IMG/VR virus record: IMGVR_UViG_3300020182_002648
Coordinates: 62,001 to 126,000 of that record
Source of the DNA: a virus
Strand: one strand, 5' to 3'
Length of the DNA: 64,000 bases
The notes beneath the pieces were generated by a model that searched no databases, had not been told where the DNA came from, and was given only the letters and a program-made list of their open reading frames with translations. Shown here one piece after another: positions 1 through 64,000 of this stretch (positions are counted from its first letter, which is position 1; each line of letters starts with the position of its first letter). Both the position numbers and the translations under genes were made by a program.

Positions 1-418
1 CTGACTCTACCATGGCTTCTGCTGCTGCCCTGTTTATGGTGTCTTTGCGACTGGTCCTGTTGGCCATCCAGGCACATACCAGAATAGATAAGAATACAGA
101 TCCAGTGATAACACCAAAGGTGAGTAACACGTCTGGACCATTGGAGGTTATGATTGCCTGTTCTGTGGCGTCTAGCATGCCATTGTTGTTCAGGTCTATC
201 TGATTTAAGTCTATCTGATCTACTGGTATTTCAGAACCTTTGCCGGCTTGGCTATAAGATGTAGAGAAATTTTGCTGCTTCGCAGGACCGTCACCTGTTC
301 TTAACTTGGCGCATCCTCCAAAGGCTCCTAACAACAACATCAACGCTCCCCATATCAGAGTTATGGTGCACAACTCTAGTGCCAGGTCAACTAATGTTCG
401 GGTGTTATTCTTCTTCAT
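1..418 (-). CDS. Membrane-anchored protein with EF-hand-like loop (3' end outside window)
   Basis: Reads from ATG at 418 off the left edge (139 codons visible). Residues 18-36 are hydrophobic and end in FGGC, a possible lipobox at Cys36. Residues 75-86 (DLNNNGMLDATE) fit a calcium-binding EF-hand loop, with acidic or polar residues at loop positions 1, 3, 5, 9 and 12. A second hydrophobic segment spans about 97-118. It follows a 33-aa membrane ORF. I do not recognise the family; a lysis or envelope role is only a guess from two membrane segments and position. Confidence 0.6.
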   Translation of the reverse strand, partial: MKKNNTRTLVDLALELCTITLIWGALMLLLGAFGGCAKLRTGDGPAKQQNFSTSYSQAGKGSEIPVDQIDLNQIDLNNNGMLDATEQAIITSNGPDVLLTFGVITGSVFLSILVCAWMANRTSRKDTINRAAAEAMVES

Positions 419-422
419 ACTA

Positions 423-524
423 TTATTTACAATTGGTCAACACATAAATGATACCTGCTGTTAATATAATGTATATAATTAAATCTTTTATTAGTCCTAA
501 ACCTTCTGTTATTTTGTCGCGCAT
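423..524 (-). CDS. 33-aa membrane protein
   Basis: ATG ORF of 33 codons just upstream of the EF-hand-loop protein (4 nt between them). Residues 9-29 form one hydrophobic segment after a charged MRDK start, so it should be a single-span inner-membrane peptide. Possible holin-like or accessory membrane peptide, but no family is recognised. Confidence 0.45.
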   Translation of the reverse strand: MRDKITEGLGLIKDLIIYIILTAGIIYVLTNCK

Positions 525-529
525 GTTAA

Positions 530-744
530 TGTTACTTATATCTTCTCAGTCACCAACCCGGGTGCACACAGGAAAGCGTTTCTGATTCCGCGAAAAAAAT
601 TTGCGCAAAAAATAGGAGCATGCGTATCTGCAGGTACCTTATATCGCGCTCTATATAGGTGTGTCTCGCACGCCCATGTTCTCTATACACCGCCCGCTCT
701 CTGAGCCCCGGTCGGCTTTCAGAAACCCACTTGCGTTTCAGAAA
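530..744 (-). other. Gene-free stretch, GC-richer than its surroundings
   Basis: About 215 nt with no credible ORF; the only long frame starts with TTG inside the terminator tail. It holds a direct repeat GTTTCTGAAA on the minus strand (about 718-747), several CGC-rich short palindromes and an A/T run at 593-615. It could be an untranslated leader or a small RNA. I see no tRNA fold. Confidence 0.3.
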
Positions 745-745
745 C

Positions 746-779
746 AAAAAGGCGAGCCGCTAACAACAACGACCCGCCT
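746..779 (-). terminator. Rho-independent terminator
   Basis: On the minus strand a 10-bp stem (two G-U pairs) closes a 10-nt loop TTGTTGTTAG and is followed by five T. It lies just after the 120-aa gene. The loop is identical to that of the terminator at 7467-7502. Confidence 0.8.
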
Positions 780-801
780 GGATTATATTATGGTATAAAG
801 T

Positions 802-1164
802 TTATCCTATCTCTACTAGAGTGTCTACAGTCTGTTCTTCTGCTATCACATCGTTCAATGTGTCACGTTCAGTCTTTAATAGTCTGATCTGATTGTATAG
901 ACTATCTATCTTGTTCTTGATCTGTTCTACTCTCTTACCTTTATTCTTTTGTGCTAAGCCTTCTCTACTTACATATGTATCACAGAACTTATCGAAGTTG
1001 TTATCATACTTATTTGTTATCATATTGGCTAGATAGGTATGATGAAATTGTTTAGGTTGTTTAGTTACTGTGCAAATGGCTCGGTAGTGTTTCAGTTCGA
1101 TATCGGCCATTGTACCTTCGTCAGTGAGGAATGAATAAATTGTGGTGCTTGAGTTGTTGTCCAT
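802..1164 (-). CDS. Hypothetical protein, 120 aa, C-terminal coiled coil
   Basis: ATG start. Residues about 75-115 (KNKIDSLYNQIRLLKTERDTL and on) are heptad-like, predicting a coiled coil. The N-terminal half is polar with a few aromatics. It is followed by a strong terminator. No family recognised. Confidence 0.6.
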   Translation of the reverse strand: MDNNSSTTIYSFLTDEGTMADIELKHYRAICTVTKQPKQFHHTYLANMITNKYDNNFDKFCDTYVSREGLAQKNKGKRVEQIKNKIDSLYNQIRLLKTERDTLNDVIAEEQTVDTLVEIG

Positions 1165-1227
1165 AATAGTGATGTTGTGTGTGTTGTTAATTTCCGAATA
1201 AGGTGGGTAAAAAAGTGAGGGTCAACT

Positions 1228-1398
1228 TTACTTTTGAGTTGTGATAGTCACTGGACCTTTTGGAGCCAATCCGATTGTGTATGGGCTATGCTGAACGTTC
1301 CTGTCTAAATTGCTCTCTAGACTTTTCATGAATACTACTGCTGTGTCCATGTCTTGAGCGTTGATAAGAAGTTTTCCGTTTTTTAATATTTGATACAT
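1228..1398 (-). CDS. Hypothetical protein, 56 aa
   Basis: ATG ORF preceded by the CAA-rich leader (ACAACAATCGACAACAACAC) and a TTGCCT-17-TATAAT promoter. The product has a short N-terminal beta-like stretch (MYQILKNGKLLI) and a C-terminal VTITTQK strand. No family recognised. Confidence 0.6.
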   Translation of the reverse strand: MYQILKNGKLLINAQDMDTAVVFMKSLESNLDRNVQHSPYTIGLAPKGPVTITTQK

Positions 1399-1433
1399 AA
1401 TATAGTGTTGTTGTCGATTGTTGTTATATTCTA

Positions 1434-1462
1434 ATTATAGTCTAGTTTGTTTGATCAGGCAA
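1434..1462 (-). promoter_or_regulatory. Sigma70-like promoter
   Basis: TTGCCT, 17 nt, TATAAT for the 56-aa gene. The -35 overlaps the stop region of the upstream gene (ending LVA). Confidence 0.8.
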
Positions 1463-1787
1463 CTAATGTCTTATGCTCTCCGGAAGCTAATTCTTTGATC
1501 ATTCCTTCACCAACGAATCCGTGAGTGTGTCTGATTATGTCTTTATGAATTCTCATCTCACCTAACAATCCTGCTTGTTTGATCTCGCTGGTCACATCAC
1601 ATTCACCTCGTGCGTTGTAGCTTTCTTCCAAGCTTCTATCCAGTTTCAATATCTGCTGAGCTGAATTGGTCACAAGCTTTTGACTATGTTTGAGAAGATC
1701 TTTGTAATGCTTTTCCCACATTTCGCTTTGATTCTGCCACATGTTGGCGTGATGAGAATGAATGTCTAGAGTGTTGTTAGGTTCCAT
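1455..1787 (-). CDS. Hypothetical protein, 110 aa
   Basis: ATG start behind the CAA-rich leader. Mostly helical, polar and His/Trp-rich at the N-terminus. It ends KTLVA, where the codons for VA plus stop form the -35 box of the next promoter. No family recognised. Confidence 0.6.
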   Translation of the reverse strand: MEPNNTLDIHSHHANMWQNQSEMWEKHYKDLLKHSQKLVTNSAQQILKLDRSLEESYNARGECDVTSEIKQAGLLGEMRIHKDIIRHTHGFVGEGMIKELASGEHKTLVA

Positions 1788-1818
1788 AATATGTGTTGTT
1801 AATTGTTGTTATATTCTA

Positions 1819-1847
1819 ATTATAAGCTATTCACGTCGATTGCGCAA
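1819..1847 (-). promoter_or_regulatory. Sigma70-like promoter
   Basis: TTGCGC, 17 nt, TATAAT upstream of the 110-aa gene. It is followed by the leader AACAACAATTAACAACA without a Shine-Dalgarno sequence. Confidence 0.85.
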
Positions 1848-2046
1848 CTAGTTTCTTTTCAACTTGTAAATCCATCAAGCTAGCAACATACTCATGAGCA
1901 TTCATCAAGCATTCTGCTGGTTCATCTTCGTCATGTAGTTCGTTGTCGAATCCTGTTCTGCTGATCACCACTCTTTCTCCTTTTTCTAGTAAAGATTGAA
2001 TGTATTCTAATGTTAATGCTATTTTAAATTCGGATGGTTTGGTCAT
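1831..2046 (-). CDS. Hypothetical protein, 71 aa
   Basis: ATG start. Acidic centre (DNELHDEDEPAE) and helical ends. No promoter box directly upstream, so it is probably co-transcribed with the 45-aa gene ahead of it (2-nt gap). Its last codons overlap the next promoter. Confidence 0.6.
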   Translation of the reverse strand: MTKPSEFKIALTLEYIQSLLEKGERVVISRTGFDNELHDEDEPAECLMNAHEYVASLMDLQVEKKLVAQST

Positions 2047-2047
2047 A

Positions 2048-2185
2048 TTAATTTGTTGTTAGTTCTAATTTGCGAAGATCTCTTCTCAAGAAGAAAACTC
2101 GATCCATATTCTTGTCTGATGGCCAGAAATGTAATGCTCTTTCTGCCTGCCATAATCGATGTCTGATTGCTGTTATTTTGTTCAT
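2048..2185 (-). CDS. Hypothetical basic protein, 45 aa
   Basis: ATG at 2185 lies 6 nt after the TATAAT box, so the mRNA is predicted to be leaderless. Basic and aromatic (RHRLWQ, FFLRRDLRK). No family recognised. Confidence 0.55.
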   Translation of the reverse strand: MNKITAIRHRLWQAERALHFWPSDKNMDRVFFLRRDLRKLELTTN

Positions 2186-2188
2186 ACC

Positions 2189-2464
2189 TTAATTATAGTC
2201 TTTTTCTTTTGATTGCGCAACTTGTTTTTGTTCGTTATGTTTGATCATCGTCAACACTTCTCTGAACAATCCCATCATTTCCTCATGTCTCTTATCGCGC
2301 GCCCTATTCCTTTCAAGTGCCACCATATCAACTTGTACTGGCTCAACTTGATTCTGCTGCGGATGCACTTGAGATGCATTTGTATTTGATCTGTTGTAGC
2401 CATTATACAAGCCCCAGAGAAAAGCTGCGATCGCTAGACCGATATAGAATATATGTTTTTTCAT
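2189..2464 (-). CDS. Membrane protein, 91 aa, N-terminal anchor
   Basis: Residues 5-21 form one transmembrane segment after MKKH. The rest is a polar, helical tail (ERNRARDKRHEEMMGLFREVL). Its 3' end contains the whole -35 box and spacer of the next promoter. Follows a 36-aa membrane ORF. Confidence 0.6.
   Translation of the reverse strand: MKKHIFYIGLAIAAFLWGLYNGYNRSNTNASQVHPQQNQVEPVQVDMVALERNRARDKRHEEMMGLFREVLTMIKHNEQKQVAQSKEKDYN
2192..2220 (-). promoter_or_regulatory. Sigma70-like promoter, leaderless
   Basis: TTGCGC, 17 nt, TATAAT, then 6 nt to the ATG of the 45-aa gene. It lies inside the 3' end of the preceding gene. Confidence 0.85.
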
Positions 2465-2472
2465 TGATCAAT

Positions 2473-2583
2473 CTATTTGTTGTTAGGATTGTCGAAAAGA
2501 TCAGTTTTGCTGGTCAGGAGATCCCAAATGAGAACAATTGGAATTAACATTATTGGTAAGAGTAATAGTATATCGTAGTTCAT
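2473..2583 (-). CDS. 36-aa membrane peptide
   Basis: ATG exactly 6 nt after TATAAT. Residues 4-22 are hydrophobic (DILLLLPIMLIPIVLIWDLL), followed by a polar Asn-rich tail. Single-span membrane peptide of unknown role. Confidence 0.55.
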   Translation of the reverse strand: MNYDILLLLPIMLIPIVLIWDLLTSKTDLFDNPNNK

Positions 2584-2589
2584 AATATG

Positions 2590-2618
2590 ATTATATGATG
2601 TTTTGTCAGAATGCGCAA
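2590..2618 (-). promoter_or_regulatory. Sigma70-like promoter, leaderless
   Basis: TTGCGC, 17 nt, TATAAT, 6 nt, ATG of the 36-aa membrane peptide. Confidence 0.85.
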
Positions 2619-2619
2619 C

Positions 2620-2847
2620 TTACTTTAAAATGTCTTCAATTTCAGTCATCTTACGAATGATATGATCACAAGCGATTTCGTCATATCCAGTTTTAGGTTG
2701 CCCTTTGTTGGTTGTGACTGTCTCTTCTAAACATTCCAGAGCAGCTGACACTTTGAGCATCATTGCTTTCACATTGTCATATTTGTCTTCTGCCTCACAG
2801 AATTTAGTGTAAAAAGGAGAAGGTTCAATTGGTGTGTCCATTGGCAT
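2620..2847 (-). CDS. Hypothetical protein, 75 aa
   Basis: ATG start behind a CAA-rich leader. Helical and acidic, with heptad spacing in the middle (VSAALECLEETV). No family recognised. Confidence 0.6.
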   Translation of the reverse strand: MPMDTPIEPSPFYTKFCEAEDKYDNVKAMMLKVSAALECLEETVTTNKGQPKTGYDEIACDHIIRKMTEIEDILK

Positions 2848-2879
2848 AATATAATGTTGTTAATTGTTGTTAAAATCTA

Positions 2880-2908
2880 ATTATAAGTGAAACTAAGCTG
2901 AAGCGCAA
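2880..2908 (-). promoter_or_regulatory. Sigma70-like promoter
   Basis: TTGCGC, 17 nt, TATAAT, then a leader with two AACAAC units before the 75-aa gene. Confidence 0.85.
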
Positions 2909-2911
2909 CTT

Positions 2912-3088
2912 TTATCCGAAGTTTCTAAATTCAAACCGGTCCTGGCGCTCAGCAGTGTCTGCCGGGCAAAGTCCTAGATCCTCTGCAATCTCTTTGATGT
3001 CTAGAAATCGATCCATCATTTCCAGACCGTATGTTCCTAAATTTTCGTGAATGTGTATTTCCAATTGTTCCCAGATGTTTTCGTCCAT
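2912..3088 (-). CDS. Hypothetical protein, 58 aa
   Basis: ATG ORF with its own promoter and CAA-rich leader. Acidic and helical (MDENIWEQLEIHIHENL). No family recognised. Confidence 0.6.
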   Translation of the reverse strand: MDENIWEQLEIHIHENLGTYGLEMMDRFLDIKEIAEDLGLCPADTAERQDRFEFRNFG

Positions 3089-3121
3089 AATATGTGTTGT
3101 TAATATTGTTGTTATGATCTA

Positions 3122-3150
3122 ATTATAAGTGATACTCCGGTAAAGGGCAA
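3122..3150 (-). promoter_or_regulatory. Sigma70-like promoter
   Basis: TTGCCC, 17 nt, TATAAT upstream of the 58-aa gene. Confidence 0.85.
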
Positions 3151-3315
3151 CTAATCGCTGTCCTTTATAAAATCTGAATATTTGTAATGTTCAACACCAC
3201 TCACGAGATTTTCGTGCACAATATCAAATATTTCAGATTCAGTATAGCCTGAAAGGTCTTGTTCCAATTTAAGTTCGCGAATTAGTTGTTGTACTAATAA
3301 TTTTAAGTAATCCAT
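3151..3315 (-). CDS. Hypothetical protein, 54 aa, paralogue of the 3690-3866 gene
   Basis: ATG ORF with own promoter and leader. It shares MDxLKL at the start, an (E/D)xEIFDIV / DEDVFECV block in the middle and EHYxYSDFIKD at the end with the 58-aa product at 3690-3866. The two are clear paralogues with an unknown role. Confidence 0.65.
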   Translation of the reverse strand: MDYLKLLVQQLIRELKLEQDLSGYTESEIFDIVHENLVSGVEHYKYSDFIKDSD

Positions 3316-3347
3316 AATATAATGTTGTTAATTGTTGTTATAATATA

Positions 3348-3376
3348 ATTATAAGCTATTTTGAAGGTATCGGCAA
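3348..3376 (-). promoter_or_regulatory. Sigma70-like promoter
   Basis: TTGCCG, 17 nt, TATAAT, then the CAA-rich leader of the 54-aa gene. Confidence 0.85.
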
Positions 3377-3377
3377 C

Positions 3378-3506
3378 TTAATCTTCATCTCGTATCTCGA
3401 TATCACGATCCACGACAATTCTGTTGCCTGTTTCGTCGTCATAACACAAGCTCCAGCAGCCCTCTCCAGTTAGCTCTATCAAGTAATAATTTTTTGTATT
3501 GTCCAT
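3378..3506 (-). CDS. Hypothetical acidic protein, 42 aa
   Basis: ATG ORF with own promoter and the CAA-rich leader. The pattern YYLIELTGEGCWSLCYDD looks like a small beta sheet. Very acidic C-terminus. Confidence 0.6.
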   Translation of the reverse strand: MDNTKNYYLIELTGEGCWSLCYDDETGNRIVVDRDIEIRDED

Positions 3507-3538
3507 AATATAATGTTGTTAATTGTTGTTATAATATA

Positions 3539-3567
3539 ATTATAAGCTATTCTGATGAAATGAGCAA
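3539..3567 (-). promoter_or_regulatory. Sigma70-like promoter
   Basis: TTGCTC, 17 nt, TATAAT, leader AACAACAATTAACAACA, then the 42-aa gene. Confidence 0.85.
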
Positions 3568-3568
3568 C

Positions 3569-3700
3569 TTAATCTTCATCATATTTCATATCCACATCCA
3601 ATACAGCACAAATCTGCCATATCATCATCTCTTTCTCTTGATCATCATTCCCATCAGTTGATGTGATGATATCGGCAATCTCTTTCAATTTATTTTCCAT
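3569..3700 (-). CDS. Hypothetical acidic protein, 43 aa
   Basis: ATG start lies inside the 3' end of the preceding gene (11-nt overlap), so translation is probably coupled. Acidic, helical. Ends YDED, like its neighbour's RDED. Confidence 0.5.
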   Translation of the reverse strand: MENKLKEIADIITSTDGNDDQEKEMMIWQICAVLDVDMKYDED

Positions 3701-3866
3701 CTGAATTGTCGTCCTTTATGAAATCTGAATAGCTGTAATGCTCTATCATACTCTCAACATTTTCCATAACACATTCAAATACATCTTCATCAGACATATC
3801 TGAACAGTTGAACTGTTCTTTTTGGAACTCAATAGCTCCCTTAATAAATAATTTTAAATGATCCAT
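3690..3866 (-). CDS. Hypothetical protein, 58 aa, paralogue of the 3151-3315 gene
   Basis: ATG ORF with own promoter and CAA-rich leader. Paralogous to the 54-aa product at 3151-3315, with the shared end HYSYSDFIKD. The pair suggests duplication of whole promoter-leader-gene cassettes. Confidence 0.65.
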   Translation of the reverse strand: MDHLKLFIKGAIEFQKEQFNCSDMSDEDVFECVMENVESMIEHYSYSDFIKDDNSDGK

Positions 3867-3898
3867 AATATAATGTTGTTAATTGTTGTTATAATATA

Positions 3899-3927
3899 AT
3901 TATAAGCTCTTTATTATGATCAGGCAA
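3899..3927 (-). promoter_or_regulatory. Sigma70-like promoter
   Basis: TTGCCT, 17 nt, TATAAT, then the CAA-rich leader of the 58-aa gene. Confidence 0.85.
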
Positions 3928-4076
3928 CTATTATCCAGGCTTGTTATATATATCTCGGAACAGTCCTCCCCATATCCGTCATATCATGCTGAAAATAAGA
4001 CTATCCTTATACAGTTACTTTTGAGGCTGTAATAGGAATAGCTATTCCATTTGCGTTTCATTATTGTTCATACCTA
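3928..4076 (-). other. Promoter-driven stretch with only tiny ORFs
   Basis: A good leaderless-type promoter fires into this stretch, but the ATG at 4071 opens only 9 codons. The ATG at 4061 opens 25 codons (MKRKWNSYSYYSLKSNC and on, stop at 3984) and is the best candidate gene. It may be a tiny peptide gene or a small RNA. Confidence 0.3.
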
Positions 4077-4105
4077 ATTATAAGATATTCTCACAAAATG
4101 AGCAA
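4077..4105 (-). promoter_or_regulatory. Sigma70-like promoter
   Basis: TTGCTC, 17 nt, TATAAT, 5 nt, ATG at 4071 of a 9-codon ORF. Confidence 0.75.
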
Positions 4106-4216
4106 CTTTCTAGATAGGAGGAAGTTTCTACCTATTCAGAAAACAGGAGGAATCTGTAAACCCTTAATATTCAACAACCAAATCCGTTTTCTTCCTAGAT
4201 GTTGCAATTTTCCTAT

Positions 4217-4729
4217 TCATATCATATCCTTCCAATTGGTCACATCAACAAAAGGCGCGATAATATCAGCCTCCAATATGCTAATCTTCTGATACACACC
4301 ATTCTCCAGGTGCCCGGCCCCGCAAACCAACGTAGAACACCCGATTCCATTGTTACAATTAGTCACATCAACAAAAGGCGCGATAATATCAGCCTCCAAT
4401 ATGCTAATCTTCTGATACACACCATTCTCCAGGTGCCCGGCCCCGCAAACCAACGTAGAACACCCGATTCCATTGTTAACCAGCTCGTCATCGTGCATGT
4501 CTATCATGTGCATGATCACTCTGTTGTGGTCCTTAGTAGGTATGCTCGTGGTGCACAGGCGGTCTCTGAGACACAGATACAATGGAAAGCCAACGTATTC
4601 CCCTACTGCTAGGTTCTTGGCATCCCAACTCCAGCTATCACCAGGGGTACCCGGACTAGCGCCTTCTGTATCTTTGTAGTGGTGCAATGGGTCTATGTGT
4701 GGATCGTCGGTGTTATCATCGTCTATCAT
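4217..4729 (-). CDS. Hypothetical protein, 170 aa, with a recent internal duplication
   Basis: ATG at 4729 lies only 3 nt after TATAAT. The N-terminal third is acidic, Pro/Gly-rich. The C-terminal part carries two identical 40-residue units (NNGIGCSTLVCGAGHLENG to FVDVTN) separated by one Cys, encoded by a 123-bp tandem duplication that keeps the frame. Each unit has two Cys five residues apart. The unduplicated protein would be about 129 aa. No family recognised. Confidence 0.65.
   Translation of the reverse strand: MIDDDNTDDPHIDPLHHYKDTEGASPGTPGDSWSWDAKNLAVGEYVGFPLYLCLRDRLCTTSIPTKDHNRVIMHMIDMHDDELVNNGIGCSTLVCGAGHLENGVYQKISILEADIIAPFVDVTNCNNGIGCSTLVCGAGHLENGVYQKISILEADIIAPFVDVTNWKDMI
4239..4478. 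repeat. In-frame tandem duplication, 123-bp period
   Basis: Positions 4239-4355 are repeated at 4362-4478 without a mismatch (117 bp; period 123 bp = 41 codons). Perfect identity means a very recent event. It lies within the 170-aa gene. Confidence 0.95.
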
Positions 4730-4732
4730 ATA

Positions 4733-4761
4733 ATTATATAGGAGATCTCTAGAGAGGGCAA
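4733..4761 (-). promoter_or_regulatory. Sigma70-like promoter
   Basis: TTGCCC, 17 nt, TATAAT, 3 nt, ATG of the 170-aa gene. This is the shortest -10 to ATG distance in the window. Confidence 0.8.
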
Positions 4762-4904
4762 CAAATTCGCGACAAATTCTGTTCAGGTCAGTTACCGTCC
4801 CCGTTATACTATCAGAGCCCTGTATACCCCGTATATCCTTTGTTCCAATTGTCTCCCAATACCTATCTATACCTTCTTACCTGGAACCCTTTCACTTTTG
4901 TTTA

Positions 4905-4945
4905 AAATACATATGTTTTTGTTCAAATACTATATGTTTTCGTTC
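4905..4945. repeat. Two tandem 20/21-bp repeats
   Basis: 4905-4924 and 4925-4945 share AAATAC(A/T)ATATG(T)TTT-GTTC with one insertion and one substitution. They are adjacent and iteron-like. Confidence 0.6.
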
Positions 4946-4998
4946 GATCGTTCTACGCTATGATAACCTTTGTATAGTATACCCCTATATATAATTAA

Positions 4999-5105
4999 CC
5001 GTTTATTATTTCGACTCGGGTCTGTGTCGCTTGTTACTTGTTGTATGATGTGTACGTATAGTCTACACAAGATATATTTGAACCGCTTATTATTTCGAGT
5101 CGGGT
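4999..5105. repeat. Pair of 23-bp direct repeats
   Basis: 4999-5021 and 5083-5105 match at 21 of 23 positions (core TTATTATTTCGA.TCGGGT), 84 bp apart. The second copy abuts the stop codon of the WcbI-like gene. Confidence 0.8.
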
Positions 5106-5684
5106 TTAACCAAATGGGTAACCTTGTTCAAGTAATTCTTGGTATTGTTCATCAGAGTAATAGTCCCAATCCCATCGTGTGCATATCTCTCTCATCACTT
5201 CTAAAAAGTAAAACACGTTTGGATGATTGCCGTCAGGATTGCCCATGCTTTTCACCAGGCCTGGATGTTTGTTTATTATGTCAGTTGCTCTGATGTCTGT
5301 ATTGTTCTTGTGTTCACGGGTCAACATGCCTTCAAATGTATCCGCACGTTCATCATCTTTGAGCCTGAAGCTGGTGATACTCAATTGTCGTTGTGTTGCA
5401 TTTTGTTGGTTGGTCTCACGCAACCCGGCTTGTGTGAATTGTTTATCACCGGCACGTTTCGGGGTCATCGCTTGATACAACACGAAATCGCTATCGATCA
5501 ACCGTCGCTTCTGTTCATGCGTGTCTGAGATCACATGATCAACTTGATCACCAAACTGCGGGCTCCTGGGCCATTCATGGACTTGGAAAACATTACAGAA
5601 CTTCGCATCTGCTTCGGGTTTCAATATTCTGATATACTTGCACAGAGCCATAATCTGACAGTTTCCGAGTGTTGTTATTACCAT
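5106..5684 (-). CDS. WcbI-like polysaccharide biosynthesis protein
   Basis: 192 aa. Begins MVITTLGNCQ; a GNCQ motif right after a hydrophobic strand is the hallmark of the WcbI/Vi-capsule family (putative acyltransferases of capsule synthesis). A later HPNVFYFLEVMREI block also fits the family's HP..Y..E pattern. Cytoplasmic, no signal peptide. It lies 20 nt downstream of the cytidylyltransferase gene, so both may modify a surface or virion glycan. The assignment rests on motif recall, not on an alignment. Confidence 0.5.
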   Translation of the reverse strand: MVITTLGNCQIMALCKYIRILKPEADAKFCNVFQVHEWPRSPQFGDQVDHVISDTHEQKRRLIDSDFVLYQAMTPKRAGDKQFTQAGLRETNQQNATQRQLSITSFRLKDDERADTFEGMLTREHKNNTDIRATDIINKHPGLVKSMGNPDGNHPNVFYFLEVMREICTRWDWDYYSDEQYQELLEQGYPFG

Positions 5685-5704
5685 ACGATATTACTTATCG
5701 TTCT

Positions 5705-6124
5705 CTACTTGCCGTTCTCTATTTGCTGTATGATCTTTCTCAACCCACTGCTGCTATAACGATGGCTTCTACTATTGTAAGCTATTTCTATATTATGTTG
5801 GGCGCAGAGTTCTTTGCCGCTGAAGTCTACATCTCTATAATCATCTCCAATCACTCGAACATCAGGCTTGTATGTTAATAAGATGTCAAATAGATCGCTT
5901 TCTAAATTATAAGGTACAATCTCGTCTACATACTTACATCCAGCTAATTGGATATAACGTTCCACGATTGATTGTACAGGCGCATTTTTCTCTGGTCTTT
6001 CCACTTGAGGATCCACATGCAAGCCGCATATCAACCAATCGCAACATTGTTTAGCATCTTTGAGCATTGCAACGTGACCTGCATGTAACAGATCAAATGT
6101 GCTGAATGTGACAGCTGTTTTCAA
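5705..6124 (-). CDS. Cytidylyltransferase, TagD/glycerol-3-phosphate type
   Basis: 139 aa, the usual length of single-domain nucleotidyltransferases. TFSTFDLLHAGH at 6-17 gives the HxGH motif that binds the nucleotide triphosphate. RYSSSGLR near residue 122 matches the ISSTxxR signature. The reaction should be CTP + sugar- or alcohol-phosphate to CDP-derivative + PPi. The substrate (glycerol-3-P, another polyol-P or heptose-P) cannot be told. Its ATG abuts the stop of the upstream 100-aa gene, and it precedes the WcbI-like gene in the same transcript. Confidence 0.85.
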   Translation of the reverse strand: MKTAVTFSTFDLLHAGHVAMLKDAKQCCDWLICGLHVDPQVERPEKNAPVQSIVERYIQLAGCKYVDEIVPYNLESDLFDILLTYKPDVRVIGDDYRDVDFSGKELCAQHNIEIAYNSRSHRYSSSGLRKIIQQIENGK

Positions 6125-6427
6125 TCAGAAAGGACTGCCTAAATCACCGGCAAAGTATTTGTGTCTGTCATCCTCGCCCATGTCAACAAGTGCTTCAAGC
6201 ACATGAATGTGAGCGTTCAGTTGTTTGTCTGAAAAGCCTTCATATTTGATAGCAATATCGTCCAGGTCTCTTTGCTGGTCCATCATGTTACCAATCTTGA
6301 TGTCACGATCGTCAAGTTCGTCATCAAAGTCATGTTCTGGTGGATTGTGTTCATCACCTGTCATACGTGCCATGCTGCTGTCTTCGTAACTTTCCCAGAT
6401 CAATTGATATTCGTTCTTCTTTGCCAT
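6125..6427 (-). CDS. Putative virion/internal protein, 100 aa, with IWE-S N-terminus
   Basis: Late-type box AATAAGTA lies 5 nt before the ATG. The N-terminus YQLIWESY is shared with the 137-aa late protein at 12141-12554 (SQLIWEGY). IxE followed by S or G fits the T4 gp21 prohead-protease cleavage rule, so it may be a capsid-targeted internal protein (inference). The remainder is acidic and helical. Confidence 0.6.
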   Translation of the reverse strand: MAKKNEYQLIWESYEDSSMARMTGDEHNPPEHDFDDELDDRDIKIGNMMDQQRDLDDIAIKYEGFSDKQLNAHIHVLEALVDMGEDDRHKYFAGDLGSPF

Positions 6428-6432
6428 ACCTT

Positions 6433-6440
6433 TACTTATT
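6433..6440 (-). promoter_or_regulatory. T4-late-like promoter box
   Basis: AATAAGTA followed by 5 nt and the ATG of the 100-aa gene, so the predicted +1 falls on the start codon. Confidence 0.65.
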
Positions 6441-6458
6441 CAGACAGTATGTATTTCT

Positions 6459-6665
6459 CTATGCCCAACTTGATGTATCAACTCGTAAATGTTCAGCAAG
6501 GTCTTTGATTTGACTCTCTCGGTTGAAGTATTCGTAACATCTGGTCATCAATCTAGATAGATCACTTGGCATGAGTCTCATGTTTCTGATGTCATCGTAC
6601 ATTTCGAACACGCTAGCGTTCCAGTTCCAGTCTTCTAATAATTTGTTAATCTTTGTATCGCTCAT
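6459..6665 (-). CDS. Hypothetical protein, 68 aa
   Basis: ATG start, 15 nt after the stop of the 89-aa gene, probably co-transcribed with it. Helical, with Trp/Tyr. No family recognised. Confidence 0.6.
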   Translation of the reverse strand: MSDTKINKLLEDWNWNASVFEMYDDIRNMRLMPSDLSRLMTRCYEYFNRESQIKDLAEHLRVDTSSWA

Positions 6666-6680
6666 AATTGTGTTTGTTTG

Positions 6681-6950
6681 TTAGTTTACTTGAAAAGGGC
6701 TCTTGTTATATATCTCTTTGAATTTCAGCTTTTTAATGTCTGTTCTGTGATCTTGTAACACTTTGTCAAATTCAACTTGTGCTTGTTCTAAATCACGTAA
6801 TGCTTCTTTCACCACCCATCTCACATCATCAAGAGGAGTTTCAGGAGTGTGTTTGTCCAGAAAAGCCAATCGACCTGTAGCGCTACTGATCGCTTTGAGC
6901 ACGTTGATGCTAGGGTAATTGCTAGGTTTGTCGTTATCTTTGTCGTTCAT
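6681..6950 (-). CDS. Hypothetical protein, 89 aa
   Basis: ATG 6 nt after TATAAT (leaderless type). Polar N-terminus then helical (VVKEALRDLEQAQVEFDKVL). No family recognised. Confidence 0.65.
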   Translation of the reverse strand: MNDKDNDKPSNYPSINVLKAISSATGRLAFLDKHTPETPLDDVRWVVKEALRDLEQAQVEFDKVLQDHRTDIKKLKFKEIYNKSPFQVN

Positions 6951-6956
6951 AATATA

Positions 6957-6985
6957 ATTATAGTGTGTATTGTCAGAATGCGCAA
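6957..6985 (-). promoter_or_regulatory. Sigma70-like promoter, leaderless
   Basis: TTGCGC, 17 nt, TATAAT, 6 nt, ATG of the 89-aa gene. Confidence 0.88.
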
Positions 6986-6998
6986 CTTGAGTTGAGCG

Positions 6999-7268
6999 TC
7001 AATCCCATTTGTATCCAATGTCCAAGGTTCTGCCGAAATGACTCAGTGAGCTCAATGCATGTTTGACATGAAATTTCAAGTCCATGTCTCGAGAGTCCAG
7101 TGCAAACTCTTGCAGGTCTCGCAAGTAAGCGTAACTGTTGTAGTATGCTTCACGCACCTTGCCGCTTGTGAGTTGTTCTTGTGCTCGTTGAGCTGTTGCT
7201 GCCTCAACATCCTCCGCAGTCAAGTCATCATCTAAAACTGTTCCATCATTATCTGTATTGTTTGTCAT
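6999..7268 (-). CDS. Hypothetical protein, 89 aa
   Basis: ATG start, 9 nt after the stop of the 50-aa gene. Acidic N-terminus (about 20 residues), then a helical domain. No family recognised. Confidence 0.6.
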   Translation of the reverse strand: MTNNTDNDGTVLDDDLTAEDVEAATAQRAQEQLTSGKVREAYYNSYAYLRDLQEFALDSRDMDLKFHVKHALSSLSHFGRTLDIGYKWD

Positions 7269-7277
7269 AATTGTATC

Positions 7278-7430
7278 CTATTTTTTCATTTTCTTCTCTG
7301 CGAGAGTCTTTGCCTTTTCTAGTCCAAATTGACCAACCATTCGTTTGAATGCTTCCCAATTCAATCTAGGTTGAGGCAAACTCTTCCAGGTTTTCATTCT
7401 CAATTCGGCTTTGTCTTTTGCGTTATCCAT
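7278..7430 (-). CDS. Hypothetical basic protein, 50 aa
   Basis: ATG 6 nt after TATAAT, leaderless type. Lys-rich C-terminus (EKAKTLAEKKMKK) with central PRLNWEAFKRMV. No family recognised. Confidence 0.6.
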   Translation of the reverse strand: MDNAKDKAELRMKTWKSLPQPRLNWEAFKRMVGQFGLEKAKTLAEKKMKK

Positions 7431-7436
7431 AAGTTA

Positions 7437-7465
7437 ATTATAACATATATTCATCAGATCGGCAA
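7437..7465 (-). promoter_or_regulatory. Sigma70-like promoter, leaderless
   Basis: TTGCCG, 17 nt, TATAAT, 6 nt, ATG of the 50-aa gene. It starts directly after the terminator of the preceding gene. Confidence 0.88.
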
Positions 7466-7466
7466 C

Positions 7467-7502
7467 TAAAAAGCCCGCCTGCTAACAACAACAGACGGGC
7501 TT
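7467..7502 (-). terminator. Rho-independent terminator
   Basis: AAGCCCG-C-TGT stem with one mismatch, 10-nt loop TTGTTGTTAG, then TTTTTA on the minus strand. It ends the 97-aa gene's transcript. Same loop as at 746-779. Confidence 0.88.
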
Positions 7503-7525
7503 GGATCATATTATGGATACGAAAT

Positions 7526-7819
7526 TTATGCGTGAGTCAATGAATTACTATCAATTCCTAAAATCCTATCATCAGCGAATTGGACATAGTATCTAGTGAA
7601 CATACGTGCGTTGACACCTCGTCCTCTAATTGTACCATCAGCTGCACAACTGACTGCGCGTACTTTGGCCACCCATCCTGTTCTCAAATGAACTGGTCCG
7701 CTAGCCCAATGAGCTGGATCAGTCACTTTGACCATTGCTCCTGGTTTGAACTTGCACCTCTTGTTGGTCCAATTTGTTTTGATGTTTGCCTTGATGTCTC
7801 TTAAGTTTGTTACTTTCAT
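7526..7819 (-). CDS. Hypothetical basic protein, 97 aa, SH3-like beta pattern
   Basis: Start placed at 7819 because the promoter (7853-7881) and CAA-rich leader lie just upstream; a longer frame would read through the promoter. FKPGAMVKVTDPAHW to GWVAKVRAV to RYYVQFADDRILGI alternates strands and turns, resembling small SH3/KOW-like barrels. Followed by a terminator. Confidence 0.6.
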   Translation of the reverse strand: MKVTNLRDIKANIKTNWTNKRCKFKPGAMVKVTDPAHWASGPVHLRTGWVAKVRAVSCAADGTIRGRGVNARMFTRYYVQFADDRILGIDSNSLTHA

Positions 7820-7852
7820 AAATGTTTGTTTGTTAATTGATGTTATGTTTTG

Positions 7853-7881
7853 ATTATAAGTTATTTGATAATGAACGGCAA
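7853..7881 (-). promoter_or_regulatory. Sigma70-like promoter
   Basis: TTGCCG, 17 nt, TATAAT, then leader with AACA repeats before the 97-aa gene. Confidence 0.85.
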
Positions 7882-7883
7882 CT

Positions 7884-8729
7884 TTAGAACCATTTACCTT
7901 TCTTGTTTTTCTTCTTGAAGGGGTTTCCAATATCTTTGACTGGATTCACAATAACTTCTTTGATTGGATTCACAATAACTTCTTTGACTGGTTCCACTAT
8001 TTTATCTTGAACAGGTGCAACAATGTTGTCATTGACAAGATCCTTGGTCACGTCAATTGCTTCTTCAACTGGCTCAACAGTAGCATCGTAAACTGGATCA
8101 ACGTCAACTGTGACAGTACCTTCAGTCTTCACTCCTACAATCAAAGCGAGATTCACTGAACCTCCAATAGTGATCGGTTTACTATCATCATTCCACTCCG
8201 GTACTTGATAACCTCCTCCAATTGTACCACCAGCTTGAGCACCTACACTAACGCTTGTGTTGTTAGTCACTGCGACTCCTAAACTTTTGTTAGTATAATA
8301 CGTCCTGGTACCTGCTCCTGCTTTAGCTCCAGCAATTGCTCCACCCTCAAACCAACAACCATCCATGCCTACATTAGCTTGTGCTCCTGCCCATGCATAC
8401 AGTTCGGCATAAGCATATATTTCAGCACCAGCAGCATGATCACCATTCTCGTATTCTAATTTAGCGGCCACTTCTGCGCGTAATTTGGCTTCTGCGACTG
8501 CCTCAATATATAAATTGTCTTCTCTGTATTCAACACCATATTTGGCTGATGCACTAGCTTCTGCATTTAACAATGCTTGACCAGTCAGCACCCCACCGTC
8601 AGGATCAGTCCATTGACCTTGAGCGTTGACATATATACCAGCGCCTGCTCTGTACTCCCCGTTAAGGCTTGTGTCTGTATTGTCAGCATTGGCTCCCGCT
8701 GACGCGTCTGTATTTACATTTGTACTCAT
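7884..8729 (-). CDS. Putative late structural protein, 281 aa, Ala-rich with C-terminal repeats
   Basis: Late-type box AATAAGTA 5 nt before the ATG. Residues about 50-175 are very Ala/Gly-rich (EASASAKYG, AGAEIYAYAELYAWAGAQA, GGAIAGAKAGAG). The C-terminus repeats a short V(E/N)P(V/I)KEVIVNP unit four to five times and ends in a Lys-rich tail KKKNKKGKWF. No family recognised. Late expression and composition suggest a virion or secreted protein. Confidence 0.6.
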   Translation of the reverse strand: MSTNVNTDASAGANADNTDTSLNGEYRAGAGIYVNAQGQWTDPDGGVLTGQALLNAEASASAKYGVEYREDNLYIEAVAEAKLRAEVAAKLEYENGDHAAGAEIYAYAELYAWAGAQANVGMDGCWFEGGAIAGAKAGAGTRTYYTNKSLGVAVTNNTSVSVGAQAGGTIGGGYQVPEWNDDSKPITIGGSVNLALIVGVKTEGTVTVDVDPVYDATVEPVEEAIDVTKDLVNDNIVAPVQDKIVEPVKEVIVNPIKEVIVNPVKDIGNPFKKKNKKGKWF

Positions 8730-8734
8730 GTTAT

Positions 8735-8742
8735 TACTTATT
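8735..8742 (-). promoter_or_regulatory. T4-late-like promoter box
   Basis: AATAAGTA, 5 nt, ATG of the 281-aa gene. It overlaps the stop region of the upstream 51-aa gene. Confidence 0.65.
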
Positions 8743-8893
8743 GAGTATATTTGTTAATCAATCTTATGATAGTATATACAATCAATCCATATACTGTGGC
8801 TCCAAGAAGCTCTGGTAAGTATGTATATATATGTTCTACGAACTGTATGACTGCTTGAGCGTCACTCTCTGTAATTGTTGGTTGGTTGTTCAT
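8738..8893 (-). CDS. 51-aa membrane protein
   Basis: ATG ORF 4 nt after the stop of a 27-aa membrane ORF. Residues about 26-46 (LPELLGATVYGLIVYTIIRLI) form one membrane span after a polar N-terminus. Possibly coupled with its upstream partner. Unknown role. Confidence 0.5.
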   Translation of the reverse strand: MNNQPTITESDAQAVIQFVEHIYTYLPELLGATVYGLIVYTIIRLINKYTQ

Positions 8894-8897
8894 ATAG

Positions 8898-8981
8898 TTA
8901 TGTTCGACTTTGATACCATTCCCATAATATGATCAATACCAAGAATGTACACATACCATATGCAAACACTTCAATCATCAT
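8898..8981 (-). CDS. 27-aa membrane peptide
   Basis: ATG-ATG start overlapping the region just after the 93-aa gene. Residues 3-21 are hydrophobic (IEVFAYGMCTFLVLIILWEW). Single-span peptide of unknown role. Confidence 0.4.
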   Translation of the reverse strand: MMIEVFAYGMCTFLVLIILWEWYQSRT

Positions 8982-8985
8982 GTGA

Positions 8986-9267
8986 TCAACTGTCGTGTAG
9001 AAATTGTTGTGCAGCCAACTGCGCGATGTCAACACCTGGTACATTGACACTAGGTGTGTCTCTGGTGATGATTTTGTACATTTCTCTAACCTCTCTGATT
9101 CTCCTGAGGTTTCTCGCGACTGTGCTTTGTTCTGTTACATTCCGTGGCCGGTTTGGCTTGTGTGAATTGTTGTTCATCTCATCCAGGAACAAAAATGCTC
9201 CTTCGAGTTGTGCTAATTTCAAACTCATTTCTGCTACAATGTTAGGTGTGTTGTTATTATCGCTCAT
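8986..9267 (-). CDS. Hypothetical protein, 93 aa
   Basis: ATG 6 nt after TATAAT, leaderless type. Helical, with a basic middle (ARNLRRIREVREMYK). Followed closely by two small membrane ORFs in the same transcript. Confidence 0.65.
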   Translation of the reverse strand: MSDNNNTPNIVAEMSLKLAQLEGAFLFLDEMNNNSHKPNRPRNVTEQSTVARNLRRIREVREMYKIITRDTPSVNVPGVDIAQLAAQQFLHDS

Positions 9268-9273
9268 GATATA

Positions 9274-9302
9274 ATTATAGTATATATTCTCAGCATGTGC
9301 AA
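9274..9302 (-). promoter_or_regulatory. Sigma70-like promoter, leaderless
   Basis: TTGCAC, 17 nt, TATAAT, 6 nt, ATG of the 93-aa gene. Confidence 0.88.
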
Positions 9303-9404
9303 CTATTTCTTAATTATATGAATATCAACTAGTTAGAGGAAACCCACATGTGACTTTTCTCTAAGTAATTAAATGTCAACAGGTTACACAAAAAACCAGC
9401 TGGT

Positions 9405-9584
9405 TTATTTTCTAAATATATACCTATCAACATGATAGAAGATGTTAGCTCCAACAAATTGAAAGGCTATCACACTGGCCCACATGGACCATTGTAACAC
9501 TTCCGTGAACAGATACATGCATGGGTAACAGACTATAAATCCTGCCTGCCATCTCAGATTGTATTTTAAATATCTTTTGAGCAT
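9405..9584 (-). CDS. 59-aa membrane protein
   Basis: ATG ORF overlapping the 3' end of the preceding gene by 19 nt. Basic, aromatic N-terminus (MLKRYLKYNLRWQ), then two hydrophobic stretches (about 14-27 and 32-49), probably a two-span hairpin. Ends just before a palindrome AAACCAGCTGGTTT. Unknown role. Confidence 0.55.
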   Translation of the reverse strand: MLKRYLKYNLRWQAGFIVCYPCMYLFTEVLQWSMWASVIAFQFVGANIFYHVDRYIFRK

Positions 9585-10066
9585 CGTGTTCGCTTTCTAC
9601 TAACTTTGTTGTGTCGTTGTTGTTTTGTTTTGATCACTCCTGGCAATGTCAATCGTCTACCATACAGAGCATGATATTGATTGGGTCGATACTTGATAAG
9701 CCAATCATTGAACCTCAATTGCTCACGTGTGGTAGATGGTTCTTCAGAATACTCCACACTCAACTGATGATACATGCTCACTTTATGATCTTTATCACTG
9801 AACATTCGCTTCCATGTTCTCAATTTGTAATCCTCATCACCAGCCACTCCTCGAAGGTTCACGCTGACATGGTACGATCTCTGAGTCTCTTCAATCAAGA
9901 AATCCATCTCGTCGTCAGTCAGTCCTTGCATGTGCTTCACCTTCATCATGTATATGAAACTTTCTTGCCTGTTATGAGGCCATGGCTTGTCCTTGACGAA
10001 CACAGTGTGCTTCATGGTGCGAGGGTTGTATTGACAACCATCACTCAATTGTATTGTCTGGCTCAA
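9566..10066 (-). CDS. Hypothetical protein, 166 aa
   Basis: The likely start is TTG at 10066, overlapping the TGA of the upstream gene (ATTGA), implying coupled translation. An ATG 17 codons in (MKHTVFVKDKPW) is the alternative. Basic C-terminus (KTKQQRHNKVSRKRTR) and aromatic-rich centre suggest nucleic-acid contact, but no family is recognised. Confidence 0.55.
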   Translation of the reverse strand: MSQTIQLSDGCQYNPRTMKHTVFVKDKPWPHNRQESFIYMMKVKHMQGLTDDEMDFLIEETQRSYHVSVNLRGVAGDEDYKLRTWKRMFSDKDHKVSMYHQLSVEYSEEPSTTREQLRFNDWLIKYRPNQYHALYGRRLTLPGVIKTKQQRHNKVSRKRTRCSKDI

Positions 10067-10224
10067 TTGCTTGTGGTCTGTGATCCGCCCATCAGTTCTG
10101 CAATCTTGCCAACTAGATGTAGATCATCAGCGGTTATAGTGAATGAGTTGGTGAACCAATCACTGATTTTCACCTCTTTGATCATTGTAAGGTATGCATC
10201 GTAAGCTTCGTATTCGTCTATCAT
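10063..10224 (-). CDS. Hypothetical protein, 53 aa
   Basis: ATG ORF behind promoter and CAA-rich leader. Helical, acidic. Its stop overlaps the start of the 166-aa gene. Confidence 0.6.
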   Translation of the reverse strand: MIDEYEAYDAYLTMIKEVKISDWFTNSFTITADDLHLVGKIAELMGGSQTTSN

Positions 10225-10257
10225 AATATTGTGTTTGTTGTTATTTGTTAAACTTTA

Positions 10258-10286
10258 ATTATAACGTAAGAAATTATAAAGCGCAA
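10258..10286 (-). promoter_or_regulatory. Sigma70-like promoter
   Basis: TTGCGC, 17 nt, TATAAT, then AACAAATAACAACAAAC leader before the 53-aa gene. Confidence 0.85.
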
Positions 10287-10336
10287 CAGTAAATATTTGT
10301 ATGATACATCATGTAACAATTGAGCAAATAATGTCC

Positions 10337-10540
10337 TTAATCGTCGTCGCTACTGTTCTGGTCACTTTTTTTTAAAAACCAATCTGACACTAGATCTGGA
10401 CTGAACACTTCTTGAGCTGTTTCCGGGTGAAAACCAACCGCAACTAACAGTCCCCTGAAGTGTTCGGCTGCTGCTGTCACATCACCTTCTGTAAATTCTA
10501 CGCTAGCGGTAGTTTGTGTTGTTTCTATCGTTATTTTCAT
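10337..10540 (-). CDS. Hypothetical protein, 67 aa
   Basis: ATG start overlapping the upstream stop by 4 nt. beta-strand N-terminus (MKITIETTQTTASVEFTEGD) then helix and an acidic tail. It resembles small phage proteins seen next to the FGEPT-type family, but I cannot name it. Confidence 0.6.
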   Translation of the reverse strand: MKITIETTQTTASVEFTEGDVTAAAEHFRGLLVAVGFHPETAQEVFSPDLVSDWFLKKSDQNSSDDD

Positions 10541-10890
10541 TTTATAAAATCTATGACCATTTGTGCTAATTTATAACTCTTCGCCCCAACGTTCCATTCA
10601 GTGATCTGTTCTGGTTCTAATCCATCTTCACCGGCGTAAGTTTTGCATTGTTTGTAATCGTAAATTGTCACAACACCGTAAGTGGTACCTGACCTCTCAA
10701 CTTCAACATGCCACTCGCTGCTGGTCTTGTACTCATCTGTTCTAATTGTTGGTTCGCCAAAAAGATTGACCAGATTGTGATAACTTGTGGTGATGTAATC
10801 TTGTAAAGAGGTTCCGTTCACATGCTTGCTGGCTTTGTGGCAGCTTATAAATGAGAGTCTATCGCTAGTGGTTGTTGAATTGTGTTCCAT
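10537..10890 (-). CDS. Conserved phage protein, 117 aa, FGEPT/EW type
   Basis: Start placed at ATG 10890, after AACAACAAATATATTATAGCA; an upstream frame would overlap the previous gene. YHNLVNLFGEPT, then SEWHVEV and VVTIYDYK, match a widespread phage protein family of unknown function (pattern L...FGEP....K....W......GTVATIYDYK). No activity is known to me. Confidence 0.55.
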   Translation of the reverse strand: MEHNSTTTSDRLSFISCHKASKHVNGTSLQDYITTSYHNLVNLFGEPTIRTDEYKTSSEWHVEVERSGTTYGVVTIYDYKQCKTYAGEDGLEPEQITEWNVGAKSYKLAQMVIDFIK

Positions 10891-10916
10891 TGCTATAATA
10901 TATTTGTTGTTATGTG

Positions 10917-11165
10917 TTAAACGCAATTTACATATCGCCTTGAGATCTGAACTTGAATACCGGCGTCACGTTTTGTATTTAACTCTTGTGTTATGCTGCT
11001 TCTGTCATTTGCATTGTTGACGTATACATTTGTACCGTAATGTGTGATCGCAGTCCACATCACAAAAAAACTATCGCTAGCAGGCTTATGCTCTGATACA
11101 AACTTGAATGTATCACCTGATTCTAGAGATTCGATCGTCGATAAGAAGTGCTTTGTTTTAATCAT
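10917..11165 (-). CDS. Hypothetical protein, 82 aa
   Basis: ATG 6 nt after TATAAT, leaderless type. Alternates short strands. No family recognised. Confidence 0.6.
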   Translation of the reverse strand: MIKTKHFLSTIESLESGDTFKFVSEHKPASDSFFVMWTAITHYGTNVYVNNANDRSSITQELNTKRDAGIQVQISRRYVNCV

Positions 11166-11171
11166 AACTTA

Positions 11172-11200
11172 ATTATATGATCATATAGCACTAAGCGCAA
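11172..11200 (-). promoter_or_regulatory. Sigma70-like promoter, leaderless
   Basis: TTGCGC, 17 nt, TATAAT, 6 nt, ATG of the 82-aa gene. Confidence 0.88.
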
Positions 11201-11201
11201 C

Positions 11202-11459
11202 TTAACATGGAAACAATATATCCCATCCTTCGGCAGTGGTACCACTTTGGATCAATTCACGTTGATCAACATCAAGTAATGGAAATATATCTTGAATAAG
11301 CTTGTCACGACCATGATCAAGCCATTCTCTCCATTCATTTGCGTATACATTCACATTGCTTATAACTTCAGTCACTGGACACTTTGTTGTTAACTGTATC
11401 AATTCATGGGGACCCGTGCGGAGAGTCTCTGTTGCGATGATATGTTTAGTTAGTGACAT
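11202..11459 (-). CDS. Hypothetical protein, 85 aa
   Basis: ATG at 11459 chosen over a TTG six codons upstream that would overlap the 32-aa ORF. Helical with Trp residues (NEWREWLDHGRDKLI). No family recognised. Confidence 0.55.
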   Translation of the reverse strand: MSLTKHIIATETLRTGPHELIQLTTKCPVTEVISNVNVYANEWREWLDHGRDKLIQDIFPLLDVDQRELIQSGTTAEGWDILFPC

Positions 11460-11466
11460 GTGATAA

Positions 11467-11565
11467 TTACTCGTCAAGAATAAACTTAGCTACAAACCAA
11501 GCTGTAAATACCAAAACTGGTGGTGTGAATATCATTATGACAATAAATATCTCTGGCCCTGTCAT
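11467..11565 (-). CDS. 32-aa membrane peptide
   Basis: ATG ORF adjacent to the 87-aa gene. Residues 5-28 are hydrophobic. Single-span membrane peptide of unknown role. Confidence 0.45.
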   Translation of the reverse strand: MTGPEIFIVIMIFTPPVLVFTAWFVAKFILDE

Positions 11566-11566
11566 G

Positions 11567-11830
11567 TTATTTCCAGTCAAAGCTGATTAACAATTGATCA
11601 GGAGCATCTCTGAGTTCTGCTTCTTGAGCAAGATGAAATGTACCATCACCATATCTTCGATCAACTGGAACACCGCTCTTGTTAAACCCCGGACTGATTC
11701 CTTTCCATTGATTCTCGAAGCTGCAATCTTTTTTATCTCCGCTGATGAACCGGACTTCGCTATCAAGTGTTGTACCAGTCAGCTGAAGAGCCTCGTCAAT
11801 CATCGATTGTAAATCCCTTACAGTGATCAT
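11567..11830 (-). CDS. Hypothetical protein, 87 aa
   Basis: ATG start one base after the upstream stop. MITVRDLQSMIDEALQLTGTTLDSEVRF is reminiscent of small phage proteins with an N-terminal helix, then a beta-rich part with Gly/Asp turns. No function known. Confidence 0.6.
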   Translation of the reverse strand: MITVRDLQSMIDEALQLTGTTLDSEVRFISGDKKDCSFENQWKGISPGFNKSGVPVDRRYGDGTFHLAQEAELRDAPDQLLISFDWK

Positions 11831-11831
11831 A

Positions 11832-12062
11832 TCAATGTGTGATAACGCCTGCTAGATTTTGCTGCATGGTCAACTCCTTAGCATGATCAATACGTTCCAC
11901 GTGCCTCAACACTGTCTTGAATGCACTTTGTACATCTTCCATAAATTCCGGAGTGGTCATTGCTGGACAAACCCGATTGTCATTTGGGTCATACATGTTG
12001 AGTACATCTAAAATTGTACGAAAGTCCTTGTCGGTTAAACCTGTTTTACTACATCTATTCAT
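11832..12062 (-). CDS. Hypothetical protein, 76 aa
   Basis: ATG behind promoter and CAA-like leader. Helical, with two Cys. First gene of a tight four-gene transcript reaching 11202. Confidence 0.6.
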   Translation of the reverse strand: MNRCSKTGLTDKDFRTILDVLNMYDPNDNRVCPAMTTPEFMEDVQSAFKTVLRHVERIDHAKELTMQQNLAGVITH

Positions 12063-12107
12063 ATCCTTATTGTCTTTTACGTTGTTAATGATTGTCGTTA
12101 TAATATA

Positions 12108-12136
12108 ATTATAACGGAATATGTGAGTTAAGGCAA
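12108..12136 (-). promoter_or_regulatory. Sigma70-like promoter
   Basis: TTGCCT, 17 nt, TATAAT upstream of the 76-aa gene and its small operon. Confidence 0.85.
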
Positions 12137-12140
12137 CTAA

Positions 12141-12554
12141 TTAGTAATCGTCTGAACGATCGATCAACTCAGCATTATACTGATCCTCGAGCTCTTCAAC
12201 TGCTATACCGTGCATCTTAACTTCACCAAATTTATCAAATTGTTTATATATTGGATCTTGAAAGTCTACTTTCTCTCCGTCAATCTCTAACATGATACAA
12301 CTAGGATTTTCAATCACGTGTGACTCGTAATCAATACCAGTTGAGGGATCAGCTGGGTTATAATCTGAGCTGTATTCATATGTAGCTTCCGCATACGTCG
12401 CATCACCTTCATCACCACATTCAAGTTCCCATACAATATCACCGCTCTTGTCTCTAGATACTGCATTTACTCTGACTGTACTGAAATCAAACTTGGGTCT
12501 CAAGGAAGCAGAATATCCCTCCCATATCAATTGACTGTCATCTTTACGTTTCAT
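12141..12554 (-). CDS. Putative virion/internal protein, 137 aa, with IWE-G N-terminus
   Basis: Late-type box 6 nt before the ATG. N-terminus KDDSQLIWEGY parallels the 100-aa protein at 6125-6427 (EYQLIWESY), and IxE-G fits the T4 prohead-protease site. The body is acidic and beta-rich (DFSTVRVNAVSRD, IVWELECG). Late expression plus this N-terminus suggest a capsid-interior protein (inference). Confidence 0.6.
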   Translation of the reverse strand: MKRKDDSQLIWEGYSASLRPKFDFSTVRVNAVSRDKSGDIVWELECGDEGDATYAEATYEYSSDYNPADPSTGIDYESHVIENPSCIMLEIDGEKVDFQDPIYKQFDKFGEVKMHGIAVEELEDQYNAELIDRSDDY

Positions 12555-12560
12555 TTATAT

Positions 12561-12568
12561 TACTTAGG
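12561..12568 (-). promoter_or_regulatory. T4-late-like promoter box
   Basis: CCTAAGTA, 6 nt, ATG of the 137-aa gene. Confidence 0.55.
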
Positions 12569-12582
12569 CTCAATTGTTCAAT

Positions 12583-12921
12583 TTATAATGGAATGTAATG
12601 GTCTGTGTAACTACTGTTCATATTGAATCGTTTAATTCTGTCCGGATCAGTATGCATCAAGTCTATAATTTTGTTGATATCTTTCTCAGCAACCCATCCG
12701 GCCACTTCATGACCATCGTCCTTCCCTCCGACCAGATTGCTCACAGCAATGAGATCACCGCTATCATCATCCATCCACATTGATATCTCGAAAGTGTTCG
12801 GTCCGGACAAAGTACCCTTTCCGTATATGATACTCAACGCCATATCATTCACCTTTAATGTGGCGCTTGACACTCCAATGATGTTGGTGTCAAATGTTAG
12901 ATCGTTTAATACTGTCTTCAT
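12583..12921 (-). CDS. Hypothetical protein, 112 aa
   Basis: ATG 6 nt after TATAAT, leaderless type. beta-rich (MALSIIYGKGTLSGPNTFEISMWMDDDSGDLIAV). No family recognised. Confidence 0.65.
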   Translation of the reverse strand: MKTVLNDLTFDTNIIGVSSATLKVNDMALSIIYGKGTLSGPNTFEISMWMDDDSGDLIAVSNLVGGKDDGHEVAGWVAEKDINKIIDLMHTDPDRIKRFNMNSSYTDHYIPL

Positions 12922-12927
12922 GATATG

Positions 12928-12956
12928 ATTATATGAAGTGTCTATACAAAGCGCAA
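12928..12956 (-). promoter_or_regulatory. Sigma70-like promoter, leaderless
   Basis: TTGCGC, 17 nt, TATAAT, 6 nt, ATG of the 112-aa gene. Confidence 0.88.
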
Positions 12957-12957
12957 C

Positions 12958-13278
12958 TTAAGAATCCATACGCTGATCGATCAGATCTTCTAACTTATCT
13001 TCAGTTAGAGCTTGTTTCAATATATCATTGATCCATTCACTGAGACTACATCCTTGTTCATGAGCATACTTCATATATTTGAATAGCTCCTCATCGCTAA
13101 ATTCAAGCTCCACATCAACCATCTTAACTTTTGTTATCATGAATGTACCATCTCCTTTATCCGAGAATGACAACTCATCACCTTCCGTCCATCCTAAATT
13201 GTTTAATATATCATCTGGAAGCTCGAAGTATAATTCTCCGTCATTTGCTTCTTTAACTTGTAGTGTGTGTTGTTTCAT
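12958..13278 (-). CDS. SpoVT/AbrB-like DNA-binding protein, 106 aa
   Basis: Residues about 12-50 (DGELYFELPDDILNNLGWTEGDELSFSDKGDGTFMITKV) match the swapped-hairpin AbrB/MazE fold: strand, LPxxxLxxLGWxxGD turn, strands. A C-terminal helical part (LFKYMKYAHEQGCSLSEWINDILKQAL) could dimerise or bind a partner. The family includes transition regulators and antitoxins. No toxin gene is adjacent: the downstream partner is denV, whose start overlaps this gene's 3'... side by 26 nt on the same strand. Likely a phage transcription regulator. Confidence 0.7.
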   Translation of the reverse strand: MKQHTLQVKEANDGELYFELPDDILNNLGWTEGDELSFSDKGDGTFMITKVKMVDVELEFSDEELFKYMKYAHEQGCSLSEWINDILKQALTEDKLEDLIDQRMDS

Positions 13279-13687
13279 TTTTATGTTTGGTCCATCTGTA
13301 CCATTTGGGTTTTTGATTGATACGTTCTTGTAGTCGTTCTCTGATTATACTTAAGTCATCATTAGCAGGAATCCAGTCGTTATACAATGCATCCGGCCAT
13401 TGTTCTCTTTTCCATATCCTGTCAGGGTCCGGTTGCATCCCTCGTTGCTTCATCTCATACACAATAGAGTCATATCTCTTCTCGAGATACAATCCCTTGT
13501 TGTAGAAGAATTTAACATGTCCTGTGTTTAAAGTAAATGTGACTGGTAGGTTGTTCAATGTCTTGAGCCAATGAGGGCTCCCTAGGGACCGCTGTAGTGA
13601 ACTACCCACCATGAACATCTCTCTATACTCAGCTACCAAATGCTGATCCGCGAGCTCTGATGGAGGTACTAGATTGATTCTAGTCAT
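13253..13687 (-). CDS. denV: T4 endonuclease V (pyrimidine-dimer glycosylase/AP lyase)
   Basis: 144 aa (T4 DenV is 138). Begins MTRINLVPPSELADQHLVAEYRE, almost the T4 sequence. Thr2, whose amine is the nucleophile once Met is removed, and Glu23 are both present. TGHVKFFYNKGLYLEKRY and QKPKWYRWTK match the family's middle and C-terminal DNA-contact blocks. It cuts DNA at UV-induced cyclobutane dimers, starting base-excision repair. Upstream gene stop and this ATG share one base; the AbrB-like gene follows with a 26-nt overlap. Confidence 0.96.
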   Translation of the reverse strand: MTRINLVPPSELADQHLVAEYREMFMVGSSLQRSLGSPHWLKTLNNLPVTFTLNTGHVKFFYNKGLYLEKRYDSIVYEMKQRGMQPDPDRIWKREQWPDALYNDWIPANDDLSIIRERLQERINQKPKWYRWTKHKNETTHTTS

Positions 13688-14076
13688 TAGCTGGATCTTA
13701 GCAGATCCTTATACTTGTTGTACCAATAACTGCTATTGTCTCTGAGAGACTCATTGGCTTTTCGTACATATTCGAGTGTGTCTTGAGCATGCTGAGATAT
13801 ATTATCAACAACAGGACTATGCTCACCTTTCTCTCTCAAGCGATTATAAGCATCTAACATGTCGGTAACCATATTGATTGTCACATCAATGTATGGACAA
13901 GTGTTAGGTGGAAAGCCAGGAGCGTTATGTTTGGCTCTCATCCTGATTGACTCAACCTCTTTACGTTTGAGTTTACCGGTGGTCTTTTTAAGTTGTTTTT
14001 TGATTCTATTCTTAGTTATCATAGGTTCTGTTGTTATGTTGATTGTGTATGGTCCTGCAGGGTATGGAGCACTCAT
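13687..14076 (-). CDS. Hypothetical basic protein, 129 aa
   Basis: ATG overlaps the TGA of the 31-aa membrane ORF. Central Lys/Arg-rich stretch (KNRIKKQLKKTTGKLKRKEVESIRMRAK cut here: residues 22-50) and a helical C-terminus. Possible nucleic-acid binding. It directly precedes denV, so a repair role is possible but unproven. Confidence 0.6.
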   Translation of the reverse strand: MSAPYPAGPYTINITTEPMITKNRIKKQLKKTTGKLKRKEVESIRMRAKHNAPGFPPNTCPYIDVTINMVTDMLDAYNRLREKGEHSPVVDNISQHAQDTLEYVRKANESLRDNSSYWYNKYKDLLRSS

Positions 14077-14168
14077 GAGTTTATGATGATCAGAGTGGCT
14101 ATCAATGTGCCGGTCAGGATGACGTAAGCGGTGATTTGTAGTATAAATTTGCTGTTAAGCTTCTGCAT
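14073..14168 (-). CDS. 31-aa membrane peptide
   Basis: ATG overlaps the end of the 37-aa ORF; its TGA overlaps the next ATG. Residues 9-29 are hydrophobic. Single-span peptide. Confidence 0.45.
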   Translation of the reverse strand: MQKLNSKFILQITAYVILTGTLIATLIIINS

Positions 14169-14268
14169 ATCGTAAGTTGATGCGATGCTTTTGTTTGCGA
14201 TCAATTTCTTTTAATCGGTTGCGGTGAGGCCGGCTCTTTGTAAAAAGTATTTTTTGTCTGATTTTCAT
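14155..14268 (-). CDS. 37-aa very basic peptide
   Basis: ATG behind promoter and CAA-type leader. About 14 of 37 residues are Lys/Arg/His. Possible nucleic-acid-binding peptide, no family recognised. First gene of the denV transcript. Confidence 0.5.
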   Translation of the reverse strand: MKIRQKILFTKSRPHRNRLKEIDRKQKHRINLRYAEA

Positions 14269-14292
14269 AATATGTATTGTTGTTATATATTA

Positions 14293-14321
14293 ATTATAGT
14301 CGATCATGCGCGGAAGTGCAA
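14293..14321 (-). promoter_or_regulatory. Sigma70-like promoter of the denV operon
   Basis: TTGCAC, 17 nt, TATAAT. It drives 14268 down to 12958, including denV and the AbrB-like gene. Confidence 0.85.
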
Positions 14322-14347
14322 CTTCTGAGGTAATCTTTGGGTGCGCG

Positions 14348-14355
14348 ACTAAATA
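14348..14355 (+). promoter_or_regulatory. T4-late-like promoter box
   Basis: ACTAAATA, 5 nt, ATG at 14361. Confidence 0.6.
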
Positions 14356-14360
14356 ATTAT

Positions 14361-14693
14361 ATGAAGAAGGAATATAAACCAAAGCCATTTACTCAAGATC
14401 TAGCGCAAGAAACATTCAAACATATGTACGCTGAGCTTGATGATAAGAGAACCCTATGCAATGTGATTAAACAAGCATTCAGATGCGTACAAGAGGACAG
14501 TTACAACCTCAAAGCTGCTCAGGAGTTGATGTTGGAGGCTTTGTGGATGGGCAAGAGAATGCATGCTAAACTATATTCTGAATCACAAGTAGAATTTAAC
14601 GAGGAGTTAGTTGATCATAGTGACGATCATGAATTTATTATCGATTGGAATAACATGGATGGTCGTAATGTCGCTAACGGTAATTGGGATTGA
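14361..14693 (+). CDS. Hypothetical protein, 110 aa, plus strand
   Basis: ATG at 14361 chosen because the late box sits 5 nt upstream; a TTG 24 nt earlier is unlikely. Helical, with a repeated-helix feel (IKQAFRCVQEDSYNLKAAQELMLEAL). One of few plus-strand genes in the left half. Confidence 0.6.
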   Translation: MKKEYKPKPFTQDLAQETFKHMYAELDDKRTLCNVIKQAFRCVQEDSYNLKAAQELMLEALWMGKRMHAKLYSESQVEFNEELVDHSDDHEFIIDWNNMDGRNVANGNWD

Positions 14694-14890
14694 AATTTAC
14701 AGCTATAATCTCTCCTCGTGAGATGATACTAGATCATCTGTACAATGAGTTGGATAAATCTATGATTGGTTATCTTGTCAATGGTAATCCTGTTCAGAGA
14801 AGATTCACATTATTAAATATAGCGAACTATACATACATGAAAATGTCTGAGAGTGACCGTGAGGCATTGCTTGACACGATCATGTATTAA
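14690..14890 (+). CDS. Hypothetical protein, about 66 aa
   Basis: Likely TTG start overlapping the upstream TGA (ATTGA), so coupled; ATG at 14723 is the alternative. Helical (MILDHLYNELDKSMIGYLVNG). Ends just before the convergent minus-strand gene at 14899. Confidence 0.45.
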   Translation: MKFTAIISPREMILDHLYNELDKSMIGYLVNGNPVQRRFTLLNIANYTYMKMSESDREALLDTIMY

Positions 14891-14898
14891 CCTCAAAG

Positions 14899-15090
14899 TC
14901 AATTGTTGTTCCATGTGGTCACCTTCAAGGGTAATGATATTGCTGCAAAGTTGACTTGACATTGATCAAGTTGGTTCAATTTGTCTCGATTTTTGTTGAG
15001 ATAAGTTATCATTGTGCTCTTCGATTTGAAATTGATACATTCCTTTTTTCCAGAGTTCTTGAGAGTTATGTTGTACTGAAACTTCTTCAC
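14899..15090 (-). CDS. Hypothetical basic protein, 63 aa
   Basis: GTG start 2 nt after the upstream stop. Lys/Asn-rich, probably a small alpha/beta protein. Convergent with the plus-strand genes. Confidence 0.45.
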   Translation of the reverse strand: MKKFQYNITLKNSGKKECINFKSKSTMITYLNKNRDKLNQLDQCQVNFAAISLPLKVTTWNNN

Positions 15091-15092
15091 TC

Positions 15093-15227
15093 TTAGTTGG
15101 TGGAGTTGTCTGAAGAATTAGATAAAACGTGCCAGGTGCTCGGATCAAAGATAAAGAATGTAGAGCTAGCGTGTGCAGTTGCTGCTGTGATGAGTAATAT
15201 TGCTGTGATTGTGATTATTTTTTTCAT
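15093..15227 (-). CDS. Small secreted/periplasmic protein, 44 aa
   Basis: Classic signal peptide MKKIITITAILLITAATAHA with an AHA cleavage site, leaving about 24 residues (SSTFFIFDPSTWHVLSNSS). It follows a small lipoprotein gene. Probably exported to the periplasm. Function unknown. Confidence 0.55.
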   Translation of the reverse strand: MKKIITITAILLITAATAHASSTFFIFDPSTWHVLSNSSDNSTN

Positions 15228-15246
15228 GTTAGTGGTGTTAGTGTTA

Positions 15247-15384
15247 TTAGTAAATTTTTTCAGCGTCGCAGAGGTAACATGGCCCGTGACCTTTCTCTGG
15301 ACAAGAATGTGTCACGTTGACATATTCATTTGATTTGCAACTGATTGCGGTGAGAGTCAATATCAATGTCAGTACGAGTTTCAT
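15247..15384 (-). CDS. Small lipoprotein, 45 aa, Cys-rich
   Basis: Start at 15384 (MKLVLTLILTLTAISCK); longer frames overlap the upstream gene. Lipobox LTAISC puts the lipidated Cys at 16. The mature part has four... more Cys (CPEKG, CYLC). A spanin-like (Rz1) role is conceivable but it lacks the usual Pro-rich body. Confidence 0.5.
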   Translation of the reverse strand: MKLVLTLILTLTAISCKSNEYVNVTHSCPEKGHGPCYLCDAEKIY

Positions 15385-15388
15385 GTTA

Positions 15389-15916
15389 TTAAACGTAAGA
15401 TTCTTCGTCACATTCATCTTCATATGAATCATAATCATCCTCGCAACATTCGCCAGTTGGAATAGCGATCAAAGGACCATCACCGCTGAAATGCATGTCA
15501 CCTTCCGATGTAACAAGTTTACCATTACAGATATCAGCCGGTAAAACATGACCTAAACTTGGATTGGTTCCGCTATCAGAATCTTTACGCCACTCATTGA
15601 CCAACGTCATAGGAATAGCTGCTAGCATCCCGGCGTCAACACCCAAACTAGCGACTGTGTTGCCATCAACCTCCAAGCTGTAACTACCATCACCGAAAGC
15701 TGTGCTCCAGCAATACCATCCGATTCCAGTAGCTTCATCATGAACCTCTCCGATGTAGTGATGACCTGGTTCTGCTTTCTTCTCGTAAGCGAACATTGTG
15801 TCACAAAAATGACTCCATTGATCATCCGGCACAACATAGCATGGATCACCGAACCATACTCCATCCTTGTGATCTTTAAAGTCTAAGTTGTTATCTTGTA
15901 ATTTTTTGTATTCCAT
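15389..15916 (-). CDS. Hypothetical phage protein, 175 aa, GDPCYV type
   Basis: N-terminal WFGDPCYVVPDDQWSHFC and central AFGDGSYSLEVDG recall phage proteins of unknown function with a GDPCYVxPD signature. Acidic C-terminus (CCEDDYDSYEDECDEESYV). Own promoter with CAA-type leader. No activity assigned. Confidence 0.6.
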   Translation of the reverse strand: MEYKKLQDNNLDFKDHKDGVWFGDPCYVVPDDQWSHFCDTMFAYEKKAEPGHHYIGEVHDEATGIGWYCWSTAFGDGSYSLEVDGNTVASLGVDAGMLAAIPMTLVNEWRKDSDSGTNPSLGHVLPADICNGKLVTSEGDMHFSGDGPLIAIPTGECCEDDYDSYEDECDEESYV

Positions 15917-15952
15917 ATCGTGTCTAGTGTTGTTAATCTTTGTTATACCTTA

Positions 15953-15981
15953 ATTATAAGGTATTTCGCTAAGAAGCGCAA
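15953..15981 (-). promoter_or_regulatory. Sigma70-like promoter
   Basis: TTGCGC, 17 nt, TATAAT upstream of the 175-aa gene. Confidence 0.85.
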
Positions 15982-16254
15982 CTACGAAAAATGTAACCGA
16001 CCAGGTTTGCCATCTGTATATACAGCCATCAGAGTCTCAGTTGATACTCTAATTGTGTCGCTGAGATGATCAATAAACTCCACATCAGGTGCATCTTCAC
16101 CAGTCCCGAGCGGGTCCTTCTCGCATTCATGCTCCAGTATCTGTATCAGTTCGTTCAGCATGACGTTATGATCCTCTATCAACTTGAGTGCCTTGTTATA
16201 AGCTCCGCTGATATTGCTGTGTCTTCTCAATCTGTTTATATCCCCTATGTCCAT
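15982..16254 (-). CDS. Hypothetical protein, 90 aa
   Basis: ATG 3 nt after the stop of the 53-aa gene. Helical. No family recognised. Confidence 0.6.
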   Translation of the reverse strand: MDIGDINRLRRHSNISGAYNKALKLIEDHNVMLNELIQILEHECEKDPLGTGEDAPDVEFIDHLSDTIRVSTETLMAVYTDGKPGRLHFS

Positions 16255-16257
16255 TTT

Positions 16258-16419
16258 CTATTCCTCCTGTGATTTAATATATGTCTGTAAGGAGTCAATC
16301 AGAGCCTCTCTTGGTTCTAATTCTCCTGAACTGTCTGTTACTTCGTATGCAGCCTCGTTGTGCATCACTATCAAATATCCGTTTTCTAATATAGTGTTTA
16401 CTATCTCTTGATCTGTCAT
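16258..16419 (-). CDS. Hypothetical protein, 53 aa, MTDQ family
   Basis: ATG 6 nt after TATAAT, leaderless. Starts MTDQEIVNTI, echoing the 79-aa product at 17427-17666 (MTDQQIVEAI), so the two may be distant paralogues. Confidence 0.6.
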   Translation of the reverse strand: MTDQEIVNTILENGYLIVMHNEAAYEVTDSSGELEPREALIDSLQTYIKSQEE

Positions 16420-16425
16420 GATATA

Positions 16426-16454
16426 ATTATATGATCTAAACCTCGTTAGTGCAA
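16426..16454 (-). promoter_or_regulatory. Sigma70-like promoter, leaderless
   Basis: TTGCAC, 17 nt, TATAAT, 6 nt, ATG of the 53-aa gene. It overlaps the end of the upstream gene. Confidence 0.88.
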
Positions 16455-16654
16455 CTCATGAGTCTTGTCCACATCGTCTCATATTCACTCTCATCCTTGT
16501 ATCCGTTCTGTTCTAAACTTGCCAACCATTCACTCCGCCAGGTGTCCTCTTGGTCTTCATCGCGAAGCATTTGCAATTCACGATGATATCTCTCACGTAA
16601 TATGTCTGGGTTGTTGGCCAGATAATCATCCACTTGTTGTGTCGAACTATACAT
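16436..16654 (-). CDS. Hypothetical acidic protein, 72 aa
   Basis: ATG overlaps the upstream stop by 8 nt. Helical, with Trp and many Glu/Asp/Arg. No family recognised. Confidence 0.6.
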   Translation of the reverse strand: MYSSTQQVDDYLANNPDILRERYHRELQMLRDEDQEDTWRSEWLASLEQNGYKDESEYETMWTRLMSCTNEV

Positions 16655-16862
16655 CGTCGCCTTTCTTCACAAACTCACAATTGTTATACTCCATCCACAT
16701 GCGTTCATGTCTGACTCTGTTCATGTCGATAATTCCAATCAATATGTTCATCAGTTGATCTTCAGTTGCTGGTGTGGGAGAGTCTCCAATCTTGTACAGT
16801 AACGTTTCTAAATCTTCAGTTGTGGTACACATACCAGTCATAGCATCTTCTAATTTTGTCAT
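16647..16862 (-). CDS. Hypothetical protein, 71 aa
   Basis: ATG at 16862, 7 nt after TATAAT; a longer frame would run through the promoter. Helical, Met-rich. No family recognised. Confidence 0.6.
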   Translation of the reverse strand: MTKLEDAMTGMCTTTEDLETLLYKIGDSPTPATEDQLMNILIGIIDMNRVRHERMWMEYNNCEFVKKGDDV

Positions 16863-16869
16863 ACTTATT

Positions 16870-16898
16870 ATTATAAGGGGGTTATTATATTCAGGCAA
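16870..16898 (-). promoter_or_regulatory. Sigma70-like promoter, leaderless
   Basis: TTGCCT, 17 nt, TATAAT, 7 nt, ATG of the 71-aa gene. Confidence 0.85.
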
Positions 16899-17166
16899 CT
16901 CCGAAATGGTCACATAAATCCGTGAAGTATTTCAGTTCGTATTGAACGCGGTCATCTGCTGATTTGTTTTTCAGATGGAATATCAAGCTGCACATTTGAT
17001 CACTCACTTCACTCATGAGCTCTATACTAGCAACGTCTCCTAGCTCTCCAGTGGCTAATATAGTGATCCATGCATCAGAGGAGAACCATTTGTCAAGTAG
17101 ATCATTGGCTAGATGACAGTTCTCATCATCTCTCCATTCATCCTCTTGATCATAACAATCGTCCAT
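16891..17166 (-). CDS. Hypothetical acidic protein, 91 aa
   Basis: ATG abuts the stop of the 87-aa gene. Very acidic N-terminus (MDDCYDQEDEWRDDENC), helical remainder. Ends FGVA, the VA codons forming the next -35. Confidence 0.6.
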   Translation of the reverse strand: MDDCYDQEDEWRDDENCHLANDLLDKWFSSDAWITILATGELGDVASIELMSEVSDQMCSLIFHLKNKSADDRVQYELKYFTDLCDHFGVA

Positions 17167-17430
17167 TTAAAATGACATGTCTGTATCAGTTTCATCATAA
17201 TGACCCTTGCGTATGAGCAATTTCATGTCTCTTATTGTTTTCATTTGAATCTGAAACATGATATCCTGGTCATATCTAGGCCATCCTTCACTCTCAGCAA
17301 CCGTTTGCTTGTGTTCTAGGTCTACTAACTTCTTGTTTAACAACTCATGAGCATGCAATGTGCCGGCTGTGAAGCCTCTATCATAACCCTTGCTCTCAGC
17401 TATCTCTCTAATCATCTCCTCATGCATCAC
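17167..17430 (-). CDS. Hypothetical protein, 87 aa
   Basis: ATG overlaps the upstream stop by 4 nt. Helical, coiled-coil-like (HELLNKKLVDLEHKQTVAE). No family recognised. Confidence 0.6.
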   Translation of the reverse strand: MMHEEMIREIAESKGYDRGFTAGTLHAHELLNKKLVDLEHKQTVAESEGWPRYDQDIMFQIQMKTIRDMKLLIRKGHYDETDTDMSF

Positions 17431-17666
17431 AAATCTTCTTTCATTTTCTTGGCTGTTTCAGCTGATTTGATATCTTGTTCAAGTTCATGACCAGTTACCA
17501 TGTCATCAACATTAACATTCATTATCTTGCTAGCGTGATCTAGCACAGTACATACATGATTGAAGTACATCGAATCCATACCAACATCACCGTGAAGTTG
17601 AGGAAAAGCCTTTACAAATTGTTCCTTGCGAGTTGTGATAGCTTCTACTATCTGTTGATCTGTCAT
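17427..17666 (-). CDS. Hypothetical protein, 79 aa, MTDQ family
   Basis: ATG at 17666 preferred; GTG at 17675 is possible. Starts MTDQQIVEAITT like the 53-aa protein at 16258-16419. Helical. Confidence 0.6.
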   Translation of the reverse strand: MTDQQIVEAITTRKEQFVKAFPQLHGDVGMDSMYFNHVCTVLDHASKIMNVNVDDMVTGHELEQDIKSAETAKKMKEDL

Positions 17667-17671
17667 GAGTG

Positions 17672-17830
17672 TCACGCGTCTTGTTGATAGTATATACCCT
17701 CAAAACACACCAATTGTCTGCAGGGTTCACGTTCTGCTGGCTTGGCTCCTGGCATGCCAACAAAATCACGATCATAAGCAACTGCAGTGCCTACCTCTAC
17801 TGGTTGATCGTTGTGTTCATATCGAAACTG
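17672..17830 (-). pseudogene. Duplicated 3' remnant of the 69-aa gene
   Basis: Second, promoter-distal copy of the 148-bp duplication. It encodes QFRYEHNDQPVEVGTAVAYD through GIYYQQDA but is shifted by one base relative to the intact copy (148 = 49 codons + 1) and has no start. It probably holds the original C-terminus (GIYYQQDA). Confidence 0.7.
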
Positions 17831-17978
17831 GTTGATAGTATATACCCTCAAAGCATACCAACTGTCTGCAGGGTTCACGTTCTGCTGGCTTGGCTCCTGG
17901 CATGCCAGCAAAATCACGATCATAAGCAACTGCAGTGCCTACCTCTACTGGTTGATCGTTGTGTTCATATCGAAACTG
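17683..17978. repeat. Out-of-frame tandem duplication, 148-bp period
   Basis: 17683-17830 and 17831-17978 are near-identical with about four substitutions (for example CCAACAAAATC versus CCAGCAAAATC). Older than the perfect duplication at 4239-4478. Confidence 0.95.
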
Positions 17979-18026
17979 TTCAGCTTCTTCGAATGTGTCT
18001 ACTGTGTAGATATCTTTGTAATTCAT
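17817..18026 (-). CDS. Hypothetical protein, 69 aa
   Basis: ATG start. DTFEEAEQFRYEHNDQPVEVGTAVAYDRDF then GAKPAEREPCRQLVCFEGIYY. The last four residues (PVSI) come from the duplication junction, so the tail differs from the ancestral one. No family recognised. Confidence 0.6.
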   Translation of the reverse strand: MNYKDIYTVDTFEEAEQFRYEHNDQPVEVGTAVAYDRDFAGMPGAKPAEREPCRQLVCFEGIYYQPVSI

Positions 18027-18039
18027 AATTATTGATTGA

Positions 18040-18234
18040 TTAATTTTCCCTTGTCCATAAATTATATACTATTGATGATATTGATGCAACTAATATTATA
18101 ACACTCAAGTAAAACATAGGATCATCCCATGGTATTGGTGCCATTGACAGGTCAAATATAGAGAGGTCTTTGGTGCTGTTACTCTCTATCATGTTTTCAT
18201 CTCTGATTAACACAGCTAACTCTAGATCACCCAT
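18040..18234 (-). CDS. Membrane protein, 64 aa, C-terminal anchor
   Basis: ATG at 18234 overlaps the upstream TGA (typical here); a longer frame is less likely. Soluble N-terminus then a span at about 42-60 (MFYLSVIILVASISSIVYNLW). Unknown role. Confidence 0.55.
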   Translation of the reverse strand: MGDLELAVLIRDENMIESNSTKDLSIFDLSMAPIPWDDPMFYLSVIILVASISSIVYNLWTREN

Positions 18235-18430
18235 CCTCGTACTTAAATTTGATCCATCGTTGCTCAGCTGCATGTTGTTCGTTTGTACATCTGATCATGG
18301 TGTTTGTGAATTTCAATGCTCGCTGAATATCATGGCGATTAGGCAATTGATCGAATGACAGTCTGTGATCTGCTCTTTCAAGTACAGCTTGAATAGAGCT
18401 CAAGAATTCGATTTTTGAGTCGTGAGTCAT
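18227..18430 (-). CDS. Hypothetical protein, 67 aa
   Basis: ATG at 18430 directly after the upstream stop. Helical (MTHDSKIEFLSSIQAVLERADHRL), basic. No family recognised. Confidence 0.55.
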   Translation of the reverse strand: MTHDSKIEFLSSIQAVLERADHRLSFDQLPNRHDIQRALKFTNTMIRCTNEQHAAEQRWIKFKYEDG

Positions 18431-18431
18431 A

Positions 18432-18656
18432 TTAAACGTGCGCTGTGTTCTTACCACCGGCTTTCTTAACTGCACTACGTCCAAACCTTCCCGGTTGATA
18501 ACCTTTCCAGTTACTGTAAGCTGCTGCATCCATAACTTGAATACTACCAGCATCCTTCTGGTCATATATCATCACGCCTCTGTACGGTACAACCTCTGGC
18601 TTGAACTTGGGAGGTAACTTTCCTAATATGTCGTTAATTGTGTCTTGTGTGCTCAT
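18432..18656 (-). CDS. Hypothetical basic protein, 74 aa
   Basis: ATG 6 nt after TATAAT, leaderless. C-terminal YSNWKGYQPGRFGRSAVKKAGGKN is Gly/Lys-rich, like nucleic-acid-contacting tails. No family recognised. Confidence 0.6.
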   Translation of the reverse strand: MSTQDTINDILGKLPPKFKPEVVPYRGVMIYDQKDAGSIQVMDAAAYSNWKGYQPGRFGRSAVKKAGGKNTAHV

Positions 18657-18662
18657 GATATG

Positions 18663-18691
18663 ATTATAACATATCGAGCATTATCAGGCAA
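18663..18691 (-). promoter_or_regulatory. Sigma70-like promoter, leaderless
   Basis: TTGCCT, 17 nt, TATAAT, 6 nt, ATG of the 74-aa gene. Confidence 0.88.
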
Positions 18692-19792
18692 CTATTTGCT
18701 CTTACCGAACTGAATTATTCTTTTCTCACCAGGTATCACCTCAGTACGTTTGTACACATCTGGGTCTCCATCACGTACTGGAACGATCTTGGTCTTTGGT
18801 TTTGGAGTTTCTACTATCATCTTAGGTTTCACAACAGGCTTGGATTTTAACACCAACATGTTGTAGCCTATGATCAGACATATAGCTAATGGATCAAACA
18901 CAATAACTATAACAAATATAAACCATTTAACAGCCGTGTCTATAGGAACACCAAATGACTCAGAGATGAATTTGAAGCTACCTATGTCTGTCTGACTGAT
19001 ATCAGATTTGTATTGAATGATCTGATTGTCGTTCTCTTTGATCTGATTGTATAAATTGTCAATGTCTGATGATATATCTTTGTTGTTTGTGTTGTTGTCA
19101 GAGAGAGAATCCACCTTGGTTATAAATGTATCATATTCCTTTGTGACTCTCTCAGCGATAACTGCTAATTCTTTTGCGATGATCGTTCTTTCAGACTGTT
19201 GTTGTGACTTCAACTCTTCAACCTTTTTCTTTTTGCTACTGAACAACCCACCTGGCTTTGATTGTAATGCATCTAGCTCTTCATCTAGTGTCACTAGCTT
19301 GTTGTTTAACTGTGCATTACGTGTGTTGCTCTGTGTTACAAAGTCATCGTATATCTTTTTATATGTGTCCCTAGAATCAGTGTCTGCTAGCTTGTCTGAC
19401 TTGGTGCTGGTTTGTAACCTTTCGATCTGATCACGTGCGTTGACTGTTTGTGATTCAAGTGACACAATCTTGGTACTGTAATGTTCGATCTTAGTCTTTG
19501 TGTCTTGATAAGCGTCTGACAAGAACCCAAATATACCTAACGATGTGATGAATATCAACAAGCCACATGCTAACGTTAAATATGTCTTGTACAAGAACCT
19601 CATCACATGCCACTGCCGATACAGAAGACTCACAGCAAATAGCTTTCCTATCTCCAGACTGCTTGCCATGATAACAACAGGTAGAAAGCTACCAGCAAAC
19701 AACAATCCAATACCTTTCACGGAAAAATATGCAGCACATCCTGCTATGAAAATACTAACGCAGAATAAAAGAAAGGGGAATAACTTGTTCAT
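18692..19792 (-). CDS. Multi-span membrane protein with central coiled coil, 366 aa
   Basis: Start at ATG 19792, 5 nt after late box GATAAATA. Three hydrophobic segments near the N-terminus (about 4-22, 29-50, 65-90), a long heptad-rich coiled coil (about 100-265), and another segment at about 285-312, then a basic Pro/Lys tail. The layout (FSVKGIGLLFAGSFLPVVIMASSLEIGKLFAVSLLY in parts) resembles a conserved membrane protein of marine T4-like phages. Late expression suggests a virion-associated or lysis/assembly role. Function unknown. Confidence 0.65.
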   Translation of the reverse strand: MNKLFPFLLFCVSIFIAGCAAYFSVKGIGLLFAGSFLPVVIMASSLEIGKLFAVSLLYRQWHVMRFLYKTYLTLACGLLIFITSLGIFGFLSDAYQDTKTKIEHYSTKIVSLESQTVNARDQIERLQTSTKSDKLADTDSRDTYKKIYDDFVTQSNTRNAQLNNKLVTLDEELDALQSKPGGLFSSKKKKVEELKSQQQSERTIIAKELAVIAERVTKEYDTFITKVDSLSDNNTNNKDISSDIDNLYNQIKENDNQIIQYKSDISQTDIGSFKFISESFGVPIDTAVKWFIFVIVIVFDPLAICLIIGYNMLVLKSKPVVKPKMIVETPKPKTKIVPVRDGDPDVYKRTEVIPGEKRIIQFGKSK

Positions 19793-19796
19793 ATGA

Positions 19797-19988
19797 TTAT
19801 TTATCCTCGCGGATGATCTTTTGCTTGTACTTTGTAATAAGCGCACTCAAACAATTGATAGCTAATTGTGTGTTTTTCTCTCTGAGATGTTCAACTGGAT
19901 ATGCTTCCTCTAGCTCCATTATTTTCTCAGACAATATGATGATCTTGGCTAGCATTATGTCGTTATGTTGTGCTACCTCATCATCCAT
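19797..19988 (-). CDS. Hypothetical protein, 63 aa
   Basis: Late box 5 nt before ATG. Helical, two amphipathic helices. Its 3' end contains the next late promoter. Confidence 0.6.
   Translation of the reverse strand: MDDEVAQHNDIMLAKIIILSEKIMELEEAYPVEHLREKNTQLAINCLSALITKYKQKIIREDK
19798..19805 (-). promoter_or_regulatory. T4-late-like promoter box
   Basis: GATAAATA, 5 nt, ATG of the 366-aa membrane protein. Confidence 0.75.
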
Positions 19989-19993
19989 ACAAT

Positions 19994-20001
19994 TATTTAT
20001 T
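19994..20001 (-). promoter_or_regulatory. T4-late-like promoter box
   Basis: AATAAATA, 5 nt, ATG of the 63-aa gene. Confidence 0.75.
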
Positions 20002-20004
20002 GTA

Positions 20005-20175
20005 TCATAACTTGATATATCTCAAAGTGGTACGGTTCATGGCTAACGCTTTATTCAATGTATGTGCTTCATGCTCTGATAACATCATGATCGGTGACCT
20101 GTACAGTTTATTCGCTGGTTTGCTCCAATCGATCTGCATGTATTTATTGAGAGTTGTATTGTATACTTCTTGCAT
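20005..20175 (-). CDS. Hypothetical protein, 56 aa
   Basis: ATG at 20175, 6 nt after TATAAT. MQEVYNTTLNKYMQIDWSK, then HEAHTLNKALAMNR. First gene after the structured RNA. No family recognised. Confidence 0.6.
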   Translation of the reverse strand: MQEVYNTTLNKYMQIDWSKPANKLYRSPIMMLSEHEAHTLNKALAMNRTTLRYIKL

Positions 20176-20181
20176 GATATA

Positions 20182-20210
20182 ATTATAGTATACACCCGCT
20201 CGGATGTCCA
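20182..20210 (-). promoter_or_regulatory. Sigma70-like promoter, leaderless
   Basis: TGGACA, 17 nt, TATAAT, 6 nt, ATG of the 56-aa gene. It differs from the TTGCxC type in its -35 and starts right after the RNA's terminator. Confidence 0.75.
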
Positions 20211-20296
20211 CAAAAAAACATCAGTTGATGTGTAACACGACGTGGATATAATTAGTAATTGGGTCCCGCGGGTTGTGACATACAACTGATGTTTTT
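20211..20296 (-). terminator. Long terminator hairpin of the structured RNA
   Basis: AAAACATCAGTTG (20215-20227) pairs perfectly with 20283-20295. On the minus strand the 3' arm is followed by seven T. The 55-nt interior contains CCCGCGGG and AATTACTAATT palindromic stretches. Confidence 0.75.
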
Positions 20297-20786
20297 AAGG
20301 TGAGGGGGCGCCCGCTACGCAGTTACCACCCTATAAAATGGTTGGGGAGAGGCTACTCTTCAGCCTTCTCTCAACACGTCTCTAGTTACCGCCAGAATGT
20401 CTCTGCAACTTGATGGCCGATTAAGCCGCTCGCAATCACTTGATCGTTGAGCCTCTACTACAGAGATCTTGTTCGCACTACGCTCCTAGATTCGTTGTTA
20501 TGCGACTAAGGAAGGCCTTGAATTTTACTTCTCACCTCCAGGAGACATACCTATAGTTTAAGTATAGGGGTTGGCAGACGTGTACCACATGGCGAGTTGT
20601 TAGCTCGATAGACTTTCCTTGGTCTAGCCTCAATCACTTGATCGTTGACCCCTTGCCGCAGCAAGGACATGTGTGCCAGTGTCGCTAAGGTAGCGACTTC
20701 TACTGGCGTCCCACCATGACGACCGTCGAAGTCATGGTATTAAAATTTAAATGTAAAAGAACGATTTGCCGACTCATCGGCGGTAT
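20211..20786 (-). ncRNA. Large structured noncoding RNA, about 575 nt
   Basis: No ORF of useful size, GC clearly above the flanks, own promoter (20793-20821) and terminator. Minus-strand hairpins, in order: GCCGA/UCGGC near the 5' end; ACCAUGAC/GUCAUGGU; nested GCCAGU/ACUGGC with GUCGCUA/UAGCGAC; CCUUGC/GCAAGG; UAGAC/GUC UA around CAAGGAAA; CGAG/CUCG; CCUAUA/UAUAGG; GAGAG-GGCU/AGCC-UCUC. The 18-nt sequence TCAACGATCAAGTGATTG occurs twice (20433-20450 and 20631-20648). No RNase P, tmRNA, 6S or group I/II core seen. Size and setting resemble giant ornate phage RNAs (ROOL about 580 nt, GOLLD), but no class can be assigned by eye. Confidence 0.8.
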
Positions 20787-20792
20787 ATTTAT

Positions 20793-20821
20793 ATTATAGT
20801 GACTATCGCCACTGTAGGCAA
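20793..20821 (-). promoter_or_regulatory. Sigma70-like promoter of the structured RNA
   Basis: TTGCCT, 17 nt, TATAAT. An exact T4-late box TATAAATA (20786-20793) overlaps the -10, so the RNA could be made both early and late. Confidence 0.88.
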
Positions 20822-20986
20822 CTATTGTTTTTCTTTCTCTTCTTCTGGTACAATGTAGCTAGCGATTGTGGTTAACACATCCTCCAACTTGAGGACAGAG
20901 TCAGCTAGACTGTTGATTGTGTCTTCTAAGATCTGCACTCTACTCTCAAGTTCGATGATTTTACTGCTAGTTGGATCGTGACTCAT
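20822..20986 (-). CDS. Hypothetical coiled-coil protein, 54 aa
   Basis: ATG overlaps the upstream stop region (TAATG). Residues 8-40 follow a heptad pattern (IIELESRVQILEDTINSLADSV), then an acidic tail. It resembles small phage coiled-coil adaptor proteins. Function unknown. Confidence 0.55.
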   Translation of the reverse strand: MSHDPTSSKIIELESRVQILEDTINSLADSVLKLEDVLTTIASYIVPEEEKEKQ

Positions 20987-21327
20987 TATCGTGACCTGGT
21001 GCGTGAGTGATAATTACGATTGTGATTATGAACGCGACGACGATTCCGGTTTTTGTAATGATGCTCAATCAATAGAGACACTTCATCACGATGCATGTTA
21101 CGCTTGGTGATAATCTTAGGCGTCTCAGCATTTCTACCTGACGTGTCTGTGATCTCAATCAAGAAGTTCTCAACACCATCAGCTTGTTGTCCGGTGTTAC
21201 CACCAGTCACTGTGATGTTGTAGCCTGAACTCAATGTACCTTGAGCAATACATCCTGTGTTGGGTACCACCATTGGGTGAAATACGAGATTAGCGAAAGA
21301 GGCGATTTGATCCTGATTTTTGTTCAT
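20986..21327 (-). CDS. Hypothetical protein, 113 aa, basic His/Arg/Asn tail
   Basis: Start ATG 21327 overlapping the upstream stop by 4 nt. beta-rich body (TLSSGYNITVTGGNTGQQ, FLIEITDTSG) and a tail (residues 90-113) of Asn, Arg and His that could bind nucleic acid. No family recognised. Confidence 0.6.
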   Translation of the reverse strand: MNKNQDQIASFANLVFHPMVVPNTGCIAQGTLSSGYNITVTGGNTGQQADGVENFLIEITDTSGRNAETPKIITKRNMHRDEVSLLIEHHYKNRNRRRVHNHNRNYHSRTRSR

Positions 21328-21563
21328 AGTGTGTTTGTTAGGTGTCTAGTTATTAATGCTAAGTCTTCAATCTCTTTATTGAATCTTGTTAAATTGTGTG
21401 TTGTTGCGTAGAAGATGGCTGACTTGAATCGTAACAACACGTCGTTCATCAACTCATCGCTAGGTTTGTCATCATTCTTCACAGCGTCATCGCAAATGGC
21501 ATCCCATAGATCACCAGCGAAGAAATCAGTTACATCTGTCCAGTTTTGGTCGTCTTCATTCAT
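21324..21563 (-). CDS. Hypothetical acidic protein, 79 aa
   Basis: ATG 8 nt after the 63-aa gene's stop. Helical, acidic. No family recognised. Confidence 0.6.
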   Translation of the reverse strand: MNEDDQNWTDVTDFFAGDLWDAICDDAVKNDDKPSDELMNDVLLRFKSAIFYATTHNLTRFNKEIEDLALITRHLTNTL

Positions 21564-21571
21564 GTGTTGTG

Positions 21572-21763
21572 TTATTTAGCGATTACTACGAAGGCGTCTA
21601 AGACGAACTCTAAGATGGCCCACCCGATAAACATGCAAAGCCCGCCGACTGCCATAACTCTGGCTTGAGCTGGGAAGAGAAAAAACCCTCCGATTAACAT
21701 GCAGCTCGCGATGAATATCGCTAAGACTACACCCATTGATCCTATTTCTATTTCTGGTGGCAT
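21572..21763 (-). CDS. Two-span membrane protein, 63 aa
   Basis: Residues 10-30 and 36-58 are hydrophobic with a short basic loop (AQARV) between: a helical hairpin. Behind a promoter. Holin-like topology, but neither sequence nor context proves it. Confidence 0.6.
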   Translation of the reverse strand: MPPEIEIGSMGVVLAIFIASCMLIGGFFLFPAQARVMAVGGLCMFIGWAILEFVLDAFVVIAK

Positions 21764-21804
21764 AATATGTAATTATTTAATGTTATTGTCGTTGTTAAAA
21801 TTTA

Positions 21805-21833
21805 ATTATAATCTATTCTAGCTGATCAGGCAA
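21805..21833 (-). promoter_or_regulatory. Sigma70-like promoter
   Basis: TTGCCT, 17 nt, TATAAT upstream of the two-span membrane gene and its followers. Confidence 0.85.
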
Positions 21834-22779
21834 CTAATAGATGTTCAACCGCTACTCGTTTGGCTCGAGCCTGCATGCCTGATCCTAGATTGCTGATAAA
21901 CTTACGGGCAGACGGGTTCTTGCTACTCTTGGCATGGTGATCAAGATACTCTGTGACTGCATTCATCATGTCATAGCGTGTCTTCCCTTCATTTCCCATA
22001 CCCTCTTTGAAGAGATGAATAAGATCATCCACTCGATTGTTCATCATGGTCTTGCTTCTGTCTGATTTCAATTTAGCAGCCTTCTTGACAGTCTCTTTGT
22101 CTCGGAAATCATTGAAGAAGTTCTGAGCGAATGATTTAGCCTGTCCTTCGCTCATGTTCACCTTGTACAATTTACTTGCGATATGTTGAAACTCTTTGAT
22201 CTGTCCTACACTCCTGCTGAACGCATCACGAGCCTGAGTCAAGTTGTCCTCCCATGTGGTTGAATGTCTCACACCGAATCCTCTGTCCTTGCTAGCAGCA
22301 GACAATGAGGCCATCATGTTGTTACAGATGATTCTGTTGTTGTATGACAGGAATGAGTTGCGTCTCATACCATCATGATACACTATCATGACCACTCGTT
22401 GCTCAAATTTATCATCCTTGTTGTTCGCAGCCTTAAAGTTCTCTGGAAGTTTAGCACTCACCCAACAGGTCTTTCCGTGATTAACAATTCCGGCGGATTC
22501 ATAAACCGCCCCGGCGTCTTTGACTGTCTCATCAAATGGCGCGAACATGTCTTCATTGTCAACGATGTTGTAACGATCACTACATGTACCTAACACGAAA
22601 TGATTGTCCTCACGACGCAACAGATACTTACCAGACACTTCATCACCTTCAGGTGTGTGCATTGGTACTTTCTCCATTTTGAAGTTGAGTTGGCTCCTCT
22701 CAAGGACGTTACTAAAGTCGATTTCACCGGTCAAGTCTGTGCCGGTTTTCTTATCTAAGCTGGTTAATTGACTGATCAT
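21826..22779 (-). CDS. DUF932-like phage/plasmid protein, 317 aa
   Basis: ATG at 22779, 6 nt after TATAAT; a longer frame would run through the promoter. YLLRREDNHFVLGTCSDRYNIVDNEDMFAPFDETV followed by CWVSAKLP, NSFLSYNNRIICNNM and TKARDAF-like segments match the DUF932 / TIGR03299 family common in phages and plasmids, whose biochemical role is not established. Ends HLLVA, whose VA codons form the next -35. Confidence 0.75.
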   Translation of the reverse strand: MISQLTSLDKKTGTDLTGEIDFSNVLERSQLNFKMEKVPMHTPEGDEVSGKYLLRREDNHFVLGTCSDRYNIVDNEDMFAPFDETVKDAGAVYESAGIVNHGKTCWVSAKLPENFKAANNKDDKFEQRVVMIVYHDGMRRNSFLSYNNRIICNNMMASLSAASKDRGFGVRHSTTWEDNLTQARDAFSRSVGQIKEFQHIASKLYKVNMSEGQAKSFAQNFFNDFRDKETVKKAAKLKSDRSKTMMNNRVDDLIHLFKEGMGNEGKTRYDMMNAVTEYLDHHAKSSKNPSARKFISNLGSGMQARAKRVAVEHLLVA

Positions 22780-22785
22780 ATTTAT

Positions 22786-22814
22786 ATTATAATGTATATT
22801 GTATTGATGGGCAA
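22786..22814 (-). promoter_or_regulatory. Sigma70-like promoter, leaderless
   Basis: TTGCCC, 17 nt, TATAAT, 6 nt, ATG of the DUF932-like gene. The sequence after the -10 also completes a TATAAATA box. Confidence 0.88.
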
Positions 22815-22817
22815 CTA

Positions 22818-23048
22818 TTACATGCCCCATTCGTTAGTTACTTTAAGTTCGAACTTGGTCATCACCACATCATCTGACACTCGATCAGTGTGAGAGCAAG
22901 TGTATCCCCATGGTTCCAATCGTGTCAACATATATGAAAGGTATCTTTCTCTATGTTTGACTAGATATGAGTACTCTTTCTCGATTATAACCTCCATCAG
23001 ACTGATGCTAAATTCTTCTAATATCGACCTGACCGGCTTCCGTACCAT
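22818..23048 (-). CDS. Hypothetical protein, 76 aa
   Basis: ATG abuts the upstream SprT-like gene's stop. Helical, charged. No family recognised. Confidence 0.6.
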   Translation of the reverse strand: MVRKPVRSILEEFSISLMEVIIEKEYSYLVKHRERYLSYMLTRLEPWGYTCSHTDRVSDDVVMTKFELKVTNEWGM

Positions 23049-23777
23049 TTAGTCAACAGTTGCTTCAGCGAAAGCTTCTGCTTGAGTCTTTACCAAGATT
23101 GTCTCATAATGCGATATCATGTGTTCTAAAGCATCCTCCACAAACTCACGTTGACTCATGGAGCTAGCCTCCACTACATTTTTCAATCGCTCCTTGAAGG
23201 AACTGTTGACTATCAACGAGAAGTAACGATCATGTGTCTTCTTGACGTTTTTTCTTCTCAAGCCATTGAACAAAGACTCATCTGCATCTACTTTCTTGAT
23301 AGCTTCAATTGCTGGTTGGTCAAGTTTAGTGTGTGACCATCCTCGAGTACCGGACCGCTCAACAGTCAATCCGAATCGCTCGGCAGCTGTCTTGAACTTC
23401 TTATTATGGTACTGACCTCCACTGCAATCACTCACCTTCTCCACACATGCGTTCCACAGATGAGCCATCTCATGTAACAATGTTTCTAACAAGCATGAGG
23501 CACCTCTAGAGAGATATTCAGCACTCAAATTGATCTCAGGAACACTGTCACCTACTAAGTTGTCTTTCCAGAAACCATTTCCAAACCACCCGTAGGCATT
23601 GCGACGACCACTCTCTTGAATGGTTATGACTACATTGGGTAGTTTGTTCTCTGCGAACGTCGCGTTAAAAATGTCAAATGCACGATACAGCTCAGAATAC
23701 AATTGCTGGCTTCGTGATGCGGGACTAGAGACATACCTTCCGGTTTTTTGATCTCTATATTTGGTTTTCTGTTTCAT
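23049..23777 (-). CDS. SprT-like zinc metalloprotease domain protein, 242 aa
   Basis: LLETLLHEMAHLWNA puts the zinc-binding HExxH at His102-Glu103-His106, the SprT/Spartan hallmark. GRRNAYGWFGNGFW and INLSAEYL upstream, and YHNKKFKTAAERFG downstream (third-ligand region), also fit. Related domains degrade DNA-protein crosslinks; phage members are of unknown target. Leaderless promoter directly upstream. The C-terminal 80 residues are helical and unassigned. Confidence 0.85.
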   Translation of the reverse strand: MKQKTKYRDQKTGRYVSSPASRSQQLYSELYRAFDIFNATFAENKLPNVVITIQESGRRNAYGWFGNGFWKDNLVGDSVPEINLSAEYLSRGASCLLETLLHEMAHLWNACVEKVSDCSGGQYHNKKFKTAAERFGLTVERSGTRGWSHTKLDQPAIEAIKKVDADESLFNGLRRKNVKKTHDRYFSLIVNSSFKERLKNVVEASSMSQREFVEDALEHMISHYETILVKTQAEAFAEATVD

Positions 23778-23783
23778 GTCTTT

Positions 23784-23812
23784 ATTATATACTATTGAAT
23801 TGTGTTGTGCAA
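23784..23812 (-). promoter_or_regulatory. Sigma70-like promoter, leaderless
   Basis: TTGCAC, 17 nt, TATAAT, 6 nt, ATG of the SprT-like gene. Confidence 0.88.
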
Positions 23813-23820
23813 CTTAAAGT

Positions 23821-24063
23821 TTAATATCCCCAATCGAATCCATCACGTCGGAATAGATTGATCTTACCATCATGAGATTTATACTCCTTGATGTATTGCT
23901 TTGCGTTATTCTCTTTTGCTTTAGTGTGTCGCTTGAGCACTCTGTCTCTCTCAGCATCTCTTTTCTTCATTACCTTGGGGTCGTCATATTGATTACCCAG
24001 GCGATACTCTTGGGAACCACAGGACGATAGAAACAATACAGAAGTTATTAATAGTGCTTTCAT
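23821..24063 (-). CDS. Lipoprotein, 80 aa
   Basis: ATG at 24063 overlaps the upstream TGA. MKALLITSVLFLSSCGS is a signal with lipobox LSSC (Cys15). The mature part is charged and helical (KKRDAERDRVLKRHTKAKEN). Probably outer-membrane or periplasmic. Spanin-like role possible. Confidence 0.65.
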   Translation of the reverse strand: MKALLITSVLFLSSCGSQEYRLGNQYDDPKVMKKRDAERDRVLKRHTKAKENNAKQYIKEYKSHDGKINLFRRDGFDWGY

Positions 24064-24275
24064 TTTGTCATGATATAGCAATCCTCTTTGCTTTTGTCAA
24101 TTCCAAGGCATGGATAAATCTTACGGTCATCTCCTAGAACAGTATATGTTGCATGACCGTTATTCTCGAACGTAAGCTCCGTTACTGTTCCCTTGCGGTA
24201 AGACCCGGCATGATAAAACCACACCCTGTCTTTGATCTTTCTTTTGTGTCTCTTAGGAAATGTCTTTTTCTTCAT
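24060..24275 (-). CDS. Hypothetical basic protein, 71 aa
   Basis: Very basic N-terminus (MKKKTFPKRHKRKIKDR) then a small beta barrel pattern (RVWFYHAGSYRKGTVTELTFENNGHATYTV), SH3/Tudor-like. No family assigned. Confidence 0.6.
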   Translation of the reverse strand: MKKKTFPKRHKRKIKDRVWFYHAGSYRKGTVTELTFENNGHATYTVLGDDRKIYPCLGIDKSKEDCYIMTK

Positions 24276-24549
24276 GTCCTGGTAATTCTCTAGCGTATGA
24301 TTCTATCAAAGCTATACATGATTGAGCTAGCGCTTCAACTGACGGTGCCATGATATCAACTGGCTTGGGTTTGCCATTCTTTCCTGGTTTGCTTATCTCT
24401 AGTCTCTCTTTGCTCAACTCGATCAAGTTCCTGATTGCGATTGATTGCTTGAGTGTTGGAGATGTATCAGACATCATGACGTCATTTATACCGAATGGGT
24501 GTCGGCAGCTAAACCAAAACGCTTTCATTTCATCCTTGAACCAGCTCAT
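24253..24549 (-). CDS. Hypothetical protein, 98 aa
   Basis: ATG overlaps the upstream stop by 4 nt. N-terminal aromatic helix (MSWFKDEMKAFWFSC), then polar helices. No family recognised. Confidence 0.6.
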   Translation of the reverse strand: MSWFKDEMKAFWFSCRHPFGINDVMMSDTSPTLKQSIAIRNLIELSKERLEISKPGKNGKPKPVDIMAPSVEALAQSCIALIESYARELPGHEEKDIS

Positions 24550-24803
24550 CTCTTTTTGTATCGATTCCTCTTGATGTTGTTAGCTACAAATTCTTCTGCC
24601 ATTTTGACTCTCTTCTCGAGAGACTTGCCTCGAGGCCATCCCTTGGTGAATATTATACTCTCCAAGCCTGTACTGATCATATTCTCGTACTCGAATACAT
24701 CCTTCTTCTTTATCAAGAGTATGGTGATCCCGTCATCAAAATGAACTGAGTAACGTGCAGCTAGTTCTCCTCCTCCGTTGTATAATGAGCTTATAATCTT
24801 CAT
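24546..24803 (-). CDS. Hypothetical basic protein, 85 aa
   Basis: ATG overlaps the 47-aa gene's TGA. beta-rich N-terminus (YSVHFDDGITILLIKKKDVFEY), basic C-terminus (NNIKRNRYKKR). No family recognised. Confidence 0.6.
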   Translation of the reverse strand: MKIISSLYNGGGELAARYSVHFDDGITILLIKKKDVFEYENMISTGLESIIFTKGWPRGKSLEKRVKMAEEFVANNIKRNRYKKR

Positions 24804-24943
24804 AGAAGCCAGCTGGCGATAAATCCTAGTGTTTTCATAAATTTTAGTTCTGGTAATTGAGCGAACTTATAGAAACGCTTCCACCAACTCTTGCTAAATA
24901 CCCAGTCTCGAGATTTGATGTACTGTGTTCTTATTAGCCTCAT
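24800..24943 (-). CDS. Hypothetical basic protein, 47 aa
   Basis: ATG 6 nt after TATAAT, leaderless. Aromatic and basic (DWVFSKSWWKRFYKF). First gene of a six-gene overlapping transcript to 23821. Confidence 0.6.
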   Translation of the reverse strand: MRLIRTQYIKSRDWVFSKSWWKRFYKFAQLPELKFMKTLGFIASWLL

Positions 24944-24949
24944 AATACA

Positions 24950-24978
24950 ATTATAATGTCAGGTGATGTGATGCGCAA
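24950..24978 (-). promoter_or_regulatory. Sigma70-like promoter, leaderless
   Basis: TTGCGC, 17 nt, TATAAT, 6 nt, ATG of the 47-aa gene. Confidence 0.88.
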
Positions 24979-25476
24979 CTACTTAAGCTCCCATGGGAAC
25001 ACGATCCATTGATCATCCTCCACACACTTGTAATAGTAGTCTGGTGTGAATGATGTTCCTCGTTTGGTGAATATTGATGCAGTTTGAATAGGGTTACCGA
25101 AAGCCTCTTTCACATGGTTCACAACATGTCTCAATGTATTGCCTTTATCAGATATATCATCCACAATAAGAACTGGTTGTCCTTTGGAGAGACCCGGGCA
25201 ATTGATAGGTAAGCGTTGATATGTACGTATGCTGCTTTGTATGTCTTCTACATATCCGTTACTGGTGTCGTAACTCGCAACTCCCATGCTATAAACTTCT
25301 CTGACACCCATCAGGTTTGCGAAGGTTACAGCTGGTACCCATCCACCTCGGCTCAATCCGATGATCACTTGCGGTGGTGGAGGATGATATGTCTTGACTA
25401 TCTCTCTGCAAGCACGTTCTATGTATCTCCAGCTATAATGCTTCTTTTTACTCGTCCACTTGCGAATCCAGCTCAT
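24979..25476 (-). CDS. Purine-type phosphoribosyltransferase, 165 aa
   Basis: PVLIVDDISDKGNTLRHV (about 101-117) is the PRPP-binding signature with Asp106/Asp107. VIIGLSRGGWVPAV is the PPi loop. The WIVFPWE C-terminus is typical of Gpt/HGPRT-like enzymes. Likely transfers phosphoribose to a purine base, a nucleotide-salvage step that would feed phage DNA synthesis alongside NrdA/NrdB. The base specificity is not visible. The start overlaps the 59-aa gene's end by 29 nt. Confidence 0.88.
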   Translation of the reverse strand: MSWIRKWTSKKKHYSWRYIERACREIVKTYHPPPPQVIIGLSRGGWVPAVTFANLMGVREVYSMGVASYDTSNGYVEDIQSSIRTYQRLPINCPGLSKGQPVLIVDDISDKGNTLRHVVNHVKEAFGNPIQTASIFTKRGTSFTPDYYYKCVEDDQWIVFPWELK

Positions 25477-25627
25477 CGTTTAATTCAGTAAGGTTTTCGA
25501 TTGCGTCATTGAGACTTTCGAGAGTATCACCAGGTTCGATTGTGCAAGCATAAGCGTCGAGCGAGTATTCAAGTTTTTTGTATAAGTCATCTAATGTTGT
25601 TATATACTTCGCAAGATCTTTAGGCAT
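25448..25627 (-). CDS. Hypothetical acidic protein, 59 aa
   Basis: Late-type box 5 nt before the ATG. Acidic helical (LDDLYKKLEYSLDAY, ENLTELNDELD). The overlap with the PRTase start is unusual for this region. Confidence 0.55.
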   Translation of the reverse strand: MPKDLAKYITTLDDLYKKLEYSLDAYACTIEPGDTLESLNDAIENLTELNDELDSQVDE

Positions 25628-25631
25628 AAAC

Positions 25632-25844
25632 TTATTTATGCTCCTCCTGATCCAAAGTCGAGAAAAGTTCCAATTGATCTTTATTTTCTGTATTCAATGT
25701 TACGTTAGTGTCCCATATCTCTGTAACAATCTCATTAGCTAACTCTTCTTGAGCTCTGGAGCTACTCAGATTCACTTGACCTTCGTACTTGTCACTGAAC
25801 CGCTTGATAGTGGTTGTAATTTTGTTTTTAATATCGTTTAACAT
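25632..25844 (-). CDS. Hypothetical protein, 70 aa
   Basis: ATG 4 nt after the RadA-like gene's stop. Helical, polar. Its end overlaps the late box of the next gene. Confidence 0.6.
   Translation of the reverse strand: MLNDIKNKITTTIKRFSDKYEGQVNLSSSRAQEELANEIVTEIWDTNVTLNTENKDQLELFSTLDQEEHK
25633..25640 (-). promoter_or_regulatory. T4-late-like promoter box
   Basis: CATAAATA, 5 nt, ATG of the 59-aa gene. Confidence 0.7.
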
Positions 25845-25848
25845 AAAG

Positions 25849-26826
25849 TTATTTGTTTTGCGCGGCGAAAGCTAGGATGTTATCTTCTCTTGACTCAAGC
25901 TCTTCAGCTGATAAAGTCCATACACCAGCAGTACCACGACCGTCTTTATTAGCTTTACCAATAGTAACTAACTCTCTTAACAAGTTATAAGCACGATTCA
26001 CGTTATCTTCTAGAAGTTTAGAAGCCTCGCTGATGTTGATACCGGTTGGTGACTTGCTCATAGCGTCAAGTAACGCTTCACGGTCAGCAGCTTTACGGTC
26101 AGCCTTACTACTAACTTTAGTAGTGCTTTCCTCATCACGGATAACAACCGCATCGAAGTCATAACCGTGAGGACCGATGACAGTCTCAAGCTCATTACAA
26201 GGACCGAATCGATTCTTCTCAAAATACACAACCCGGGCACCGTCATTGTCAACATCGTCGATACGATCGATCTTGAGGTTAGAGTCAACAGTATGAGGAA
26301 CAATTGTACCACCCTTGAGCTCACCACTCTTGGTCAAGTGCATGATGAATACTACAGTACATTCTGTATCTTTAGCGCGCTTAGTCAAAGTCTGTACAGC
26401 ATATTTCTCAAGCTGACGACTGTTCATTTTAGTCTTGCTAGTAAGAGCTTGAAATGAATCGATAACAATAAAGTCAAGATCAGTCATGTACTCACAAATC
26501 TCATCAATATCAGTCATGTTGGCGATTTGTACTCTCTTAGCATTAACTCGATTAGCAGTAAATGCTAACTGATAAATGCTCTCTTCACCAGAGAAATAAC
26601 CAGTCTTGTAACCGTTACGATCCATGCCGTCTAACAACTGCAACATGAATGTAGTCTTACCACAACCAGCTTTCGCAGTCAAAGTCAAAGCACTACCAGG
26701 TAGAATGCCTTCATCGAACAACGCATCAATCTTCGTGATGCCAGTTTTGAGGCGACGATTAAAGATGTCAGGGATAGTGATATCACATACCCTGGTGAGT
26801 TTGGTTGTTGTTAAGTCTAGATCCAT
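25849..26826 (-). CDS. RadA/Sms-like RecA-superfamily ATPase, 325 aa
   Basis: Walker A AKAGCGKT at about 51-58, a GYFSGEES segment (as in RadA's Y.SGEES) at 77-83, and Walker B-like DFIVIDSFQAL at about 118-128. It lacks the N-terminal zinc finger of RadA and its Lon-like C-terminus. Instead residues 240-325 look like a winged helix (EALLDAMSKSPTGINISEASKLLEDNVNRAY). In bacteria RadA acts in recombination as a helicase-like motor, so a recombination or repair role fits. Promoter and CAA-type leader precede it. Confidence 0.75.
   Translation of the reverse strand: MDLDLTTTKLTRVCDITIPDIFNRRLKTGITKIDALFDEGILPGSALTLTAKAGCGKTTFMLQLLDGMDRNGYKTGYFSGEESIYQLAFTANRVNAKRVQIANMTDIDEICEYMTDLDFIVIDSFQALTSKTKMNSRQLEKYAVQTLTKRAKDTECTVVFIMHLTKSGELKGGTIVPHTVDSNLKIDRIDDVDNDGARVVYFEKNRFGPCNELETVIGPHGYDFDAVVIRDEESTTKVSSKADRKAADREALLDAMSKSPTGINISEASKLLEDNVNRAYNLLRELVTIGKANKDGRGTAGVWTLSAEELESREDNILAFAAQNK
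25850..25857 (-). promoter_or_regulatory. Possible T4-late-like promoter box
   Basis: AACAAATA, 5 nt, ATG of the 70-aa gene; weaker match to the late consensus. Confidence 0.4.
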
Positions 26827-26865
26827 TTTATTATATGTTAGGTGTTGTTATCTTGTTATACTATA

Positions 26866-26894
26866 ATTATAACGTATTTGAGTAGTATGCGCAA
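26866..26894 (-). promoter_or_regulatory. Sigma70-like promoter
   Basis: TTGCGC, 17 nt, TATAAT upstream of the RadA-like gene. Confidence 0.85.
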
Positions 26895-26899
26895 CTTTA

Positions 26900-27121
26900 T
26901 TATTTGTCATCTGCTGTGTCTGGTTCGCAGCATTCTTCTGCGAAATAGGTGCTTTTGATCTCAGTGGAAAGTTTCTGTTCATTTGACTGGCGAATCGCGC
27001 CCATCATGACTTCGCTCTGTTCCCTATGAATATAATCATCAGTCCCTTTGCTGAATATGTCATCAAAATTGTCTCCATATTGCGTTATGTTGTAAGGTCT
27101 TGGTTTGCTTCCTTTGCTCAT
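26900..27121 (-). CDS. Conserved small phage protein, 73 aa
   Basis: MSKGSKPRPYNITQYGDNFDDIF matches a very common small phage protein (M.KGSKPRP......F...WD.IF) of unknown function. Helical, polar C-terminus with Cys-Cys. Confidence 0.65.
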   Translation of the reverse strand: MSKGSKPRPYNITQYGDNFDDIFSKGTDDYIHREQSEVMMGAIRQSNEQKLSTEIKSTYFAEECCEPDTADDK

Positions 27122-27136
27122 ATGTATATTATAACC

Positions 27137-27322
27137 TCACTCTTCAGAATGTTCAACTTCTTTCTCCTGTTGTATCAACTCGCGAGACACTTTCTCGGCT
27201 CTGACTACAATTTCTGGATGTGCATCATCGATCCACCAGTCAACAATTTGTCTCTTGTATAAAGCGATCTTGTCATCCTCAGTGAAATCTATAGTGTATT
27301 TGTTTATTTTGACCTCGTCCAT
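27137..27322 (-). CDS. Hypothetical acidic protein, 61 aa
   Basis: ATG next to the divergent late promoter at 27324-27331. Helical. No family recognised. Confidence 0.55.
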   Translation of the reverse strand: MDEVKINKYTIDFTEDDKIALYKRQIVDWWIDDAHPEIVVRAEKVSRELIQQEKEVEHSEE

Positions 27323-27323
27323 A

Positions 27324-27331
27324 TATAAATA
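27324..27331 (+). promoter_or_regulatory. T4 late promoter, exact TATAAATA
   Basis: Exact TATAAATA, 8 nt, ATG at 27340. Divergent from the minus-strand 61-aa gene. Confidence 0.85.
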
Positions 27332-27339
27332 ATAACATA

Positions 27340-27735
27340 ATGAAGACGTTTAAGCAACATTTTAGTTCAGTATTAGCAGAAATGACCCGTCCAGGTCTAG
27401 CCAGATACTTCAAGACATCAGAGAGAACAGGAGAGACTAAGTTTAAGAGTCGTCAATACGAAGATGATACTAATGATCTTCTACGCAGAGCACAACGCAC
27501 AGTGAGCAAGCTCGATCAAGGAGACAAGGAGTCCATAAGGAGTGAGATAGCTGAACTGTTGTTCAAGATCGACATGATGTATGATGCATCAGGTGACGAG
27601 AGAACTGATGCAAAAGGTGACCTAGCTCGTAAGCGTACAGAAATCATCAAGAGAGCCAGACAAATGAACGCCATGCCCACTTACGGAGAGGCAGTTCAAT
27701 TTGCTAGAGATTTAAAGATAATACTGAGAGGTTAA
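27340..27735 (+). CDS. Putative late virion/internal protein, 131 aa
   Basis: Exact T4 late promoter 8 nt upstream. MKTFKQHFSSVLAEM resembles the capsid-targeting N-termini of T4 internal proteins (MKTYQEF...E-A); LAE at 12-14 could be a prohead-protease site (LxE), but Met follows instead of Ala/Gly/Ser. The rest is basic and helical (RRAQRTVSKLDQ, RKRTEIIKRARQM). Packaged DNA-binding protein is a reasonable guess. Confidence 0.55.
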   Translation: MKTFKQHFSSVLAEMTRPGLARYFKTSERTGETKFKSRQYEDDTNDLLRRAQRTVSKLDQGDKESIRSEIAELLFKIDMMYDASGDERTDAKGDLARKRTEIIKRARQMNAMPTYGEAVQFARDLKIILRG

Positions 27736-28052
27736 TGAACCTCGTTATTGACGGTAACTTGGTTTACCCTCCTAGCGAACTGTCTTGTATTAGAGACATA
27801 ACATTGTATAGCTCTATCTACAGTGACCTCACAATCGTTGTTCAGATTTGGCCTGAGTTGAAAGATGATGTCTGGTTCAGATTGAAAGCAGCTGGAGCCA
27901 TGGATTATGTGTATGAGATAACTGATCCGGAGATCGATGGTATTGTCATAAGCGATGCTAAAGGTAGTAACATCAGAGTTGATGAGATAACATGTGACAA
28001 TTTAAACAGTATTCTCAATCGATTGAGACCCTGGATTGATCTACCTATTTAG
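27735..28052 (+). CDS. Hypothetical protein, 105 aa
   Basis: ATG overlaps the upstream TAA by one base (TAATG) with AGAGG upstream, one of the few Shine-Dalgarno-like sequences here. Alternating strands and helices (NLVIDGNLV, TIVVQIWPEL, GIVISDAKG). Small alpha/beta protein. No family assigned. Confidence 0.55.
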   Translation: MNLVIDGNLVYPPSELSCIRDITLYSSIYSDLTIVVQIWPELKDDVWFRLKAAGAMDYVYEITDPEIDGIVISDAKGSNIRVDEITCDNLNSILNRLRPWIDLPI

Positions 28053-28515
28053 TGTTGCTTTTCTTTTCAGCTACATTCTTACGACTCTTGCGTACCTGCT
28101 CCATATACTCGCGATGCTTCTCTAGTCGCTTCTGAGCTTCATTAGCTTTATCCCAGGCAGCCATTACTGATGGATCCTTGATAGGTGATTTATCAGAGCC
28201 GTACAATGTATGCTTCTCGTCTTTGACAGCCTTGTTAGCATCTCCATCCAATTGTTGTAATTTATCAATTGCCTCGTAGTTGTAAGGCATCCCGGACGGT
28301 CGATGTTTAGGTGAAGATGGTGAAGACGACATTCCGTTGTCTAACTTATAAACATAAAACATACCATTACCTACCTTCTTGATACCTGGTCGATTTTGCG
28401 ACAGATCCTTTGGTGCTTGTAACTTCTTTAAGAAATTACCAATCATGCTCTCACCGTTAGTTGTGATTGGTAATAACAATGTTATTAATGTCAAGGTGCG
28501 TATGTATTTGTTCAT
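28045..28515 (-). CDS. Secreted protein, 156 aa
   Basis: Start at ATG 28515 (MNKYIRTLTLITLLLPITTNG), a signal peptide; a longer frame overlaps the upstream gene. The mature part has MFYVYKLDNGMSSSPSS and a basic coiled helical tail (EAQKRLEKHREYMEQVRKSRKN). Overlaps the convergent plus-strand gene by 8 nt. Periplasmic or envelope function unknown. Confidence 0.55.
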   Translation of the reverse strand: MNKYIRTLTLITLLLPITTNGESMIGNFLKKLQAPKDLSQNRPGIKKVGNGMFYVYKLDNGMSSSPSSPKHRPSGMPYNYEAIDKLQQLDGDANKAVKDEKHTLYGSDKSPIKDPSVMAAWDKANEAQKRLEKHREYMEQVRKSRKNVAEKKSNTK

Positions 28516-28534
28516 GTCAGTATTCAGTTTGATA

Positions 28535-28987
28535 TTAGTCCTCACGACGTCTTGGCAACACTTCAATCCGATCCATCTTACCGAGAGCTCGTTCATATCT
28601 CTTCTCGTAATCGATGATCGCATTTGCTCGACTAGCGGCTTCCATATTTTCAGCTTGCGTTCTAGCAACATCAGCTTCTGCTTGCAATGTTCTTTCTCTG
28701 GCTGCTAGCACATCAAACTCATCAATCGATTGACCGAACATGATACTCTCACGAGACACATATCGACTGCTCTCACGACGTTTGATGTTTCTGTCTAGGT
28801 CACGATCGCGGGCCTGCTCACGAGCTTCTAAAATCTCATTGCGTTCAGCGATGATGTTCTTAGCATCCCGACCAGTCGCGTAGTCTCCGGTGCTAGGGTC
28901 ATAAACAATGGTCTTCGATCGACATCCTACATTGAAGAGGATGGTCAGTGTTGCAGCGAGTTTCACTAATTTTAGTTTGTTTTTCAT
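28535..28987 (-). CDS. Lipoprotein with coiled coil, 150 aa
   Basis: Signal with lipobox FNVGC (Cys22). The mature part is charged and helical with heptads (ERNEILEAREQARDRDLDRNIKRR, AEADVARTQAENMEAASRANA). Resembles outer-membrane-anchored spanin-like or scaffold lipoproteins; unproven. Has its own weak promoter at 29025-29052. Confidence 0.6.
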   Translation of the reverse strand: MKNKLKLVKLAATLTILFNVGCRSKTIVYDPSTGDYATGRDAKNIIAERNEILEAREQARDRDLDRNIKRRESSRYVSRESIMFGQSIDEFDVLAARERTLQAEADVARTQAENMEAASRANAIIDYEKRYERALGKMDRIEVLPRRRED

Positions 28988-29004
28988 AATCTTGTTTAAT
29001 ATGG

Positions 29005-29175
29005 TTATCGTTGGCGTATATCTAAGTATACGTCTATTTTCTCAAAGCGCAACTTATTTAAATATGCATCCGCTTTGTGATCGTCACTCCAGTCTGAACA
29101 TACAAGAACGCTAGCGATCAACGCTAACGTTCCTAGTACGGCATATAAAGTGATACCTTTGTTGTTTTTGTTCAT
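29005..29175 (-). CDS. Membrane protein, 56 aa
   Basis: ATG 6 nt after TATAAT. Residues 8-27 are hydrophobic (ITLYAVLGTLALIASVLVC), ending at a Cys. Polar tail (DWSDDHKADAYLNKLRFEK). Could be a single-span or lipid-modified protein. Unknown role. Confidence 0.55.
   Translation of the reverse strand: MNKNNKGITLYAVLGTLALIASVLVCSDWSDDHKADAYLNKLRFEKIDVYLDIRQR
29025..29052 (-). promoter_or_regulatory. Possible sigma70-like promoter
   Basis: TTGCGC, 16 nt, TATACT within the 3' end of the 56-aa gene, upstream of the lipoprotein gene. Confidence 0.5.
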
Positions 29176-29181
29176 TCTATA

Positions 29182-29210
29182 ATTATAGAGATATAATCAT
29201 AGACAGGCAA
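29182..29210 (-). promoter_or_regulatory. Sigma70-like promoter, leaderless
   Basis: TTGCCT, 17 nt, TATAAT, 6 nt, ATG of the 56-aa gene. Confidence 0.88.
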
Positions 29211-29217
29211 CTAATTA

Positions 29218-29448
29218 TCAATCATCCCATGGATCATCATCAATCTCTTGATTACAATCAAGTGAATCCTCTACTGAGAAACTCACTTCATTAGAATGTG
29301 CTCCTGAGTTGATGATATTAGTAAAAATCTCCAGCTCATCACTAGTGAGATACAACGCGCCTGTATTGTTTCCATCAATTTCTAATACTGCATGCACTGA
29401 ACCAGATTCAGCTCGCGAGGCGATCAGTAGCTTCAATGCTTGCATCAT
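29218..29448 (-). CDS. Hypothetical acidic protein, 76 aa
   Basis: Start ATG-ATG overlapping the upstream stop by one base. Alternating strands and helices, acidic tail (QEIDDDPWDD). No family recognised. Confidence 0.6.
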   Translation of the reverse strand: MMQALKLLIASRAESGSVHAVLEIDGNNTGALYLTSDELEIFTNIINSGAHSNEVSFSVEDSLDCNQEIDDDPWDD

Positions 29449-29759
29449 TATGCGGGTGCAGGAGCCGGGGCGTCCTCACTCGTAACTTGAGCCTGCTCAG
29501 CATCTGCTTGAGCTTTTTCAGCCTGTTGTACCGCTTCAACGAATGCAGTCTTGATCTCCTTGATCTTCTCTTCATCAGCGTCACTCACGATAGTGTCAGC
29601 ATCTCTCAGAGATACTTGCTGTACTAATGTTACAACCTGATTCAATGTGATATTGTTCAGAATGTTATTTGCTACGAAATTGACAAGTTCTTGCTTGTTC
29701 TCGATCTCGGGCTTTGCGTTAGATTTTGTGTCTTTACTCGTACTTTTTTTCTTGGCCAT
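29448..29759 (-). CDS. Hypothetical protein, 103 aa, Ala/Pro tail
   Basis: Lys-rich N-terminus (MAKKKSTSKDTKSNAK), helical core (FVANNILNNITLNQVVTLVQ...), then an Ala/Glu coil and an APAPAPA tail. Resembles conserved small proteins of marine T4-like phages, function unknown. Confidence 0.6.
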   Translation of the reverse strand: MAKKKSTSKDTKSNAKPEIENKQELVNFVANNILNNITLNQVVTLVQQVSLRDADTIVSDADEEKIKEIKTAFVEAVQQAEKAQADAEQAQVTSEDAPAPAPA

Positions 29760-29798
29760 ATAATTATATATTATGTTTAAGGGTTAAATCAACTGATT

Positions 29799-29993
29799 CT
29801 AGTCTTTTTCAACTAGATATGTTCCTAAATTCTCTGACAAAACTTCGCATGCAGCAATGATAGAAGCTTTGATCTCAGGATCTTCCTCACCTATGCTAGT
29901 CTCATATACATCTAGTATGAAATCGTGAGTGATTTCTTGCTTCACCTCTCCTGTATCCATGTCGTGTGTCTCTTTATTGTTTTTGTTACTCAT
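29799..29993 (-). CDS. Hypothetical acidic protein, 64 aa
   Basis: ATG overlaps the upstream stop by 4 nt. Acidic, helical C-terminal half. No family recognised. Confidence 0.6.
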   Translation of the reverse strand: MSNKNNKETHDMDTGEVKQEITHDFILDVYETSIGEEDPEIKASIIAACEVLSENLGTYLVEKD

Positions 29994-30517
29994 AGTTCTT
30001 CAGTTAGAGTCTCGATCTTTTGTTCGATCTTCTCTATCTTAATATCTAGTATAGATACTTTGCTAGCCAATTTCAACCTTTTTTGTTGAACATCGATAGC
30101 ATCCACATGAACATCAGTGATAGCTTCTATGTTATCAATTTTTGTTCCTAATTTATTCTTGTCAATTGCTTCTAGTTTAGCCAATTGCACTCTGAGAGAC
30201 TTCTCTTTGGTTAACTGAGTCAACATCTCTCTGTTGGTACGTGAGCGCTCTCTCTGCAGATCGTCTCGATCTTCCTCTAGCTTGCTGATCTCATGAATCT
30301 TTTTAGTATCATCCAGATCATCACTCAAATCATCCACCTTTCCTCTGTCCTTAGCGTTTACTTGTGCGTACAGTGCGTCAGTACTTGAGGAACTAGATCC
30401 TGTAGGTATCATACTCTTAGCACGGTCAAATGCATTGTTCATTGAGGATGTACATCCAATGTTCAGTGACATTGCTGCAGCTAGAAGGGAGTATATATAG
30501 ATCTTGGTCTTTCTCAT
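29990..30517 (-). CDS. Lipoprotein with long coiled coil, 175 aa
   Basis: Signal with lipobox LNIGC (Cys22), then Ser-rich linker (TGSSSSSTDAL) and a heptad-rich coil from about residue 60 to the end. Very like the 150-aa lipoprotein at 28535-28987 in plan; both may be envelope-anchored virion-assembly or lysis proteins. Promoter upstream with a 40-nt leader. Confidence 0.6.
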   Translation of the reverse strand: MRKTKIYIYSLLAAAMSLNIGCTSSMNNAFDRAKSMIPTGSSSSSTDALYAQVNAKDRGKVDDLSDDLDDTKKIHEISKLEEDRDDLQRERSRTNREMLTQLTKEKSLRVQLAKLEAIDKNKLGTKIDNIEAITDVHVDAIDVQQKRLKLASKVSILDIKIEKIEQKIETLTEEL

Positions 30518-30558
30518 GGTAGTAATAATATTGGTTTACGAATAATCTTGATTCGCTA

Positions 30559-30587
30559 ATTATACTATGATCTATACTTAACGGCAA
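30559..30587 (-). promoter_or_regulatory. Sigma70-like promoter
   Basis: TTGCCG, 17 nt, TATAAT with a longer leader to the 175-aa lipoprotein. Confidence 0.85.
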
Positions 30588-30591
30588 CTTC

Positions 30592-31149
30592 TTATCGATA
30601 CTTGCTCATGTCGATACCCTGAGCGAGGGCTTTTGCTCGTGCAAAACCAGTCAACTTGTCCGGATCTGGTGCTACTCTGTCTGGTTCATCCTGGTGTTCC
30701 TCTGGATCTCCTTCGACTTCAGCCTTTTTGACCAGGTCCCCTACTTTAGCCTTGGCTTGTTTCTCGATGTTGCGGTATCTTTCTGCACTCATTGGTGGTT
30801 TGCCTGTGGTGAATGCACCAATTGCTTCAAAATATCGTTTGATATCATCTAAATTGTACTCATCTCCTGCCATTCTGCTCTCTAGTTGTGCTAGTTCTCT
30901 AATTGACAGGTCGGCTAGTTCTTTTTTGCTCATTGGTCTTCCAGCTTCATCAGCATCGTCCCATTGAACCAGCACTCGTTCAGCAGCTTGTTCCATTGCT
31001 TGGAGTTTTCTGTTCTTGGTGTCTCTGAATTCAGATTGTTCACCCTCCGGAAGGATGTTAACTTGACGCTTGATACCGGTCATTTTCTCATACGGGCTGC
31101 TGAAGTATGCTTCTTTTAAGATCTTGTCTACTGATTCATCGAAATTCAT
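30592..31149 (-). CDS. Putative late internal/virion protein, 185 aa
   Basis: Late box AATAAATA 5 nt before ATG. N-terminus MNFDESVDKILKEAY: LKE-A matches the T4 prohead-protease site (L/I-x-E then A/G/S), so it may be delivered into the capsid and trimmed (inference). The body is acidic and helical with a DExx-rich tail. No family recognised. Confidence 0.6.
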   Translation of the reverse strand: MNFDESVDKILKEAYFSSPYEKMTGIKRQVNILPEGEQSEFRDTKNRKLQAMEQAAERVLVQWDDADEAGRPMSKKELADLSIRELAQLESRMAGDEYNLDDIKRYFEAIGAFTTGKPPMSAERYRNIEKQAKAKVGDLVKKAEVEGDPEEHQDEPDRVAPDPDKLTGFARAKALAQGIDMSKYR

Positions 31150-31154
31150 ATAGT

Positions 31155-31162
31155 TATTTATT
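31155..31162 (-). promoter_or_regulatory. T4-late-like promoter box
   Basis: AATAAATA, 5 nt, ATG of the 185-aa gene. Confidence 0.75.
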
Positions 31163-31163
31163 A

Positions 31164-31868
31164 TCAGAACGCTGTATGCCTAGGTTTTTCTTCAGTATAA
31201 TTACCGTACGGGTGAAGCAACCGGTTCATTTTGAACTTATCCCTGGGGTAGTAATTCCACTTATCGTCCAATATGAACCAATGATCACGTAATATTATGT
31301 TCAGAAAAGGTTCATCCTTTTTATAGTGCTCATGGTGACTGTATTGCCTTATCAACCTCATGTAATCATCAGTTGTGTTGATATCGAGCCACGTATTAAT
31401 ATCAAAAACCATCATACCAGCATTAAAAAACTTCCTGGACTCATCCCCATTAGCGTATAACTCTGTTAGATTGTAGTATTTCAATGATTCATGTACGGTT
31501 TTTAGTATATAATGAGGCACAGCTCCTATAGGTTGTTGGTTAAGATCATGTCTCCATAGATCATATATACATCCAGTAGCAAACACATCACTATCTAGAA
31601 AGATCGCCCGGGTGATTGATTCATCTAACTTGCGGAGTATCTCTGGGATATACACCCGCTGGTGCATCAATGGTAGTTTGCTGATTTCATCTGATGGTTT
31701 AACGTACGTTATGTTATCATGAGAGATCATATCATCACTGGTTATTATATAGTAGTTGATATCACTCTTATCTTTCCTGTAGAACATGTTGATATAGTTG
31801 ATTGATTTTAATGTGAGCTTATGGTATGTTGAACCGCTCACTAGATAGCAGATATTAACACTCATCAT
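31164..31868 (-). CDS. GT8-family glycosyltransferase, 234 aa
   Basis: AIFLDSDVFATGCIYDLW gives the DxD metal/nucleotide-sugar motif (Asp92-Ser-Asp94), and FFNAGMMVFDINTW is the classic GT8 (LgtC/glycogenin) block. Retaining transferase using UDP-sugars. The C-terminal EEKPRHTAF echoes the GT8 KPW-type end. Last gene of the 14-kb sugar operon; overlaps the GT32 gene by 4 nt. Confidence 0.85.
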   Translation of the reverse strand: MMSVNICYLVSGSTYHKLTLKSINYINMFYRKDKSDINYYIITSDDMISHDNITYVKPSDEISKLPLMHQRVYIPEILRKLDESITRAIFLDSDVFATGCIYDLWRHDLNQQPIGAVPHYILKTVHESLKYYNLTELYANGDESRKFFNAGMMVFDINTWLDINTTDDYMRLIRQYSHHEHYKKDEPFLNIILRDHWFILDDKWNYYPRDKFKMNRLLHPYGNYTEEKPRHTAF

Positions 31869-32572
31869 ATCTTCAACTTAAATCTATAAGTATCGTCTTC
31901 AATCCATGAGCCTATATTCCAATGCATGCCAGCACCAGTGAGGGGTATGTTCATGTTTGATTCTTGTATTTTATATCTCTCTGTTTTTGAGAGAGACTCA
32001 AAACTTTGATAGTCATGAGTAGTAGTGTTACAAATTGAACTGAACTTGTTATGACATACAGTCATATACCCACCGGCGGTGGTCATCATCACTTGATGAT
32101 GTTTATCTGCCTCAGAGTCTCTACTATCAAGAGCGAATTGCAATCCTCTTATACAATAATTCATGAACTTGCTTCCTGGTACTGAGTAGAATATACTGTT
32201 AGTCAATAATGGTTTATCATGAGGCCATCCTCCTAGACCATGCCCCGGGTGCTCTTCAAACAACACAACCTCGTCAGTAAGTAGGTGGCTAACATCTTTA
32301 AAACATTCGATGTCTAAGTCACAATACAATCCACCATACTCATATAATATTAAGTATCTGCTCATGTCACTCCTAGATATATTACACTCATAACGCAAGT
32401 ACAACCCCATCAACTCCGGAAACTTCTCTTCTATCAATTTCTCTATAGATTCATCAGTCCAGAACACGTGGTTCCAATCACGGTGGTGCTCAATCCATGT
32501 TGCTCTCCAATCAGCAAGCTTTGGTGGTATGTTATCATCTGACCACATCTGATGAATTGTCTTACAGGTCAT
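31865..32572 (-). CDS. GT32-family glycosyltransferase, 235 aa
   Basis: ATG at 32572 inside the upstream stop region. KTIHQMW, SRSDMSRYLILYEYGGLYCDLDIECF (DxD at 85-87) and GAGMHWNIGSW match GT32 (OCH1/capsular type) transferases. Cytoplasmic, no membrane span. Likely adds a hexose to a growing glycan. Confidence 0.85.
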   Translation of the reverse strand: MTCKTIHQMWSDDNIPPKLADWRATWIEHHRDWNHVFWTDESIEKLIEEKFPELMGLYLRYECNISRSDMSRYLILYEYGGLYCDLDIECFKDVSHLLTDEVVLFEEHPGHGLGGWPHDKPLLTNSIFYSVPGSKFMNYCIRGLQFALDSRDSEADKHHQVMMTTAGGYMTVCHNKFSSICNTTTHDYQSFESLSKTERYKIQESNMNIPLTGAGMHWNIGSWIEDDTYRFKLKI

Positions 32573-33083
32573 AAATATCCACCCGGTCCTTTCCATAGAA
32601 TTTATTGAAACCATGCTTCTCTAAAATACATTGATACACTGGATTGTCATCATTATACGGAAAGCAGAAACTGGTCGGTATCAGGTTGTGATCTCTAAAA
32701 CGTCTCATCATTAATTTTGTATCATTTACAGTATTAAACCCGGCATGCTTGATATGCATGTGACTGTGACCACCTATATAACACCTCGGAGTACTGGCTA
32801 TCTCTTGTATTTGTCTCCAGTTCATGTAGTGTGATAGGTCACCGGTTTCGAACAGCTTGTCATGTGCTTTGTGGCATTGTATAAATTCATCTGATTGTGA
32901 TTGATCATCCGGAGCTACTATACCTGTACTGATGAAGAATATTTTATCGGTATCAATGCTATTAATCTTATCAAGATGTAAGTACTGTGTATATAGCCCA
33001 TCATCGAACGTCAATATATACTCATCTAGAGGAAGATCAAACATCCACTCCGCGACTTCATGTATCATCAATACAGGTTTCAT
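32562..33083 (-). CDS. NodB-type polysaccharide deacetylase domain, 173 aa
   Basis: ILTFDDGL (metal-binding Asp27/Asp28) and GGHSHMH (His106-Ser-x-x-His110) match CE4 motifs 1 and 2; CFPYNDDN resembles motif 3. Short but all core motifs present. No signal peptide, so it probably acts on a cytoplasmic sugar intermediate. Overlaps both neighbours. Confidence 0.85.
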   Translation of the reverse strand: MKPVLMIHEVAEWMFDLPLDEYILTFDDGLYTQYLHLDKINSIDTDKIFFISTGIVAPDDQSQSDEFIQCHKAHDKLFETGDLSHYMNWRQIQEIASTPRCYIGGHSHMHIKHAGFNTVNDTKLMMRRFRDHNLIPTSFCFPYNDDNPVYQCILEKHGFNKFYGKDRVDIYDL

Positions 33084-33727
33084 CTCTTGAACACTAACTT
33101 AAATCCCTCAGCGAGTTCGTACCCACACAAGCTTCCATGATACTGATCTCGAGCGGTTATCATCCGCAAGCTTACTGGATCAGGTGAGGGTCTGAGTTCC
33201 GTTGTATATCTGCTTATCATCTTCATCTTGATGTTAGCATGCTGAGTTATATCCTCATATACATTGAGCTGTTTAGGCTCATGTCCCCATTCAGTGCTGC
33301 CAGGTATCGTGAACTCATATAATTCATTGACAGGACTAGACTCTCTCATCCGACAAGCGACTCGCGTTGCACTAGATATTATCTGATGATCCTTATGCAC
33401 GTCACCATTGTAGTGTGTGTACACAACCGTCGGTTTAATTGACTGTATGTATTGATACATGATATTACACAACTCTGTTTGAGGTGTTTGATCTAGCCTG
33501 GTGTCTGAATATCCATGAAATGATGTATCTATGATACCAACATCCTTGCAGTTAGCAAGGCATGCCTTCTTCCGAGGAGATCCAACCTTCTCATGACCCG
33601 GTCTATCCCCCTTGCAGAACACCATCAAGTGTACATCATTTTGCTCACATAACTTTGCAGTAGTACCGCCCATGCCTAACTCAAAATCATCTAAATGTGC
33701 TGTCAGTAACAGTATTTTCTTTTTCAT
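33080..33727 (-). CDS. LmbE/PIG-L-type sugar deacetylase, 215 aa
   Basis: ILLLTAHLDDFELGMGGT gives the zinc triad region (His11, Asp13, Asp14), and YTHYNGDVHKDHQ the second motif. Family members remove N-acetyl from GlcNAc-linked substrates (MshB, LmbE, PIG-L). Together with the NodB-type gene it suggests deacetylated amino-sugars are made here. Confidence 0.9.
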   Translation of the reverse strand: MKKKILLLTAHLDDFELGMGGTTAKLCEQNDVHLMVFCKGDRPGHEKVGSPRKKACLANCKDVGIIDTSFHGYSDTRLDQTPQTELCNIMYQYIQSIKPTVVYTHYNGDVHKDHQIISSATRVACRMRESSPVNELYEFTIPGSTEWGHEPKQLNVYEDITQHANIKMKMISRYTTELRPSPDPVSLRMITARDQYHGSLCGYELAEGFKLVFKR

Positions 33728-34644
33728 ATCATGCTCTTGATTATTGAGCGAACATCATGGATTGGTGTGAAGTATTGATTGATCTTATCAGTGTTCGGTT
33801 TGCGTTTGTATATTTCACCGAACTGATCACTGAAGTCATCTGCATGCGGTCTGTATATAATTTTACTCTTGCTGCCTATGACATCTATCACAGTTTCTGC
33901 TAGTTGTGATATGGTTAGTACATTACTTGTGTTACCAATATTGTATATTTCCCCTGCATGCTGATCCATTGACACAATGTCAAGCATACTAACAGCATCT
34001 CTGATGTCACAGAAAGTCCGGTATTGTGTACCATCACCATAAACAATTATATCTTCATCTTGTTTGGCTAGCTCCACGAACGTTGGTAACACCATACCGT
34101 ATTTACTCAGCTGCCCCTCGCCTGTGACGTTGAAGAACCTTGCGATAGTGTGAGGGAATGAGTATGTTTTGAGTAGAAATTCTGACATGAGTTTAGCACA
34201 AGCATATCCCCAACGTAGGGTGTCAGGTGAGCCAATCTTCAGCGTGTCTGTCTCTCTAGCCTCTTCTGTATTACCATAAACCTCACTTGTGCTAGCAAAT
34301 ACGACACGATTGTTATACTTCTCGAATAGCGGAAACATGTTGTTGTTTATGTTGAATGAATTGCGTAATGTACCTTGAGGGTCTCTGTCTACATACTTGA
34401 CACCAACTGAACCAGCCATGTGATAAACCAGATCAGCATCAGCGAGCTCTTTCTCGATCGTCAAGATGTCGTGCTGTGTACTTAGATCAACTGATAAGAC
34501 AGTCCGGTTGGGGCCTTTGATAAACACTTGACCGGTACTAAAATTATCGATAATAGTTACATGATCTTGTTGCTCTACATAAAACTCAGCCAGATGAGAG
34601 CCTATGAAACCTCCACCACCGGTGATTATTATTTTTTTATCCAT
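33724..34644 (-). CDS. NAD-dependent sugar epimerase/dehydratase (SDR), 306 aa
   Basis: GGGGFIGSH nucleotide-binding loop at 9-17, FASTSEVYG, and Tyr147-x-x-x-Lys151 active site, as in extended SDRs of the UDP-glucose 4-epimerase/UXS group. Works on nucleotide sugars. Substrate not visible. Confidence 0.9.
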   Translation of the reverse strand: MDKKIIITGGGGFIGSHLAEFYVEQQDHVTIIDNFSTGQVFIKGPNRTVLSVDLSTQHDILTIEKELADADLVYHMAGSVGVKYVDRDPQGTLRNSFNINNNMFPLFEKYNNRVVFASTSEVYGNTEEARETDTLKIGSPDTLRWGYACAKLMSEFLLKTYSFPHTIARFFNVTGEGQLSKYGMVLPTFVELAKQDEDIIVYGDGTQYRTFCDIRDAVSMLDIVSMDQHAGEIYNIGNTSNVLTISQLAETVIDVIGSKSKIIYRPHADDFSDQFGEIYKRKPNTDKINQYFTPIHDVRSIIKSMI

Positions 34645-35228
34645 TGTTTTATTTCTTGTATACTTTTCTTGTTGGTTACATCATACTCATGTGTAATGTT
34701 CGTGCTTGCTAATATCGGTTTAGTTTGATCGACAAACTCCTTCAATGTTATATATTCAATAACATTGTTCATGTCATCTGCCGGGATGATATTCTCTCGT
34801 ATTTGTCTCATTAGGCCTTTCTTTCTGCATTTACTATACACACGTGGTATACGCAGTATGATATAATTATTATATACACTCTTGATATAGTTTTCCATCA
34901 AAAGTTTACAGTGACAATATATGTTATCAGGTTGTAATGCTCCAGCAGTACTAGCAAAGATAAATTTAGCATCATGCTTTTTTGTTAGCTCTATCATATT
35001 AATAGTACCGTTTACAATAACATCAACGACACGTGCAGCGTCCTTGAAATCATACACGTCTGACGGACCCGCGAAATGGTACATATTGTCAAAATTGCTT
35101 ACATTGTCACTAATGTTTAGTATGTCACCATAGTCCACGTTACTACCAATTACATGCTGCTTCAGAGCACCAGCGAGATACCCTCTCTGACCACCAGTGA
35201 ATAGGTTAACTGGTGGAATCCCACTCAC
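34629..35228 (-). CDS. Short epimerase-like SDR, 199 aa, probably degenerate or specialised
   Basis: GTG start. GGQRGYLA loop, YHFAG, FASTAGAL and YCHCK (Tyr-x-x-x-Lys) follow the extended SDR order, but the protein is about 100 residues short and lacks a clear substrate domain. Overlaps both neighbours. May be a reductase/epimerase or an inactive partner. Confidence 0.65.
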   Translation of the reverse strand: MSGIPPVNLFTGGQRGYLAGALKQHVIGSNVDYGDILNISDNVSNFDNMYHFAGPSDVYDFKDAARVVDVIVNGTINMIELTKKHDAKFIFASTAGALQPDNIYCHCKLLMENYIKSVYNNYIILRIPRVYSKCRKKGLMRQIRENIIPADDMNNVIEYITLKEFVDQTKPILASTNITHEYDVTNKKSIQEIKQWIKK

Positions 35229-35694
35229 AGTTGTCCCATCCTAACCTTATGAAATTGGTGTGATTGTTTCTTAGACAGGATGTCAGAGTCTTAACAAATC
35301 CAGATCGATTTACCGGTTCATGACATTCAACACCCAATGCTTCCATTAATTTATAATCATCATCTGGTATATGACCGATACCACATCTATCATAACAGCC
35401 ATTATGACCAGCGTTGATCAGAGTGACATTATTACCATAATTCACTACGCTAAACTTTAACTGTTCATACGCTCGTTGATACACGAACCCAGCCACACCA
35501 TACACTATGACTCTCTTACCAGATCTCGCCAATCCTCCTGCAACGTTCATCATATTTGTCTCTTGAATACCAAAATTTAAACATCTCTCCGGGAACTTTT
35601 TCTGAAACTTCTTAAATCCCCACATGTCAGCATGCATGAAGATAGTGTCCTGGTTGTTATATTTACTTAAAAATGTATCAAGTGTCGCTCTCAT
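35206..35694 (-). CDS. Transketolase C-terminal half (pyrimidine-binding domain), 162 aa
   Basis: RCLNFGIQETNMMNVAGGLARSGKRVIVYGVAGFVYQRAYEQLK matches the TK/DXS Pyr domain; the Glu in GIQET is the residue that activates ThDP. NAGHNGCYDRCG is the usual G-rich turn. It must pair with the separate N-terminal half (36558-37352). The two halves are split by the 296-aa U32-like gene. Confidence 0.88.
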   Translation of the reverse strand: MRATLDTFLSKYNNQDTIFMHADMWGFKKFQKKFPERCLNFGIQETNMMNVAGGLARSGKRVIVYGVAGFVYQRAYEQLKFSVVNYGNNVTLINAGHNGCYDRCGIGHIPDDDYKLMEALGVECHEPVNRSGFVKTLTSCLRNNHTNFIRLGWDNCEWDSTS

Positions 35695-36568
35695 TATAAT
35701 TTTTCAGATATAGATTGAGTTCATGATTGTAGTCCTCAAATGTCATCTCTCTACCGGTTATTTTAAAATTAGATATACCTCTAGTCATTAATTGTTTGAT
35801 CTGATTGGCCTTGAGGTCCATTCCATAACTATCTCCATACTTATTGATAGTAGGCCCGTGACCCTCATCCGGTTCGAAGCCAGAAGATTTGAGGTAATCA
35901 GATCTCTCAGATAACCAACATTCCTCTATTCTATACATCTCTTTCTCTCCCGCTTCTTCCCATGGCTTCTTATATGTTCTATTTTGTTTGGCTATCTCTT
36001 CAAAATGCTCACCATAGTAAGGACAGTTATAAAGACATGTGTCGTTCAACATTATCTCGTATTTGGATTGTGTTAATTTATCGAACTGGCTATCGAACAC
36101 ATGCTCACATCTAGGTACTATATAATCGTATATTTCCTCTAGTCGAGTGTATAGTGAGATATCCTCCTCACTCATCGGGACTGTTATCTTCCCAAACCCA
36201 GTGATGGACCGTGTATGCTTATACAATGGATATTTGTCCTTAACATAACTTACCAGATCTTCATTGACTGATATAATCACGTTACCCGCCCGGTGAAACT
36301 TCTCTAATAACTCATTACCAATCTGGTCAGTCAGATCAACAACAGGGTTTGTGAACGTCAACGCTATAGTGATTTCATTCCGATAATAGAAGTCAATTGT
36401 GTCATCATCATGAAACACATCGCGATTTATTCTACCACCATTCCATGGACAGTTATTAATACCATCATATACGGTAATATCTATATCCTTGAGCGTCGAC
36501 TTGTTACGAAATATATACATCTTCAACTCAGTACTCTTACTGAACGCACCAGCTACATTAAACCTCAC
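35678..36568 (-). CDS. U32-peptidase-like / Fe-S TIM-barrel-like protein, 296 aa
   Basis: KYEIMLNDTCLYNCPYYGEHFEEIAKQNR (about 167-195) with NxxCxxxCPxxxxH is reminiscent of the Cys/His cluster of U32-family proteins (YhbU/UbiU-like), several of which bind 4Fe-4S and act in oxygen-independent hydroxylation. Remaining domains fit a barrel only loosely. It lies between transketolase halves and overlaps both, so it probably acts on the same pathway. Assignment is by motif only. Confidence 0.4.
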   Translation of the reverse strand: MRFNVAGAFSKSTELKMYIFRNKSTLKDIDITVYDGINNCPWNGGRINRDVFHDDDTIDFYYRNEITIALTFTNPVVDLTDQIGNELLEKFHRAGNVIISVNEDLVSYVKDKYPLYKHTRSITGFGKITVPMSEEDISLYTRLEEIYDYIVPRCEHVFDSQFDKLTQSKYEIMLNDTCLYNCPYYGEHFEEIAKQNRTYKKPWEEAGEKEMYRIEECWLSERSDYLKSSGFEPDEGHGPTINKYGDSYGMDLKANQIKQLMTRGISNFKITGREMTFEDYNHELNLYLKNYNESDT

Positions 36569-37352
36569 AATACATCTCCTCCATCGGTTTATAATGCCAC
36601 TTGACTGGGTCCTTCTCCATATAAGGCACTCCGTGACCTTTTGTGGTCTTAAAAAAGAATATACGTGGACGGGGTTGATTACGTGAGAGTGGTGAATTGA
36701 CTGAATGATTCCAGTTATCTTTAATTTTATCTACGTCATGTCCCTCAACGTCATATGTAAGCCAGTCGTAACCTCTACACATGTCAATAATCGGATCGAC
36801 AGTAAGTACGTTATCAGTGAATCCGGTCACTTGCATATTATTATAATCTACAGTTACTAATACATTATAGATCCTATGGTGACCTATATATTGTAATGCT
36901 TCTAATGTACTACCCATTTGTAGAGTTGCATCAGTTATATTGACCCATACTAGTTGTTGAGGATTCGCGAGAGCTATACCGGTTGCTACTCCTAAAGCAT
37001 TTCCCATGGTCTCCTCACCGTAATCTACAAACTTGATCTCATCATGCTTCACACCAACAGACAGGTCTTCAATTTCCGTTAGATAGCCGAGATCTTTCCA
37101 TAGAATATAGTAGGCTTGAGACCCAAATGGTTTACCTAAGACAATCCTATCACGGTATGGCTTGATATATTCATTTGTAAACAACACATCGATATATGTC
37201 AGCATTGAGAGAGCAGACGGTACGTGTGTTAGCTGGTGATCAAATGAATATTGAAGAATTCTATTACTGATAGAGCGCACTAATGTATTATAGTATATTT
37301 CTAATGTAAATGCAACTACGGTCTTACTTTTTCTTGGGTATATAAAACTCAC
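36558..37352 (-). CDS. Transketolase N-terminal half (ThDP-binding domain), 264 aa
   Basis: GEETMGNALGVATGIALAN, VNITDATLQMGSTLEA (aligned with GDGxxQEG), VDYNNMQVTG (Asn of the ThDP motif) and KTTKGHGVPYME are transketolase landmarks. GTG start overlaps the radical-SAM gene; the exact start is uncertain. Likely transfers a ketol unit to an aldose to build an unusual sugar backbone (inference). Confidence 0.88.
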   Translation of the reverse strand: MSFIYPRKSKTVVAFTLEIYYNTLVRSISNRILQYSFDHQLTHVPSALSMLTYIDVLFTNEYIKPYRDRIVLGKPFGSQAYYILWKDLGYLTEIEDLSVGVKHDEIKFVDYGEETMGNALGVATGIALANPQQLVWVNITDATLQMGSTLEALQYIGHHRIYNVLVTVDYNNMQVTGFTDNVLTVDPIIDMCRGYDWLTYDVEGHDVDKIKDNWNHSVNSPLSRNQPRPRIFFFKTTKGHGVPYMEKDPVKWHYKPMEEMYCEV

Positions 37353-38271
37353 CTTTACAACAACTCCACTTACATTTGGTGTAGTTGTTGGCTCTGATCT
37401 TGAATAATGTCTTATTGTCCAGTATATTTCCGATAGGCTTCTCTAAAGTATTTGCACAACACATAAAATAATCTCCATTTCCGTTTATTATAATATACTC
37501 CTTACCGACAGAGCAAGTCCATCCCTCGAATGAAATGCCCTCTCTGTACAGATCATTTGTATCATGAGTTTTAATTGTACCGTCTTGGTATGTTACTTCG
37601 TACTCTTCATGGAACATGGCATGCTCATTAACAAAATCGCTATACATGTCAGTGGTGCTTCGATAGTCAATGTAGCTATGAATAAATTCTATCTTGTTCT
37701 TGTATGGTCGCGTCAACATCTGCTTACTGTTGTCTATGATGTCATTCTTACTCTCTTCATCATGCTCCAACATCACATCTACCTTGCCTAACATCCCTGC
37801 ATTATCAATCATATCAATTTTATCTATAAACTTCTTAAAGTCCTTGGTGTATTTATGATGATATGATACGTTTATATCTAACTTGTTGTCTTTATGATCG
37901 TCAATCAATTCCTGTATATATCCATGGCCTACTGACAGGTTTGTTTGTAATTCAACAATAACAGATTTGTTCATGTTGAATATAAATTTGATCACATCTC
38001 TGCATTTAGGGTGTGTTGTAGGTTCTCCGCCATGGAAGTATATCCGGAAGTTTGTGTGATCTATGCAGTCAATCGCCGAGGTGATTGTATTTTCAATATC
38101 ATCTATATTGTAGTGATGACCGTATTTCCAGTGACAATACTCGCAGTCATAATTACAGTAATCTGTTATACGTAATTGGAATTCATAGTAAGGTTCATCA
38201 AACTTATGTACTCCTTGTTGAGTATTACCTCCTCGGTCGGCTTTTATATTATAATCTTTTGGTATAATCAT
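37324..38271 (-). CDS. Radical SAM protein with C-terminal Cys cluster, 315 aa
   Basis: CNYDCEYC at 39-46 binds the 4Fe-4S cluster with SAM; FHGGEPTTHP is the GGE-type SAM motif. The C-terminus has WTCSVG, YFMCCANT, then CKWSCC, i.e. SPASM/twitch-like auxiliary Cys. Overlaps the TK-N gene start. Substrate unknown. Confidence 0.9.
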   Translation of the reverse strand: MIIPKDYNIKADRGGNTQQGVHKFDEPYYEFQLRITDYCNYDCEYCHWKYGHHYNIDDIENTITSAIDCIDHTNFRIYFHGGEPTTHPKCRDVIKFIFNMNKSVIVELQTNLSVGHGYIQELIDDHKDNKLDINVSYHHKYTKDFKKFIDKIDMIDNAGMLGKVDVMLEHDEESKNDIIDNSKQMLTRPYKNKIEFIHSYIDYRSTTDMYSDFVNEHAMFHEEYEVTYQDGTIKTHDTNDLYREGISFEGWTCSVGKEYIIINGNGDYFMCCANTLEKPIGNILDNKTLFKIRANNYTKCKWSCCKGEFYIPKKK

Positions 38272-38281
38272 AACAATCCTC

Positions 38282-39028
38282 TCACATTAAAAAGCATTTA
38301 TCGTGATTACATATACCGGTATGGTTCTTCCGGTGACAACAGTTATATAGACTTAAATCAGGAGCGTACAGGAAGTACACGCCAGTATACAAGCAAGGCT
38401 TGCCTCTAGGAGAATGACCCTCCCATAGTTTAGATCGATCTGTTCCTAGTCTTTCAACTTCCTCAAAATTAATTACCTTTTGCCAAGCCGGAGATCGTTT
38501 CAATCGATTATAATCCTTCAATGACTCACCAGACACACCATCACCAAAGTCTGCCACCGGTGTCAAGTATGTATTTTTAACATGTTCTTTAACTTTCATA
38601 TAATACTCAATCGCACCTCTGTTGGTGTACATGACGTCGACTATTCGTATGTCAAGATTTGTTGGTATGTTTATATCATCTAGAGCTATTTGCGTGGGAT
38701 GTATTGATACTTGTAATGTTACTGGTTCAGTTATCTTACTCAGAACCCTTTGGCTCTTGTTCGATAAATTTGTTTGTATGACGAATGGTATTTTATGTTT
38801 ATTGAATGTACGTATTATATACTCTATGTGCTGGTGTAGGAACGGCTCTCCACCGAATACAAATATTTCTACTCCTGGGTATGTCTCACCTAACATTATT
38901 ATAAATTCCTCTAACCGTGTCTTATCTAGCACCGGTTTTATTGATGGATCGAGATTTGTACAGTACGTACAACTATAATTGCACAACATAGTGACCTCCC
39001 ATTCCACCATTGTTGGAATTTTATTCAT
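38282..39028 (-). CDS. Radical SAM protein, 248 aa
   Basis: CNYSCTYC at 16-23 and FVFGGEPFLH. Shorter than its cluster mates. C-terminal Cys: GKPCLYTG, YNCCHRKNHTGICNHDKC. Distant from the others in sequence but same overall plan. Confidence 0.88.
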   Translation of the reverse strand: MNKIPTMVEWEVTMLCNYSCTYCTNLDPSIKPVLDKTRLEEFIIMLGETYPGVEIFVFGGEPFLHQHIEYIIRTFNKHKIPFVIQTNLSNKSQRVLSKITEPVTLQVSIHPTQIALDDINIPTNLDIRIVDVMYTNRGAIEYYMKVKEHVKNTYLTPVADFGDGVSGESLKDYNRLKRSPAWQKVINFEEVERLGTDRSKLWEGHSPRGKPCLYTGVYFLYAPDLSLYNCCHRKNHTGICNHDKCFLM

Positions 39029-39036
39029 TACACTTA

Positions 39037-39825
39037 TTATAATATAATTTCGCGACGTTTTCCACTCAACATTATATTAAACTTTCTCACGTCAATGTCA
39101 TATATTCTATCATATGATTCCTTGGGAACATCTGTACCACCGTCTATCCATATGGAATTATCTATCCGAGGTGATAGTTGATACCGGGAGAGTTTTGGGT
39201 ACTTGATTTGCGTCCTATCATCACTTATAAAAAAATCATCAGTATCAATATCAGTAAAGCTAACGCACGGTTTATACTGTTCTGAAGTAAATTCGAATGA
39301 CTCTTTCATGTTGTTACGAATAAGTTCAGGGTTACTGGAAACCAATTCCGGTTCCGATAACTCAATATACTCTTTATATAATGTTTTCTGTAACTCAATA
39401 TCAGTACTATCCAATAGATTATCCAATTGAAAATCAATAACTTGTCTCATCACAGATTTGAGTAGTTTGGTTGCTAGCGGTACCCCACCAATCACTGATA
39501 CTAAGTCTTCCTCACGCATAACACGCCAACCAGTGGTCAACAATTCGATCCCTATATAGTTTGTAGTGTCAAACACGACCTCTGGTAATATATCATGTTT
39601 ATTAGACTTTAAAATGCCTGGCATCCAGTTGATCATATCATACTTTGGCCAGATTACATTCTTATTATATATTTTTAAGAAATTTTCCGTCACTGTATCA
39701 AAATAACATTCAAATAGAATACCGCTTTCCGGTAACGGGTTGCCTTTTGGTAAGGTTTCACGTGGTACTGATTTTATTCTATTGGCTGTAAGCTCTTCAT
39801 TCAGCTGTATTATATCGATATTCAT
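39037..39825 (-). CDS. Unrecognised protein, 262 aa
   Basis: Late-type box 6 nt before ATG, inside the sugar operon. SVIGGVPLATKLLKSVMRQVIDFQLDNLL is helical; the C-terminus is strand-rich. No motif I can name. Position suggests a cluster-specific enzyme or a virion protein that is the glycosylation target. Confidence 0.55.
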   Translation of the reverse strand: MNIDIIQLNEELTANRIKSVPRETLPKGNPLPESGILFECYFDTVTENFLKIYNKNVIWPKYDMINWMPGILKSNKHDILPEVVFDTTNYIGIELLTTGWRVMREEDLVSVIGGVPLATKLLKSVMRQVIDFQLDNLLDSTDIELQKTLYKEYIELSEPELVSSNPELIRNNMKESFEFTSEQYKPCVSFTDIDTDDFFISDDRTQIKYPKLSRYQLSPRIDNSIWIDGGTDVPKESYDRIYDIDVRKFNIMLSGKRREIIL

Positions 39826-39831
39826 ATATAT

Positions 39832-39839
39832 TATTTATT
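39832..39839 (-). promoter_or_regulatory. T4-late-like promoter box
   Basis: AATAAATA, 6 nt, ATG of the 262-aa gene; an internal late promoter within the sugar operon. Confidence 0.6.
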
Positions 39840-40647
39840 CTCTAGCATTCATTATAACAATTTTATCAAGGCTATCAGCATATTTGGCGATCAACGCAGA
39901 GTATTCTCCTTGTGTTGGTATGAATATGTCTCCTGACAGCATGTCTAACAAGTCACTATCAGCATCACTTGAACGGAATTGAGTTTTTATGCCACGACAT
40001 GTGAAGACATCACCTACCATATACATCTCATCAACAATCTCATCTAGATGTACCTCTACTTGCGAATCTCTAGTCCCGAGATCTTCGTGTGTTCCGGAAT
40101 ATATTGTAATACTATCGCAATCAAGCTCGATCAATATATCAGCAATTTCATGAAATTTCTTAATTGGTGTGTACATTCTCCATTCTTTACCTACATGTCT
40201 AGAGATGCTCAGAACATCACCTGTTCTCAGATGTAACTGAGCAATGGTATCAGGGGAGCTCAATCTACTCTCTATTAAATTAAAGAATTTACGCTCTCTC
40301 GTGTCTATATTATCACTTATATCAATTGACTGTATGAACATAGATAACAAACTCCCAGGGAAAGCATCTACCATCCACTCTAGATCACTCATCGAATTAC
40401 AATGAGTGGCATAATTATAAAAATCACCCAACCTGTAGAGGTATCTCTCATCATCAACCGCGTGACAGCCAGTAAACCGGTCTAGATCAGGTGCTCTAGA
40501 GCTCTCATCAGAGCATGTATGTATTGTGTCTGTATATATTATTGAGAATAATTTTGCCCTCATGTTAAAGTTCATTGATCTTCGCTCCGGAGCATACTTT
40601 ATGTTAGAGTTTAAATACATACTATCCTTAAGTTGTGCCCGGGTCAT
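39835..40647 (-). CDS. Possible fucosyltransferase-like glycosyltransferase, 270 aa
   Basis: AQLHLRTGDVL resembles the R-x-G-D loop of GT11/GT23 fucosyltransferases, and SSDADSDLLDMLSGDIFIPTQGEYSALIAKY resembles their C-terminal donor-binding block. Similarity is weak and by eye. Overlaps the upstream radical-SAM gene by 4 nt. Confidence 0.4.
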   Translation of the reverse strand: MTRAQLKDSMYLNSNIKYAPERRSMNFNMRAKLFSIIYTDTIHTCSDESSRAPDLDRFTGCHAVDDERYLYRLGDFYNYATHCNSMSDLEWMVDAFPGSLLSMFIQSIDISDNIDTRERKFFNLIESRLSSPDTIAQLHLRTGDVLSISRHVGKEWRMYTPIKKFHEIADILIELDCDSITIYSGTHEDLGTRDSQVEVHLDEIVDEMYMVGDVFTCRGIKTQFRSSDADSDLLDMLSGDIFIPTQGEYSALIAKYADSLDKIVIMNARE

Positions 40648-41594
40648 TGTTTCTTCTCTTTGTATATTTTTAGCAGACCGTCACAGTTACATGAAGCGTG
40701 TGGACATTTCACTGGACAAACCCGGGTTATATTTTTAAAGAAATATATATCTCTCACTAGATCCACTGGCTCATCAAAACATACCCTATGTGCGATTCCA
40801 TCATATGATATCTCATAATTATTATTCCAGCAATCCCAGTCCTTGAAGTTAGTAAATTTGTTTTCAAATATATTATAATCATTGTACATCTGCTTGTCTC
40901 CGGTTGCCGTCTCGAATGTAAAGTAATCCGGGTAATCCTTAAATCGTTGAAATTCACTATAAAACTCTTGATTGTATTCTTCTAGCTTATGTACATCTCC
41001 TTCTGCATATAAAAAGTGAGGATGTATCACAACTTGATCGCCATATTTTTCGATCTCATCGACAAATTTATGAGTCTTGTTCCATAGACTCTTATTTGGT
41101 GATAGCATTACATTTATCTTCACTCGGAATTTCCTTCGGGTAGCGATCTCAATATTATCTAGTAGTTTCTTGAAGTTCTCGCCATACCGAGATTCATACT
41201 CAGGGTGAAAGCTGAACAGGAAATACAATCGCTCGTGAAACTGATGCTGCTCAAATATACTAGATCGTTGTGAACCGTTTGTAGTTATATACAATCTACC
41301 ATCTTGATGTGTAGTGACTGCATCCAGGCACCGGTTTACAAGCTCATCATAATGTGGATGGATTGTCGGTTCTCCTCCTAATAATCCTAGAAACACTGGT
41401 AAGCTACTTCTAGCAATATTATTTATCACTAACTTTTGCTTGAACCACTTATCTCTTCGTCCCCACTCTTCGCCATAATCTTTCATCGCATAACAATATG
41501 TACACTTGAAGTTACACTGAGTGCTAACATCCCAATGAATATATAACCGCTGCACCTTGTGCTTTGTGTCGTATTGCTTTACATAATTATTCAT
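40644..41594 (-). CDS. Radical SAM protein, SPASM-like, 316 aa
   Basis: HWDVSTQCNFKCTYCYA (Cys27/31/34), LLGGEPTIHP, and C-terminal CWNN, RVCFDEP, VCPVKCPHASCNCDG. Closest relative in the window is its neighbour at 41587-42516 (QCQYRCDYCYF, LLGGEPTLH), indicating duplication. Confidence 0.9.
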   Translation of the reverse strand: MNNYVKQYDTKHKVQRLYIHWDVSTQCNFKCTYCYAMKDYGEEWGRRDKWFKQKLVINNIARSSLPVFLGLLGGEPTIHPHYDELVNRCLDAVTTHQDGRLYITTNGSQRSSIFEQHQFHERLYFLFSFHPEYESRYGENFKKLLDNIEIATRRKFRVKINVMLSPNKSLWNKTHKFVDEIEKYGDQVVIHPHFLYAEGDVHKLEEYNQEFYSEFQRFKDYPDYFTFETATGDKQMYNDYNIFENKFTNFKDWDCWNNNYEISYDGIAHRVCFDEPVDLVRDIYFFKNITRVCPVKCPHASCNCDGLLKIYKEKKQ

Positions 41595-42516
41595 GTTTAT
41601 AAAAGTTATAACAATCAGTACATGGGCAACCAGTAGTCAGAGGACAGGTAACACATTCACTTATGTTTTTATTATTTAATAGTAATGGCTCACCGGTGCA
41701 ACCATTACGAATCGATCCGTCTGGTTGTATATCCCAAAACGTAGCCTTGCACGACCATCCATAGAAGATATCTAATTCCTTCAATCGGACGTTATAATCG
41801 TCTATAATTGTTGTGTTGTTATCCTTGTCAGTAAACTTAACATCCTGAGATCTAAATAGAGATACACCATACCTCTGTTCAGTATCTCTTAAGAATATAT
41901 TAAACTCATCCACGAACTCATCAGTGTACTCTTCATTCCATACATCACTAACAGAGCTCAGCATTTGAAGCCCTATAGGTACTCCATGGTCAAGTAGATC
42001 GATGATAACTGCCTTTATCTCACGCCACATCTTTTCATATATATTAATATTACATACATACGATACATGCTTAAACTTGTTCACCCCCACGCTAGTCTCC
42101 ACAAACTTATCTTTAGATTTTTCATATTGAGGATGATATGAGCCGTTGATCTTAAGTTTGTTAAACTGCTGTTGATCGTACTTTGAGTACCACTCTATAC
42201 TTCTAACCATATTTGTGTGTAGGTTTATCTCATTACATTTATTATTCATGCATAGAGATTTTATGATTATATCTATATCATCATGAAGAGTTGGTTCTCC
42301 ACCTAATAGATCCATATTAAATTTTGGTATTGTCTTGAGAGATACCCGCTTTAAAACATTAACGTAAGCAGTTTTATTTCCTGTGGGTTCAACTTTGTTT
42401 AGACTCTTCTTGAAATAACAATAGTCACACCTGTATTGACATTGTGTATTGATATGCCACTTTAAGAATATCGTATCATGATCCTCTCTTCCGGAAGTGA
42501 TATAATTATTCTTCAT
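41587..42516 (-). CDS. Radical SAM protein, SPASM-like, 309 aa
   Basis: Cys26/30/33 in QCQYRCDYC, DLLGGEPTLHDD, and C-terminal WSCKATF, NGCTGEP, ECVTCPLTTGCPCTDC. ATG at 42516 gives an 11-nt overlap with GT2; an ATG five codons upstream is possible. Tandem paralogue of the next gene. Confidence 0.9.
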   Translation of the reverse strand: MKNNYITSGREDHDTIFLKWHINTQCQYRCDYCYFKKSLNKVEPTGNKTAYVNVLKRVSLKTIPKFNMDLLGGEPTLHDDIDIIIKSLCMNNKCNEINLHTNMVRSIEWYSKYDQQQFNKLKINGSYHPQYEKSKDKFVETSVGVNKFKHVSYVCNINIYEKMWREIKAVIIDLLDHGVPIGLQMLSSVSDVWNEEYTDEFVDEFNIFLRDTEQRYGVSLFRSQDVKFTDKDNNTTIIDDYNVRLKELDIFYGWSCKATFWDIQPDGSIRNGCTGEPLLLNNKNISECVTCPLTTGCPCTDCYNFYKHE

Positions 42517-43165
42517 AGAATCTAGTATCATTATTAAGTTCAGGTACGCTTATGTTGTCCATCCCATCAGTAGTCTGTACCCATTTCTGTTCAGCTATAT
42601 ATTTAAAACTACATCCAATCTCTGCTAACATTCCTAGCAAGTGGTAGTCATTTCTTATATTATTACCACGTGGTACTTGATCTATCAGGTTGTTCTTAAA
42701 TATGATCTGACCTAATTGAAAATACTCATCATCAAAGACGTTAAAGAACTCACTCAAGTTAGTGAGAGACTGATACTTGCGATTTTTCCGCATCATCTTA
42801 TATGCACAAACCGGGCCGTAATATTCAATTTCCGGTTCAGAAATATACTCGATATACAGTACATCAGAATCATATACTATGTTGTCAAAAAAATTACTTC
42901 TAATATAATCATCATCTTCCAGAATATAGACATATTCCCCTCCGGATTGATCATATAACAGCTGATATATATCGGATATATCGATCGATGTTTGATAGTT
43001 ATATCGAATCTGTACCTGAGCGCTATGTATTTCGGTTATATCTTTACTGTCATTGTTAACTATGATTTCGATCGGATAATCTGGTAGATTATTGAGTATA
43101 CTATTTATTGATCGTTTAAATAGTTCCGGGCGATTGTGTGTTGGTATTAATATCGATAACTTCAC
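42506..43165 (-). CDS. GT2-family glycosyltransferase, 219 aa
   Basis: SILIPTHNRPELFKRSINSILNN and the EDDD metal site (YVYILEDDDY) are GT2 landmarks. No membrane span, so it works in the cytoplasm. 4-nt overlap with the upstream gene. Confidence 0.88.
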   Translation of the reverse strand: MKLSILIPTHNRPELFKRSINSILNNLPDYPIEIIVNNDSKDITEIHSAQVQIRYNYQTSIDISDIYQLLYDQSGGEYVYILEDDDYIRSNFFDNIVYDSDVLYIEYISEPEIEYYGPVCAYKMMRKNRKYQSLTNLSEFFNVFDDEYFQLGQIIFKNNLIDQVPRGNNIRNDYHLLGMLAEIGCSFKYIAEQKWVQTTDGMDNISVPELNNDTRFYEE

Positions 43166-44097
43166 GTTGCTTCTAGTATATTGATGATATCATCGCTCTC
43201 GGACAATCGAATACTATCAAAATCACTTTCGATATCCAGCATGCGATTCTTCAATCCAGTATCATGGTCAAGGTAATCATTGTCAATATTATGATAGATT
43301 ACATCTCGGTCATAATGTTTACATTCTGCTGGGAGTCGAGGGCTACCATCAAACATCCCTCGTGTAGGTGTGTATATATAAGTGTTGAATCGACTGAACA
43401 TATCTTGTAGAGGAGGTACAGTAAACTCAAACCGGTCATCTGGAATACTTCTGCATTGTTCTGTTATCACAACATATTTCTCAAACTCATAACTATCAGC
43501 CACCTGTAACAAGTCAGTATCTGAGATTTGTCTGCAGTTGATAGTAGCGTATATCAACCCAGTTGATTCTGTACATGTGTCAACTTGCTTCAATATGTCG
43601 AAGTTTATTTTCTTCTTGTAATTTATACTCAACTTAGTATCCTCTGGATTGCACAGATCATACACTCGATCATCTTGCAAAATAGTCACATCATACGGTA
43701 CATCATACAGTGTATCAAACCGCGAGCATTTGAAGGAATACACGCGATCAAAAATCAACTTCGTGCCTTGTCGCTTCAATCTGTGCAAATCACCATCTAC
43801 AAATAGAATATTATTGCCTTTGATAAACCTCGGTAGATTTGTGAAGTAGGTAGAGTTCTTAATTGAATCTAACTGATCATCGCTCAAGCTATACTTACGT
43901 GTTATCACTAGTTTAAATTCATCCCAACATTTAAACGTGTCACCGAACAGTATACATACATTAAGCTTGGTTGATAGTATCACGAAGTAATCGATTATTT
44001 CGAAAACATGACCTGATATTCGATGTGGTTGATCTGGGTACCAGGTCATCGATAAACATATATCATACTTCCGATCAAGTATGGTCATGTCACTCAT
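43162..44097 (-). CDS. Putative glycan-cluster protein, 311 aa, possibly GT-like
   Basis: Start uncertain among four nearby Met codons (44109-44088). C-terminal TYIYTPTRGMFDGSPRLPAECKHYDRDVIY recalls the donor-side end of some GT-B transferases (GxxxSPRLPAECxxY). No DxD or GT-A pattern. Named only by context. Confidence 0.45.
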   Translation of the reverse strand: MSDMTILDRKYDICLSMTWYPDQPHRISGHVFEIIDYFVILSTKLNVCILFGDTFKCWDEFKLVITRKYSLSDDQLDSIKNSTYFTNLPRFIKGNNILFVDGDLHRLKRQGTKLIFDRVYSFKCSRFDTLYDVPYDVTILQDDRVYDLCNPEDTKLSINYKKKINFDILKQVDTCTESTGLIYATINCRQISDTDLLQVADSYEFEKYVVITEQCRSIPDDRFEFTVPPLQDMFSRFNTYIYTPTRGMFDGSPRLPAECKHYDRDVIYHNIDNDYLDHDTGLKNRMLDIESDFDSIRLSESDDIINILEAT

Positions 44098-45121
44098 CAT
44101 ACATCCCATGACGATAATGATTCACGTCTGTGATCTTCTCACCTGGCTCAGGATTCGGCTTGCATGCGGTCACTTGCTTCTCGATACCATCACATATGTT
44201 ATAATACTTACAACTCATACACTCAACTGGCTTGACGTAATCCTCTTCACGTGGTTTACGCGCTGCATCATAAGCCATGTCTATCTTCTCTTCATGACTG
44301 TACTGTTTTGATACGTCAACACTGTAATCATAAATCTCTTTGTTCCAATCATATCTATCATAAATATGTTGATATTGATTGCATACATACTTCTCATATC
44401 CTTTCATGTAACAATAGGGTGTGTATCTAACGTTTATATATCGTACGTGATGCTTTATGTTATCGATACAAATTTTAATATTGTCCGTTACCTCCGTATA
44501 ATCTATAGCATCCGCAAACTTGTTATTTACCCAATAATTTAGAGTCAAGAAATTAACTTCTAATGGGTTTAACCTTTTGATAACCTCGTGATAACTCTTG
44601 AGACCTTCACAATTTCTTTGATACACTGTACAGTTTACTCTCACTACCATGTCATGAGCATGAGCTAGTTCGATTGCCTGGTTAATCTTCTTCCAGGCAC
44701 CCTTCCGGCGGACAATCTCATCATGGCTTTCCTCATCATATCCATGAACACTGAACATTATCTCTTTGAGTCCGCGCTCCTTGCTCTTCAATAAGAATTT
44801 CTCACGAGCAAATGCCCATCCATTACTCAATGTACTTATGTTACTGAATCTTGTATTACAGTAATCTAGTATATCAAACCATTGCTTATGCACGCTGCTC
44901 TCTCCGCCAGATAAATCAACCTCGTCAATACCGTATTTGTGGAGTATATCTATACGTCTCTTTATTTCATCAAAATCTGTCACTTGATCGAGCATGCCTT
45001 GGTAATAACAAAACTCACAGTCATAATTACAGAACGTACCAGTGTCCAGCTTGGCACGGTTACATCTAGGAGTGGTATAATCTTTTCGTAGTAGTACGGT
45101 GCTGAACTTGTTGCAATTCAC
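44090..45121 (-). CDS. Radical SAM protein with C-terminal Fe-S motif, 343 aa
   Basis: GTG start 5 nt after TATAAT. CNYDCEFC at 31-38, VDLSGGESSVH, and C-terminal CMSCKYYNICDGIEKQ, a C-x2-C-x5-C site typical of SPASM-type auxiliary clusters. First gene of the operon. Sequence recalls enzymes that act on small molecules or peptides; the substrate is unknown. Confidence 0.9.
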   Translation of the reverse strand: MNCNKFSTVLLRKDYTTPRCNRAKLDTGTFCNYDCEFCYYQGMLDQVTDFDEIKRRIDILHKYGIDEVDLSGGESSVHKQWFDILDYCNTRFSNISTLSNGWAFAREKFLLKSKERGLKEIMFSVHGYDEESHDEIVRRKGAWKKINQAIELAHAHDMVVRVNCTVYQRNCEGLKSYHEVIKRLNPLEVNFLTLNYWVNNKFADAIDYTEVTDNIKICIDNIKHHVRYINVRYTPYCYMKGYEKYVCNQYQHIYDRYDWNKEIYDYSVDVSKQYSHEEKIDMAYDAARKPREEDYVKPVECMSCKYYNICDGIEKQVTACKPNPEPGEKITDVNHYRHGMYDE

Positions 45122-45126
45122 ACTAT

Positions 45127-45155
45127 ATTATATACTACCTGACTACAATTTGCAA
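45127..45155 (-). promoter_or_regulatory. Promoter of the radical-SAM/sugar operon, leaderless
   Basis: TTGCAA, 17 nt, TATAAT, 5 nt, GTG of the first radical-SAM gene. Its -35 abuts the stop of the 372-aa gene. The only strong sigma70-type promoter found for the 14-kb operon. Confidence 0.8.
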
Positions 45156-46274
45156 TCAGTCTTTCAATGATGTGATTCGATCTTCTATAACATCAATCCA
45201 TGTACGATCAACCACCTTAATTTCACAGTCCGGGTTGTCATGGAGATCTATTTTTTGTTCATCGGTAAGTTCATCAGAGATTGTGAAGGTTTCACCTTGA
45301 TATATATCAAGCAGCTCTTGCAATTGTTCCGGTTCGTTTACCTCACTGAGTATATTGATCAATTGTTGTAATTCAAAATTCATTTCAGATGGATCGATAT
45401 CAATTTCCTCTTCCACGAACTCTGGTTCAAGTCCCTTGTTTAGTGTTTCATCCATCATGATGTCATCATCAACCAACTGTTTGATAGTGTCTCCGGATTC
45501 AATAATTGATATCATCAATTCATTATTAGGCCCCGGTAACAGTAAACTGGGCCAAAATCTGAACAACTCCTGGAATGTATTGTATTGTGTTAGGTCAGTT
45601 TCCTGTGGTATGTCTCTGAACATCTGCTTGATAGTGTCAATGTCTGCTAAATCGTCCTCACTTGTTTGCGCTTGCTTTGCTTCCTCTTCCAGTTGATCGA
45701 GCTCAACAAAGGCATCCTCGCGTTTGGTTCTGATCAGGTTCATGTATTCCTCCCTCATGCAGTGCAGGTCATCATCACACGCACAAGCTAAATCATGTAT
45801 GTTATCAAACTTCAAATTCATTGATTTGAGCGTGTACCACACATCAAATGTTTCCGGGTCTTGTACATTGGTTCTAGTGTGAAGTATCACATCTTCTACA
45901 TGCTGATTATCACACTTGACATGCTTAGAATCACAACAGCATTGTATTTCATCCTTCATCTTCTGTATGGTTTCCAATGTTCGGTCATGGTCGTAACCAC
46001 CGTCATCATCCACGAACACTGACATTATGCCAACATTATCAACCGCATGCACCACGAATTTTTCTGCAAATATATCCCACATCACGATTTGACTCGTGTC
46101 AACATCAGGTATGTCAGTGGTATCGATCGCTTCACAGCAGTAACAATCCTCATGATGAGGCCACATTGTGTAAAATCTATTGGAACCGAAATTGTCTTGA
46201 TCGTCTTGATATATCTCCAAGCGTATCACACTGTCAAGCATTGCTTGTTTAATTTTTTCTATTAGTATCGACAT
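45156..46274 (-). CDS. Hypothetical acidic protein, 372 aa
   Basis: ATG start after the 515-aa gene's stop... (2-nt gap). Very acidic throughout, with CCEAI, CCCDSKHVKC and CACDDDLHC patches that could bind metal. C-terminal coils (QLEEEAKQAQ). Neither GT nor rSAM motif. Position at the head of structural genes suggests a virion or assembly protein. Confidence 0.5.
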   Translation of the reverse strand: MSILIEKIKQAMLDSVIRLEIYQDDQDNFGSNRFYTMWPHHEDCYCCEAIDTTDIPDVDTSQIVMWDIFAEKFVVHAVDNVGIMSVFVDDDGGYDHDRTLETIQKMKDEIQCCCDSKHVKCDNQHVEDVILHTRTNVQDPETFDVWYTLKSMNLKFDNIHDLACACDDDLHCMREEYMNLIRTKREDAFVELDQLEEEAKQAQTSEDDLADIDTIKQMFRDIPQETDLTQYNTFQELFRFWPSLLLPGPNNELMISIIESGDTIKQLVDDDIMMDETLNKGLEPEFVEEEIDIDPSEMNFELQQLINILSEVNEPEQLQELLDIYQGETFTISDELTDEQKIDLHDNPDCEIKVVDRTWIDVIEDRITSLKD

Positions 46275-46276
46275 GA

Positions 46277-47824
46277 TTAAAAGAGTTTGAAGTGATTAGC
46301 ACTCGGTGCTACCCCGACATGTGTTTTACCGGTGTATATGTCATATCCGACTTTTTGAATCCAATGCGTGTATTTCGGTGCAGCACCGGTGCCCCAGTTG
46401 GTCCAGTTCAATTGTTCACCCCACGTGGGGGTTGACATCATTGGATCACCCCATACGTGTCCGGATGATACCCTGTTGCCTTTATCAGTACATACCATTA
46501 TTCCATTGCTATAATTTCCACTCTGTCTAGATGTCCATGTCAGCTTGTCCCTGTCTGGTCCGAACGCGGTATCAGTATTTGATTTCCCAATAGCCACAAC
46601 TTGCTCAGGCTTGCTTGTGTTCCATATTGCAGCCGCAACCGCGCATGGATTTCTACCTTGAAATTGGTGTGGTACATTTCCATTTTTGACCTCAACTTCG
46701 ATCTTCTGATATCGGTTCGCGCCAGCTGGTAATGTAAAAGTGTGACTCGGTGGCATGTTAGATGAGTGCGAGGCTCCAGTGAATGAAAGTCCAAGCGTGG
46801 GTAAACTTACCTTCGACGCATCATCTCCACCGACCTTGATAGCCCACGTGTTGGGTTGACCAACACCGAAATCAACCATATCAACATATGTGTATGTTCC
46901 TGGTAATGGATTCCTTGATTTACCGAAAGCGTCAGTCGCGTTCATGGCATATGACCATGATCCTTGACCCATGTCACCAAAACCAATACCAGTATATTTT
47001 GTAAAAGGCAACATTGGAAATGAACCATTAAATTCAAGCCATTTCCCCCAACCGGCGAGAACTCCACCGTACGGTACGTTCCATGACTGGTAATAAATCG
47101 TACCGTACCAATCGGAGCTGGCAATTCCTATCATGACAGCTTTGTTTGTTGTTCTGATTGTAACTCCTGAACTAGCCGTCCATTCCAACTTGACTGGGTG
47201 ATGAGATTTGTTGAATGCATGATCATTGGCCTGCCGGAATAACCAGCTTGAAGTACGGGAGTGAACTCTTTTGGTCGCTCCTAAAAGGAATGATGCAGTC
47301 CCGCCGGCGGAGGTAGTTTTGGCGATCGAATCACATGTGACCTTGACGATATCACCAGTTCCGTGACCTAAAAACCGTTGAGAGTATGCTCCATTCTTCG
47401 CATCAGCATAACCACCCACAGCCGCGCGTGGTTTCACTCTCTCGTAATATTGCAAACATGTATGATCGCGAAAATCACTGAACTTTACTGGGTTTTTACC
47501 TCCATCAAATGTTTGATGTAATGCACCTACTGATCCTAAAGTGCCTTGGTTTGTTATCTGTGATTTGTGATAGTTGTCTATGTTAGTTCCTTGAGGTATA
47601 GGAAACATCCTTCTGGCGTACCAGCTCCACATCTCACTCAAGGATGCTTTGTTGTTCCATGATCCTCCTACTTTGGCAGTCTCATCACTACTAGTGAATC
47701 CACCGTGCACGTAATTTCTTTTATGGTCAGCATACACCCTAGTGGCTGCATTCATGTCACTCATACCAATTGCACCAGTGGCAGGTGTTTGTACTGTTGC
47801 TTTTACGTTACTTGTTCTAGGCAT
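46277..47824 (-). CDS. Tail-fibre-like structural protein, 515 aa
   Basis: Late box CTTAAATA 5 nt before ATG. TPATGAIGMSDMNAATRVYADH is a common N-terminal segment of T4-like structural/tail proteins. The body is Gly/Ser/Trp-rich, beta-like and without enzyme motifs, typical of fibre or adhesin domains (receptor binding). Next to the 935-aa fibre. Confidence 0.65.
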   Translation of the reverse strand: MPRTSNVKATVQTPATGAIGMSDMNAATRVYADHKRNYVHGGFTSSDETAKVGGSWNNKASLSEMWSWYARRMFPIPQGTNIDNYHKSQITNQGTLGSVGALHQTFDGGKNPVKFSDFRDHTCLQYYERVKPRAAVGGYADAKNGAYSQRFLGHGTGDIVKVTCDSIAKTTSAGGTASFLLGATKRVHSRTSSWLFRQANDHAFNKSHHPVKLEWTASSGVTIRTTNKAVMIGIASSDWYGTIYYQSWNVPYGGVLAGWGKWLEFNGSFPMLPFTKYTGIGFGDMGQGSWSYAMNATDAFGKSRNPLPGTYTYVDMVDFGVGQPNTWAIKVGGDDASKVSLPTLGLSFTGASHSSNMPPSHTFTLPAGANRYQKIEVEVKNGNVPHQFQGRNPCAVAAAIWNTSKPEQVVAIGKSNTDTAFGPDRDKLTWTSRQSGNYSNGIMVCTDKGNRVSSGHVWGDPMMSTPTWGEQLNWTNWGTGAAPKYTHWIQKVGYDIYTGKTHVGVAPSANHFKLF

Positions 47825-47828
47825 GAGA

Positions 47829-50636
47829 TTATTTAAGTCGAGATTCTAGTTCTTCCACTTTCGCGGTTAGTTCTTTTATCGATTCGATTAACAGAGGCAC
47901 TAGTTTTTCATACTTGACTGCCTTGTAACCATCATCACGAGCTGCAACAACCTCTGGCATGACCTGCTCGACCTCTTGTGCTACAACTCCTACATCATGG
48001 CCAGAGTATGTATTCTGCTTGTCATTCCAGTCAAATTCATATCCGTTTAACCTCGAGACTTTCTCTAGTGGACTGGATATAAGTGTTAAGTTGTCCTTCA
48101 ATCGTTCATCTGACGATGCGAATGCAATAATATCACCTTGACATTCTATCGTACCGGCACAGCTGATATCACTACAGGTAAGTCTCGAAGCAGTTATAAT
48201 TTGTTTGAGAACATATATCGAGTCATCGACTCTAACATGACCTGTGAAGGTACCTCCTGTAACATCCACAAAATTACCTTTTGGAATTGACGCATTGTTG
48301 CTCAAGTCTAAATTATCACCATTTCCATGAAAACTAGTAGCATGGCATTGGGAGTTGATTGAGACACCTTCGCTAGTGGTCATGATTCTCCAAGTGTTGT
48401 TGTGATATAACTTTGAATCTGAATTGCCGGCGAATCTTGCAGATGTTTCAGAACCGCTACCAATTGTTACAACCCCAGCTGCGTTATCCGTCTTGACTTG
48501 GAGATGTGTACCGGTGTTGATTAACATATTACCGCTAGCTGTTTGCTGAATGTATGATCGCTGAGTAGTTCCTTCCGAAAAAGCGACTTTTGCTTTGTTA
48601 TTGAATGAAGTGGTCATACTTGCTCCAGTTGTGGCGGAACTTGCATTGCTTTTCAGAAACGATGCATTACCAATAGCAGTCTGCAAGTCATTTAGTTGAG
48701 TTTGAACTCCTGAGAATCGATTACCTACTTCATGTCTATTGTAGTAATTGGCCTTGAGATCATACACATGTGTGGCTTTAATTGTACCATAATCATTAAA
48801 ATCAAATCCGGTTACAACTTGAGCATGGTAAGTCGCACTGTTCTCCACAACACCGGATGTCAGTGAAGGTGTGGACGCTGATCTACCTGTCATCAGATTG
48901 TAATCATTAGGTGCAGTGACTGATCCACCGGACCTGCTAGGTTTAGTACCTACATGCTCTAGAGAGAGAAAACTATCAGATGGTGAGTTGGTCGTAATAT
49001 TGGTCACGTGACCGGCTCGATTAAATTGAATACTCTCGACTAACGTACCACCACCGCCAACAGTCGCTAACGTTTGACCGCTAGTAGCATGAGCAGTGAA
49101 AAGCGTCTGTGCGTGGGATTTGTGATTGATCTTGATCTTGTTCCCTGTGATGTTTTGGGTGCTTATGTTAACCTCACTAGAACTACCAGCACCATTACTA
49201 GCACTGTCTCCGACAAATGATATCGCGGAGTGGTTTGTGGTGGGATTGAAATTACCTGTGTTAGTGGATACATTGTACCACTTGTTAAAGAACTCAGTTT
49301 GTGTAGTAGCAGCATCAACAAATGCTGCAGTAGGTACCATACGATTTGCGAAGGATATAACACCGGTCGTTGCATTGGATGTAATATCGATCCAACTAGC
49401 AGAATCAAAACTAGTGGATTTAGCGCCGGTGCTTGAACCAGTTATCAATTGACCGGCACCAAGAACCAAACTTCTGAACGGACCATCACTGTCTGTCTCA
49501 TGAGAAGCTAACACTCCTCCAGCGGCGTATGAACTGTTACCAGTACCACCACTACTCACTGACATAGGATCACCTGGTGTACCATCTGCGTTCTGAATGT
49601 TGATACCAGCGAAAGTCGGAGAGGCTCCTGTGTCAGTGCTTTGATTGATTAGATAGCCATTCCATCCACCGATATCAGTTGCTCCTTCACCGTACACAAT
49701 CAAACCGGTCTCAAACACTAGATCAGCATTACCAGAGTATTGACTCGGTCTAGCACTTTTCAGCACCAGAGGCTTACAAGCATTGAGCCCAGAGCCAACT
49801 GATATACCTCCACCGGTCCAACCGCTAGTTGTTTGGGAGTTTCTGTCTAATCTTGTCAATAGATCTGTCTCACCATTGGTCCAGTCGTTTTCATATACAG
49901 GTGGTTGTATCTCAATAGTACTCCATCCTGTATCATCACCAGTATGTCCGACGGATATATGACCGGCACTCAGATAATTTCTATGAGATAGATACAATCC
50001 AGTCTTTTCTGATGTTCCTCCAACTCCCGGTGCTGTTATATTACCATTAGTTACATTGACGTTAAGATCAAGTGTCTTGTCTTCGTATACAGTTGTATCA
50101 GCTTCCGCAAAAATAAGTTTAGCTGCCTCAAAGGTAGTTGAATCGGTGCTAAATCGTACTGAACCTAATCCAGTATCATCTACATCTACATACAATGCAT
50201 TACCTATATTGATTGTACCTCCGTTGGTTCTATTAATATAAAATTCAGACTCTGCAGAGCCATTGTAAAAGATTGCCGGTTCTGTTTGGCTTATGGTGCT
50301 GAACTGTAGAGGGTAGTCAGTGTTGATAGTCCGGTCTGTGCCATGAACTGATCTGTTGTACTCACCATCACCAACGAGAGAGGCACTCAACCCATGAACA
50401 TTGATATCTAATTTCTGCGGCCCGGCACCCTGTTGTCCGCTAGCATCAGTGTAATGTAAGTGTTGATCGGCTCCACTCAAGGCCGGATAACCACCAGGAG
50501 TAACACCGTCACCAATCCATAATCGTTTAGTATCTAATGCCCAGCCTGGTTCCCCACTCGCTAAGATTGTCTTTTCTCTGTCAGAATTATTCCCTCTACG
50601 GAATAACATTTTAGTAATTGTAGTTGTTGTTGCCAT
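47829..50636 (-). CDS. Long tail fibre with C-terminal S74 chaperone domain, 935 aa
   Basis: N-terminus LFRRGNNSDREKTILASGEPGWALDTKRLWIGDG is the segment found in tail-fibre and tropism-determinant proteins. The middle is Ser/Thr/Gly/Asn-rich beta-helix-like. Residues about 835-935 (SSDERLKDNL, YEFDW, VGVVAQEVEQVMPEVV, YEKLVPLLIESIKEL) are the intramolecular chaperone of endosialidase (peptidase S74), which self-cleaves after trimer folding. Receptor recognition. It sits beside a glycan operon, so fibre glycosylation is conceivable. Confidence 0.92.
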   Translation of the reverse strand: MATTTTITKMLFRRGNNSDREKTILASGEPGWALDTKRLWIGDGVTPGGYPALSGADQHLHYTDASGQQGAGPQKLDINVHGLSASLVGDGEYNRSVHGTDRTINTDYPLQFSTISQTEPAIFYNGSAESEFYINRTNGGTINIGNALYVDVDDTGLGSVRFSTDSTTFEAAKLIFAEADTTVYEDKTLDLNVNVTNGNITAPGVGGTSEKTGLYLSHRNYLSAGHISVGHTGDDTGWSTIEIQPPVYENDWTNGETDLLTRLDRNSQTTSGWTGGGISVGSGLNACKPLVLKSARPSQYSGNADLVFETGLIVYGEGATDIGGWNGYLINQSTDTGASPTFAGINIQNADGTPGDPMSVSSGGTGNSSYAAGGVLASHETDSDGPFRSLVLGAGQLITGSSTGAKSTSFDSASWIDITSNATTGVISFANRMVPTAAFVDAATTQTEFFNKWYNVSTNTGNFNPTTNHSAISFVGDSASNGAGSSSEVNISTQNITGNKIKINHKSHAQTLFTAHATSGQTLATVGGGGTLVESIQFNRAGHVTNITTNSPSDSFLSLEHVGTKPSRSGGSVTAPNDYNLMTGRSASTPSLTSGVVENSATYHAQVVTGFDFNDYGTIKATHVYDLKANYYNRHEVGNRFSGVQTQLNDLQTAIGNASFLKSNASSATTGASMTTSFNNKAKVAFSEGTTQRSYIQQTASGNMLINTGTHLQVKTDNAAGVVTIGSGSETSARFAGNSDSKLYHNNTWRIMTTSEGVSINSQCHATSFHGNGDNLDLSNNASIPKGNFVDVTGGTFTGHVRVDDSIYVLKQIITASRLTCSDISCAGTIECQGDIIAFASSDERLKDNLTLISSPLEKVSRLNGYEFDWNDKQNTYSGHDVGVVAQEVEQVMPEVVAARDDGYKAVKYEKLVPLLIESIKELTAKVEELESRLK
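47830..47837 (-). promoter_or_regulatory. T4-late-like promoter box
   Basis: CTTAAATA, 5 nt, ATG of the 515-aa gene; within the 3' end of the long fibre gene. Confidence 0.7.
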
Positions 50637-50648
50637 GGTATACTACAT

Positions 50649-50656
50649 TATTTATT
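50649..50656 (-). promoter_or_regulatory. T4-late-like promoter box
   Basis: AATAAATA, 12 nt before the ATG of the 935-aa fibre; the only one of this class with a longer gap. Confidence 0.6.
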
Positions 50657-50711
50657 TGAGGAGATTCGTTTTCCAATGGCCTTTTACTACATTTGTTGTT
50701 ATAATATAGAT

Positions 50712-51083
50712 ATGTCAGATATTAAATCTAAAAAACTTGAATGTATCGTTACAGGGAGAAAGCTCATTGCCACCAAGGATTACTATGCTAGAAAGGTAGA
50801 AAAGGCTGGAAGTGAAGATGAATTGCATAGAACTTATATATGCAGGGAGGCGAAAAATTTACTCAAATCCGGCACCAGTGTCGACAAAGTACGTGACATT
50901 CTCGGATCCACTGACACTGTGGCGCCTGAGATTGATCAGGATATTATCAACAGTATAGTTGATGACAGTACCAGAACCAGCTTGAGACGTATAAACAATA
51001 TCGTGAGTATCAGCAACATGATCAACAACAAGACAGATCCAGCTGTCAAAAAATACATTTTAAACATCACTAAGACTAATTAA
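50712..51083 (+). CDS. Conserved T4-like phage protein, 123 aa
   Basis: ATG at 50712 lies 6 nt after TATAAT (no clear -35); a longer frame starts 36 nt earlier. KLECIVTGRKLIATKDYYARKVEKAGSEDELHRTYICREAKNLLKSGTSVDKVRDIL follows a pattern of small T4-like marine-phage proteins (CxxTG...YY.KK...GSEE.L...Y...AK.LLK.G.S...IR..L) of unknown function. Confidence 0.55.
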   Translation: MSDIKSKKLECIVTGRKLIATKDYYARKVEKAGSEDELHRTYICREAKNLLKSGTSVDKVRDILGSTDTVAPEIDQDIINSIVDDSTRTSLRRINNIVSISNMINNKTDPAVKKYILNITKTN

Positions 51084-51087
51084 TAAC

Positions 51088-51312
51088 ATGAACAGAGTGT
51101 ACACAGTATCACCAGTTGGACCTGGTATATATCAAACAGCAGACATGTCAAATGGAATGATATTGAGTAGATTCAATATCCCGGGTGTGCTTATAAGTGG
51201 ACCGATCGTTAATGGTGATCAGTGCACGATTGTCACCAAGGAGCACGGAACACAACACGGATATACACTGCGACTACCCAGTGGTATGATCATGAACAGA
51301 TATATCATGTAG
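51088..51312 (+). CDS. Hypothetical beta-rich protein, 74 aa
   Basis: ATG just after the upstream stop. Repeats of IxxPG and GxxxxTxxxxxxG suggest beta hairpins. Resembles small structural proteins of marine T4-like phages by composition only. Confidence 0.5.
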   Translation: MNRVYTVSPVGPGIYQTADMSNGMILSRFNIPGVLISGPIVNGDQCTIVTKEHGTQHGYTLRLPSGMIMNRYIM

Positions 51313-51338
51313 AATATTCAGTCGCGCACAGTGAGATG

Positions 51339-51346
51339 ATTAAGTA
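51339..51346 (+). promoter_or_regulatory. T4-late-like promoter box
   Basis: ATTAAGTA, 5 nt, ATG at 51352. Confidence 0.6.
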
Positions 51347-51351
51347 ATTAC

Positions 51352-51792
51352 ATGAGTGAAAAGGAATCATCAAATACACATGGCGCATGCAATATCGAAG
51401 AAAGGCTCGAAGGAGAGTTACATAAAATTAGGCGCGAAGTAGATGATTTATACGAGACGGTCTACAAAGGAAATGGAGTTCCATCGTTGGTTACACGCGC
51501 CAACAACATGGAATCCAAACTCAGCGGGTTACGCGAAATAATGAACGACAAAATCTCTCATATATCATCAGAAAATGCACTCAGATTCGAGTCAATAAAC
51601 CAGAAGATAGACAGCAAGTTCACTCGACTGGAAGGATGGATAGAGACAAAGTTATCAAGCGTTGAGATGATACTTCATGGTCTGTCTGAAGCGAAAAAAA
51701 TCGACCGTACTGGTGGTTGGCAATTGAAAGCTGCCTTGATCACCGCAACAGTCGCGATAGCTGGTATTGTAGCTTCATTATTATCTAAATAA
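51352..51792 (+). CDS. Coiled-coil protein with C-terminal membrane anchor, 146 aa
   Basis: Heptad-rich residues 15-110 (EERLEGELHKIRREVDDLYETV), then a hydrophobic C-terminal segment at about 122-143 (LKAALITATVAIAGIVASLLS). Tail-anchored membrane protein; membrane-spanin or scaffold roles are possible. Confidence 0.6.
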   Translation: MSEKESSNTHGACNIEERLEGELHKIRREVDDLYETVYKGNGVPSLVTRANNMESKLSGLREIMNDKISHISSENALRFESINQKIDSKFTRLEGWIETKLSSVEMILHGLSEAKKIDRTGGWQLKAALITATVAIAGIVASLLSK

Positions 51793-51795
51793 AAC

Positions 51796-51824
51796 TTGAC
51801 TTACACCGGTGTATACTATATCAT
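51796..51824 (+). promoter_or_regulatory. Sigma70-like promoter, leaderless, plus strand
   Basis: TTGACT, 17 nt, TATCAT, 6 nt, ATG at 51831. It drives the 164-aa gene and probably nrdA. Confidence 0.75.
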
Positions 51825-51830
51825 TAGTAT

Positions 51831-52325
51831 ATGCACGAGCAATTATTAGAACTAGCTGACTCTCCACCGGACTTAGAGCAGTACACACCTTACGTTCAAT
51901 ATGGACCACCAGTTTTAATTTATGGTGTCCCTATCAAGAATAGCTATGATCATGAGAGGTTGACTCTCAATGAGAGTTTAGAACCCAAAAGATTGAGAGT
52001 TGGTACTGATTGCTTTTATGGCTTTATATTGCAACCGACACGATTGATGAGCAAGGTGTGTAGTGTTGCAACTAGTGTGCCGATGGATCACCCAGACTGT
52101 GTCAATATGTATAAGAAGAGACTCGCCATGTGTGAATTGACATGTGACAATTGTTGGGCTCACTTGAGTGAAAATATTTTTCCTATTGATGCGAATAATT
52201 TACCTCTCTTAGCTATAAATAGTCGGTACATGCGGATGGCGAACCCCATGCCACTACAATCAACTCGCACCAAACTTCCCTGGTTCACACAACACGCACA
52301 AATGAAAATTTTTATCCTCAAATAA
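51831..52325 (+). CDS. Hypothetical protein, 164 aa
   Basis: ATG 6 nt after the -10. Contains DCFYGFILQP, CSVATSVPMDHPDCVNMY, CELTCDNCWAHL: five to seven Cys in a central stretch (CxxxCxxC) could bind metal. Not a radical-SAM layout (no GGE). Ends one base before nrdA's ATG. Unknown role. Confidence 0.55.
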   Translation: MHEQLLELADSPPDLEQYTPYVQYGPPVLIYGVPIKNSYDHERLTLNESLEPKRLRVGTDCFYGFILQPTRLMSKVCSVATSVPMDHPDCVNMYKKRLAMCELTCDNCWAHLSENIFPIDANNLPLLAINSRYMRMANPMPLQSTRTKLPWFTQHAQMKIFILK

Positions 52326-53965
52326 TGAACGTAAAGAAACGTAACAACAAAACAGAAGAATTTAACGAACAGAAAATTCGCGCTTGTATCGAGAGATGCT
52401 GCGTCGATCCTGAAGGAAATGTATACCCCGGGGTCACAGCTGATACTATAGTGTTTAATGCTAAGATCAAACTGTATGATGGTATAACAACTCAAGAGAT
52501 CGATGACAGTATAGTCAAGAGCGCTCGTAGCATGATTGAGCAAGAGCCTAACTACAAGTTTGTTGCTGCCAAGTTGTTGTTAAACACCATATACAAAGAA
52601 GTGTTCAACACTGGTGTTGATGGTGATGCGTTTGAATTACAATATCGTACCAGCTTCATTGTGAATCTCAAGAAACTGGTGAAAGCAGGTATCTTGCACA
52701 AAGACATGGCCAAGTTTGATCTTAACAAGTTGTCGAGTCATTTGAAAATTGAGAGAGACAACAATTTCGAATATTTAGGTATTCAGACTATCTATGATAG
52801 ATATCTGCATCATATTGATGAACAGAAAATGGAGGCTCCTCAGGCATTCTGGATGAGAGTCGCCATGGGACTGGCATTAGGTGAAGCTAAGGAAGATAGA
52901 GTCGAGTGGGCTTTGAAGTTCTATGATCAATTGAGCAGTTTCAATTGGATGAGCAGCACTCCTACATTGTTTAATAGTGGCGGGACGTTCAGTCAGCTGA
53001 GCAGTTGTTTCCTCAACACATTCGAAGACAGTATTGTGGGTATATTTGATGGCTTGTTACAAGAGGCTCTCAAGAACAAATATTCAGGTGGGTTGGGTAT
53101 GGACATGACCAACTTCAGAGCCACAAACAGTTATATCAAGGGTACAAATGGAGAGACACAAGGCGCTGTATACTTCTGGAAGCTGTATGGTGACATGCTC
53201 ACTGCTGTCAATCAAGGTGGCAAGAGAAGAGGAGCCGGATGTGCTTACTTAGAGACTTGGCATGCTGATATTGAAGACTTTATTCAATTGCGGAAGAACA
53301 CAGGAGATGAACGCAAGCGCGCTCATGATATGAACACAGCTAACTGGATTCCTGATCTGTTTCTCAAATGCGTCAATGAGGACAAGCCATGGTATTTGTT
53401 CACACCCAATGAGACTCCTGATCTTCATGATTTATATGGTAAGGATTTTGAGAAGAGGTACTATGAGTATGTCAAGAAAGGTAAAGCAGGAGAGCTCAGA
53501 GTGTTTAGAGAGGTTCAAGCTAAGGATCTGTGGAAGAAAATGCTTAGATCTCTATTCGAGACTGGTCATCCATGGATCACTTTCAAAGACTCATGCAATC
53601 TGAGAAGCCCTCAACAACATGCTGGTGTGGTTCACAGCAGTAACCTTTGTGTAGTGGGTGATACAGAGATAGATTGTATCATAGATGGTCGTAACAGTGT
53701 TGTACGTATGGATGAACTTGTTGATCTACATAACAGTGGTAAACGATGTGAGACAATGTCATATAACGTCGATACACAAGAGTATGAATATAAGCTAATA
53801 ACTGATGCTGCTATGACGAACGACAACGCAGAGATCCTAGAGATTGAGGATTGTACCTCCGGTAAGGTCATCAGATGTACTGCTGATCACAAGATATACA
53901 CAACCAACCGTGGGTATGTACCTGCCGGAGAGCTAACAGAGGAGGATATTTTAGTAATATCGTAA
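52325..53965 (+). CDS. nrdA: Ribonucleotide reductase large subunit N-terminal part fused to split-intein N-half
   Basis: 546 aa. Residues 1-90 are an ATP-cone (VKKRNNKTEEFNEQKIRACIERCC). Cys228 in LSSCFLNT corresponds to E. coli C225. N-extein ends at residue 441 in HSSNL; Cys442 begins the intein (CVVGDTEID). IntN is 105 aa with the block-B TxxH (CTADHK) and stops at TAA (LVIS). It reduces ribonucleotides to deoxynucleotides with NrdB once spliced to its partner. The split falls exactly at the thiyl-radical motif NLC-x-E. Confidence 0.93.
   Translation: MNVKKRNNKTEEFNEQKIRACIERCCVDPEGNVYPGVTADTIVFNAKIKLYDGITTQEIDDSIVKSARSMIEQEPNYKFVAAKLLLNTIYKEVFNTGVDGDAFELQYRTSFIVNLKKLVKAGILHKDMAKFDLNKLSSHLKIERDNNFEYLGIQTIYDRYLHHIDEQKMEAPQAFWMRVAMGLALGEAKEDRVEWALKFYDQLSSFNWMSSTPTLFNSGGTFSQLSSCFLNTFEDSIVGIFDGLLQEALKNKYSGGLGMDMTNFRATNSYIKGTNGETQGAVYFWKLYGDMLTAVNQGGKRRGAGCAYLETWHADIEDFIQLRKNTGDERKRAHDMNTANWIPDLFLKCVNEDKPWYLFTPNETPDLHDLYGKDFEKRYYEYVKKGKAGELRVFREVQAKDLWKKMLRSLFETGHPWITFKDSCNLRSPQQHAGVVHSSNLCVVGDTEIDCIIDGRNSVVRMDELVDLHNSGKRCETMSYNVDTQEYEYKLITDAAMTNDNAEILEIEDCTSGKVIRCTADHKIYTTNRGYVPAGELTEEDILVIS
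53648..53962 (+). other. Split intein N-terminal half (IntN), 105 aa
   Basis: Starts at nucleophile Cys1 and contains motif A (CVVGDTEID) and B (TxxH). It ends in a stop codon rather than continuing to an endonuclease domain, so splicing in trans with IntC is required. Confidence 0.9.
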
Positions 53966-53973
53966 AAGTATTC

Positions 53974-54017
53974 AGGGGTATCTCATAAGTAGTTATATGA
54001 CGCTTAGAGATACCCCT
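53974..54017 (+). promoter_or_regulatory. RNA hairpin enclosing the homing-endonuclease start codon
   Basis: AGGGGTATCTC (53974-53984) pairs perfectly with GAGATACCCCT (54007-54017). The 22-nt loop carries the ATG (53997-53999) and a late-promoter box. No U-tract, so it is not a typical terminator. Confidence 0.85.
53984..53991 (+). promoter_or_regulatory. T4-late-like promoter box in the hairpin loop
   Basis: CATAAGTA, 5 nt, ATG of the GIY-YIG gene. Transcripts starting here would lack the 5' arm of the hairpin. Confidence 0.65.
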
Positions 54018-54785
54018 AAACACTATGTATATATGCATACAATAACTACAACAAACAAGTCCTATATAGGATACACATCAAAGAGTGTATCTGAGAGGTT
54101 GAAGGGTCATTATAAGAATGCTTTCATTAATAACCTACAAGCCCATTGGCATAAAGCTTTAAGAAAGCACGGGATGGGAGCAGTTAAGACTAAGTTACTA
54201 GCAGAAGCTGATTCTAGAGAAGAGGGATTGAAACTTGAAATGGAATTTATCGAGAAATTTGATACTTATAAGAATGGTTATAATCAAACACTTGGAGGTA
54301 CCGGAGGTGTTACTATAGACAGGGAACGCGATCCAGAGAAGTGGCAAGCATGGTATGACAAGAAGTTAAAACATGTACAAGGAGCAAACAATCCTAGTTA
54401 TTCTGGATACACTGATGACCAGCTGGTCGACATCGCGGTTGGTTTATATTTAGACAATAACAGATTGTTCACGTACGGTATATGGAAGAGACATTGCCAG
54501 TCGTCAAAGACTCCACAGAGTTTCTCTAAAATGAGATTCAATGGAGAAGGGTTCAGAGGTTTCAAGAGAATGATCAAACTAGAATTGACAAATAGAGGTA
54601 TTGATTATACTGATGATAGTTTTACATACAAGAGAACTGCTGAGCATAATGCCAATTTGAGAAACAACAATATAGGAAAAAAGTGGTTCACAAACGGGAC
54701 GAAGAGGTTAATGACATATCAAGATGACCCGCGGGTATCCGGTTGGAAGAACGGAAGGACTTTAAACAAGACAAACACAATTTAA
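53997..54785 (+). CDS. GIY-YIG homing endonuclease (free-standing, between split-intein halves)
   Basis: 262 aa. YVY (10-12) and YIG (23-25), Arg34 in SVSERLKGH, a Glu in EMEFIEKF, and GYNQTLGGTGG fit GIY-YIG nucleases. The C-terminus is a putative DNA-binding region. It lies between IntN and IntC, so it should cut intein-free nrdA alleles and spread the locus. The upstream hairpin with an embedded late box parallels the regulation known for T4 I-TevI. Confidence 0.9.
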   Translation: MTLRDTPKHYVYMHTITTTNKSYIGYTSKSVSERLKGHYKNAFINNLQAHWHKALRKHGMGAVKTKLLAEADSREEGLKLEMEFIEKFDTYKNGYNQTLGGTGGVTIDRERDPEKWQAWYDKKLKHVQGANNPSYSGYTDDQLVDIAVGLYLDNNRLFTYGIWKRHCQSSKTPQSFSKMRFNGEGFRGFKRMIKLELTNRGIDYTDDSFTYKRTAEHNANLRNNNIGKKWFTNGTKRLMTYQDDPRVSGWKNGRTLNKTNTI

Positions 54786-54787
54786 TT

Positions 54788-54886
54788 ATGATAAAAATTA
54801 CAAAACTTAAACAAAAGCAACCAGTGTATGATATCACTGTAAAAGATAATCACAATTTCTTCGGAAATAATATACTAGTACACAAC
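54788..54886 (+). other. Split intein C-terminal half (IntC), 33 aa
   Basis: MIKITKLKQKQPVYDITV then HNFFGNNILVHN, blocks F and G ending His-Asn, followed by Cys+1. It starts with its own ATG 2 nt after the endonuclease stop. Length and motif fit known split inteins. Confidence 0.92.
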
Positions 54887-56014
54887 TGCACCGAGATCAC
54901 ATTAAACACAAAAGCGACTAGCTACACAAAAACTGGCAGAAGTGTCAAGGAGTATGGAGAGACCGCTGTTTGTAATTTAGGTAGTATCAATCTGAAGAAT
55001 CATTTGATTGAAGTAGATGGAAAAGTAACGTTAGACTATGACAAGCTGAAGAACACAGTGACTGTTGGTATGAGGATGTTAGATAACGTTATTGATATCA
55101 ACTTCTATCCGACTGAAGAGACTCGGAGGAGCAATACTAAGCACAGACCAGTAGGCATGGGTAGCATGGGCTGGCATGATATGTTCTTGTCAATGGGCAT
55201 TGAATTCGATAGCGATGAGGCTGTCAAGTTGTCAAGCGATGTGTATGAATACATTTCATACAATGCTATATCAGCTAGTAACGATCTAGCCAAAGCCAGA
55301 GGCAAGTATGAATCATTCGAAGGATCAGCCTGGTCACAAGGTATATTACCGATGGATAGTTATCGTGACTTGATGAAGTTACGTACTGTGCGAGCTAGCA
55401 GTCGATCCAAACTCGATTGGGACTCTCTCAGAGCGTCTGTAGTTAAGCATGGCATGCGGAACAGCAACACGATGGCCATAGCACCAACAGCCACGATTAG
55501 CTCTATTGTAGGATCAAGTCCGAGTATCGAGCCATATTACAGTGTGTTGTATGTGTACAGTACATTGAGTGGTGAGTTTACCATGGTCAATGATCACTTC
55601 GTCAAGGACATGAAGAAGTTAGGATTATGGTCTCAGAGGCTAATCGATGATGTGAAACGTACAGATGGTGATATCTCCAAGTTGACTGATTGGAAAATTC
55701 CAGCAGAGATTGTGTCCAAATACCGAACAGCGTTTCAGCAGGATCAGATGAAGATGGTTGAATCTGCTGCTGCAAGGCAAAAGTGGATTGACCAGGGGGT
55801 GAGTTTAAATCTGTACAATGACAAGTCGAGTCTCAAGTTTTTGAATGATTTGTACATGCATGCATGGGAGAACGGATTGAAGACCACATACTATCTACGC
55901 AATCGTGCTGCCAGTACAATTGAGAAGAGCACAGTTGGGTCAACTCCAGAACCAGAAAATATCACAGCATGTAGTTTGAACAGTGCCCCTGGTGAATGTG
56001 AAGCTTGTCAGTAG
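54788..56014 (+). CDS. nrdA: IntC fused to ribonucleotide reductase C-terminal part
   Basis: 408 aa. After IntC the extein begins CTEITLN, the thiyl-radical Cys region (E. coli C439 and E441). AVCNLGS holds the second redox Cys (C462), and the CEACQ end is the C-terminal CxxC pair. After trans-splicing the mature NrdA would be 441 + 375 = 816 aa. Followed by small genes and nrdB. Confidence 0.93.
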   Translation: MIKITKLKQKQPVYDITVKDNHNFFGNNILVHNCTEITLNTKATSYTKTGRSVKEYGETAVCNLGSINLKNHLIEVDGKVTLDYDKLKNTVTVGMRMLDNVIDINFYPTEETRRSNTKHRPVGMGSMGWHDMFLSMGIEFDSDEAVKLSSDVYEYISYNAISASNDLAKARGKYESFEGSAWSQGILPMDSYRDLMKLRTVRASSRSKLDWDSLRASVVKHGMRNSNTMAIAPTATISSIVGSSPSIEPYYSVLYVYSTLSGEFTMVNDHFVKDMKKLGLWSQRLIDDVKRTDGDISKLTDWKIPAEIVSKYRTAFQQDQMKMVESAAARQKWIDQGVSLNLYNDKSSLKFLNDLYMHAWENGLKTTYYLRNRAASTIEKSTVGSTPEPENITACSLNSAPGECEACQ

Positions 56015-56015
56015 C

Positions 56016-56180
56016 GTGAGAATAATATTTGCCTGGTTATTATATCAAGTTGGTGACATTATAAGTAGATTGTTACGGTATAGTATGTTCGCGTGGTTAT
56101 ATCCAGTATATAGCAAGTTGATGTTGTGGAGCTCTCATCTCGATAGTAGTGATGCTATATGGCATAAAAAAAATGACTGA
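56016..56180 (+). CDS. Small membrane protein between nrdA and nrdB, 54 aa
   Basis: GTG start one base after the nrdA stop. IIFAWLLYQVGDIISRLL and YPVYSKLMLWSSHLD; similar SKLMLWSS-LD ... W tails occur in T4-like marine phages next to nucleotide genes. Single-span, function unknown. Confidence 0.6.
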   Translation: MRIIFAWLLYQVGDIISRLLRYSMFAWLYPVYSKLMLWSSHLDSSDAIWHKKND

Positions 56181-56184
56181 TATG

Positions 56185-56192
56185 TATAAATA
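56185..56192 (+). promoter_or_regulatory. T4 late promoter, exact TATAAATA
   Basis: Exact TATAAATA, 5 nt, ATG at 56198. The predicted +1 falls on the A of ATG. Confidence 0.85.
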
Positions 56193-56197
56193 ATAGT

Positions 56198-56350
56198 ATG
56201 CCAGTAACAACCACGACTACAAGCACTAGACCTGTACTAGAATCATCGCATGCAGGTGCGATGTTATTCGACACAGATACCAATCAACTCATCATATGGG
56301 ATGGCACTATATGGTATGTATTCGAACCAACGGCCACAATAGATCCTTGA
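56198..56350 (+). CDS. Small virion-like protein, 50 aa
   Basis: SSHAGAMLFDTDTNQLIIWDGTIWYVFEP is the LFDTDTNxLxxWDGTxW module found in tail-fibre and structural proteins. Late promoter. Possibly a tail or fibre accessory. Confidence 0.55.
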   Translation: MPVTTTTTSTRPVLESSHAGAMLFDTDTNQLIIWDGTIWYVFEPTATIDP

Positions 56351-56357
56351 TTCCATA

Positions 56358-56663
56358 ATGAGTACAAAGATTATAGGAAAGAACGGGTCGATATGGTTAA
56401 CTGGTAGATCTGCATTTGATCTAGATCAAGGAGGAGTCATTACTTTCCCGTACCCGGATATAGTTGATATTGAGAGTGTCATCACCGCTGCAGCAGCAGA
56501 GGACGGTATAATGGGATTCGGTACCGATACTAAGAACTTGTATATATCAAATAATGGAAGATGGTATAAGTTTGATTCTAGGTGGCATAAATGGAATACT
56601 CACGACCTAGATTGGAATGAGGAGAGCTTTGTTGCGATTGATTCTAATAGCACACCAATATAG
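56358..56663 (+). CDS. Small virion-like protein, 101 aa
   Basis: Carries the related module GIMGFGTDTKNLYISNNGRWYKF. N-terminal beta strand (KIIGKNGSIWLTG). Likely structural, co-transcribed with the 50-aa gene. Confidence 0.55.
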   Translation: MSTKIIGKNGSIWLTGRSAFDLDQGGVITFPYPDIVDIESVITAAAAEDGIMGFGTDTKNLYISNNGRWYKFDSRWHKWNTHDLDWNEESFVAIDSNSTPI

Positions 56664-56736
56664 GCTGAATAACTTTCTATAATTAAGTAGTACTTGTTGC
56701 TATTTATCAGCAATAATATATACTAAGTATTGAAAT

Positions 56737-57732
56737 ATGAGTCAAATCTTAGGCAAAGAATCCGCAGGAGTAAATCAAATACTCCCACACAAAAACAAAT
56801 GGGCTTGGGACCTGTATCGTTCTGGAAAGAACAACAATTGGACACCTGAAGAAGTGCCTATGACCAAGGATGTACAGAACTGGAAGAAGAGTGATGTTAT
56901 CTCTGATAATGAAAGACTGCTCATCAAGAGATGTCTAGGGTTTTTTGCTGGTAGTGAGAGTTTGGTAGGTAACAACTTGTTCACATTGTTCAAGTATATA
57001 ACGGATGCTGAATGTCGGCAGTACTTGAGCAGGCAGATGTATGAGGAGTGTTTACATAATGATACAATCGTGTATATTTGTGATTCACTTGATCTGGATA
57101 TTACTGAGGTATATCAAGCATATGAAAATATTCCTAGCATCAAGGCTAAAGATGATTTTCTCATGAATGTAACAGGTGACTTGGTTAACAATCCAGTTGA
57201 CACGAGCACACCTGAAGGAGTGAGAGAAGTTATCAAAGCAGCGTTCATATACTGGATTGTATGTGAGGGTACATTTTTCTTCAGCGGATTCGCCATGCTG
57301 CTGGCATTATCGGACAAGATTCCTGGAATCGCTGAGCAAATTCAATACACATTGAGAGATGAGAGTATACACATCAAGTTTGGCACAATGCTTCTCAACA
57401 AGATCAGAGAACAACATCCAGACGTGTGGGACGCTAAGCTAGATGAAGAGTTGACAGGATATCTCAAGAGTGCTGTAGAGTTGGAGATAAACTACGCTAA
57501 AGACGCTCTCCCCTCAGGGATCCTAGGTTTAAACTCTGACATGTTCGTTGATTACATGCAACATATTGCAAATCGTAGATTGTCCGGATTAGGCATGGAT
57601 TTCCGGTATGAAAAGGACGAGAATCCGTTTCCTTGGTTGAGTGAAGTGATAGATTTGAGCAAACAAAAGAACTTCTTTGAATCAAAGGTTACAGAGTATC
57701 AAAACTCTGGTGCTCTCGACGACGACTTTTAG
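56737..57732 (+). CDS. nrdB: Ribonucleotide reductase small subunit, lacking the radical tyrosine
   Basis: 331 aa. Metal ligands: Glu74 (FFAGSES, at the D84 position), Glu104-x-x-His107 (EECLH), Glu177 (CEGTFFFSG), Glu209-x-x-His212 (RDESIH). The Tyr122-equivalent, four residues after His107, is Ile111 (HNDTI). Glu at the D84 site plus no Tyr resembles class Ic/Id subunits with a metal-based oxidant. Radical-path residues Trp35 and a C-terminal Tyr (TEYQNSG) remain. Works with NrdA. Confidence 0.93.
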   Translation: MSQILGKESAGVNQILPHKNKWAWDLYRSGKNNNWTPEEVPMTKDVQNWKKSDVISDNERLLIKRCLGFFAGSESLVGNNLFTLFKYITDAECRQYLSRQMYEECLHNDTIVYICDSLDLDITEVYQAYENIPSIKAKDDFLMNVTGDLVNNPVDTSTPEGVREVIKAAFIYWIVCEGTFFFSGFAMLLALSDKIPGIAEQIQYTLRDESIHIKFGTMLLNKIREQHPDVWDAKLDEELTGYLKSAVELEINYAKDALPSGILGLNSDMFVDYMQHIANRRLSGLGMDFRYEKDENPFPWLSEVIDLSKQKNFFESKVTEYQNSGALDDDF

Positions 57733-57770
57733 AAATACGTATACTTTTCGGTAGCGCAACCGACTTTTCG

Positions 57771-57778
57771 ATTAAATA
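57771..57778 (+). promoter_or_regulatory. T4-late-like promoter box
   Basis: ATTAAATA, 5 nt, ATG of the subtilase gene. Confidence 0.65.
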
Positions 57779-57783
57779 ATTAT

Positions 57784-59001
57784 ATGATCGAGAAAATAAA
57801 GAATATACTTAAATTTAAAAATGATGTAAGCCTGCCTGACATAGAGGTCAACGAGGTGTCACAGACTTTATCTCAATCCATTGGATGGGGATTAACACAA
57901 AACAACATACCACGGGCTTGGACAGAGTCTAAGGGCAAAGGAGTTGTCGTGGCTGTGATTGACACAGGCATGCCCATTCATCCAGATATAGGGGACAATG
58001 CTATTGAAGGTAAATCCTTCATACCTGGTGAGAACATATATGACAACCATGGACATCAAACTCATTGCGTTGGTATCATATGTGCCAAGAATAATGAGTT
58101 TGGAATGGTCGGAGTTGCTCCGGAATCTAAATGTGTTTGTATCAAGGGATTGAGCAACAGTGGCAGTGGCAGTTCTAAAGGAATCGCAGATGCACTAGAT
58201 TATTGTTTGGAAATCAAGCCGGATATCGTGAGCATGAGTCTAGGTAGTTCCAGAGCAGACCCAGCCATGCATGAGGCTATCAAGCGACTGGTCAAGGCTG
58301 GTATAGTTGTAGTATGCGCCGCTGGCAATAGCGCTGCAGCTGGTGTCAATTATCCTGGAGCATTTCCAGAGACTATAGCTATTGGTTCACATGAAGTTGA
58401 TGGTAAGCTGTCATGGTTTAGTAGTGTAGGTACTCAAGTCGATTGGGCTGCACCTGGAGGTAAAATATACAGCACGTACACCAAAGGACGATATGCAGAG
58501 CTGAGCGGAACTTCAATGGCATGTCCATTTGTAGCTGGTGTTCTAGCTCTATTGATATCTAAATGGAAGAAGGACGGTAGAGAATACACTGTGGATGATG
58601 TTTGGTTGTCGTTACTTTCCAATACTATAGACAAGTTTACACCTGGTGAAGACAATCACTTTGGTAATGGCATCATTGATGTGTTGTCTCTTTTAGATGC
58701 TGGGCCGGAACCTGAACCAACACCGGAACCTGAACCAACACCGGAACCAACACCGGAACCAACACCGGAACCAACACCGGAACCTGAACCAACACCGGAA
58801 CCAAAACCCGGGGTATGGATGAGACAACGGACATGGGTTACTATTGGGTTGTTTTTACTAACCACAATAGGCATACTGTCACTAATAAATCACCACATGT
58901 CTATTGACGTTCTAGAAGAGATCGATTGGGATCAACGACTAGAGGAGGACTTGGAGAGCAGAGGACTAACGGAAGAGCAATGGCGCTCTATGAGGCGTTA
59001 A
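57784..59001 (+). CDS. Subtilisin-like serine protease with Pro-Glu repeats and C-terminal membrane anchor, 405 aa
   Basis: S8 triad: Asp60 (VIDTGM), His91 (NHGHQTHC), Ser244 (SGTSMACP), with oxyanion Asn182 (AAGNS). Residues about 308-343 are EPTPEP-type repeats acting as a rigid linker. A membrane span lies at about 350-368, then an acidic tail. No signal peptide, so the catalytic domain orientation is unclear. A late protein; it could process virion proteins or act on the host surface. Converges with ppa. Confidence 0.92.
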   Translation: MIEKIKNILKFKNDVSLPDIEVNEVSQTLSQSIGWGLTQNNIPRAWTESKGKGVVVAVIDTGMPIHPDIGDNAIEGKSFIPGENIYDNHGHQTHCVGIICAKNNEFGMVGVAPESKCVCIKGLSNSGSGSSKGIADALDYCLEIKPDIVSMSLGSSRADPAMHEAIKRLVKAGIVVVCAAGNSAAAGVNYPGAFPETIAIGSHEVDGKLSWFSSVGTQVDWAAPGGKIYSTYTKGRYAELSGTSMACPFVAGVLALLISKWKKDGREYTVDDVWLSLLSNTIDKFTPGEDNHFGNGIIDVLSLLDAGPEPEPTPEPEPTPEPTPEPTPEPTPEPEPTPEPKPGVWMRQRTWVTIGLFLLTTIGILSLINHHMSIDVLEEIDWDQRLEEDLESRGLTEEQWRSMRR

Positions 59002-59497
59002 GAGAGTCTTTTTTGATAATTTTAAGTGCTGCTTCGCGATCTAACCAGTCGTGAACCAGCACTTGTTTGTTGGACAAATCCTTGTAGTGTTGAAAGAAAT
59101 TCTTAGTCACATCTAAGAATAACCGGCTGACTTGATGTATGTCGGTTTTTCTTTTAACTGCGGATGTAGGCACGCCTAAGATCTTGTAATCCTTATCACC
59201 ATCGTCATCCATATCTAACACTCCTATCACGCGACACTCTACTAATGTGGTTCTCTCTATGGGAGCATTAGCATACACCAGGATGTCTAGTGGGTCGCCA
59301 TCAGCACCTAATGTGTTAGGTATAAACCCGTAATTGGCAGGGTAGACCATGGCGCTCGTTAAGCATCTATCCAGTCTAAATATCTCTAAATCTTTATCAT
59401 ATTCATACTTCGTACTGGTTCCTTTGGGTATCTCTACAATAGCGTTTACTATGTCCGGGGAGTCCTTATGTAGGGGAATCTTGTACAGGTTTATCAT
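58988..59497 (-). CDS. ppa: Inorganic pyrophosphatase (family I), 169 aa
   Basis: KGTSTKYEYDK, VYPANYGFIPNTL, DGDPLDILVY and VLDMDDDGDKDYKI are the classic family-I PPase motifs with the Asp metal ligands. Hydrolyses PPi, pulling polymerisation, nucleotide and sugar-nucleotide reactions forward. Late box 5 nt upstream. Ends with a 14-nt overlap of the subtilase 3' end (convergent). Confidence 0.95.
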   Translation of the reverse strand: MINLYKIPLHKDSPDIVNAIVEIPKGTSTKYEYDKDLEIFRLDRCLTSAMVYPANYGFIPNTLGADGDPLDILVYANAPIERTTLVECRVIGVLDMDDDGDKDYKILGVPTSAVKRKTDIHQVSRLFLDVTKNFFQHYKDLSNKQVLVHDWLDREAALKIIKKDSLNAS

Positions 59498-59502
59498 GTG
59501 AT

Positions 59503-59510
59503 TATTTATG
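59503..59510 (-). promoter_or_regulatory. T4-late-like promoter box
   Basis: CATAAATA, 5 nt, ATG of ppa. Confidence 0.7.
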
Positions 59511-59532
59511 ATAGTGTTGTGTGATTAAATAC

Positions 59533-59563
59533 AAAAAAGCCTGCCAACTTTCGCTGACAGGCT
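59533..59563 (-). terminator. Rho-independent terminator
   Basis: AGCCTG/CAGGCT stem with a bulge and short loop, six T after it on the minus strand. Ends the outer-membrane-protein transcript. Confidence 0.85.
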
Positions 59564-59590
59564 AGATATTTTTAGCTCTTATTCCATCAA

Positions 59591-60250
59591 TTAGAAGTCC
59601 ATGGACAGTCCAACTGATACAATAGTTTCCCCATCGACGTCTTCTGCATCAATGTAATCGACTCCCAAGTTACCCTTGAGATCACCAACGACCACACGTG
59701 AAGCACCCAGACCAGCAATGAAGTAGTCTCGGTCGAGTGTTTTGGTCACTTCAGTCCGTCCAACACCAGCTCCAACCGTCAATGCGGCAAGGTCAGTGTC
59801 GAACGTGTGACTGATTCCAAGCTCAGTAGTATACAACTCATCGTCGAGATTGTAAAACACTGTAACTGTTGGTGACAATACTACATCAGCTGACAAACCA
59901 ATGAACAATTCACCAACTGACGCTCCGTCTACTTGCTCACGGTGAGTGTACCCACCAGTTGCAGCTAACAGACCGTCAAGGAAGGTTGATGACACACCTC
60001 CGACGAATTCATACGTATCACTCGTGCCTGCTAGAGGTGAGCTCATGAATCCGGAGAAGTACGCTCCGATATTATCAGAGACATCCCCTTGGACACCTAG
60101 TTGAGTTTGGATTGCTTCAGAAGACACGAGAGCACCACGATAAATGTAGTCGGACTTGTACCCCGTGCTAATATTACCAGACAGCTCTCCTGCCGTTACG
60201 TTATTGATTAAGCTGCAAAGCAGCGTTAGAATAGTTAATTTAACTTTCAT
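59591..60250 (-). CDS. TorF-like outer-membrane beta-barrel protein, 219 aa
   Basis: Signal peptide (residues 1-20, VTA cleavage). GNISTGYKSDYIYRGALVSS is the TorF/putative-porin N-terminus, and repeated amphipathic strands end in a C-terminal Phe (VSVGLSMDF), the beta-barrel assembly signal. Own leaderless-type promoter and terminator make it a self-contained unit. A phage-encoded porin is expected to alter the host outer membrane; the role is unproven. Confidence 0.8.
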   Translation of the reverse strand: MKVKLTILTLLCSLINNVTAGELSGNISTGYKSDYIYRGALVSSEAIQTQLGVQGDVSDNIGAYFSGFMSSPLAGTSDTYEFVGGVSSTFLDGLLAATGGYTHREQVDGASVGELFIGLSADVVLSPTVTVFYNLDDELYTTELGISHTFDTDLAALTVGAGVGRTEVTKTLDRDYFIAGLGASRVVVGDLKGNLGVDYIDAEDVDGETIVSVGLSMDF

Positions 60251-60256
60251 GCCATT

Positions 60257-60285
60257 ATTATAATGGCTTCTGAAGCTAATGGCAA
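60257..60285 (-). promoter_or_regulatory. Sigma70-like promoter, leaderless
   Basis: TTGCCA, 17 nt, TATAAT, 6 nt, ATG of the outer-membrane protein gene. Confidence 0.88.
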
Positions 60286-60292
60286 CTGTTAC

Positions 60293-60409
60293 CTACTCTC
60301 CAAATTTGTACCCGAAACAATCTTCATCTATCACACTTTCATAAAACCCCAATAAACTATTAAGTTCTGAGCATAATCCACGTATTGTGAGTTTGTATGT
60401 ATAATTCAT
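60293..60409 (-). CDS. Hypothetical protein, 38 aa
   Basis: ATG overlaps the methyltransferase's TGA (AATGA). MNYTYKLTIRGLCSELNSLLGFYES with end CFGYKFGE. No family recognised. Confidence 0.45.
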   Translation of the reverse strand: MNYTYKLTIRGLCSELNSLLGFYESVIDEDCFGYKFGE

Positions 60410-61065
60410 TTCTCTAAAATTATTCTCATTAATACAGGGTTATCATCTTTGTAGATAGATAAATCGTCTTGCTCGTTGAAATAAAGCAATTTAAATCCAA
60501 GAGATAGAACTGTATTTAAGAACTTTTGTGAATCTACGAATCTACGAGTATGTCCATCATTAAAATATGTTGTGTCACATATATGCTCACCCACTCCGAA
60601 TTTTGTATCTTTGGTTGTGCGAACTTCAATACAAAACAAACCCTCTCCCCTTAAACATTCGAATACTTTGGTTAATAGTCTATCTTGCTCTTCTGATGTA
60701 ATTGAATGAATAGTGAACCGAGAATAAAACACATCAATTGGTAACAGGTCTGGATGATATTCATTTGTATGTTTATCATCTGAGTGATGCGAGGGTTTGA
60801 TAAAATCATCCACAAGAAACTGTAGTCTATGGTGAGCTTTGCCTTCTTTAACTGAAGAATCTATAGACTGATCAACAGCCAGAACATCATGACCTAATTT
60901 AGCGAAATAAAACGAGTCTCTTGCATTTCCACACCCTAAGTCCACGATTGATCGCTGATGTTTAAAAAAGTTTTCTTCGCAAAATTTAGCAAAAGTGCTA
61001 CATTCAGATATATCCTCTCTAAACGAGTGATCTCTATAAAATTTATTCCAGTATTGTTTGTCCAT
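60406..61065 (-). CDS. SAM-dependent methyltransferase, class I, 219 aa
   Basis: IVDLGCGNARDSFYFAKLGHDVLAVDQS (about 40-67) is the SAM-binding motif I region, with acidic post-I Asp. Resembles sugar- or small-molecule O/N-methyltransferases of glycan clusters. ATG overlaps the LicD-like stop by one base. Part of an AT-rich second glycan group. Confidence 0.85.
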   Translation of the reverse strand: MDKQYWNKFYRDHSFREDISECSTFAKFCEENFFKHQRSIVDLGCGNARDSFYFAKLGHDVLAVDQSIDSSVKEGKAHHRLQFLVDDFIKPSHHSDDKHTNEYHPDLLPIDVFYSRFTIHSITSEEQDRLLTKVFECLRGEGLFCIEVRTTKDTKFGVGEHICDTTYFNDGHTRRFVDSQKFLNTVLSLGFKLLYFNEQDDLSIYKDDNPVLMRIILEK

Positions 61066-61652
61066 TATCGTTTTCCGTGTCTAGTATGAGCATGCTTGTC
61101 TTTTATTGGTGTGCGCCAATCACTACCATAAAGTTTCTGAAAATAAACCTCTGGATTTACTGGGCATGCAAACTCTCTATTGTTGAAGCTCACTGTGTTA
61201 TTTTTTGAGAAATCCGCAGGTGTCAAAGTGCCAAAAGACGGATGATTGATTAAGTTTTCTGATTCCGTATTTTCTTTTTCATAGAAATAAATATCTATAT
61301 AATCCCCGCCACGAGTGAATGAGGTAATCAAAGGGAGCAACCTAGTTAGTATCAGCTTATTTTCTTTCATCTTTTCTACGATTTTGATAAGCTCCTCCTC
61401 ATTATCAATCCATACAGCTATATCTGTATCCGTATCATGCTCGATAAGGTTTCCATCTCTGTATATCCCCAGTAGAGTACCAAATACAATACAATACTTG
61501 ACTTCAAGATGTTCAAAGATATCAACCGTGGTTAACAGGTTGGATGTTGACTGTTGTATATTGATTGGAGTTCCGGGCTGGTTAGGATGATTTGAGAACC
61601 GATTTTGCCCGGTGATTCGAGGGTACTTACGTTTGATTTTATTTATTTTCAT
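61065..61652 (-). CDS. LicD-like phosphotransferase, 195 aa
   Basis: YCIVFGTLLGIYRDGNLIEHDTDTDIAVW and LYGSDWRTPIKDKH match LicD/fukutin-related nucleotidyltransferase-fold proteins, which attach phosphocholine or similar phospho-groups to glycans. Metal-binding DTDTD triad present. Likely decorates a surface or virion glycan. Confidence 0.8.
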   Translation of the reverse strand: MKINKIKRKYPRITGQNRFSNHPNQPGTPINIQQSTSNLLTTVDIFEHLEVKYCIVFGTLLGIYRDGNLIEHDTDTDIAVWIDNEEELIKIVEKMKENKLILTRLLPLITSFTRGGDYIDIYFYEKENTESENLINHPSFGTLTPADFSKNNTVSFNNREFACPVNPEVYFQKLYGSDWRTPIKDKHAHTRHGKR

Positions 61653-61662
61653 TTTATAAATT

Positions 61663-61824
61663 TTACATTTTTGTTATAATCCCATGCATTTTGTTTTTGC
61701 AGTGAGTCTTGTTTGTTGTTTTGGGAGTATCTAATTGTAATCCAGTTTTTTTAGCCAGCACATATGCAGCTGCATATTGTATCAGTCGGTTTCCAAGGCG
61801 ACCTCGATATTTCATATCAATCAT
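61663..61824 (-). pseudogene. Truncated GT11 (alpha-1,2-fucosyltransferase-like) N-terminus, 53 codons
   Basis: MKYRGRLGNRLIQYAAAYVLAKKTG matches the GT11 start (GRLGNQLFQYAxAYALAKK), but the reading frame stops after 53 codons, with no catalytic core. A relict or a co-opted small protein. ATGA overlap with the GT47-like gene. Confidence 0.65.
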
Positions 61825-62789
61825 AACTTGCTATCTAATCCTTTTAAACTTAAAATTTCAGTAGATATAAATTTATTATCAATTTTATTTATATCAAAAT
61901 CATTTTTATATATTTCCACGAGCTTTGCTAACAGAAACTCCGAGAATCCATATGCAGCACAATTGTGTTTAAAGAACATATCATGAAATTTGCGAATATT
62001 GTTCTTCATATACAATACACGTTCTTTGTCTTCTAATAACAATGTAACTTGTTGATGTATATGTTCCATGCTATGTTCTCGTAAATCAAATCTTAACACG
62101 TAATCGTCGACATTCGTAAATATATTTTCCCAGCCATAGTCATTCATAGAATTGATCATAATCGGAATACACCCACATCTTATTACATCAAAAAATGTAT
62201 GTGTCCAAATTCTATCACCACGTAACATATACACGACATCTGATTTGGATAAATTATTTAAATAAGTTTCATATGTTCCTGTTTTGAATCCATCTCTGTA
62301 GATCTTCTCTTTAAATAAAGAAACATCGAATCTTTTGTCATCTACTTTGTTGTAAAAAGAAAGAACGTTACCTCGTGTTTCATGAGTGTTGTTACCAGAC
62401 CAAAAAACTTTATTGTGAAAAGTTTCATTTTTAATTGTTTTATTGTCGCCAAACTTAGGGCCGAGAGGAGTCGGTATGACATAAGGAATATCGCATAAAT
62501 CGTTTGTTGAAAAACAAAAGTTACTAAAGTTTGGACGAGGTGAAATTGCATTATCAACACAAAATCCTTCACGGCACTTCAACAAACTTAAGTTTACATA
62601 TTTGCGAGGATTGCGAAGAATAGAAACCTCATTGGGTTTTACTTTGTTTGAATCATATGCATGCCAGTGCTTTTCCGTAAAATACAAATCGGCATCTTTA
62701 GATGAGCCATCAACGAAATTGATTTTTTTATGAAAAGTGTCGCAAAACCGGTTTTGCTTTAATCCAAAATCTGTTGCTATTGTTATCAT
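61821..62789 (-). CDS. GT47/exostosin-like glycosyltransferase, 322 aa
   Basis: RGDRIWTHTFFDVIRCGCIPIMINSMNDYGW is the exostosin-type C-terminal block (R-x-x-E/D-x-x-x-x-GCIPVI), and VIPTPLGPKFGD precedes it. No DxD needed in GT47. No transmembrane segment. Likely glycan synthesis. Confidence 0.75.
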   Translation of the reverse strand: MITIATDFGLKQNRFCDTFHKKINFVDGSSKDADLYFTEKHWHAYDSNKVKPNEVSILRNPRKYVNLSLLKCREGFCVDNAISPRPNFSNFCFSTNDLCDIPYVIPTPLGPKFGDNKTIKNETFHNKVFWSGNNTHETRGNVLSFYNKVDDKRFDVSLFKEKIYRDGFKTGTYETYLNNLSKSDVVYMLRGDRIWTHTFFDVIRCGCIPIMINSMNDYGWENIFTNVDDYVLRFDLREHSMEHIHQQVTLLLEDKERVLYMKNNIRKFHDMFFKHNCAAYGFSEFLLAKLVEIYKNDFDINKIDNKFISTEILSLKGLDSKL

Positions 62790-62790
62790 A

Positions 62791-63510
62791 TTATAGTAAT
62801 TTATTTAAGAAATCATCATATTGTTGTATAAAAGGAAATTCACTCAATAATTTGCTCTGTTCCTCATTGCTGAGTTTTTTCTTCCACTCATAAATGTCTG
62901 TGGTTCTTTTGTGAGATTTTAACTTACCCGCTTCGATTAAATCGCTTTTATCTTCAATCGGTGCGAAAGAGTATTTCCATTTCTCGTAAGTTTTATCGTA
63001 TACAGAAGCCATGTCAAGAGTTTGTAACAACTCTTTTAAAAATTCACTAAAATTACCTATCATGAACTCATACGGTAATATAACTTTGTTGGTTGCCGGC
63101 AAGTTCCAAAATTTTTCAATTTTCTTTGAATTAATGGGGGTAACTCTATTGATATAATTCGCAAGTCCTTCTTTTTGAATTTTTTGCCGTTTCGACTCAA
63201 ATTGTTCTTGTGTAAAACCAGCAGGGCACTTATGAGTGTATCCGAACGAATAAAACATAGATATGGTAATACCAATAGGATTGCGAGGTATGAAAATAAA
63301 ATTGTCATTAGCGAGATTAACACCAACAAGTTTTGCCGGATTTGCTGGATTGATCAATCGCTCAAATCGCAACTTCATTAAGCCTGAATCATTATTAACC
63401 ACAATATCTTCTCCCACTTTGATTCGCGGAAGATCGAAAACACTCTTCAAAATTTTTGAAACTATTGTTGATCCGCACTTGTGCGGTGCATGTATTATAT
63501 ATTTTTTCAT
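62791..63510 (-). CDS. Sulfotransferase, 239 aa
   Basis: Start at ATG 63510 (MKKYIIHAPHKCGSTIVSK); a longer TTG-started frame overlaps the upstream gene. HKCGST is the 5'-phosphosulfate loop and FIPRNPIGITISMFY the 3'-phosphate-binding segment (RNPxxxxxSxY). Transfers sulfate from PAPS to a glycan or protein acceptor. Confidence 0.8.
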   Translation of the reverse strand: MKKYIIHAPHKCGSTIVSKILKSVFDLPRIKVGEDIVVNNDSGLMKLRFERLINPANPAKLVGVNLANDNFIFIPRNPIGITISMFYSFGYTHKCPAGFTQEQFESKRQKIQKEGLANYINRVTPINSKKIEKFWNLPATNKVILPYEFMIGNFSEFLKELLQTLDMASVYDKTYEKWKYSFAPIEDKSDLIEAGKLKSHKRTTDIYEWKKKLSNEEQSKLLSEFPFIQQYDDFLNKLL

Positions 63511-63556
63511 TTTTGTTTTTTTTTCGTTCCCTAAGAAAGTATACTTTTTTATTTTG

Positions 63557-64000
63557 CTAAAATTTATATCCAAAGTAATTTATGTCCCACTCAAATAATT
63601 TTGAAACCTTTTCTTTGGTCTCGTCGTTGTAGTATTTTCTATAATCATATTCTACCCGGTTAGTATTATGCTTTTGGTGTGAGAGATTATAATCAACAAT
63701 TCCCAGTTTATTAAAAACGACCTTCGCATCGTGTTCTATGTTTTCTTGTCTTATGAAGTGATCTATACATAGTTCGTTGTTATAATGAAACATTGATTTA
63801 TATGTGTTGTTACGGGTAAAATGATCTCTCTCTAGATTATGACAAACCCAATCATTAAATGTAGATGTTACTCCACGATGAACCGATATATGATGGTAAA
63901 AAGAGACAACCCTATCAAAAGGATTTCTTATAACTGTAAATATATACCATTCCTTTCTTTTAAAACAATCTTCAGAATACCTGTCATTAATAAATTTAAC
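63557..64000 (-). CDS. Sulfotransferase, C-terminal 148 codons (5' end outside window)
   Basis: Reads in one frame to the right edge. FTVIRNPFDRVVSFYHHISV is the 3'-PB segment of the Sulfotransfer_2 family, and the C-terminal NTNRVEYDYRKYYNDETKEKVSKLF and FGYKF are typical of it. A second sulfotransferase, not closely similar to the 239-aa neighbour. Confidence 0.85.
   Translation of the reverse strand, partial: VKFINDRYSEDCFKRKEWYIFTVIRNPFDRVVSFYHHISVHRGVTSTFNDWVCHNLERDHFTRNNTYKSMFHYNNELCIDHFIRQENIEHDAKVVFNKLGIVDYNLSHQKHNTNRVEYDYRKYYNDETKEKVSKLFEWDINYFGYKF

Follow-up and report, generated by a model that had tools for sequence, protein, structure and literature searches.

The DNA analysed here (the window) is a 64,000-nucleotide stretch of a 146,809-base virus record that carries, on its minus strand, a block of 18 tandem open reading frames (ORFs) from 45121 down to 31164; all features located below lie on that strand. 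Adjacent ORFs overlap by 4–53 nt at 14 of the 17 junctions, and gaps of 8–10 nt separate them at the remaining three. The original prediction of an 18-gene phage block with named enzyme families is confirmed as an observation, with the qualification that its genes are mostly rather than all overlapping. A gp23-type capsid, tail fibres, and RNR in the record bear out the phage origin, and the source is a T4-like environmental phage. In the five genes tested against relatives, third codon positions were 2–4 times more diverged than first and second positions, indicating that these five truly encode proteins and are under purifying selection. Motif inspection found the catalytic motifs intact, which answers the earlier concern that key active sites might be broken.

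Five of the proteins (g1, g4, g5, g8, and g9) bear CX3CX2C, GGE, and further cysteines near the C-terminus, as had been claimed, and the motifs are intact in each. Four score above the cut-off of the Pfam Radical_SAM model (PF04055) and g9 falls slightly under it (25.9 vs 29.5 bits); judged by motif and profile, all five would belong to the radical-SAM superfamily, and they are the only radical-SAM genes in the record. Each has 4–7 conserved C-terminal cysteines, yet the SPASM Pfam model was matched weakly and by g9 only (0.012). Their NCBIfam matches are largely to SPASM peptide maturases, every one far below cut-off. Substrates of SPASM/twitch enzymes are mostly peptides. The SPASM-like g1 (44090..45121, 343 aa, PF04055 4.4e-18) has CX3CX2C at 31, GGE at 72, and C301/C304/C310/C320; it is the most conserved gene of the module, with 46% identity to a protein of Campylobacter phage CP220 and 47–72% in 18 IMG/VR contigs. 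The next two, g4 (41587..42531, 314 aa, PF04055 1.3e-7) and g5 (40644..41594, 316 aa, PF04055 2.1e-10), end in C-terminal cysteine clusters. The cysteines of g4 lie at 31/35/38 and 261/278/293/296/302/304/307, and its protein search matched two short contigs only; in g5, GGE and every cluster cysteine are invariant across 12 orthologues. The short, twitch-like g8 (38282..39028, 248 aa, PF04055 3.3e-10) keeps every cluster cysteine across 8 orthologues at 56–60% identity, and g9 (37324..38271, 315 aa, PF04055 1.3e-5, below cut-off) combines intact motifs with a SPASM/twitch-like C-terminus and has orthologues at 61–62%.

BtrN is a radical-SAM aminocyclitol dehydrogenase of the butirosin pathway and resembles g8 in its length of ~250 aa and in pairing the radical-SAM core with C-terminal cluster cysteines. 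The phmmer match is weak (E 0.004, N-terminal 100 residues), similarity is limited to the common radical-SAM core, and a search with the g8 family profile returned no BtrN match below 0.01. This weak likeness was counted towards a sugar reading of the module.

Glycosyltransferases (GTs) likely number four or five. The predicted GT2, GT8, and GT32 members are supported by Pfam matches to g3 (42506..43165, 219 aa, PF00535 7.8e-8, EDDD motif), g18 (31164..31868, PF01501 6.5e-24, DSD motif), and g17 (31865..32614, PF04488 5.3e-17, DLD motif), respectively. A relative of the GT2 gene is fused to a radical-SAM domain (L029:11008-12576), which ties the radical enzyme directly to glycosyl transfer. 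Two further transferases had been suggested as possible. Here g2 (43162..44109, 315 aa) is newly predicted to be a soluble GT-B glycosyltransferase: its AlphaFold model has a pLDDT of 90, GT-B enzymes make up nearly all of its top Foldseek matches in the PDB (E about 1e-3, prob 0.97–1.0, TM 0.37–0.47), and it occurs in 26 of 27 locus groups. A possible transferase is g6 (39835..40647, 270 aa), with no match in Pfam, PHROG, or PDB and a 25% paralogue in another glycan cluster that the genome carries (L007:12830-13561). No family could be assigned to g7 (39037..39825, 262 aa), an ORF with no match in Pfam or PHROGs, nor among related loci.

The expected epimerase-like proteins are two SDR enzymes matching PF01370. 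The short epimerase/reductase g13 (34629..35228, 7.8e-8) has GGQRGYL, STA, and YxxxK motifs, and g14 (33724..34644, 4.1e-41; TSEVYG, YxxxK) is an NDP-sugar epimerase/dehydratase/decarboxylase whose PDB matches include UDP-glucuronate decarboxylases. The two deacetylases are unrelated, as proposed. The first is a PIG-L/LmbE N-deacetylase (g15, 33080..33727, PF02585 6.6e-21, AHLDD) that is BshB1-like below cut-off. The second is of the NodB polysaccharide deacetylase type (g16, 32562..33083, TFDDG and HSHMH motifs), with 38% identity to the annotated polysaccharide deacetylase of CP220; an orthologue matches Polysacc_deac_1 (PF01522) at 1.4e-4, slightly short of cut-off.

The proposed split ThDP enzyme also held up. 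The N-terminal transketolase half, g10 (36558..37352, PF00456 6.9e-11), has invariant D141 and N171, and its family profile finds as best PDB match 6yak (3.4e-23), which is the N-terminal component of a split-chain transketolase. The pyrimidine-binding half, g12 (35206..35694, PF02779 2.4e-6), has a GIQE catalytic Glu invariant in 11 sequences. With PP and Pyr halves, ThDP-binding Asp/Asn, and catalytic Glu in place, the pair can be assigned from sequence as a split-chain transketolase. As in 6yak there is one gene per ThDP-binding domain, but the proteins are shorter and a gene intervenes between them: g11 (35678..36568) here, or a halogenase in freshwater relatives. Kinship of g11 to U32 proteins is weak. 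Peptidase_U32 (PF01136) was matched by 9 of 12 family members, none shown above cut-off (best 7.4e-4, window member 0.09); C40, C178, and C182 are invariant, whereas the Fe–S site of U32 families has four cysteines. Its model is partly barrel-like (pLDDT 78), and Foldseek retrieved no U32 structure. Assigning a function to g11 by fold was dropped, the matches being weak and barrel-like only (methylenetetrahydrofolate reductase, TM about 0.45).

A single leaderless promoter had been proposed to lead the block, a claim borne out only in part. A putative promoter (45127..45155, TTGCAA-17-TATAAT, 10/12 sigma-70-like match) does end 5 nt ahead of the g1 GTG start. However, sigma-70-like sites are about equally common in shuffled sequence (89 observed vs 77.6 ± 9.6). 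The site falls within a [GA]TAGTATATAAT motif, over-represented in the window (28 vs 11 ± 3.2); the T4 late-promoter sequence TATAAATA showed no enrichment. The fibre genes immediately upstream of g1 are co-directional and separated by only 34, 2, and 4 nt, which makes read-through into the module as possible as transcription from its own promoter. Upstream of g1 lies an unassigned cysteine-rich protein (45156..46274), relatives of which precede g1 in marine loci. A tail fibre adjoins the module (47829..50636; PHROG baseplate/tail-fibre families, best 1.5e-36), and its C-terminal tip is common to the fibres of relatives.

The adjoining fibre gene, together with the sub-threshold NCBIfam likeness to peptide maturases, would suit a role in which the radical-SAM enzymes introduce cross-links or epimerised residues, in a RiPP-like or mycofactocin-like manner, into a virion protein that the GTs also glycosylate. 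We regard this as unlikely: we noticed in the cluster neither a short precursor peptide nor a partner for peptide recognition, the epimerases, deacetylases, and transketolase are poorly explained, and the GT2/radical-SAM fusion argues against it.

A neighborhood search for the same set found the core recurring in about 26–27 distinct related loci or locus groups, nearly all of phages, with one on a bacterial chromosome. Relatives were gathered chiefly with g1 and then with a g11 alignment, by far the more productive queries; single radical-SAM protein queries returned few cultured relatives besides Campylobacter phages, and a nucleotide-level search of phages gave no match. All 30 g11-bearing viral loci contain g2, GT2, both transketolase halves, g13, and 4–8 radical-SAM genes, a number that reaches 10 elsewhere; the distinct locus groups total 27 overall. 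Such recurrence with fixed partners shows that the gene set is not due to chance and supports functional coupling of its genes; the module is a real, widespread system. Its conserved core consists of g1, g2, GT2, g5, the split transketolase, and g13, usually with g8, g11, g14, and PIG-L. Optional genes in relatives encode a halogenase and a 2OG oxygenase (in freshwater relatives), an amidinotransferase-like protein (L020), UDP-glucose-dehydrogenase-like and cytidylyltransferase-like proteins, and GT25, all of which fit sugar tailoring. Module content differs between the window phage and a relative (G002) despite 74% identical capsids. Fibre tips lie near 8 of the 27 related loci; this minority, like the peptide habit of SPASM/twitch enzymes, was counted against a glycan reading.

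The bacterial copy comes from a chromosome contig of a Bdellovibrionales member (L030), where its neighbor is a fibre gene of phage type. We considered whether this was a misbinned phage contig and rejected the idea, as a tmRNA and bacterial genes occupy the rest of the contig. Among 369 surveyed genomes of the same phylum, no further one carries g11 proper; two weak matches fall within frames of 599 and 796 aa.

The density of radical-SAM enzymes had been called extraordinary in a phage, which is not supported: related records have 3–12 such genes each, Campylobacter phages CP220 and CPt10 (Firehammervirus) have 11 and 12, including an interchangeable five-radical-SAM module (Timms 2010, PMC2853527), and the T4-like ocean genome TARA_ERS488813_N000010 has 12, interpreted as Fe–S metabolism (Nishimura 2017, PMC5332604). 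Of the stated ground for refutation, a cluster both common and already characterised, the first half holds and the second, as regards function, does not. CP220 and CPt10 also unite five radical-SAM and NDP-sugar-transferase-like genes in one block, and CP220 has a g1 orthologue, a transketolase N-like protein, and an epimerase/PIG-L/polysaccharide-deacetylase trio ordered as in the module. In CP220, however, the corresponding parts are spread over four places, the radical-SAM genes of its five-gene block are only remotely similar, and the two stretches examined yielded no g11, transketolase C half, or g8 orthologue. That block carries an amidinotransferase and the window cluster has none, which sets the latter apart from the CP220/CPt10 module. 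In pelagimyophages, also T4-like, the host-recognition cluster is a variable island bounded by VrlC and gp14 that holds tail fibres, GTs (GT8 most frequent), and radical-SAM cassettes (PMC7029224). The likeness lies in this neighborhood of fibre, GT, and radical-SAM genes; a split transketolase, deacetylases, and a conserved radical-SAM core do not feature in that paper. In the searchable literature there seems to be no description of the fuller gene set, of how conserved it is, or of its presence in a bacterium.

The authors of the CP220 and ocean-genome studies proposed metabolic helper roles, in which radical-SAM or Fe–S proteins boost infected-cell fitness or Fe–S turnover. For the present module this seems very unlikely: the radical-SAM genes go closely together with those for GTs, deacetylases, and epimerases, and the record has no A-type Fe–S carrier gene (PF01521). 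No photosystem gene was found in the record. A diffusible product, such as an aminoglycoside-like or halogenated metabolite, is suggested by the natural-product-like enzymes of relatives (halogenase, amidinotransferase-like, 2OG oxygenase) and by a T4-like cyanophage cluster whose halogenase, 2OG oxygenase, and sugar genes recall our freshwater relatives and were interpreted as capsule decoration or secondary metabolism (PMC7824862). That cluster differs in its carbamoyl-transferase and methylase core, and the passage describing it mentions no radical-SAM genes. We hold a small molecule improbable in view of the four or five glycosyltransferases and the tail-fibre neighborhood; an exporter or resistance gene was not noticed.

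T4-like phages are known for DNA glucosylation. Addition of a complex sugar to phage DNA would account for the many GTs, but the 146.8-kb record, which may be incomplete, contains no PF00303 base-hydroxymethylase (dCMP/dUMP) and no PTPS/QueD, making DNA the least likely target and a very remote one; the module also sits beside fibre genes, not replication genes. The predicted complex modified sugar otherwise remains the best reading, its enzyme classes right and its motifs intact.

With the enzyme classes observed, their motifs intact, and the gene set conserved, we think it probable that the module is a glycan-biosynthesis set in the host-recognition region of a T4-like phage, building an oligosaccharide on a cytoplasmic acceptor. 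The host-recognition setting is supported by the adjacent fibre, the fibre tips among relatives, the change of content between phages with similar capsids, and the pelagimyophage parallel. The class of chemistry is likely; which substrates and acceptor are used, and in what sequence the steps follow, we infer. Nucleotide sugars in keto or epimerised form would come from the SDR enzymes g13 and g14, the ThDP enzyme formed by g10 and g12 would add or move a carbon unit, and g15 and g16 would expose amines. The five radical-SAM enzymes and g11 may oxidise, deoxygenate, epimerise, or hydroxylate the sugars or the growing chain in oxygen-independent reactions, and g2, g3, g17, g18, and perhaps g6 would link a few residues into an oligosaccharide. 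Its role is probably either decoration of the phage’s own fibre or virion protein or a change to the host surface. Within the module we saw no exporter, polymerase, or ligase, so delivery to the host surface would need host machinery. The 18 proteins lack strongly hydrophobic segments (top 19-residue average 1.67, in g2), unlike a gtr-type serotype-converting cassette (flippase, bactoprenol glucosyltransferase, specific GT). In a bolder and doubtful scenario, phages evolved a serial radical-SAM pathway, joined by the ThDP and U32-like enzymes and in relatives by the halogenase and 2OG enzymes, that places a highly modified glycan without cellular parallel on receptor-binding fibres, and a Bdellovibrionales bacterium took module and fibre gene for surface fibres of its own.

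Phage radical-SAM clusters have been noted since 2010 without an assigned job. The conserved core links them to glycan synthesis and yields a short list of assayable enzymes. If the glycan reading is true, it would bring new sugar chemistry and new radical-SAM substrates, and a route by which phages, and perhaps a bacterium of a predatory lineage, may tune surface recognition.

The module comprises 18 ORFs on the minus strand of the window (45121 to 31164), packed such that 14 of the 17 junctions overlap and the remaining three are gaps of 8–10 nt. In transcription order these genes encode a radical-SAM protein (g1), a predicted GT-B glycosyltransferase (g2), a GT2 (g3), two radical-SAM proteins (g4, g5), two proteins with no family assigned (g6, g7), two further radical-SAM proteins (g8, g9), a transketolase N half (g10), a U32-like protein (g11), the transketolase pyrimidine half (g12), a short SDR (g13), an SDR (g14), a PIG-L protein (g15), a NodB-type deacetylase (g16), a GT32 (g17) and a GT8 (g18). 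On sequence inspection, every module enzyme with a nameable catalytic motif keeps it intact, and all five module genes compared show third-position-biased divergence from their relatives. The full 146,809-base IMG/VR record, which contributes bases 62001–126000 to the window, carries five radical-SAM genes, all inside the module. What the original prediction observed was confirmed in the sequence, and its interpretation is supported in part.

Its claim of novelty is reduced by earlier accounts of radical-SAM-rich phages. Timms et al. (2010; PMC2853527) reported 11 radical-SAM proteins in Campylobacter phage CP220 and 12 in CPt10, a number they termed highly unusual, and described an interchangeable module of five radical-SAM genes and an amidinotransferase. 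CP220 shares with the window g1, the transketolase N-like protein and, in identical order, the epimerase/PIG-L/deacetylase trio. Nishimura et al. (2017) described a T4-like genome with 12 radical-SAM genes (PMC5332604), and Zaragoza-type work on pelagimyophages places glycosyltransferases and radical-SAM cassettes in a host-recognition cluster (PMC7029224). Within this open-licence literature, the relevant passages of the three papers assign no function to the set.

Searches of IMG/VR found 18 loci with g1 alone and 30 with a g11 alignment; merging those with DNA identity above 90% across 4 kb or more gave 27 groups, including a bacterial locus and one truncated locus. Presence per group was 27 for g1 (a figure biased by selection), 26 for g2, 25 for GT2, 24 for g9-type, 23 each for g5, transketolase N, transketolase C and g13, 21 for g14, 20 each for g11 and PIG-L, 19 each for g8 and g4-type, 14 for NodB-type, two for GT32 and zero for g6, g7 and GT8, with some modules cut at locus ends and radical-SAM types allotted according to the highest score. 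None of the 30 g11 loci lacks g2, GT2, either transketolase half or g13. Radical-SAM genes number 4–8 per g11 locus, 10 in the freshwater locus L025 and 3–12 per whole record of relatives. These counts across groups and g11 loci show that the module core is conserved and that its periphery (g6, g7, GT8, GT32, and radical-SAM number and type) is variable.

Several features link the module to sugar chemistry. A natural 522-aa fusion joins a GT2 to a radical-SAM domain (L029:11008-12576, a freshwater relative), and the best PDB match of the g10 family is a natural split-chain transketolase. Among the further proteins of relatives are a 2OG-Fe(II) oxygenase and a member of the arginine-deiminase/amidinotransferase family, together with UDP-glucose-dehydrogenase-like and cytidylyltransferase-like proteins and GT25. 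In freshwater phages, at L024:19027-20298 and in relatives L025–L029, a gene of the tryptophan-halogenase family (PF04820, 1e-66) is inserted between the two halves of the transketolase. Because a search with the g8-family profile missed BtrN, the possible likeness of g8 to that enzyme (weak; phmmer E 0.004) is a lead only.

A g11 pattern scan of 84,980 species genomes confirmed one locus, on a 52 kb chromosomal contig of a Bdellovibrionales MAG (MEQL01000015.1). Its module, with many radical-SAM genes (L030:1-18692, L061:1-4959), starts next to the gene for a fibre protein that carries an S74 chaperone domain; most of the core genes have orthologues within the first 23 kb of the contig, not all in the same orientation, g1 being a 168-aa fragment. 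The remainder encodes an ammonium transporter, a class-V aminotransferase, an MFS protein, an MgsA-type ATPase and tmRNA. The join may be an assembly error; no abrupt GC change was seen at the module border, and g11 proper occurs in no other genome among 369 of the same phylum. In the g5 tree the bacterial copy nests among phage copies on a starred branch (97/92), and the g2 and transketolase trees do not resolve its placement among them. We read the bacterial module as a horizontal acquisition. Its pairing with a fibre gene is of interest because S74-type fibre proteins serve prey recognition in Bdellovibrio (PMC10769870).

The carrier phage has a gp23-like capsid protein (L008:12437-13894, elsewhere in the record), whose best matches among cultured phages are cyanophage capsids (34–35% identity); no photosystem gene was found in the record. 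This capsid is 74% identical to that of virus record G002, which carries a related but different module. Immediately upstream of the module lie three co-directional genes, the first encoding a 935-aa tail fibre. The Cys-rich protein upstream of g1 (45156-46274, minus strand), relatives of which directly precede g1 in marine loci, is a possible partner or acceptor. The phage genome has a further glycan cluster (L007:4443-18790; record bases about 24.4–38.8 kb), which encodes an epimerase, GT92, GT10, GT1-like and sulfotransferase-like proteins and a g6 paralogue. The motif [GA]TAGTATATAAT, enriched in the window (28 versus 11 ± 3.2 in shuffles; 45127, 50635, 23784, 51825 and other sites), may be a phage promoter element, and TAGTATA lies ≤10 nt from several gene starts. 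The ribonucleotide reductase large subunit (52325-56014, plus strand) is interrupted by a split intein, with junctions ...SNL|CVVGDTEID and ...LVHN|CTEI at the end of the N part and in the C part; both halves match PF14890 with scores below cut-off and are separated by a gene for a GIY-YIG endonuclease (53997-54785).

We propose that an NDP-sugar would undergo SDR, ThDP, deacetylase and radical-SAM steps before stepwise glycosyl transfer. The presence of five glycosyltransferases at most would suggest a short chain, and the absence of membrane proteins among the 18 module proteins suggests either that the acceptor is cytoplasmic or that host export is used. A neighbouring fibre gene, observed in the window and 8 of the 27 groups, and module variability between phages with similar capsids would fit a role in host recognition, with either the virion or the host surface as target. 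A conserved, phage-centred, radical-SAM-rich pathway that probably makes a glycan turns a long-standing oddity into a testable question.

Follow-up and report, generated by a model that had tools for sequence, protein, structure and literature searches.

Why should a T4-like marine virus carry several sulfotransferases among its genes for glycan synthesis? This question is raised by the genes at the end of the stretch of DNA analyzed here (the window), which is 64,000 nucleotides long and spans bases 62001-126000 of the virus record G000 (146,809 bases). The major head protein, head protease, and neck and hub proteins of G000 match T4-type families, with gp23, gp21, neck, and hub matches all present, and its capsid protein is approximately 34% identical to cyanophage gp23. 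The five genes named in the initial annotation, encoding a methyltransferase, a LicD protein, a GT47 protein, and two sulfotransferases, were all found as minus-strand ORFs within window positions 60406-64000. That annotation had proposed looking beyond position 64,000, where we found that the block goes on for approximately 3 kb with a third sulfotransferase and two glycosyltransferase-like genes, ending at G000:129042 (window coordinate approximately 67042). This block, module C, is one of three glycan islands in G000 (Table 1) and forms a single co-directional gene string with overlaps between most genes; all of its genes are intact. Five sulfotransferases were found in G000 in total, ST1, ST2, and ST3 in module C and ST4 and ST5 in module A.

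Table 1. Positions of module C genes and of the other glycan blocks of G000.
Feature	Position	Strand	Basis or remark
SAM-dependent methyltransferase, last gene of string	window 60406..61065	minus	Methyltransf_25 27.7 bits, cut-off 27
LicD-family phosphotransferase (phosphocholine-type nucleotidyltransferase fold)	window 61065..61652	minus	PF04991 34.2 bits, cut-off 22.6
GT47 exostosin-like glycosyltransferase	window 61821..62789	minus	PF03016 34.5 bits, cut-off 33.4
ST1, putative Sulfotransfer_1-type sulfotransferase	window 62791..63510 (ORF call to 63573)	minus	leave-out profile E=7e-4; homolog and PAPS loops
ST2, Sulfotransfer_2 sulfotransferase	window 63557..64000 (C-terminal 147 residues)	minus	gene extends to G000:126189, 63 residues past window
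GTA, DUF6492/GT2-like	L002:6187-7005		DUF6492 and weak GT2 matches
Small ORF, 104 aa	between GTA and ST3 in L002		
ST3, third sulfotransferase	L002:7332-8255		ST2-like protein profile E=8.6e-7
GTB, partner of ST3	L002:8252-9043		ETDS, DxD-like motif and pairing with ST3
Conserved kinase/adenylyltransferase, head gene of operon	L002:9043-9870		one-base overlap with GTB
Module A, glycan block	G000 ~25.1-44.8 kb		between tail-fiber-like genes and neck gene
ST4	G000 33584-34222		module A
ST5	G000 37795-38790		module A
Third block	window 30.6-45.1 kb		GT8, DXD-type glycosyltransferase, PIG-L, five radical-SAM genes, split transketolase

Membership in the Sulfotransfer_2 family was judged by profile score and by the presence of both a 5' PAPS loop (PKxxGTS-like) and a 3' motif, RxPxxRxxS, in which R, P, and S were invariant across 14 to 23 sequences. 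Both motifs were found in ST2, ST4, and ST5, and the PF03567 scores of these proteins were 40.7, 55.6, and 29.7 to 31.8, respectively (cut-off 22). The complete ST2 (L002:5558-6190; 40.7 bits) carries the loop motifs PPKCAGTS and RNPFDRVVS and also matched the PHROG 3347 sulfotransferase at 69.5 bits. These results identify ST2, ST4, and ST5 as predicted Sulfotransfer_2 sulfotransferases. Across viruses, the PAPS loops are kept at 20 to 40% identity. The closest sequence matches of the phage family among solved structures were heparan sulfate 2-O/6-O sulfotransferases, which have the family fold and PAPS loops in common with the phage enzymes; unlike them, the phage enzymes are soluble, are 200 to 330 aa long, and have no Golgi anchor.

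For ST1, a Pfam search with the protein itself gave no match, and its predicted structure, built from a mixed alignment, was a poor model that returned no matches. A full-length homolog (L087:11133-11891) that is 39.5% identical to ST1 scored 23.5 against Sulfotransfer_1 (PF00685; cut-off 22), and the two proteins have both PAPS loops in common, HKCGST and RNP-x-x-I-x-ISMFYSF. ST1 probably starts at the ATG at 63510, with a TTG at 63573 as a possible alternative. ST3 had no match in Pfam, and no relatives of GTB were found among solved structures; GTA and GTB are named glycosyltransferases on modest grounds. The LicD motif GTLLGxxR...HDxDxD was present in all three of the aligned homologs, and FGTLLGIYRDGNLIEHDTDTDIAV was kept in those from G058 and G014.

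We then compared module C to the rest of the genome. Its mean gene GC is 0.345, versus 0.405 in 71 core genes, and its codon distance exceeded that of 99.95% of random core-gene sets (n=2000; fraction 0.0005). The AT-richer composition noted initially is thus real at the level of gene GC, and codon usage is deviant rather than uniform with the core genes. The other two glycan blocks also deviate in composition, less than module C does. A true sister of G000 was found in G055 (222 kb; gp23 74% identical), where at least eight ORFs in the 60 kb examined either pass the sulfotransferase profile or nearly overlap ORFs that do, and two further ORFs resemble PAPS-loop proteins. In the regions compared, the sister's sulfotransferases lie between conserved core genes that are 45 to 82% identical to those of G000, but none is orthologous to a G000 sulfotransferase or closer to one than 27 to 32%. 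Because island genes between conserved core genes are non-orthologous, the islands have been replaced wholesale rather than inherited. An 80-kb contig, G058, in which neither gp23 nor the kinase gene was found, carries homologs of the methyltransferase (80% identical), LicD (55%), GT47 (42%; also passing PF03016), and ST1 (39.5%) in one minus-strand cassette, together with more sulfotransferases, a Fringe-like glycosyltransferase, and a weakly fucosyltransferase-like gene. The methyltransferase and LicD genes overlap in both G000 and G058, and they adjoin in a third contig, L021. The suggestion that the block was acquired is therefore supported by its deviant composition and codon use, by the wholesale difference from the sister virus, and by the presence of four of its genes in another viral contig. 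With variable glycan genes between conserved T4-like core genes, module C belongs with the hypervariable glycan islands already known from T4-like phages, as a variant rich in sulfotransferases.

The distribution of these genes in other viruses was investigated next. Peptide patterns gave no close relatives of ST1 or ST2 in viral contigs, so a sulfotransferase profile search was run. Among 38 records, comprising G000 and 37 records that carry the kinase gene, sulfotransferases were found in 21 to 22, with a maximum of 11 matches in one 116-kb record. When the search was made from the sulfotransferases alone, at least 531 stretches were confirmed in IMG/VR viral contigs, along with 43 bacterial or archaeal loci; by tblastn, only 2 to 4 of 50,697 phage records matched. 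Uncultured viruses therefore carry this sulfotransferase family commonly, whereas isolates rarely do, and the initial view that such genes are unusual in phages is correct for isolates alone. The genes for GTB and ST3 are adjacent in G000, L022, and L072 and close together in L124; they are fused into a single 634-aa ORF in L061, and in G058 the GTB-homologous domain forms the N terminus of an 819-aa protein. The adjacency and fusion of this pair argue that ST3 sulfates the product of GTB. We dropped the idea that the contigs sharing the kinase gene are one lineage, since a gp23 homolog was detectable in only G055 among 14 tested; with no gp23 match, most of these records were not shown to belong to the lineage of G000.

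When would the genes of module C be expressed? The motif NATAA[AG]TA occurs 11 to 20 nt 5' of the ATG in 26 of 146 genes, compared to 0 to 2 in each of the other 10-nt bins, and is predicted from sequence to act as a T4-type late promoter. Genes that follow it include gp21, gp22, fiber genes, the operon-head kinase gene, and six module A genes, among them ST4. In the sister virus, a perfect TATAAATA stands at the same place before the kinase gene. Counts of TATAAATA over whole loci were mostly not above chance (L005 was high), and the signal is informative only in the position-specific test. In kinase-gene viruses without a matching capsid gene, the motif was present at 1 of 30 sulfotransferase genes, and we therefore limit the claim of late timing to G000 and G055. 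Terminator-like hairpins inside the module C string are weak, and the strongest on the minus strand, of 11 pairs, comes only after the string has ended, downstream of the adjoining gene at 59591-60250. The module C genes are probably switched on late, alongside the virion genes. The adjoining gene encodes a signal-peptide-bearing, barrel-like protein, which suggests that the virus contacts the host envelope.

The gene content suggests that the virus may coat either its own particles or the host surface with sulfated sugars. We narrowly favor the particle, and we assign a probability of slightly under one half to a scheme in which soluble enzymes, made late and encoded on exchangeable islands, decorate virion proteins with a sulfated glycan. 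Under this proposal, the module C genes would be transcribed late together with the virion genes; soluble GTA, GTB, and GT47 would assemble a short glycan on an acceptor in the cytosol; and the sulfotransferases would use host PAPS to sulfate defined positions, with ST3 acting on the sugar that its partner GTB adds. LicD and the methyltransferase would attach a group of the phospho-(N-methyl) type. A virion surface protein, such as a tail fiber or capsid decoration protein, would be the most likely acceptor, and exchange of the islands would then vary how the particle surface is charged and recognized. Late promoters and the lack of membrane proteins (none of the 31 ORFs in modules A and C has a hydrophobic 19-residue segment) are what make us lean to the virion, also with regard to the masking of host or virion glycans that the initial annotation had raised as a possibility. 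Lipid-linked intermediates of the host can also serve as substrates of soluble glycosyltransferases. A more far-reaching version, in which these phages make virions of sulfated glycoprotein, with late, exchangeable sets of soluble glycosyltransferases and several sulfotransferases writing a combinatorial sulfation on tail fibers or capsids as a phage form of heparan-sulfate-like surface coding, we put forward as a tentative proposal that is more probably wrong than right.

The strongest competitor, to which we give appreciable weight although less than to virion decoration, is that host O-chain or capsule intermediates are modified, which would keep other phages from binding, or keep the virus's own progeny from binding to debris. 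Host-surface modification is the role proposed for the comparable glycosyltransferase islands of T4-like pelagimyophages (PMC7029224) and of cyanophages, and LPS clusters are described for large cyanophages (PMC3037559). The neighboring gene for a secreted barrel-like protein would also fit, as would three genes of module A that suit the synthesis of surface polysaccharides: one for a GDP-mannose dehydratase, which scored 517 bits (cut-off 415), and two, each under its cut-off, for a GDP-fucose synthase-like and a UDP-galactopyranose mutase-like protein. GT10, GT90, GT92, and other glycosyltransferases are encoded in module A as well. Conversely, the promoters are late rather than early, and the blocks contain no membrane glycosyltransferase, flippase, ligase, or polymerase; a Gtr-type seroconversion cassette needs both a membrane flippase and a membrane glycosyltransferase, neither of which was found in module A or C. 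The GDP-mannose dehydratase and GT10 fucosyltransferase of G000 led us to consider a sulfated fucan. We rejected this reading because GT10 exceeded its cut-off in no other of 28 records, indicating that fucose is not the general acceptor.

We also considered an integrated sulfation pathway, in which the operon-head kinase/adenylyltransferase, with an APS kinase and an ATP-sulfurylase-like domain, makes PAPS for the sulfotransferases. The best solved relatives of its N-terminal half are APS kinases (2.5e-10), as are its best Foldseek matches, and the protein passes Pfam APS_kinase (48.3, cut-off 21.1). Its domain order is reminiscent of human PAPS synthetase, the gene heads the operon with a one-base overlap, and the isolate DLP6, a Stenotrophomonas phage, has both this gene and a sulfotransferase. 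Against this, the gluconate kinase fold is nearly as similar to the N-terminal half, the C-terminal half is NMN-adenylyltransferase-like, and the score against the NCBIfam apsK equivalog was 44.5 bits, far under the cut-off of 138.7. Furthermore, the distance from the kinase gene to the nearest sulfotransferase was not below random (19 records, mean rank 0.47), and the kinase gene also occurs in two small siphophages, next to a NADAR gene in one of them; no sulfotransferase was found in either. Supply of PAPS by the adjacent kinase was thus rejected as very unlikely, and the gene more likely represents a conserved neighbor outside the sulfation pathway with a putative NAD- or nucleotide-related role. 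Least likely of all is that the block is recently acquired, largely non-functional filler of a headful-packaging genome, an idea raised as "stuffer DNA" for cyanophage LPS clusters (PMC3037559) and in keeping with the AT-rich composition, deviant codon use, and complete island turnover between the sisters, but at odds with the intact genes, the PAPS loops kept between divergent viruses, the precise promoter placement, and the conserved gene pairs and fusions.

How does the virus compare to known systems? Like G000, the pelagimyophages are T4-like marine phages with glycosyltransferases and sugar-nucleotide enzymes beside tail-fiber genes, in a host-recognition cluster or hypervariable islands, and with small glycan clusters elsewhere in the genome (PMC7029224). 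Sulfotransferases are not mentioned in that report (0 occurrences), whereas G000 has five and its sister at least eight; in addition, one G000 sulfotransferase lies behind its own late promoter, and module C lies outside the fiber region. The LPS clusters of cyanophages P-SSM2, S-SSM7, and S-SM2 are likewise large co-transferred glycan sets in T4-like genomes, with sets common to several phages; sulfotransferase enrichment and late-promoter coupling, both features of G000, are not described for them in the available part of that account (PMC3037559). Sulfotransferase families do occur in other marine phages, the OM43-phage MVGs and Synechococcus phage S-SRM01, as single Sulfotransfer_3 genes whose function was stated to be unclear (PMC10580990), whereas G000 has several paralogous Sulfotransfer_2 and Sulfotransfer_1 genes in glycosyltransferase cassettes. 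Glycan islands as such are thus familiar from T4-like phages, and what appears to be new is the form with multiple sulfotransferases and late promoters. The sulfotransferases described here are numerous, cassette-borne, and partly under apparent virion-phase control, which makes sulfation of particles or of infected-cell surfaces testable. If virions are sulfated, this would add a new level at which phage surfaces vary, with a bearing on adsorption, on the fate of particles at sea, and on sulfated organic matter.

Upstream of the conserved kinase/adenylyltransferase gene, most of the viruses that carry it (L008-L028) have a GTGTAnnATA-like element. Because this element replaces the late motif there, these results suggest that in most of these viruses the gene is under a promoter class different from the late type, perhaps an early one.

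The DUF1501 protein, which distantly resembles sulfatase, is kept in several viral contigs bearing the kinase gene and in the sister virus G055 (53-68% identical). In the 819-aa protein of another viral locus, two stretches downstream of the domain resembling GTB, the glycosyltransferase-like partner of sulfotransferase ST3, are similar to sulfotransferase PAPS loops, and from its sequence the protein is a possible GT-ST-ST fusion, an architecture that Pfam did not confirm.

The radical-SAM genes, five in number, are intermixed with unknown genes and one glycosyltransferase. Beside them lie a transketolase in split form and a gene for a PIG-L deacetylase, and together they make up a sugar-chemistry block of an unusual kind. 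A GIY-YIG-like ORF, together with an intein-like end (HNFFGNNILVHN), appears to split the large subunit of ribonucleotide reductase.

The small product of the gene adjoining the sulfotransferase-bearing island has a signal-peptide-like N terminus and a barrel-like sequence. This gene has its own sigma-70-like promoter (TTGCCA-17-TATAAT), and homologues of its product were found at seven further loci and in G055; it is possibly a phage-encoded outer-membrane protein. Several other proteins open with a similar short peptide, some preceded by late promoters, and this peptide is perhaps a tag like the one that targets T4 internal proteins to the capsid.

Features discussed, with window coordinates unless a locus is named (L002, stretch running past the window end)
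Feature	Location	Detail
Radical-SAM block	37324-45121	
Ribonucleotide reductase large subunit	52325-56014	
Possible outer-membrane protein	59591-60250	
DUF1501 protein	L002:13146-14414	full-length, 368 bits
819-aa protein	L173:12705-15164	N-terminal domain GTB-like
Shared-peptide proteins	L002:15291-15887, 10524-11129, 11528-12127	xxDxxLIWESY / LLWEAY-like start
Further shared-peptide proteins	L004:3433-4158; L176 (G055:59790, 60516)	xxDxxLIWESY / LLWEAY-like start
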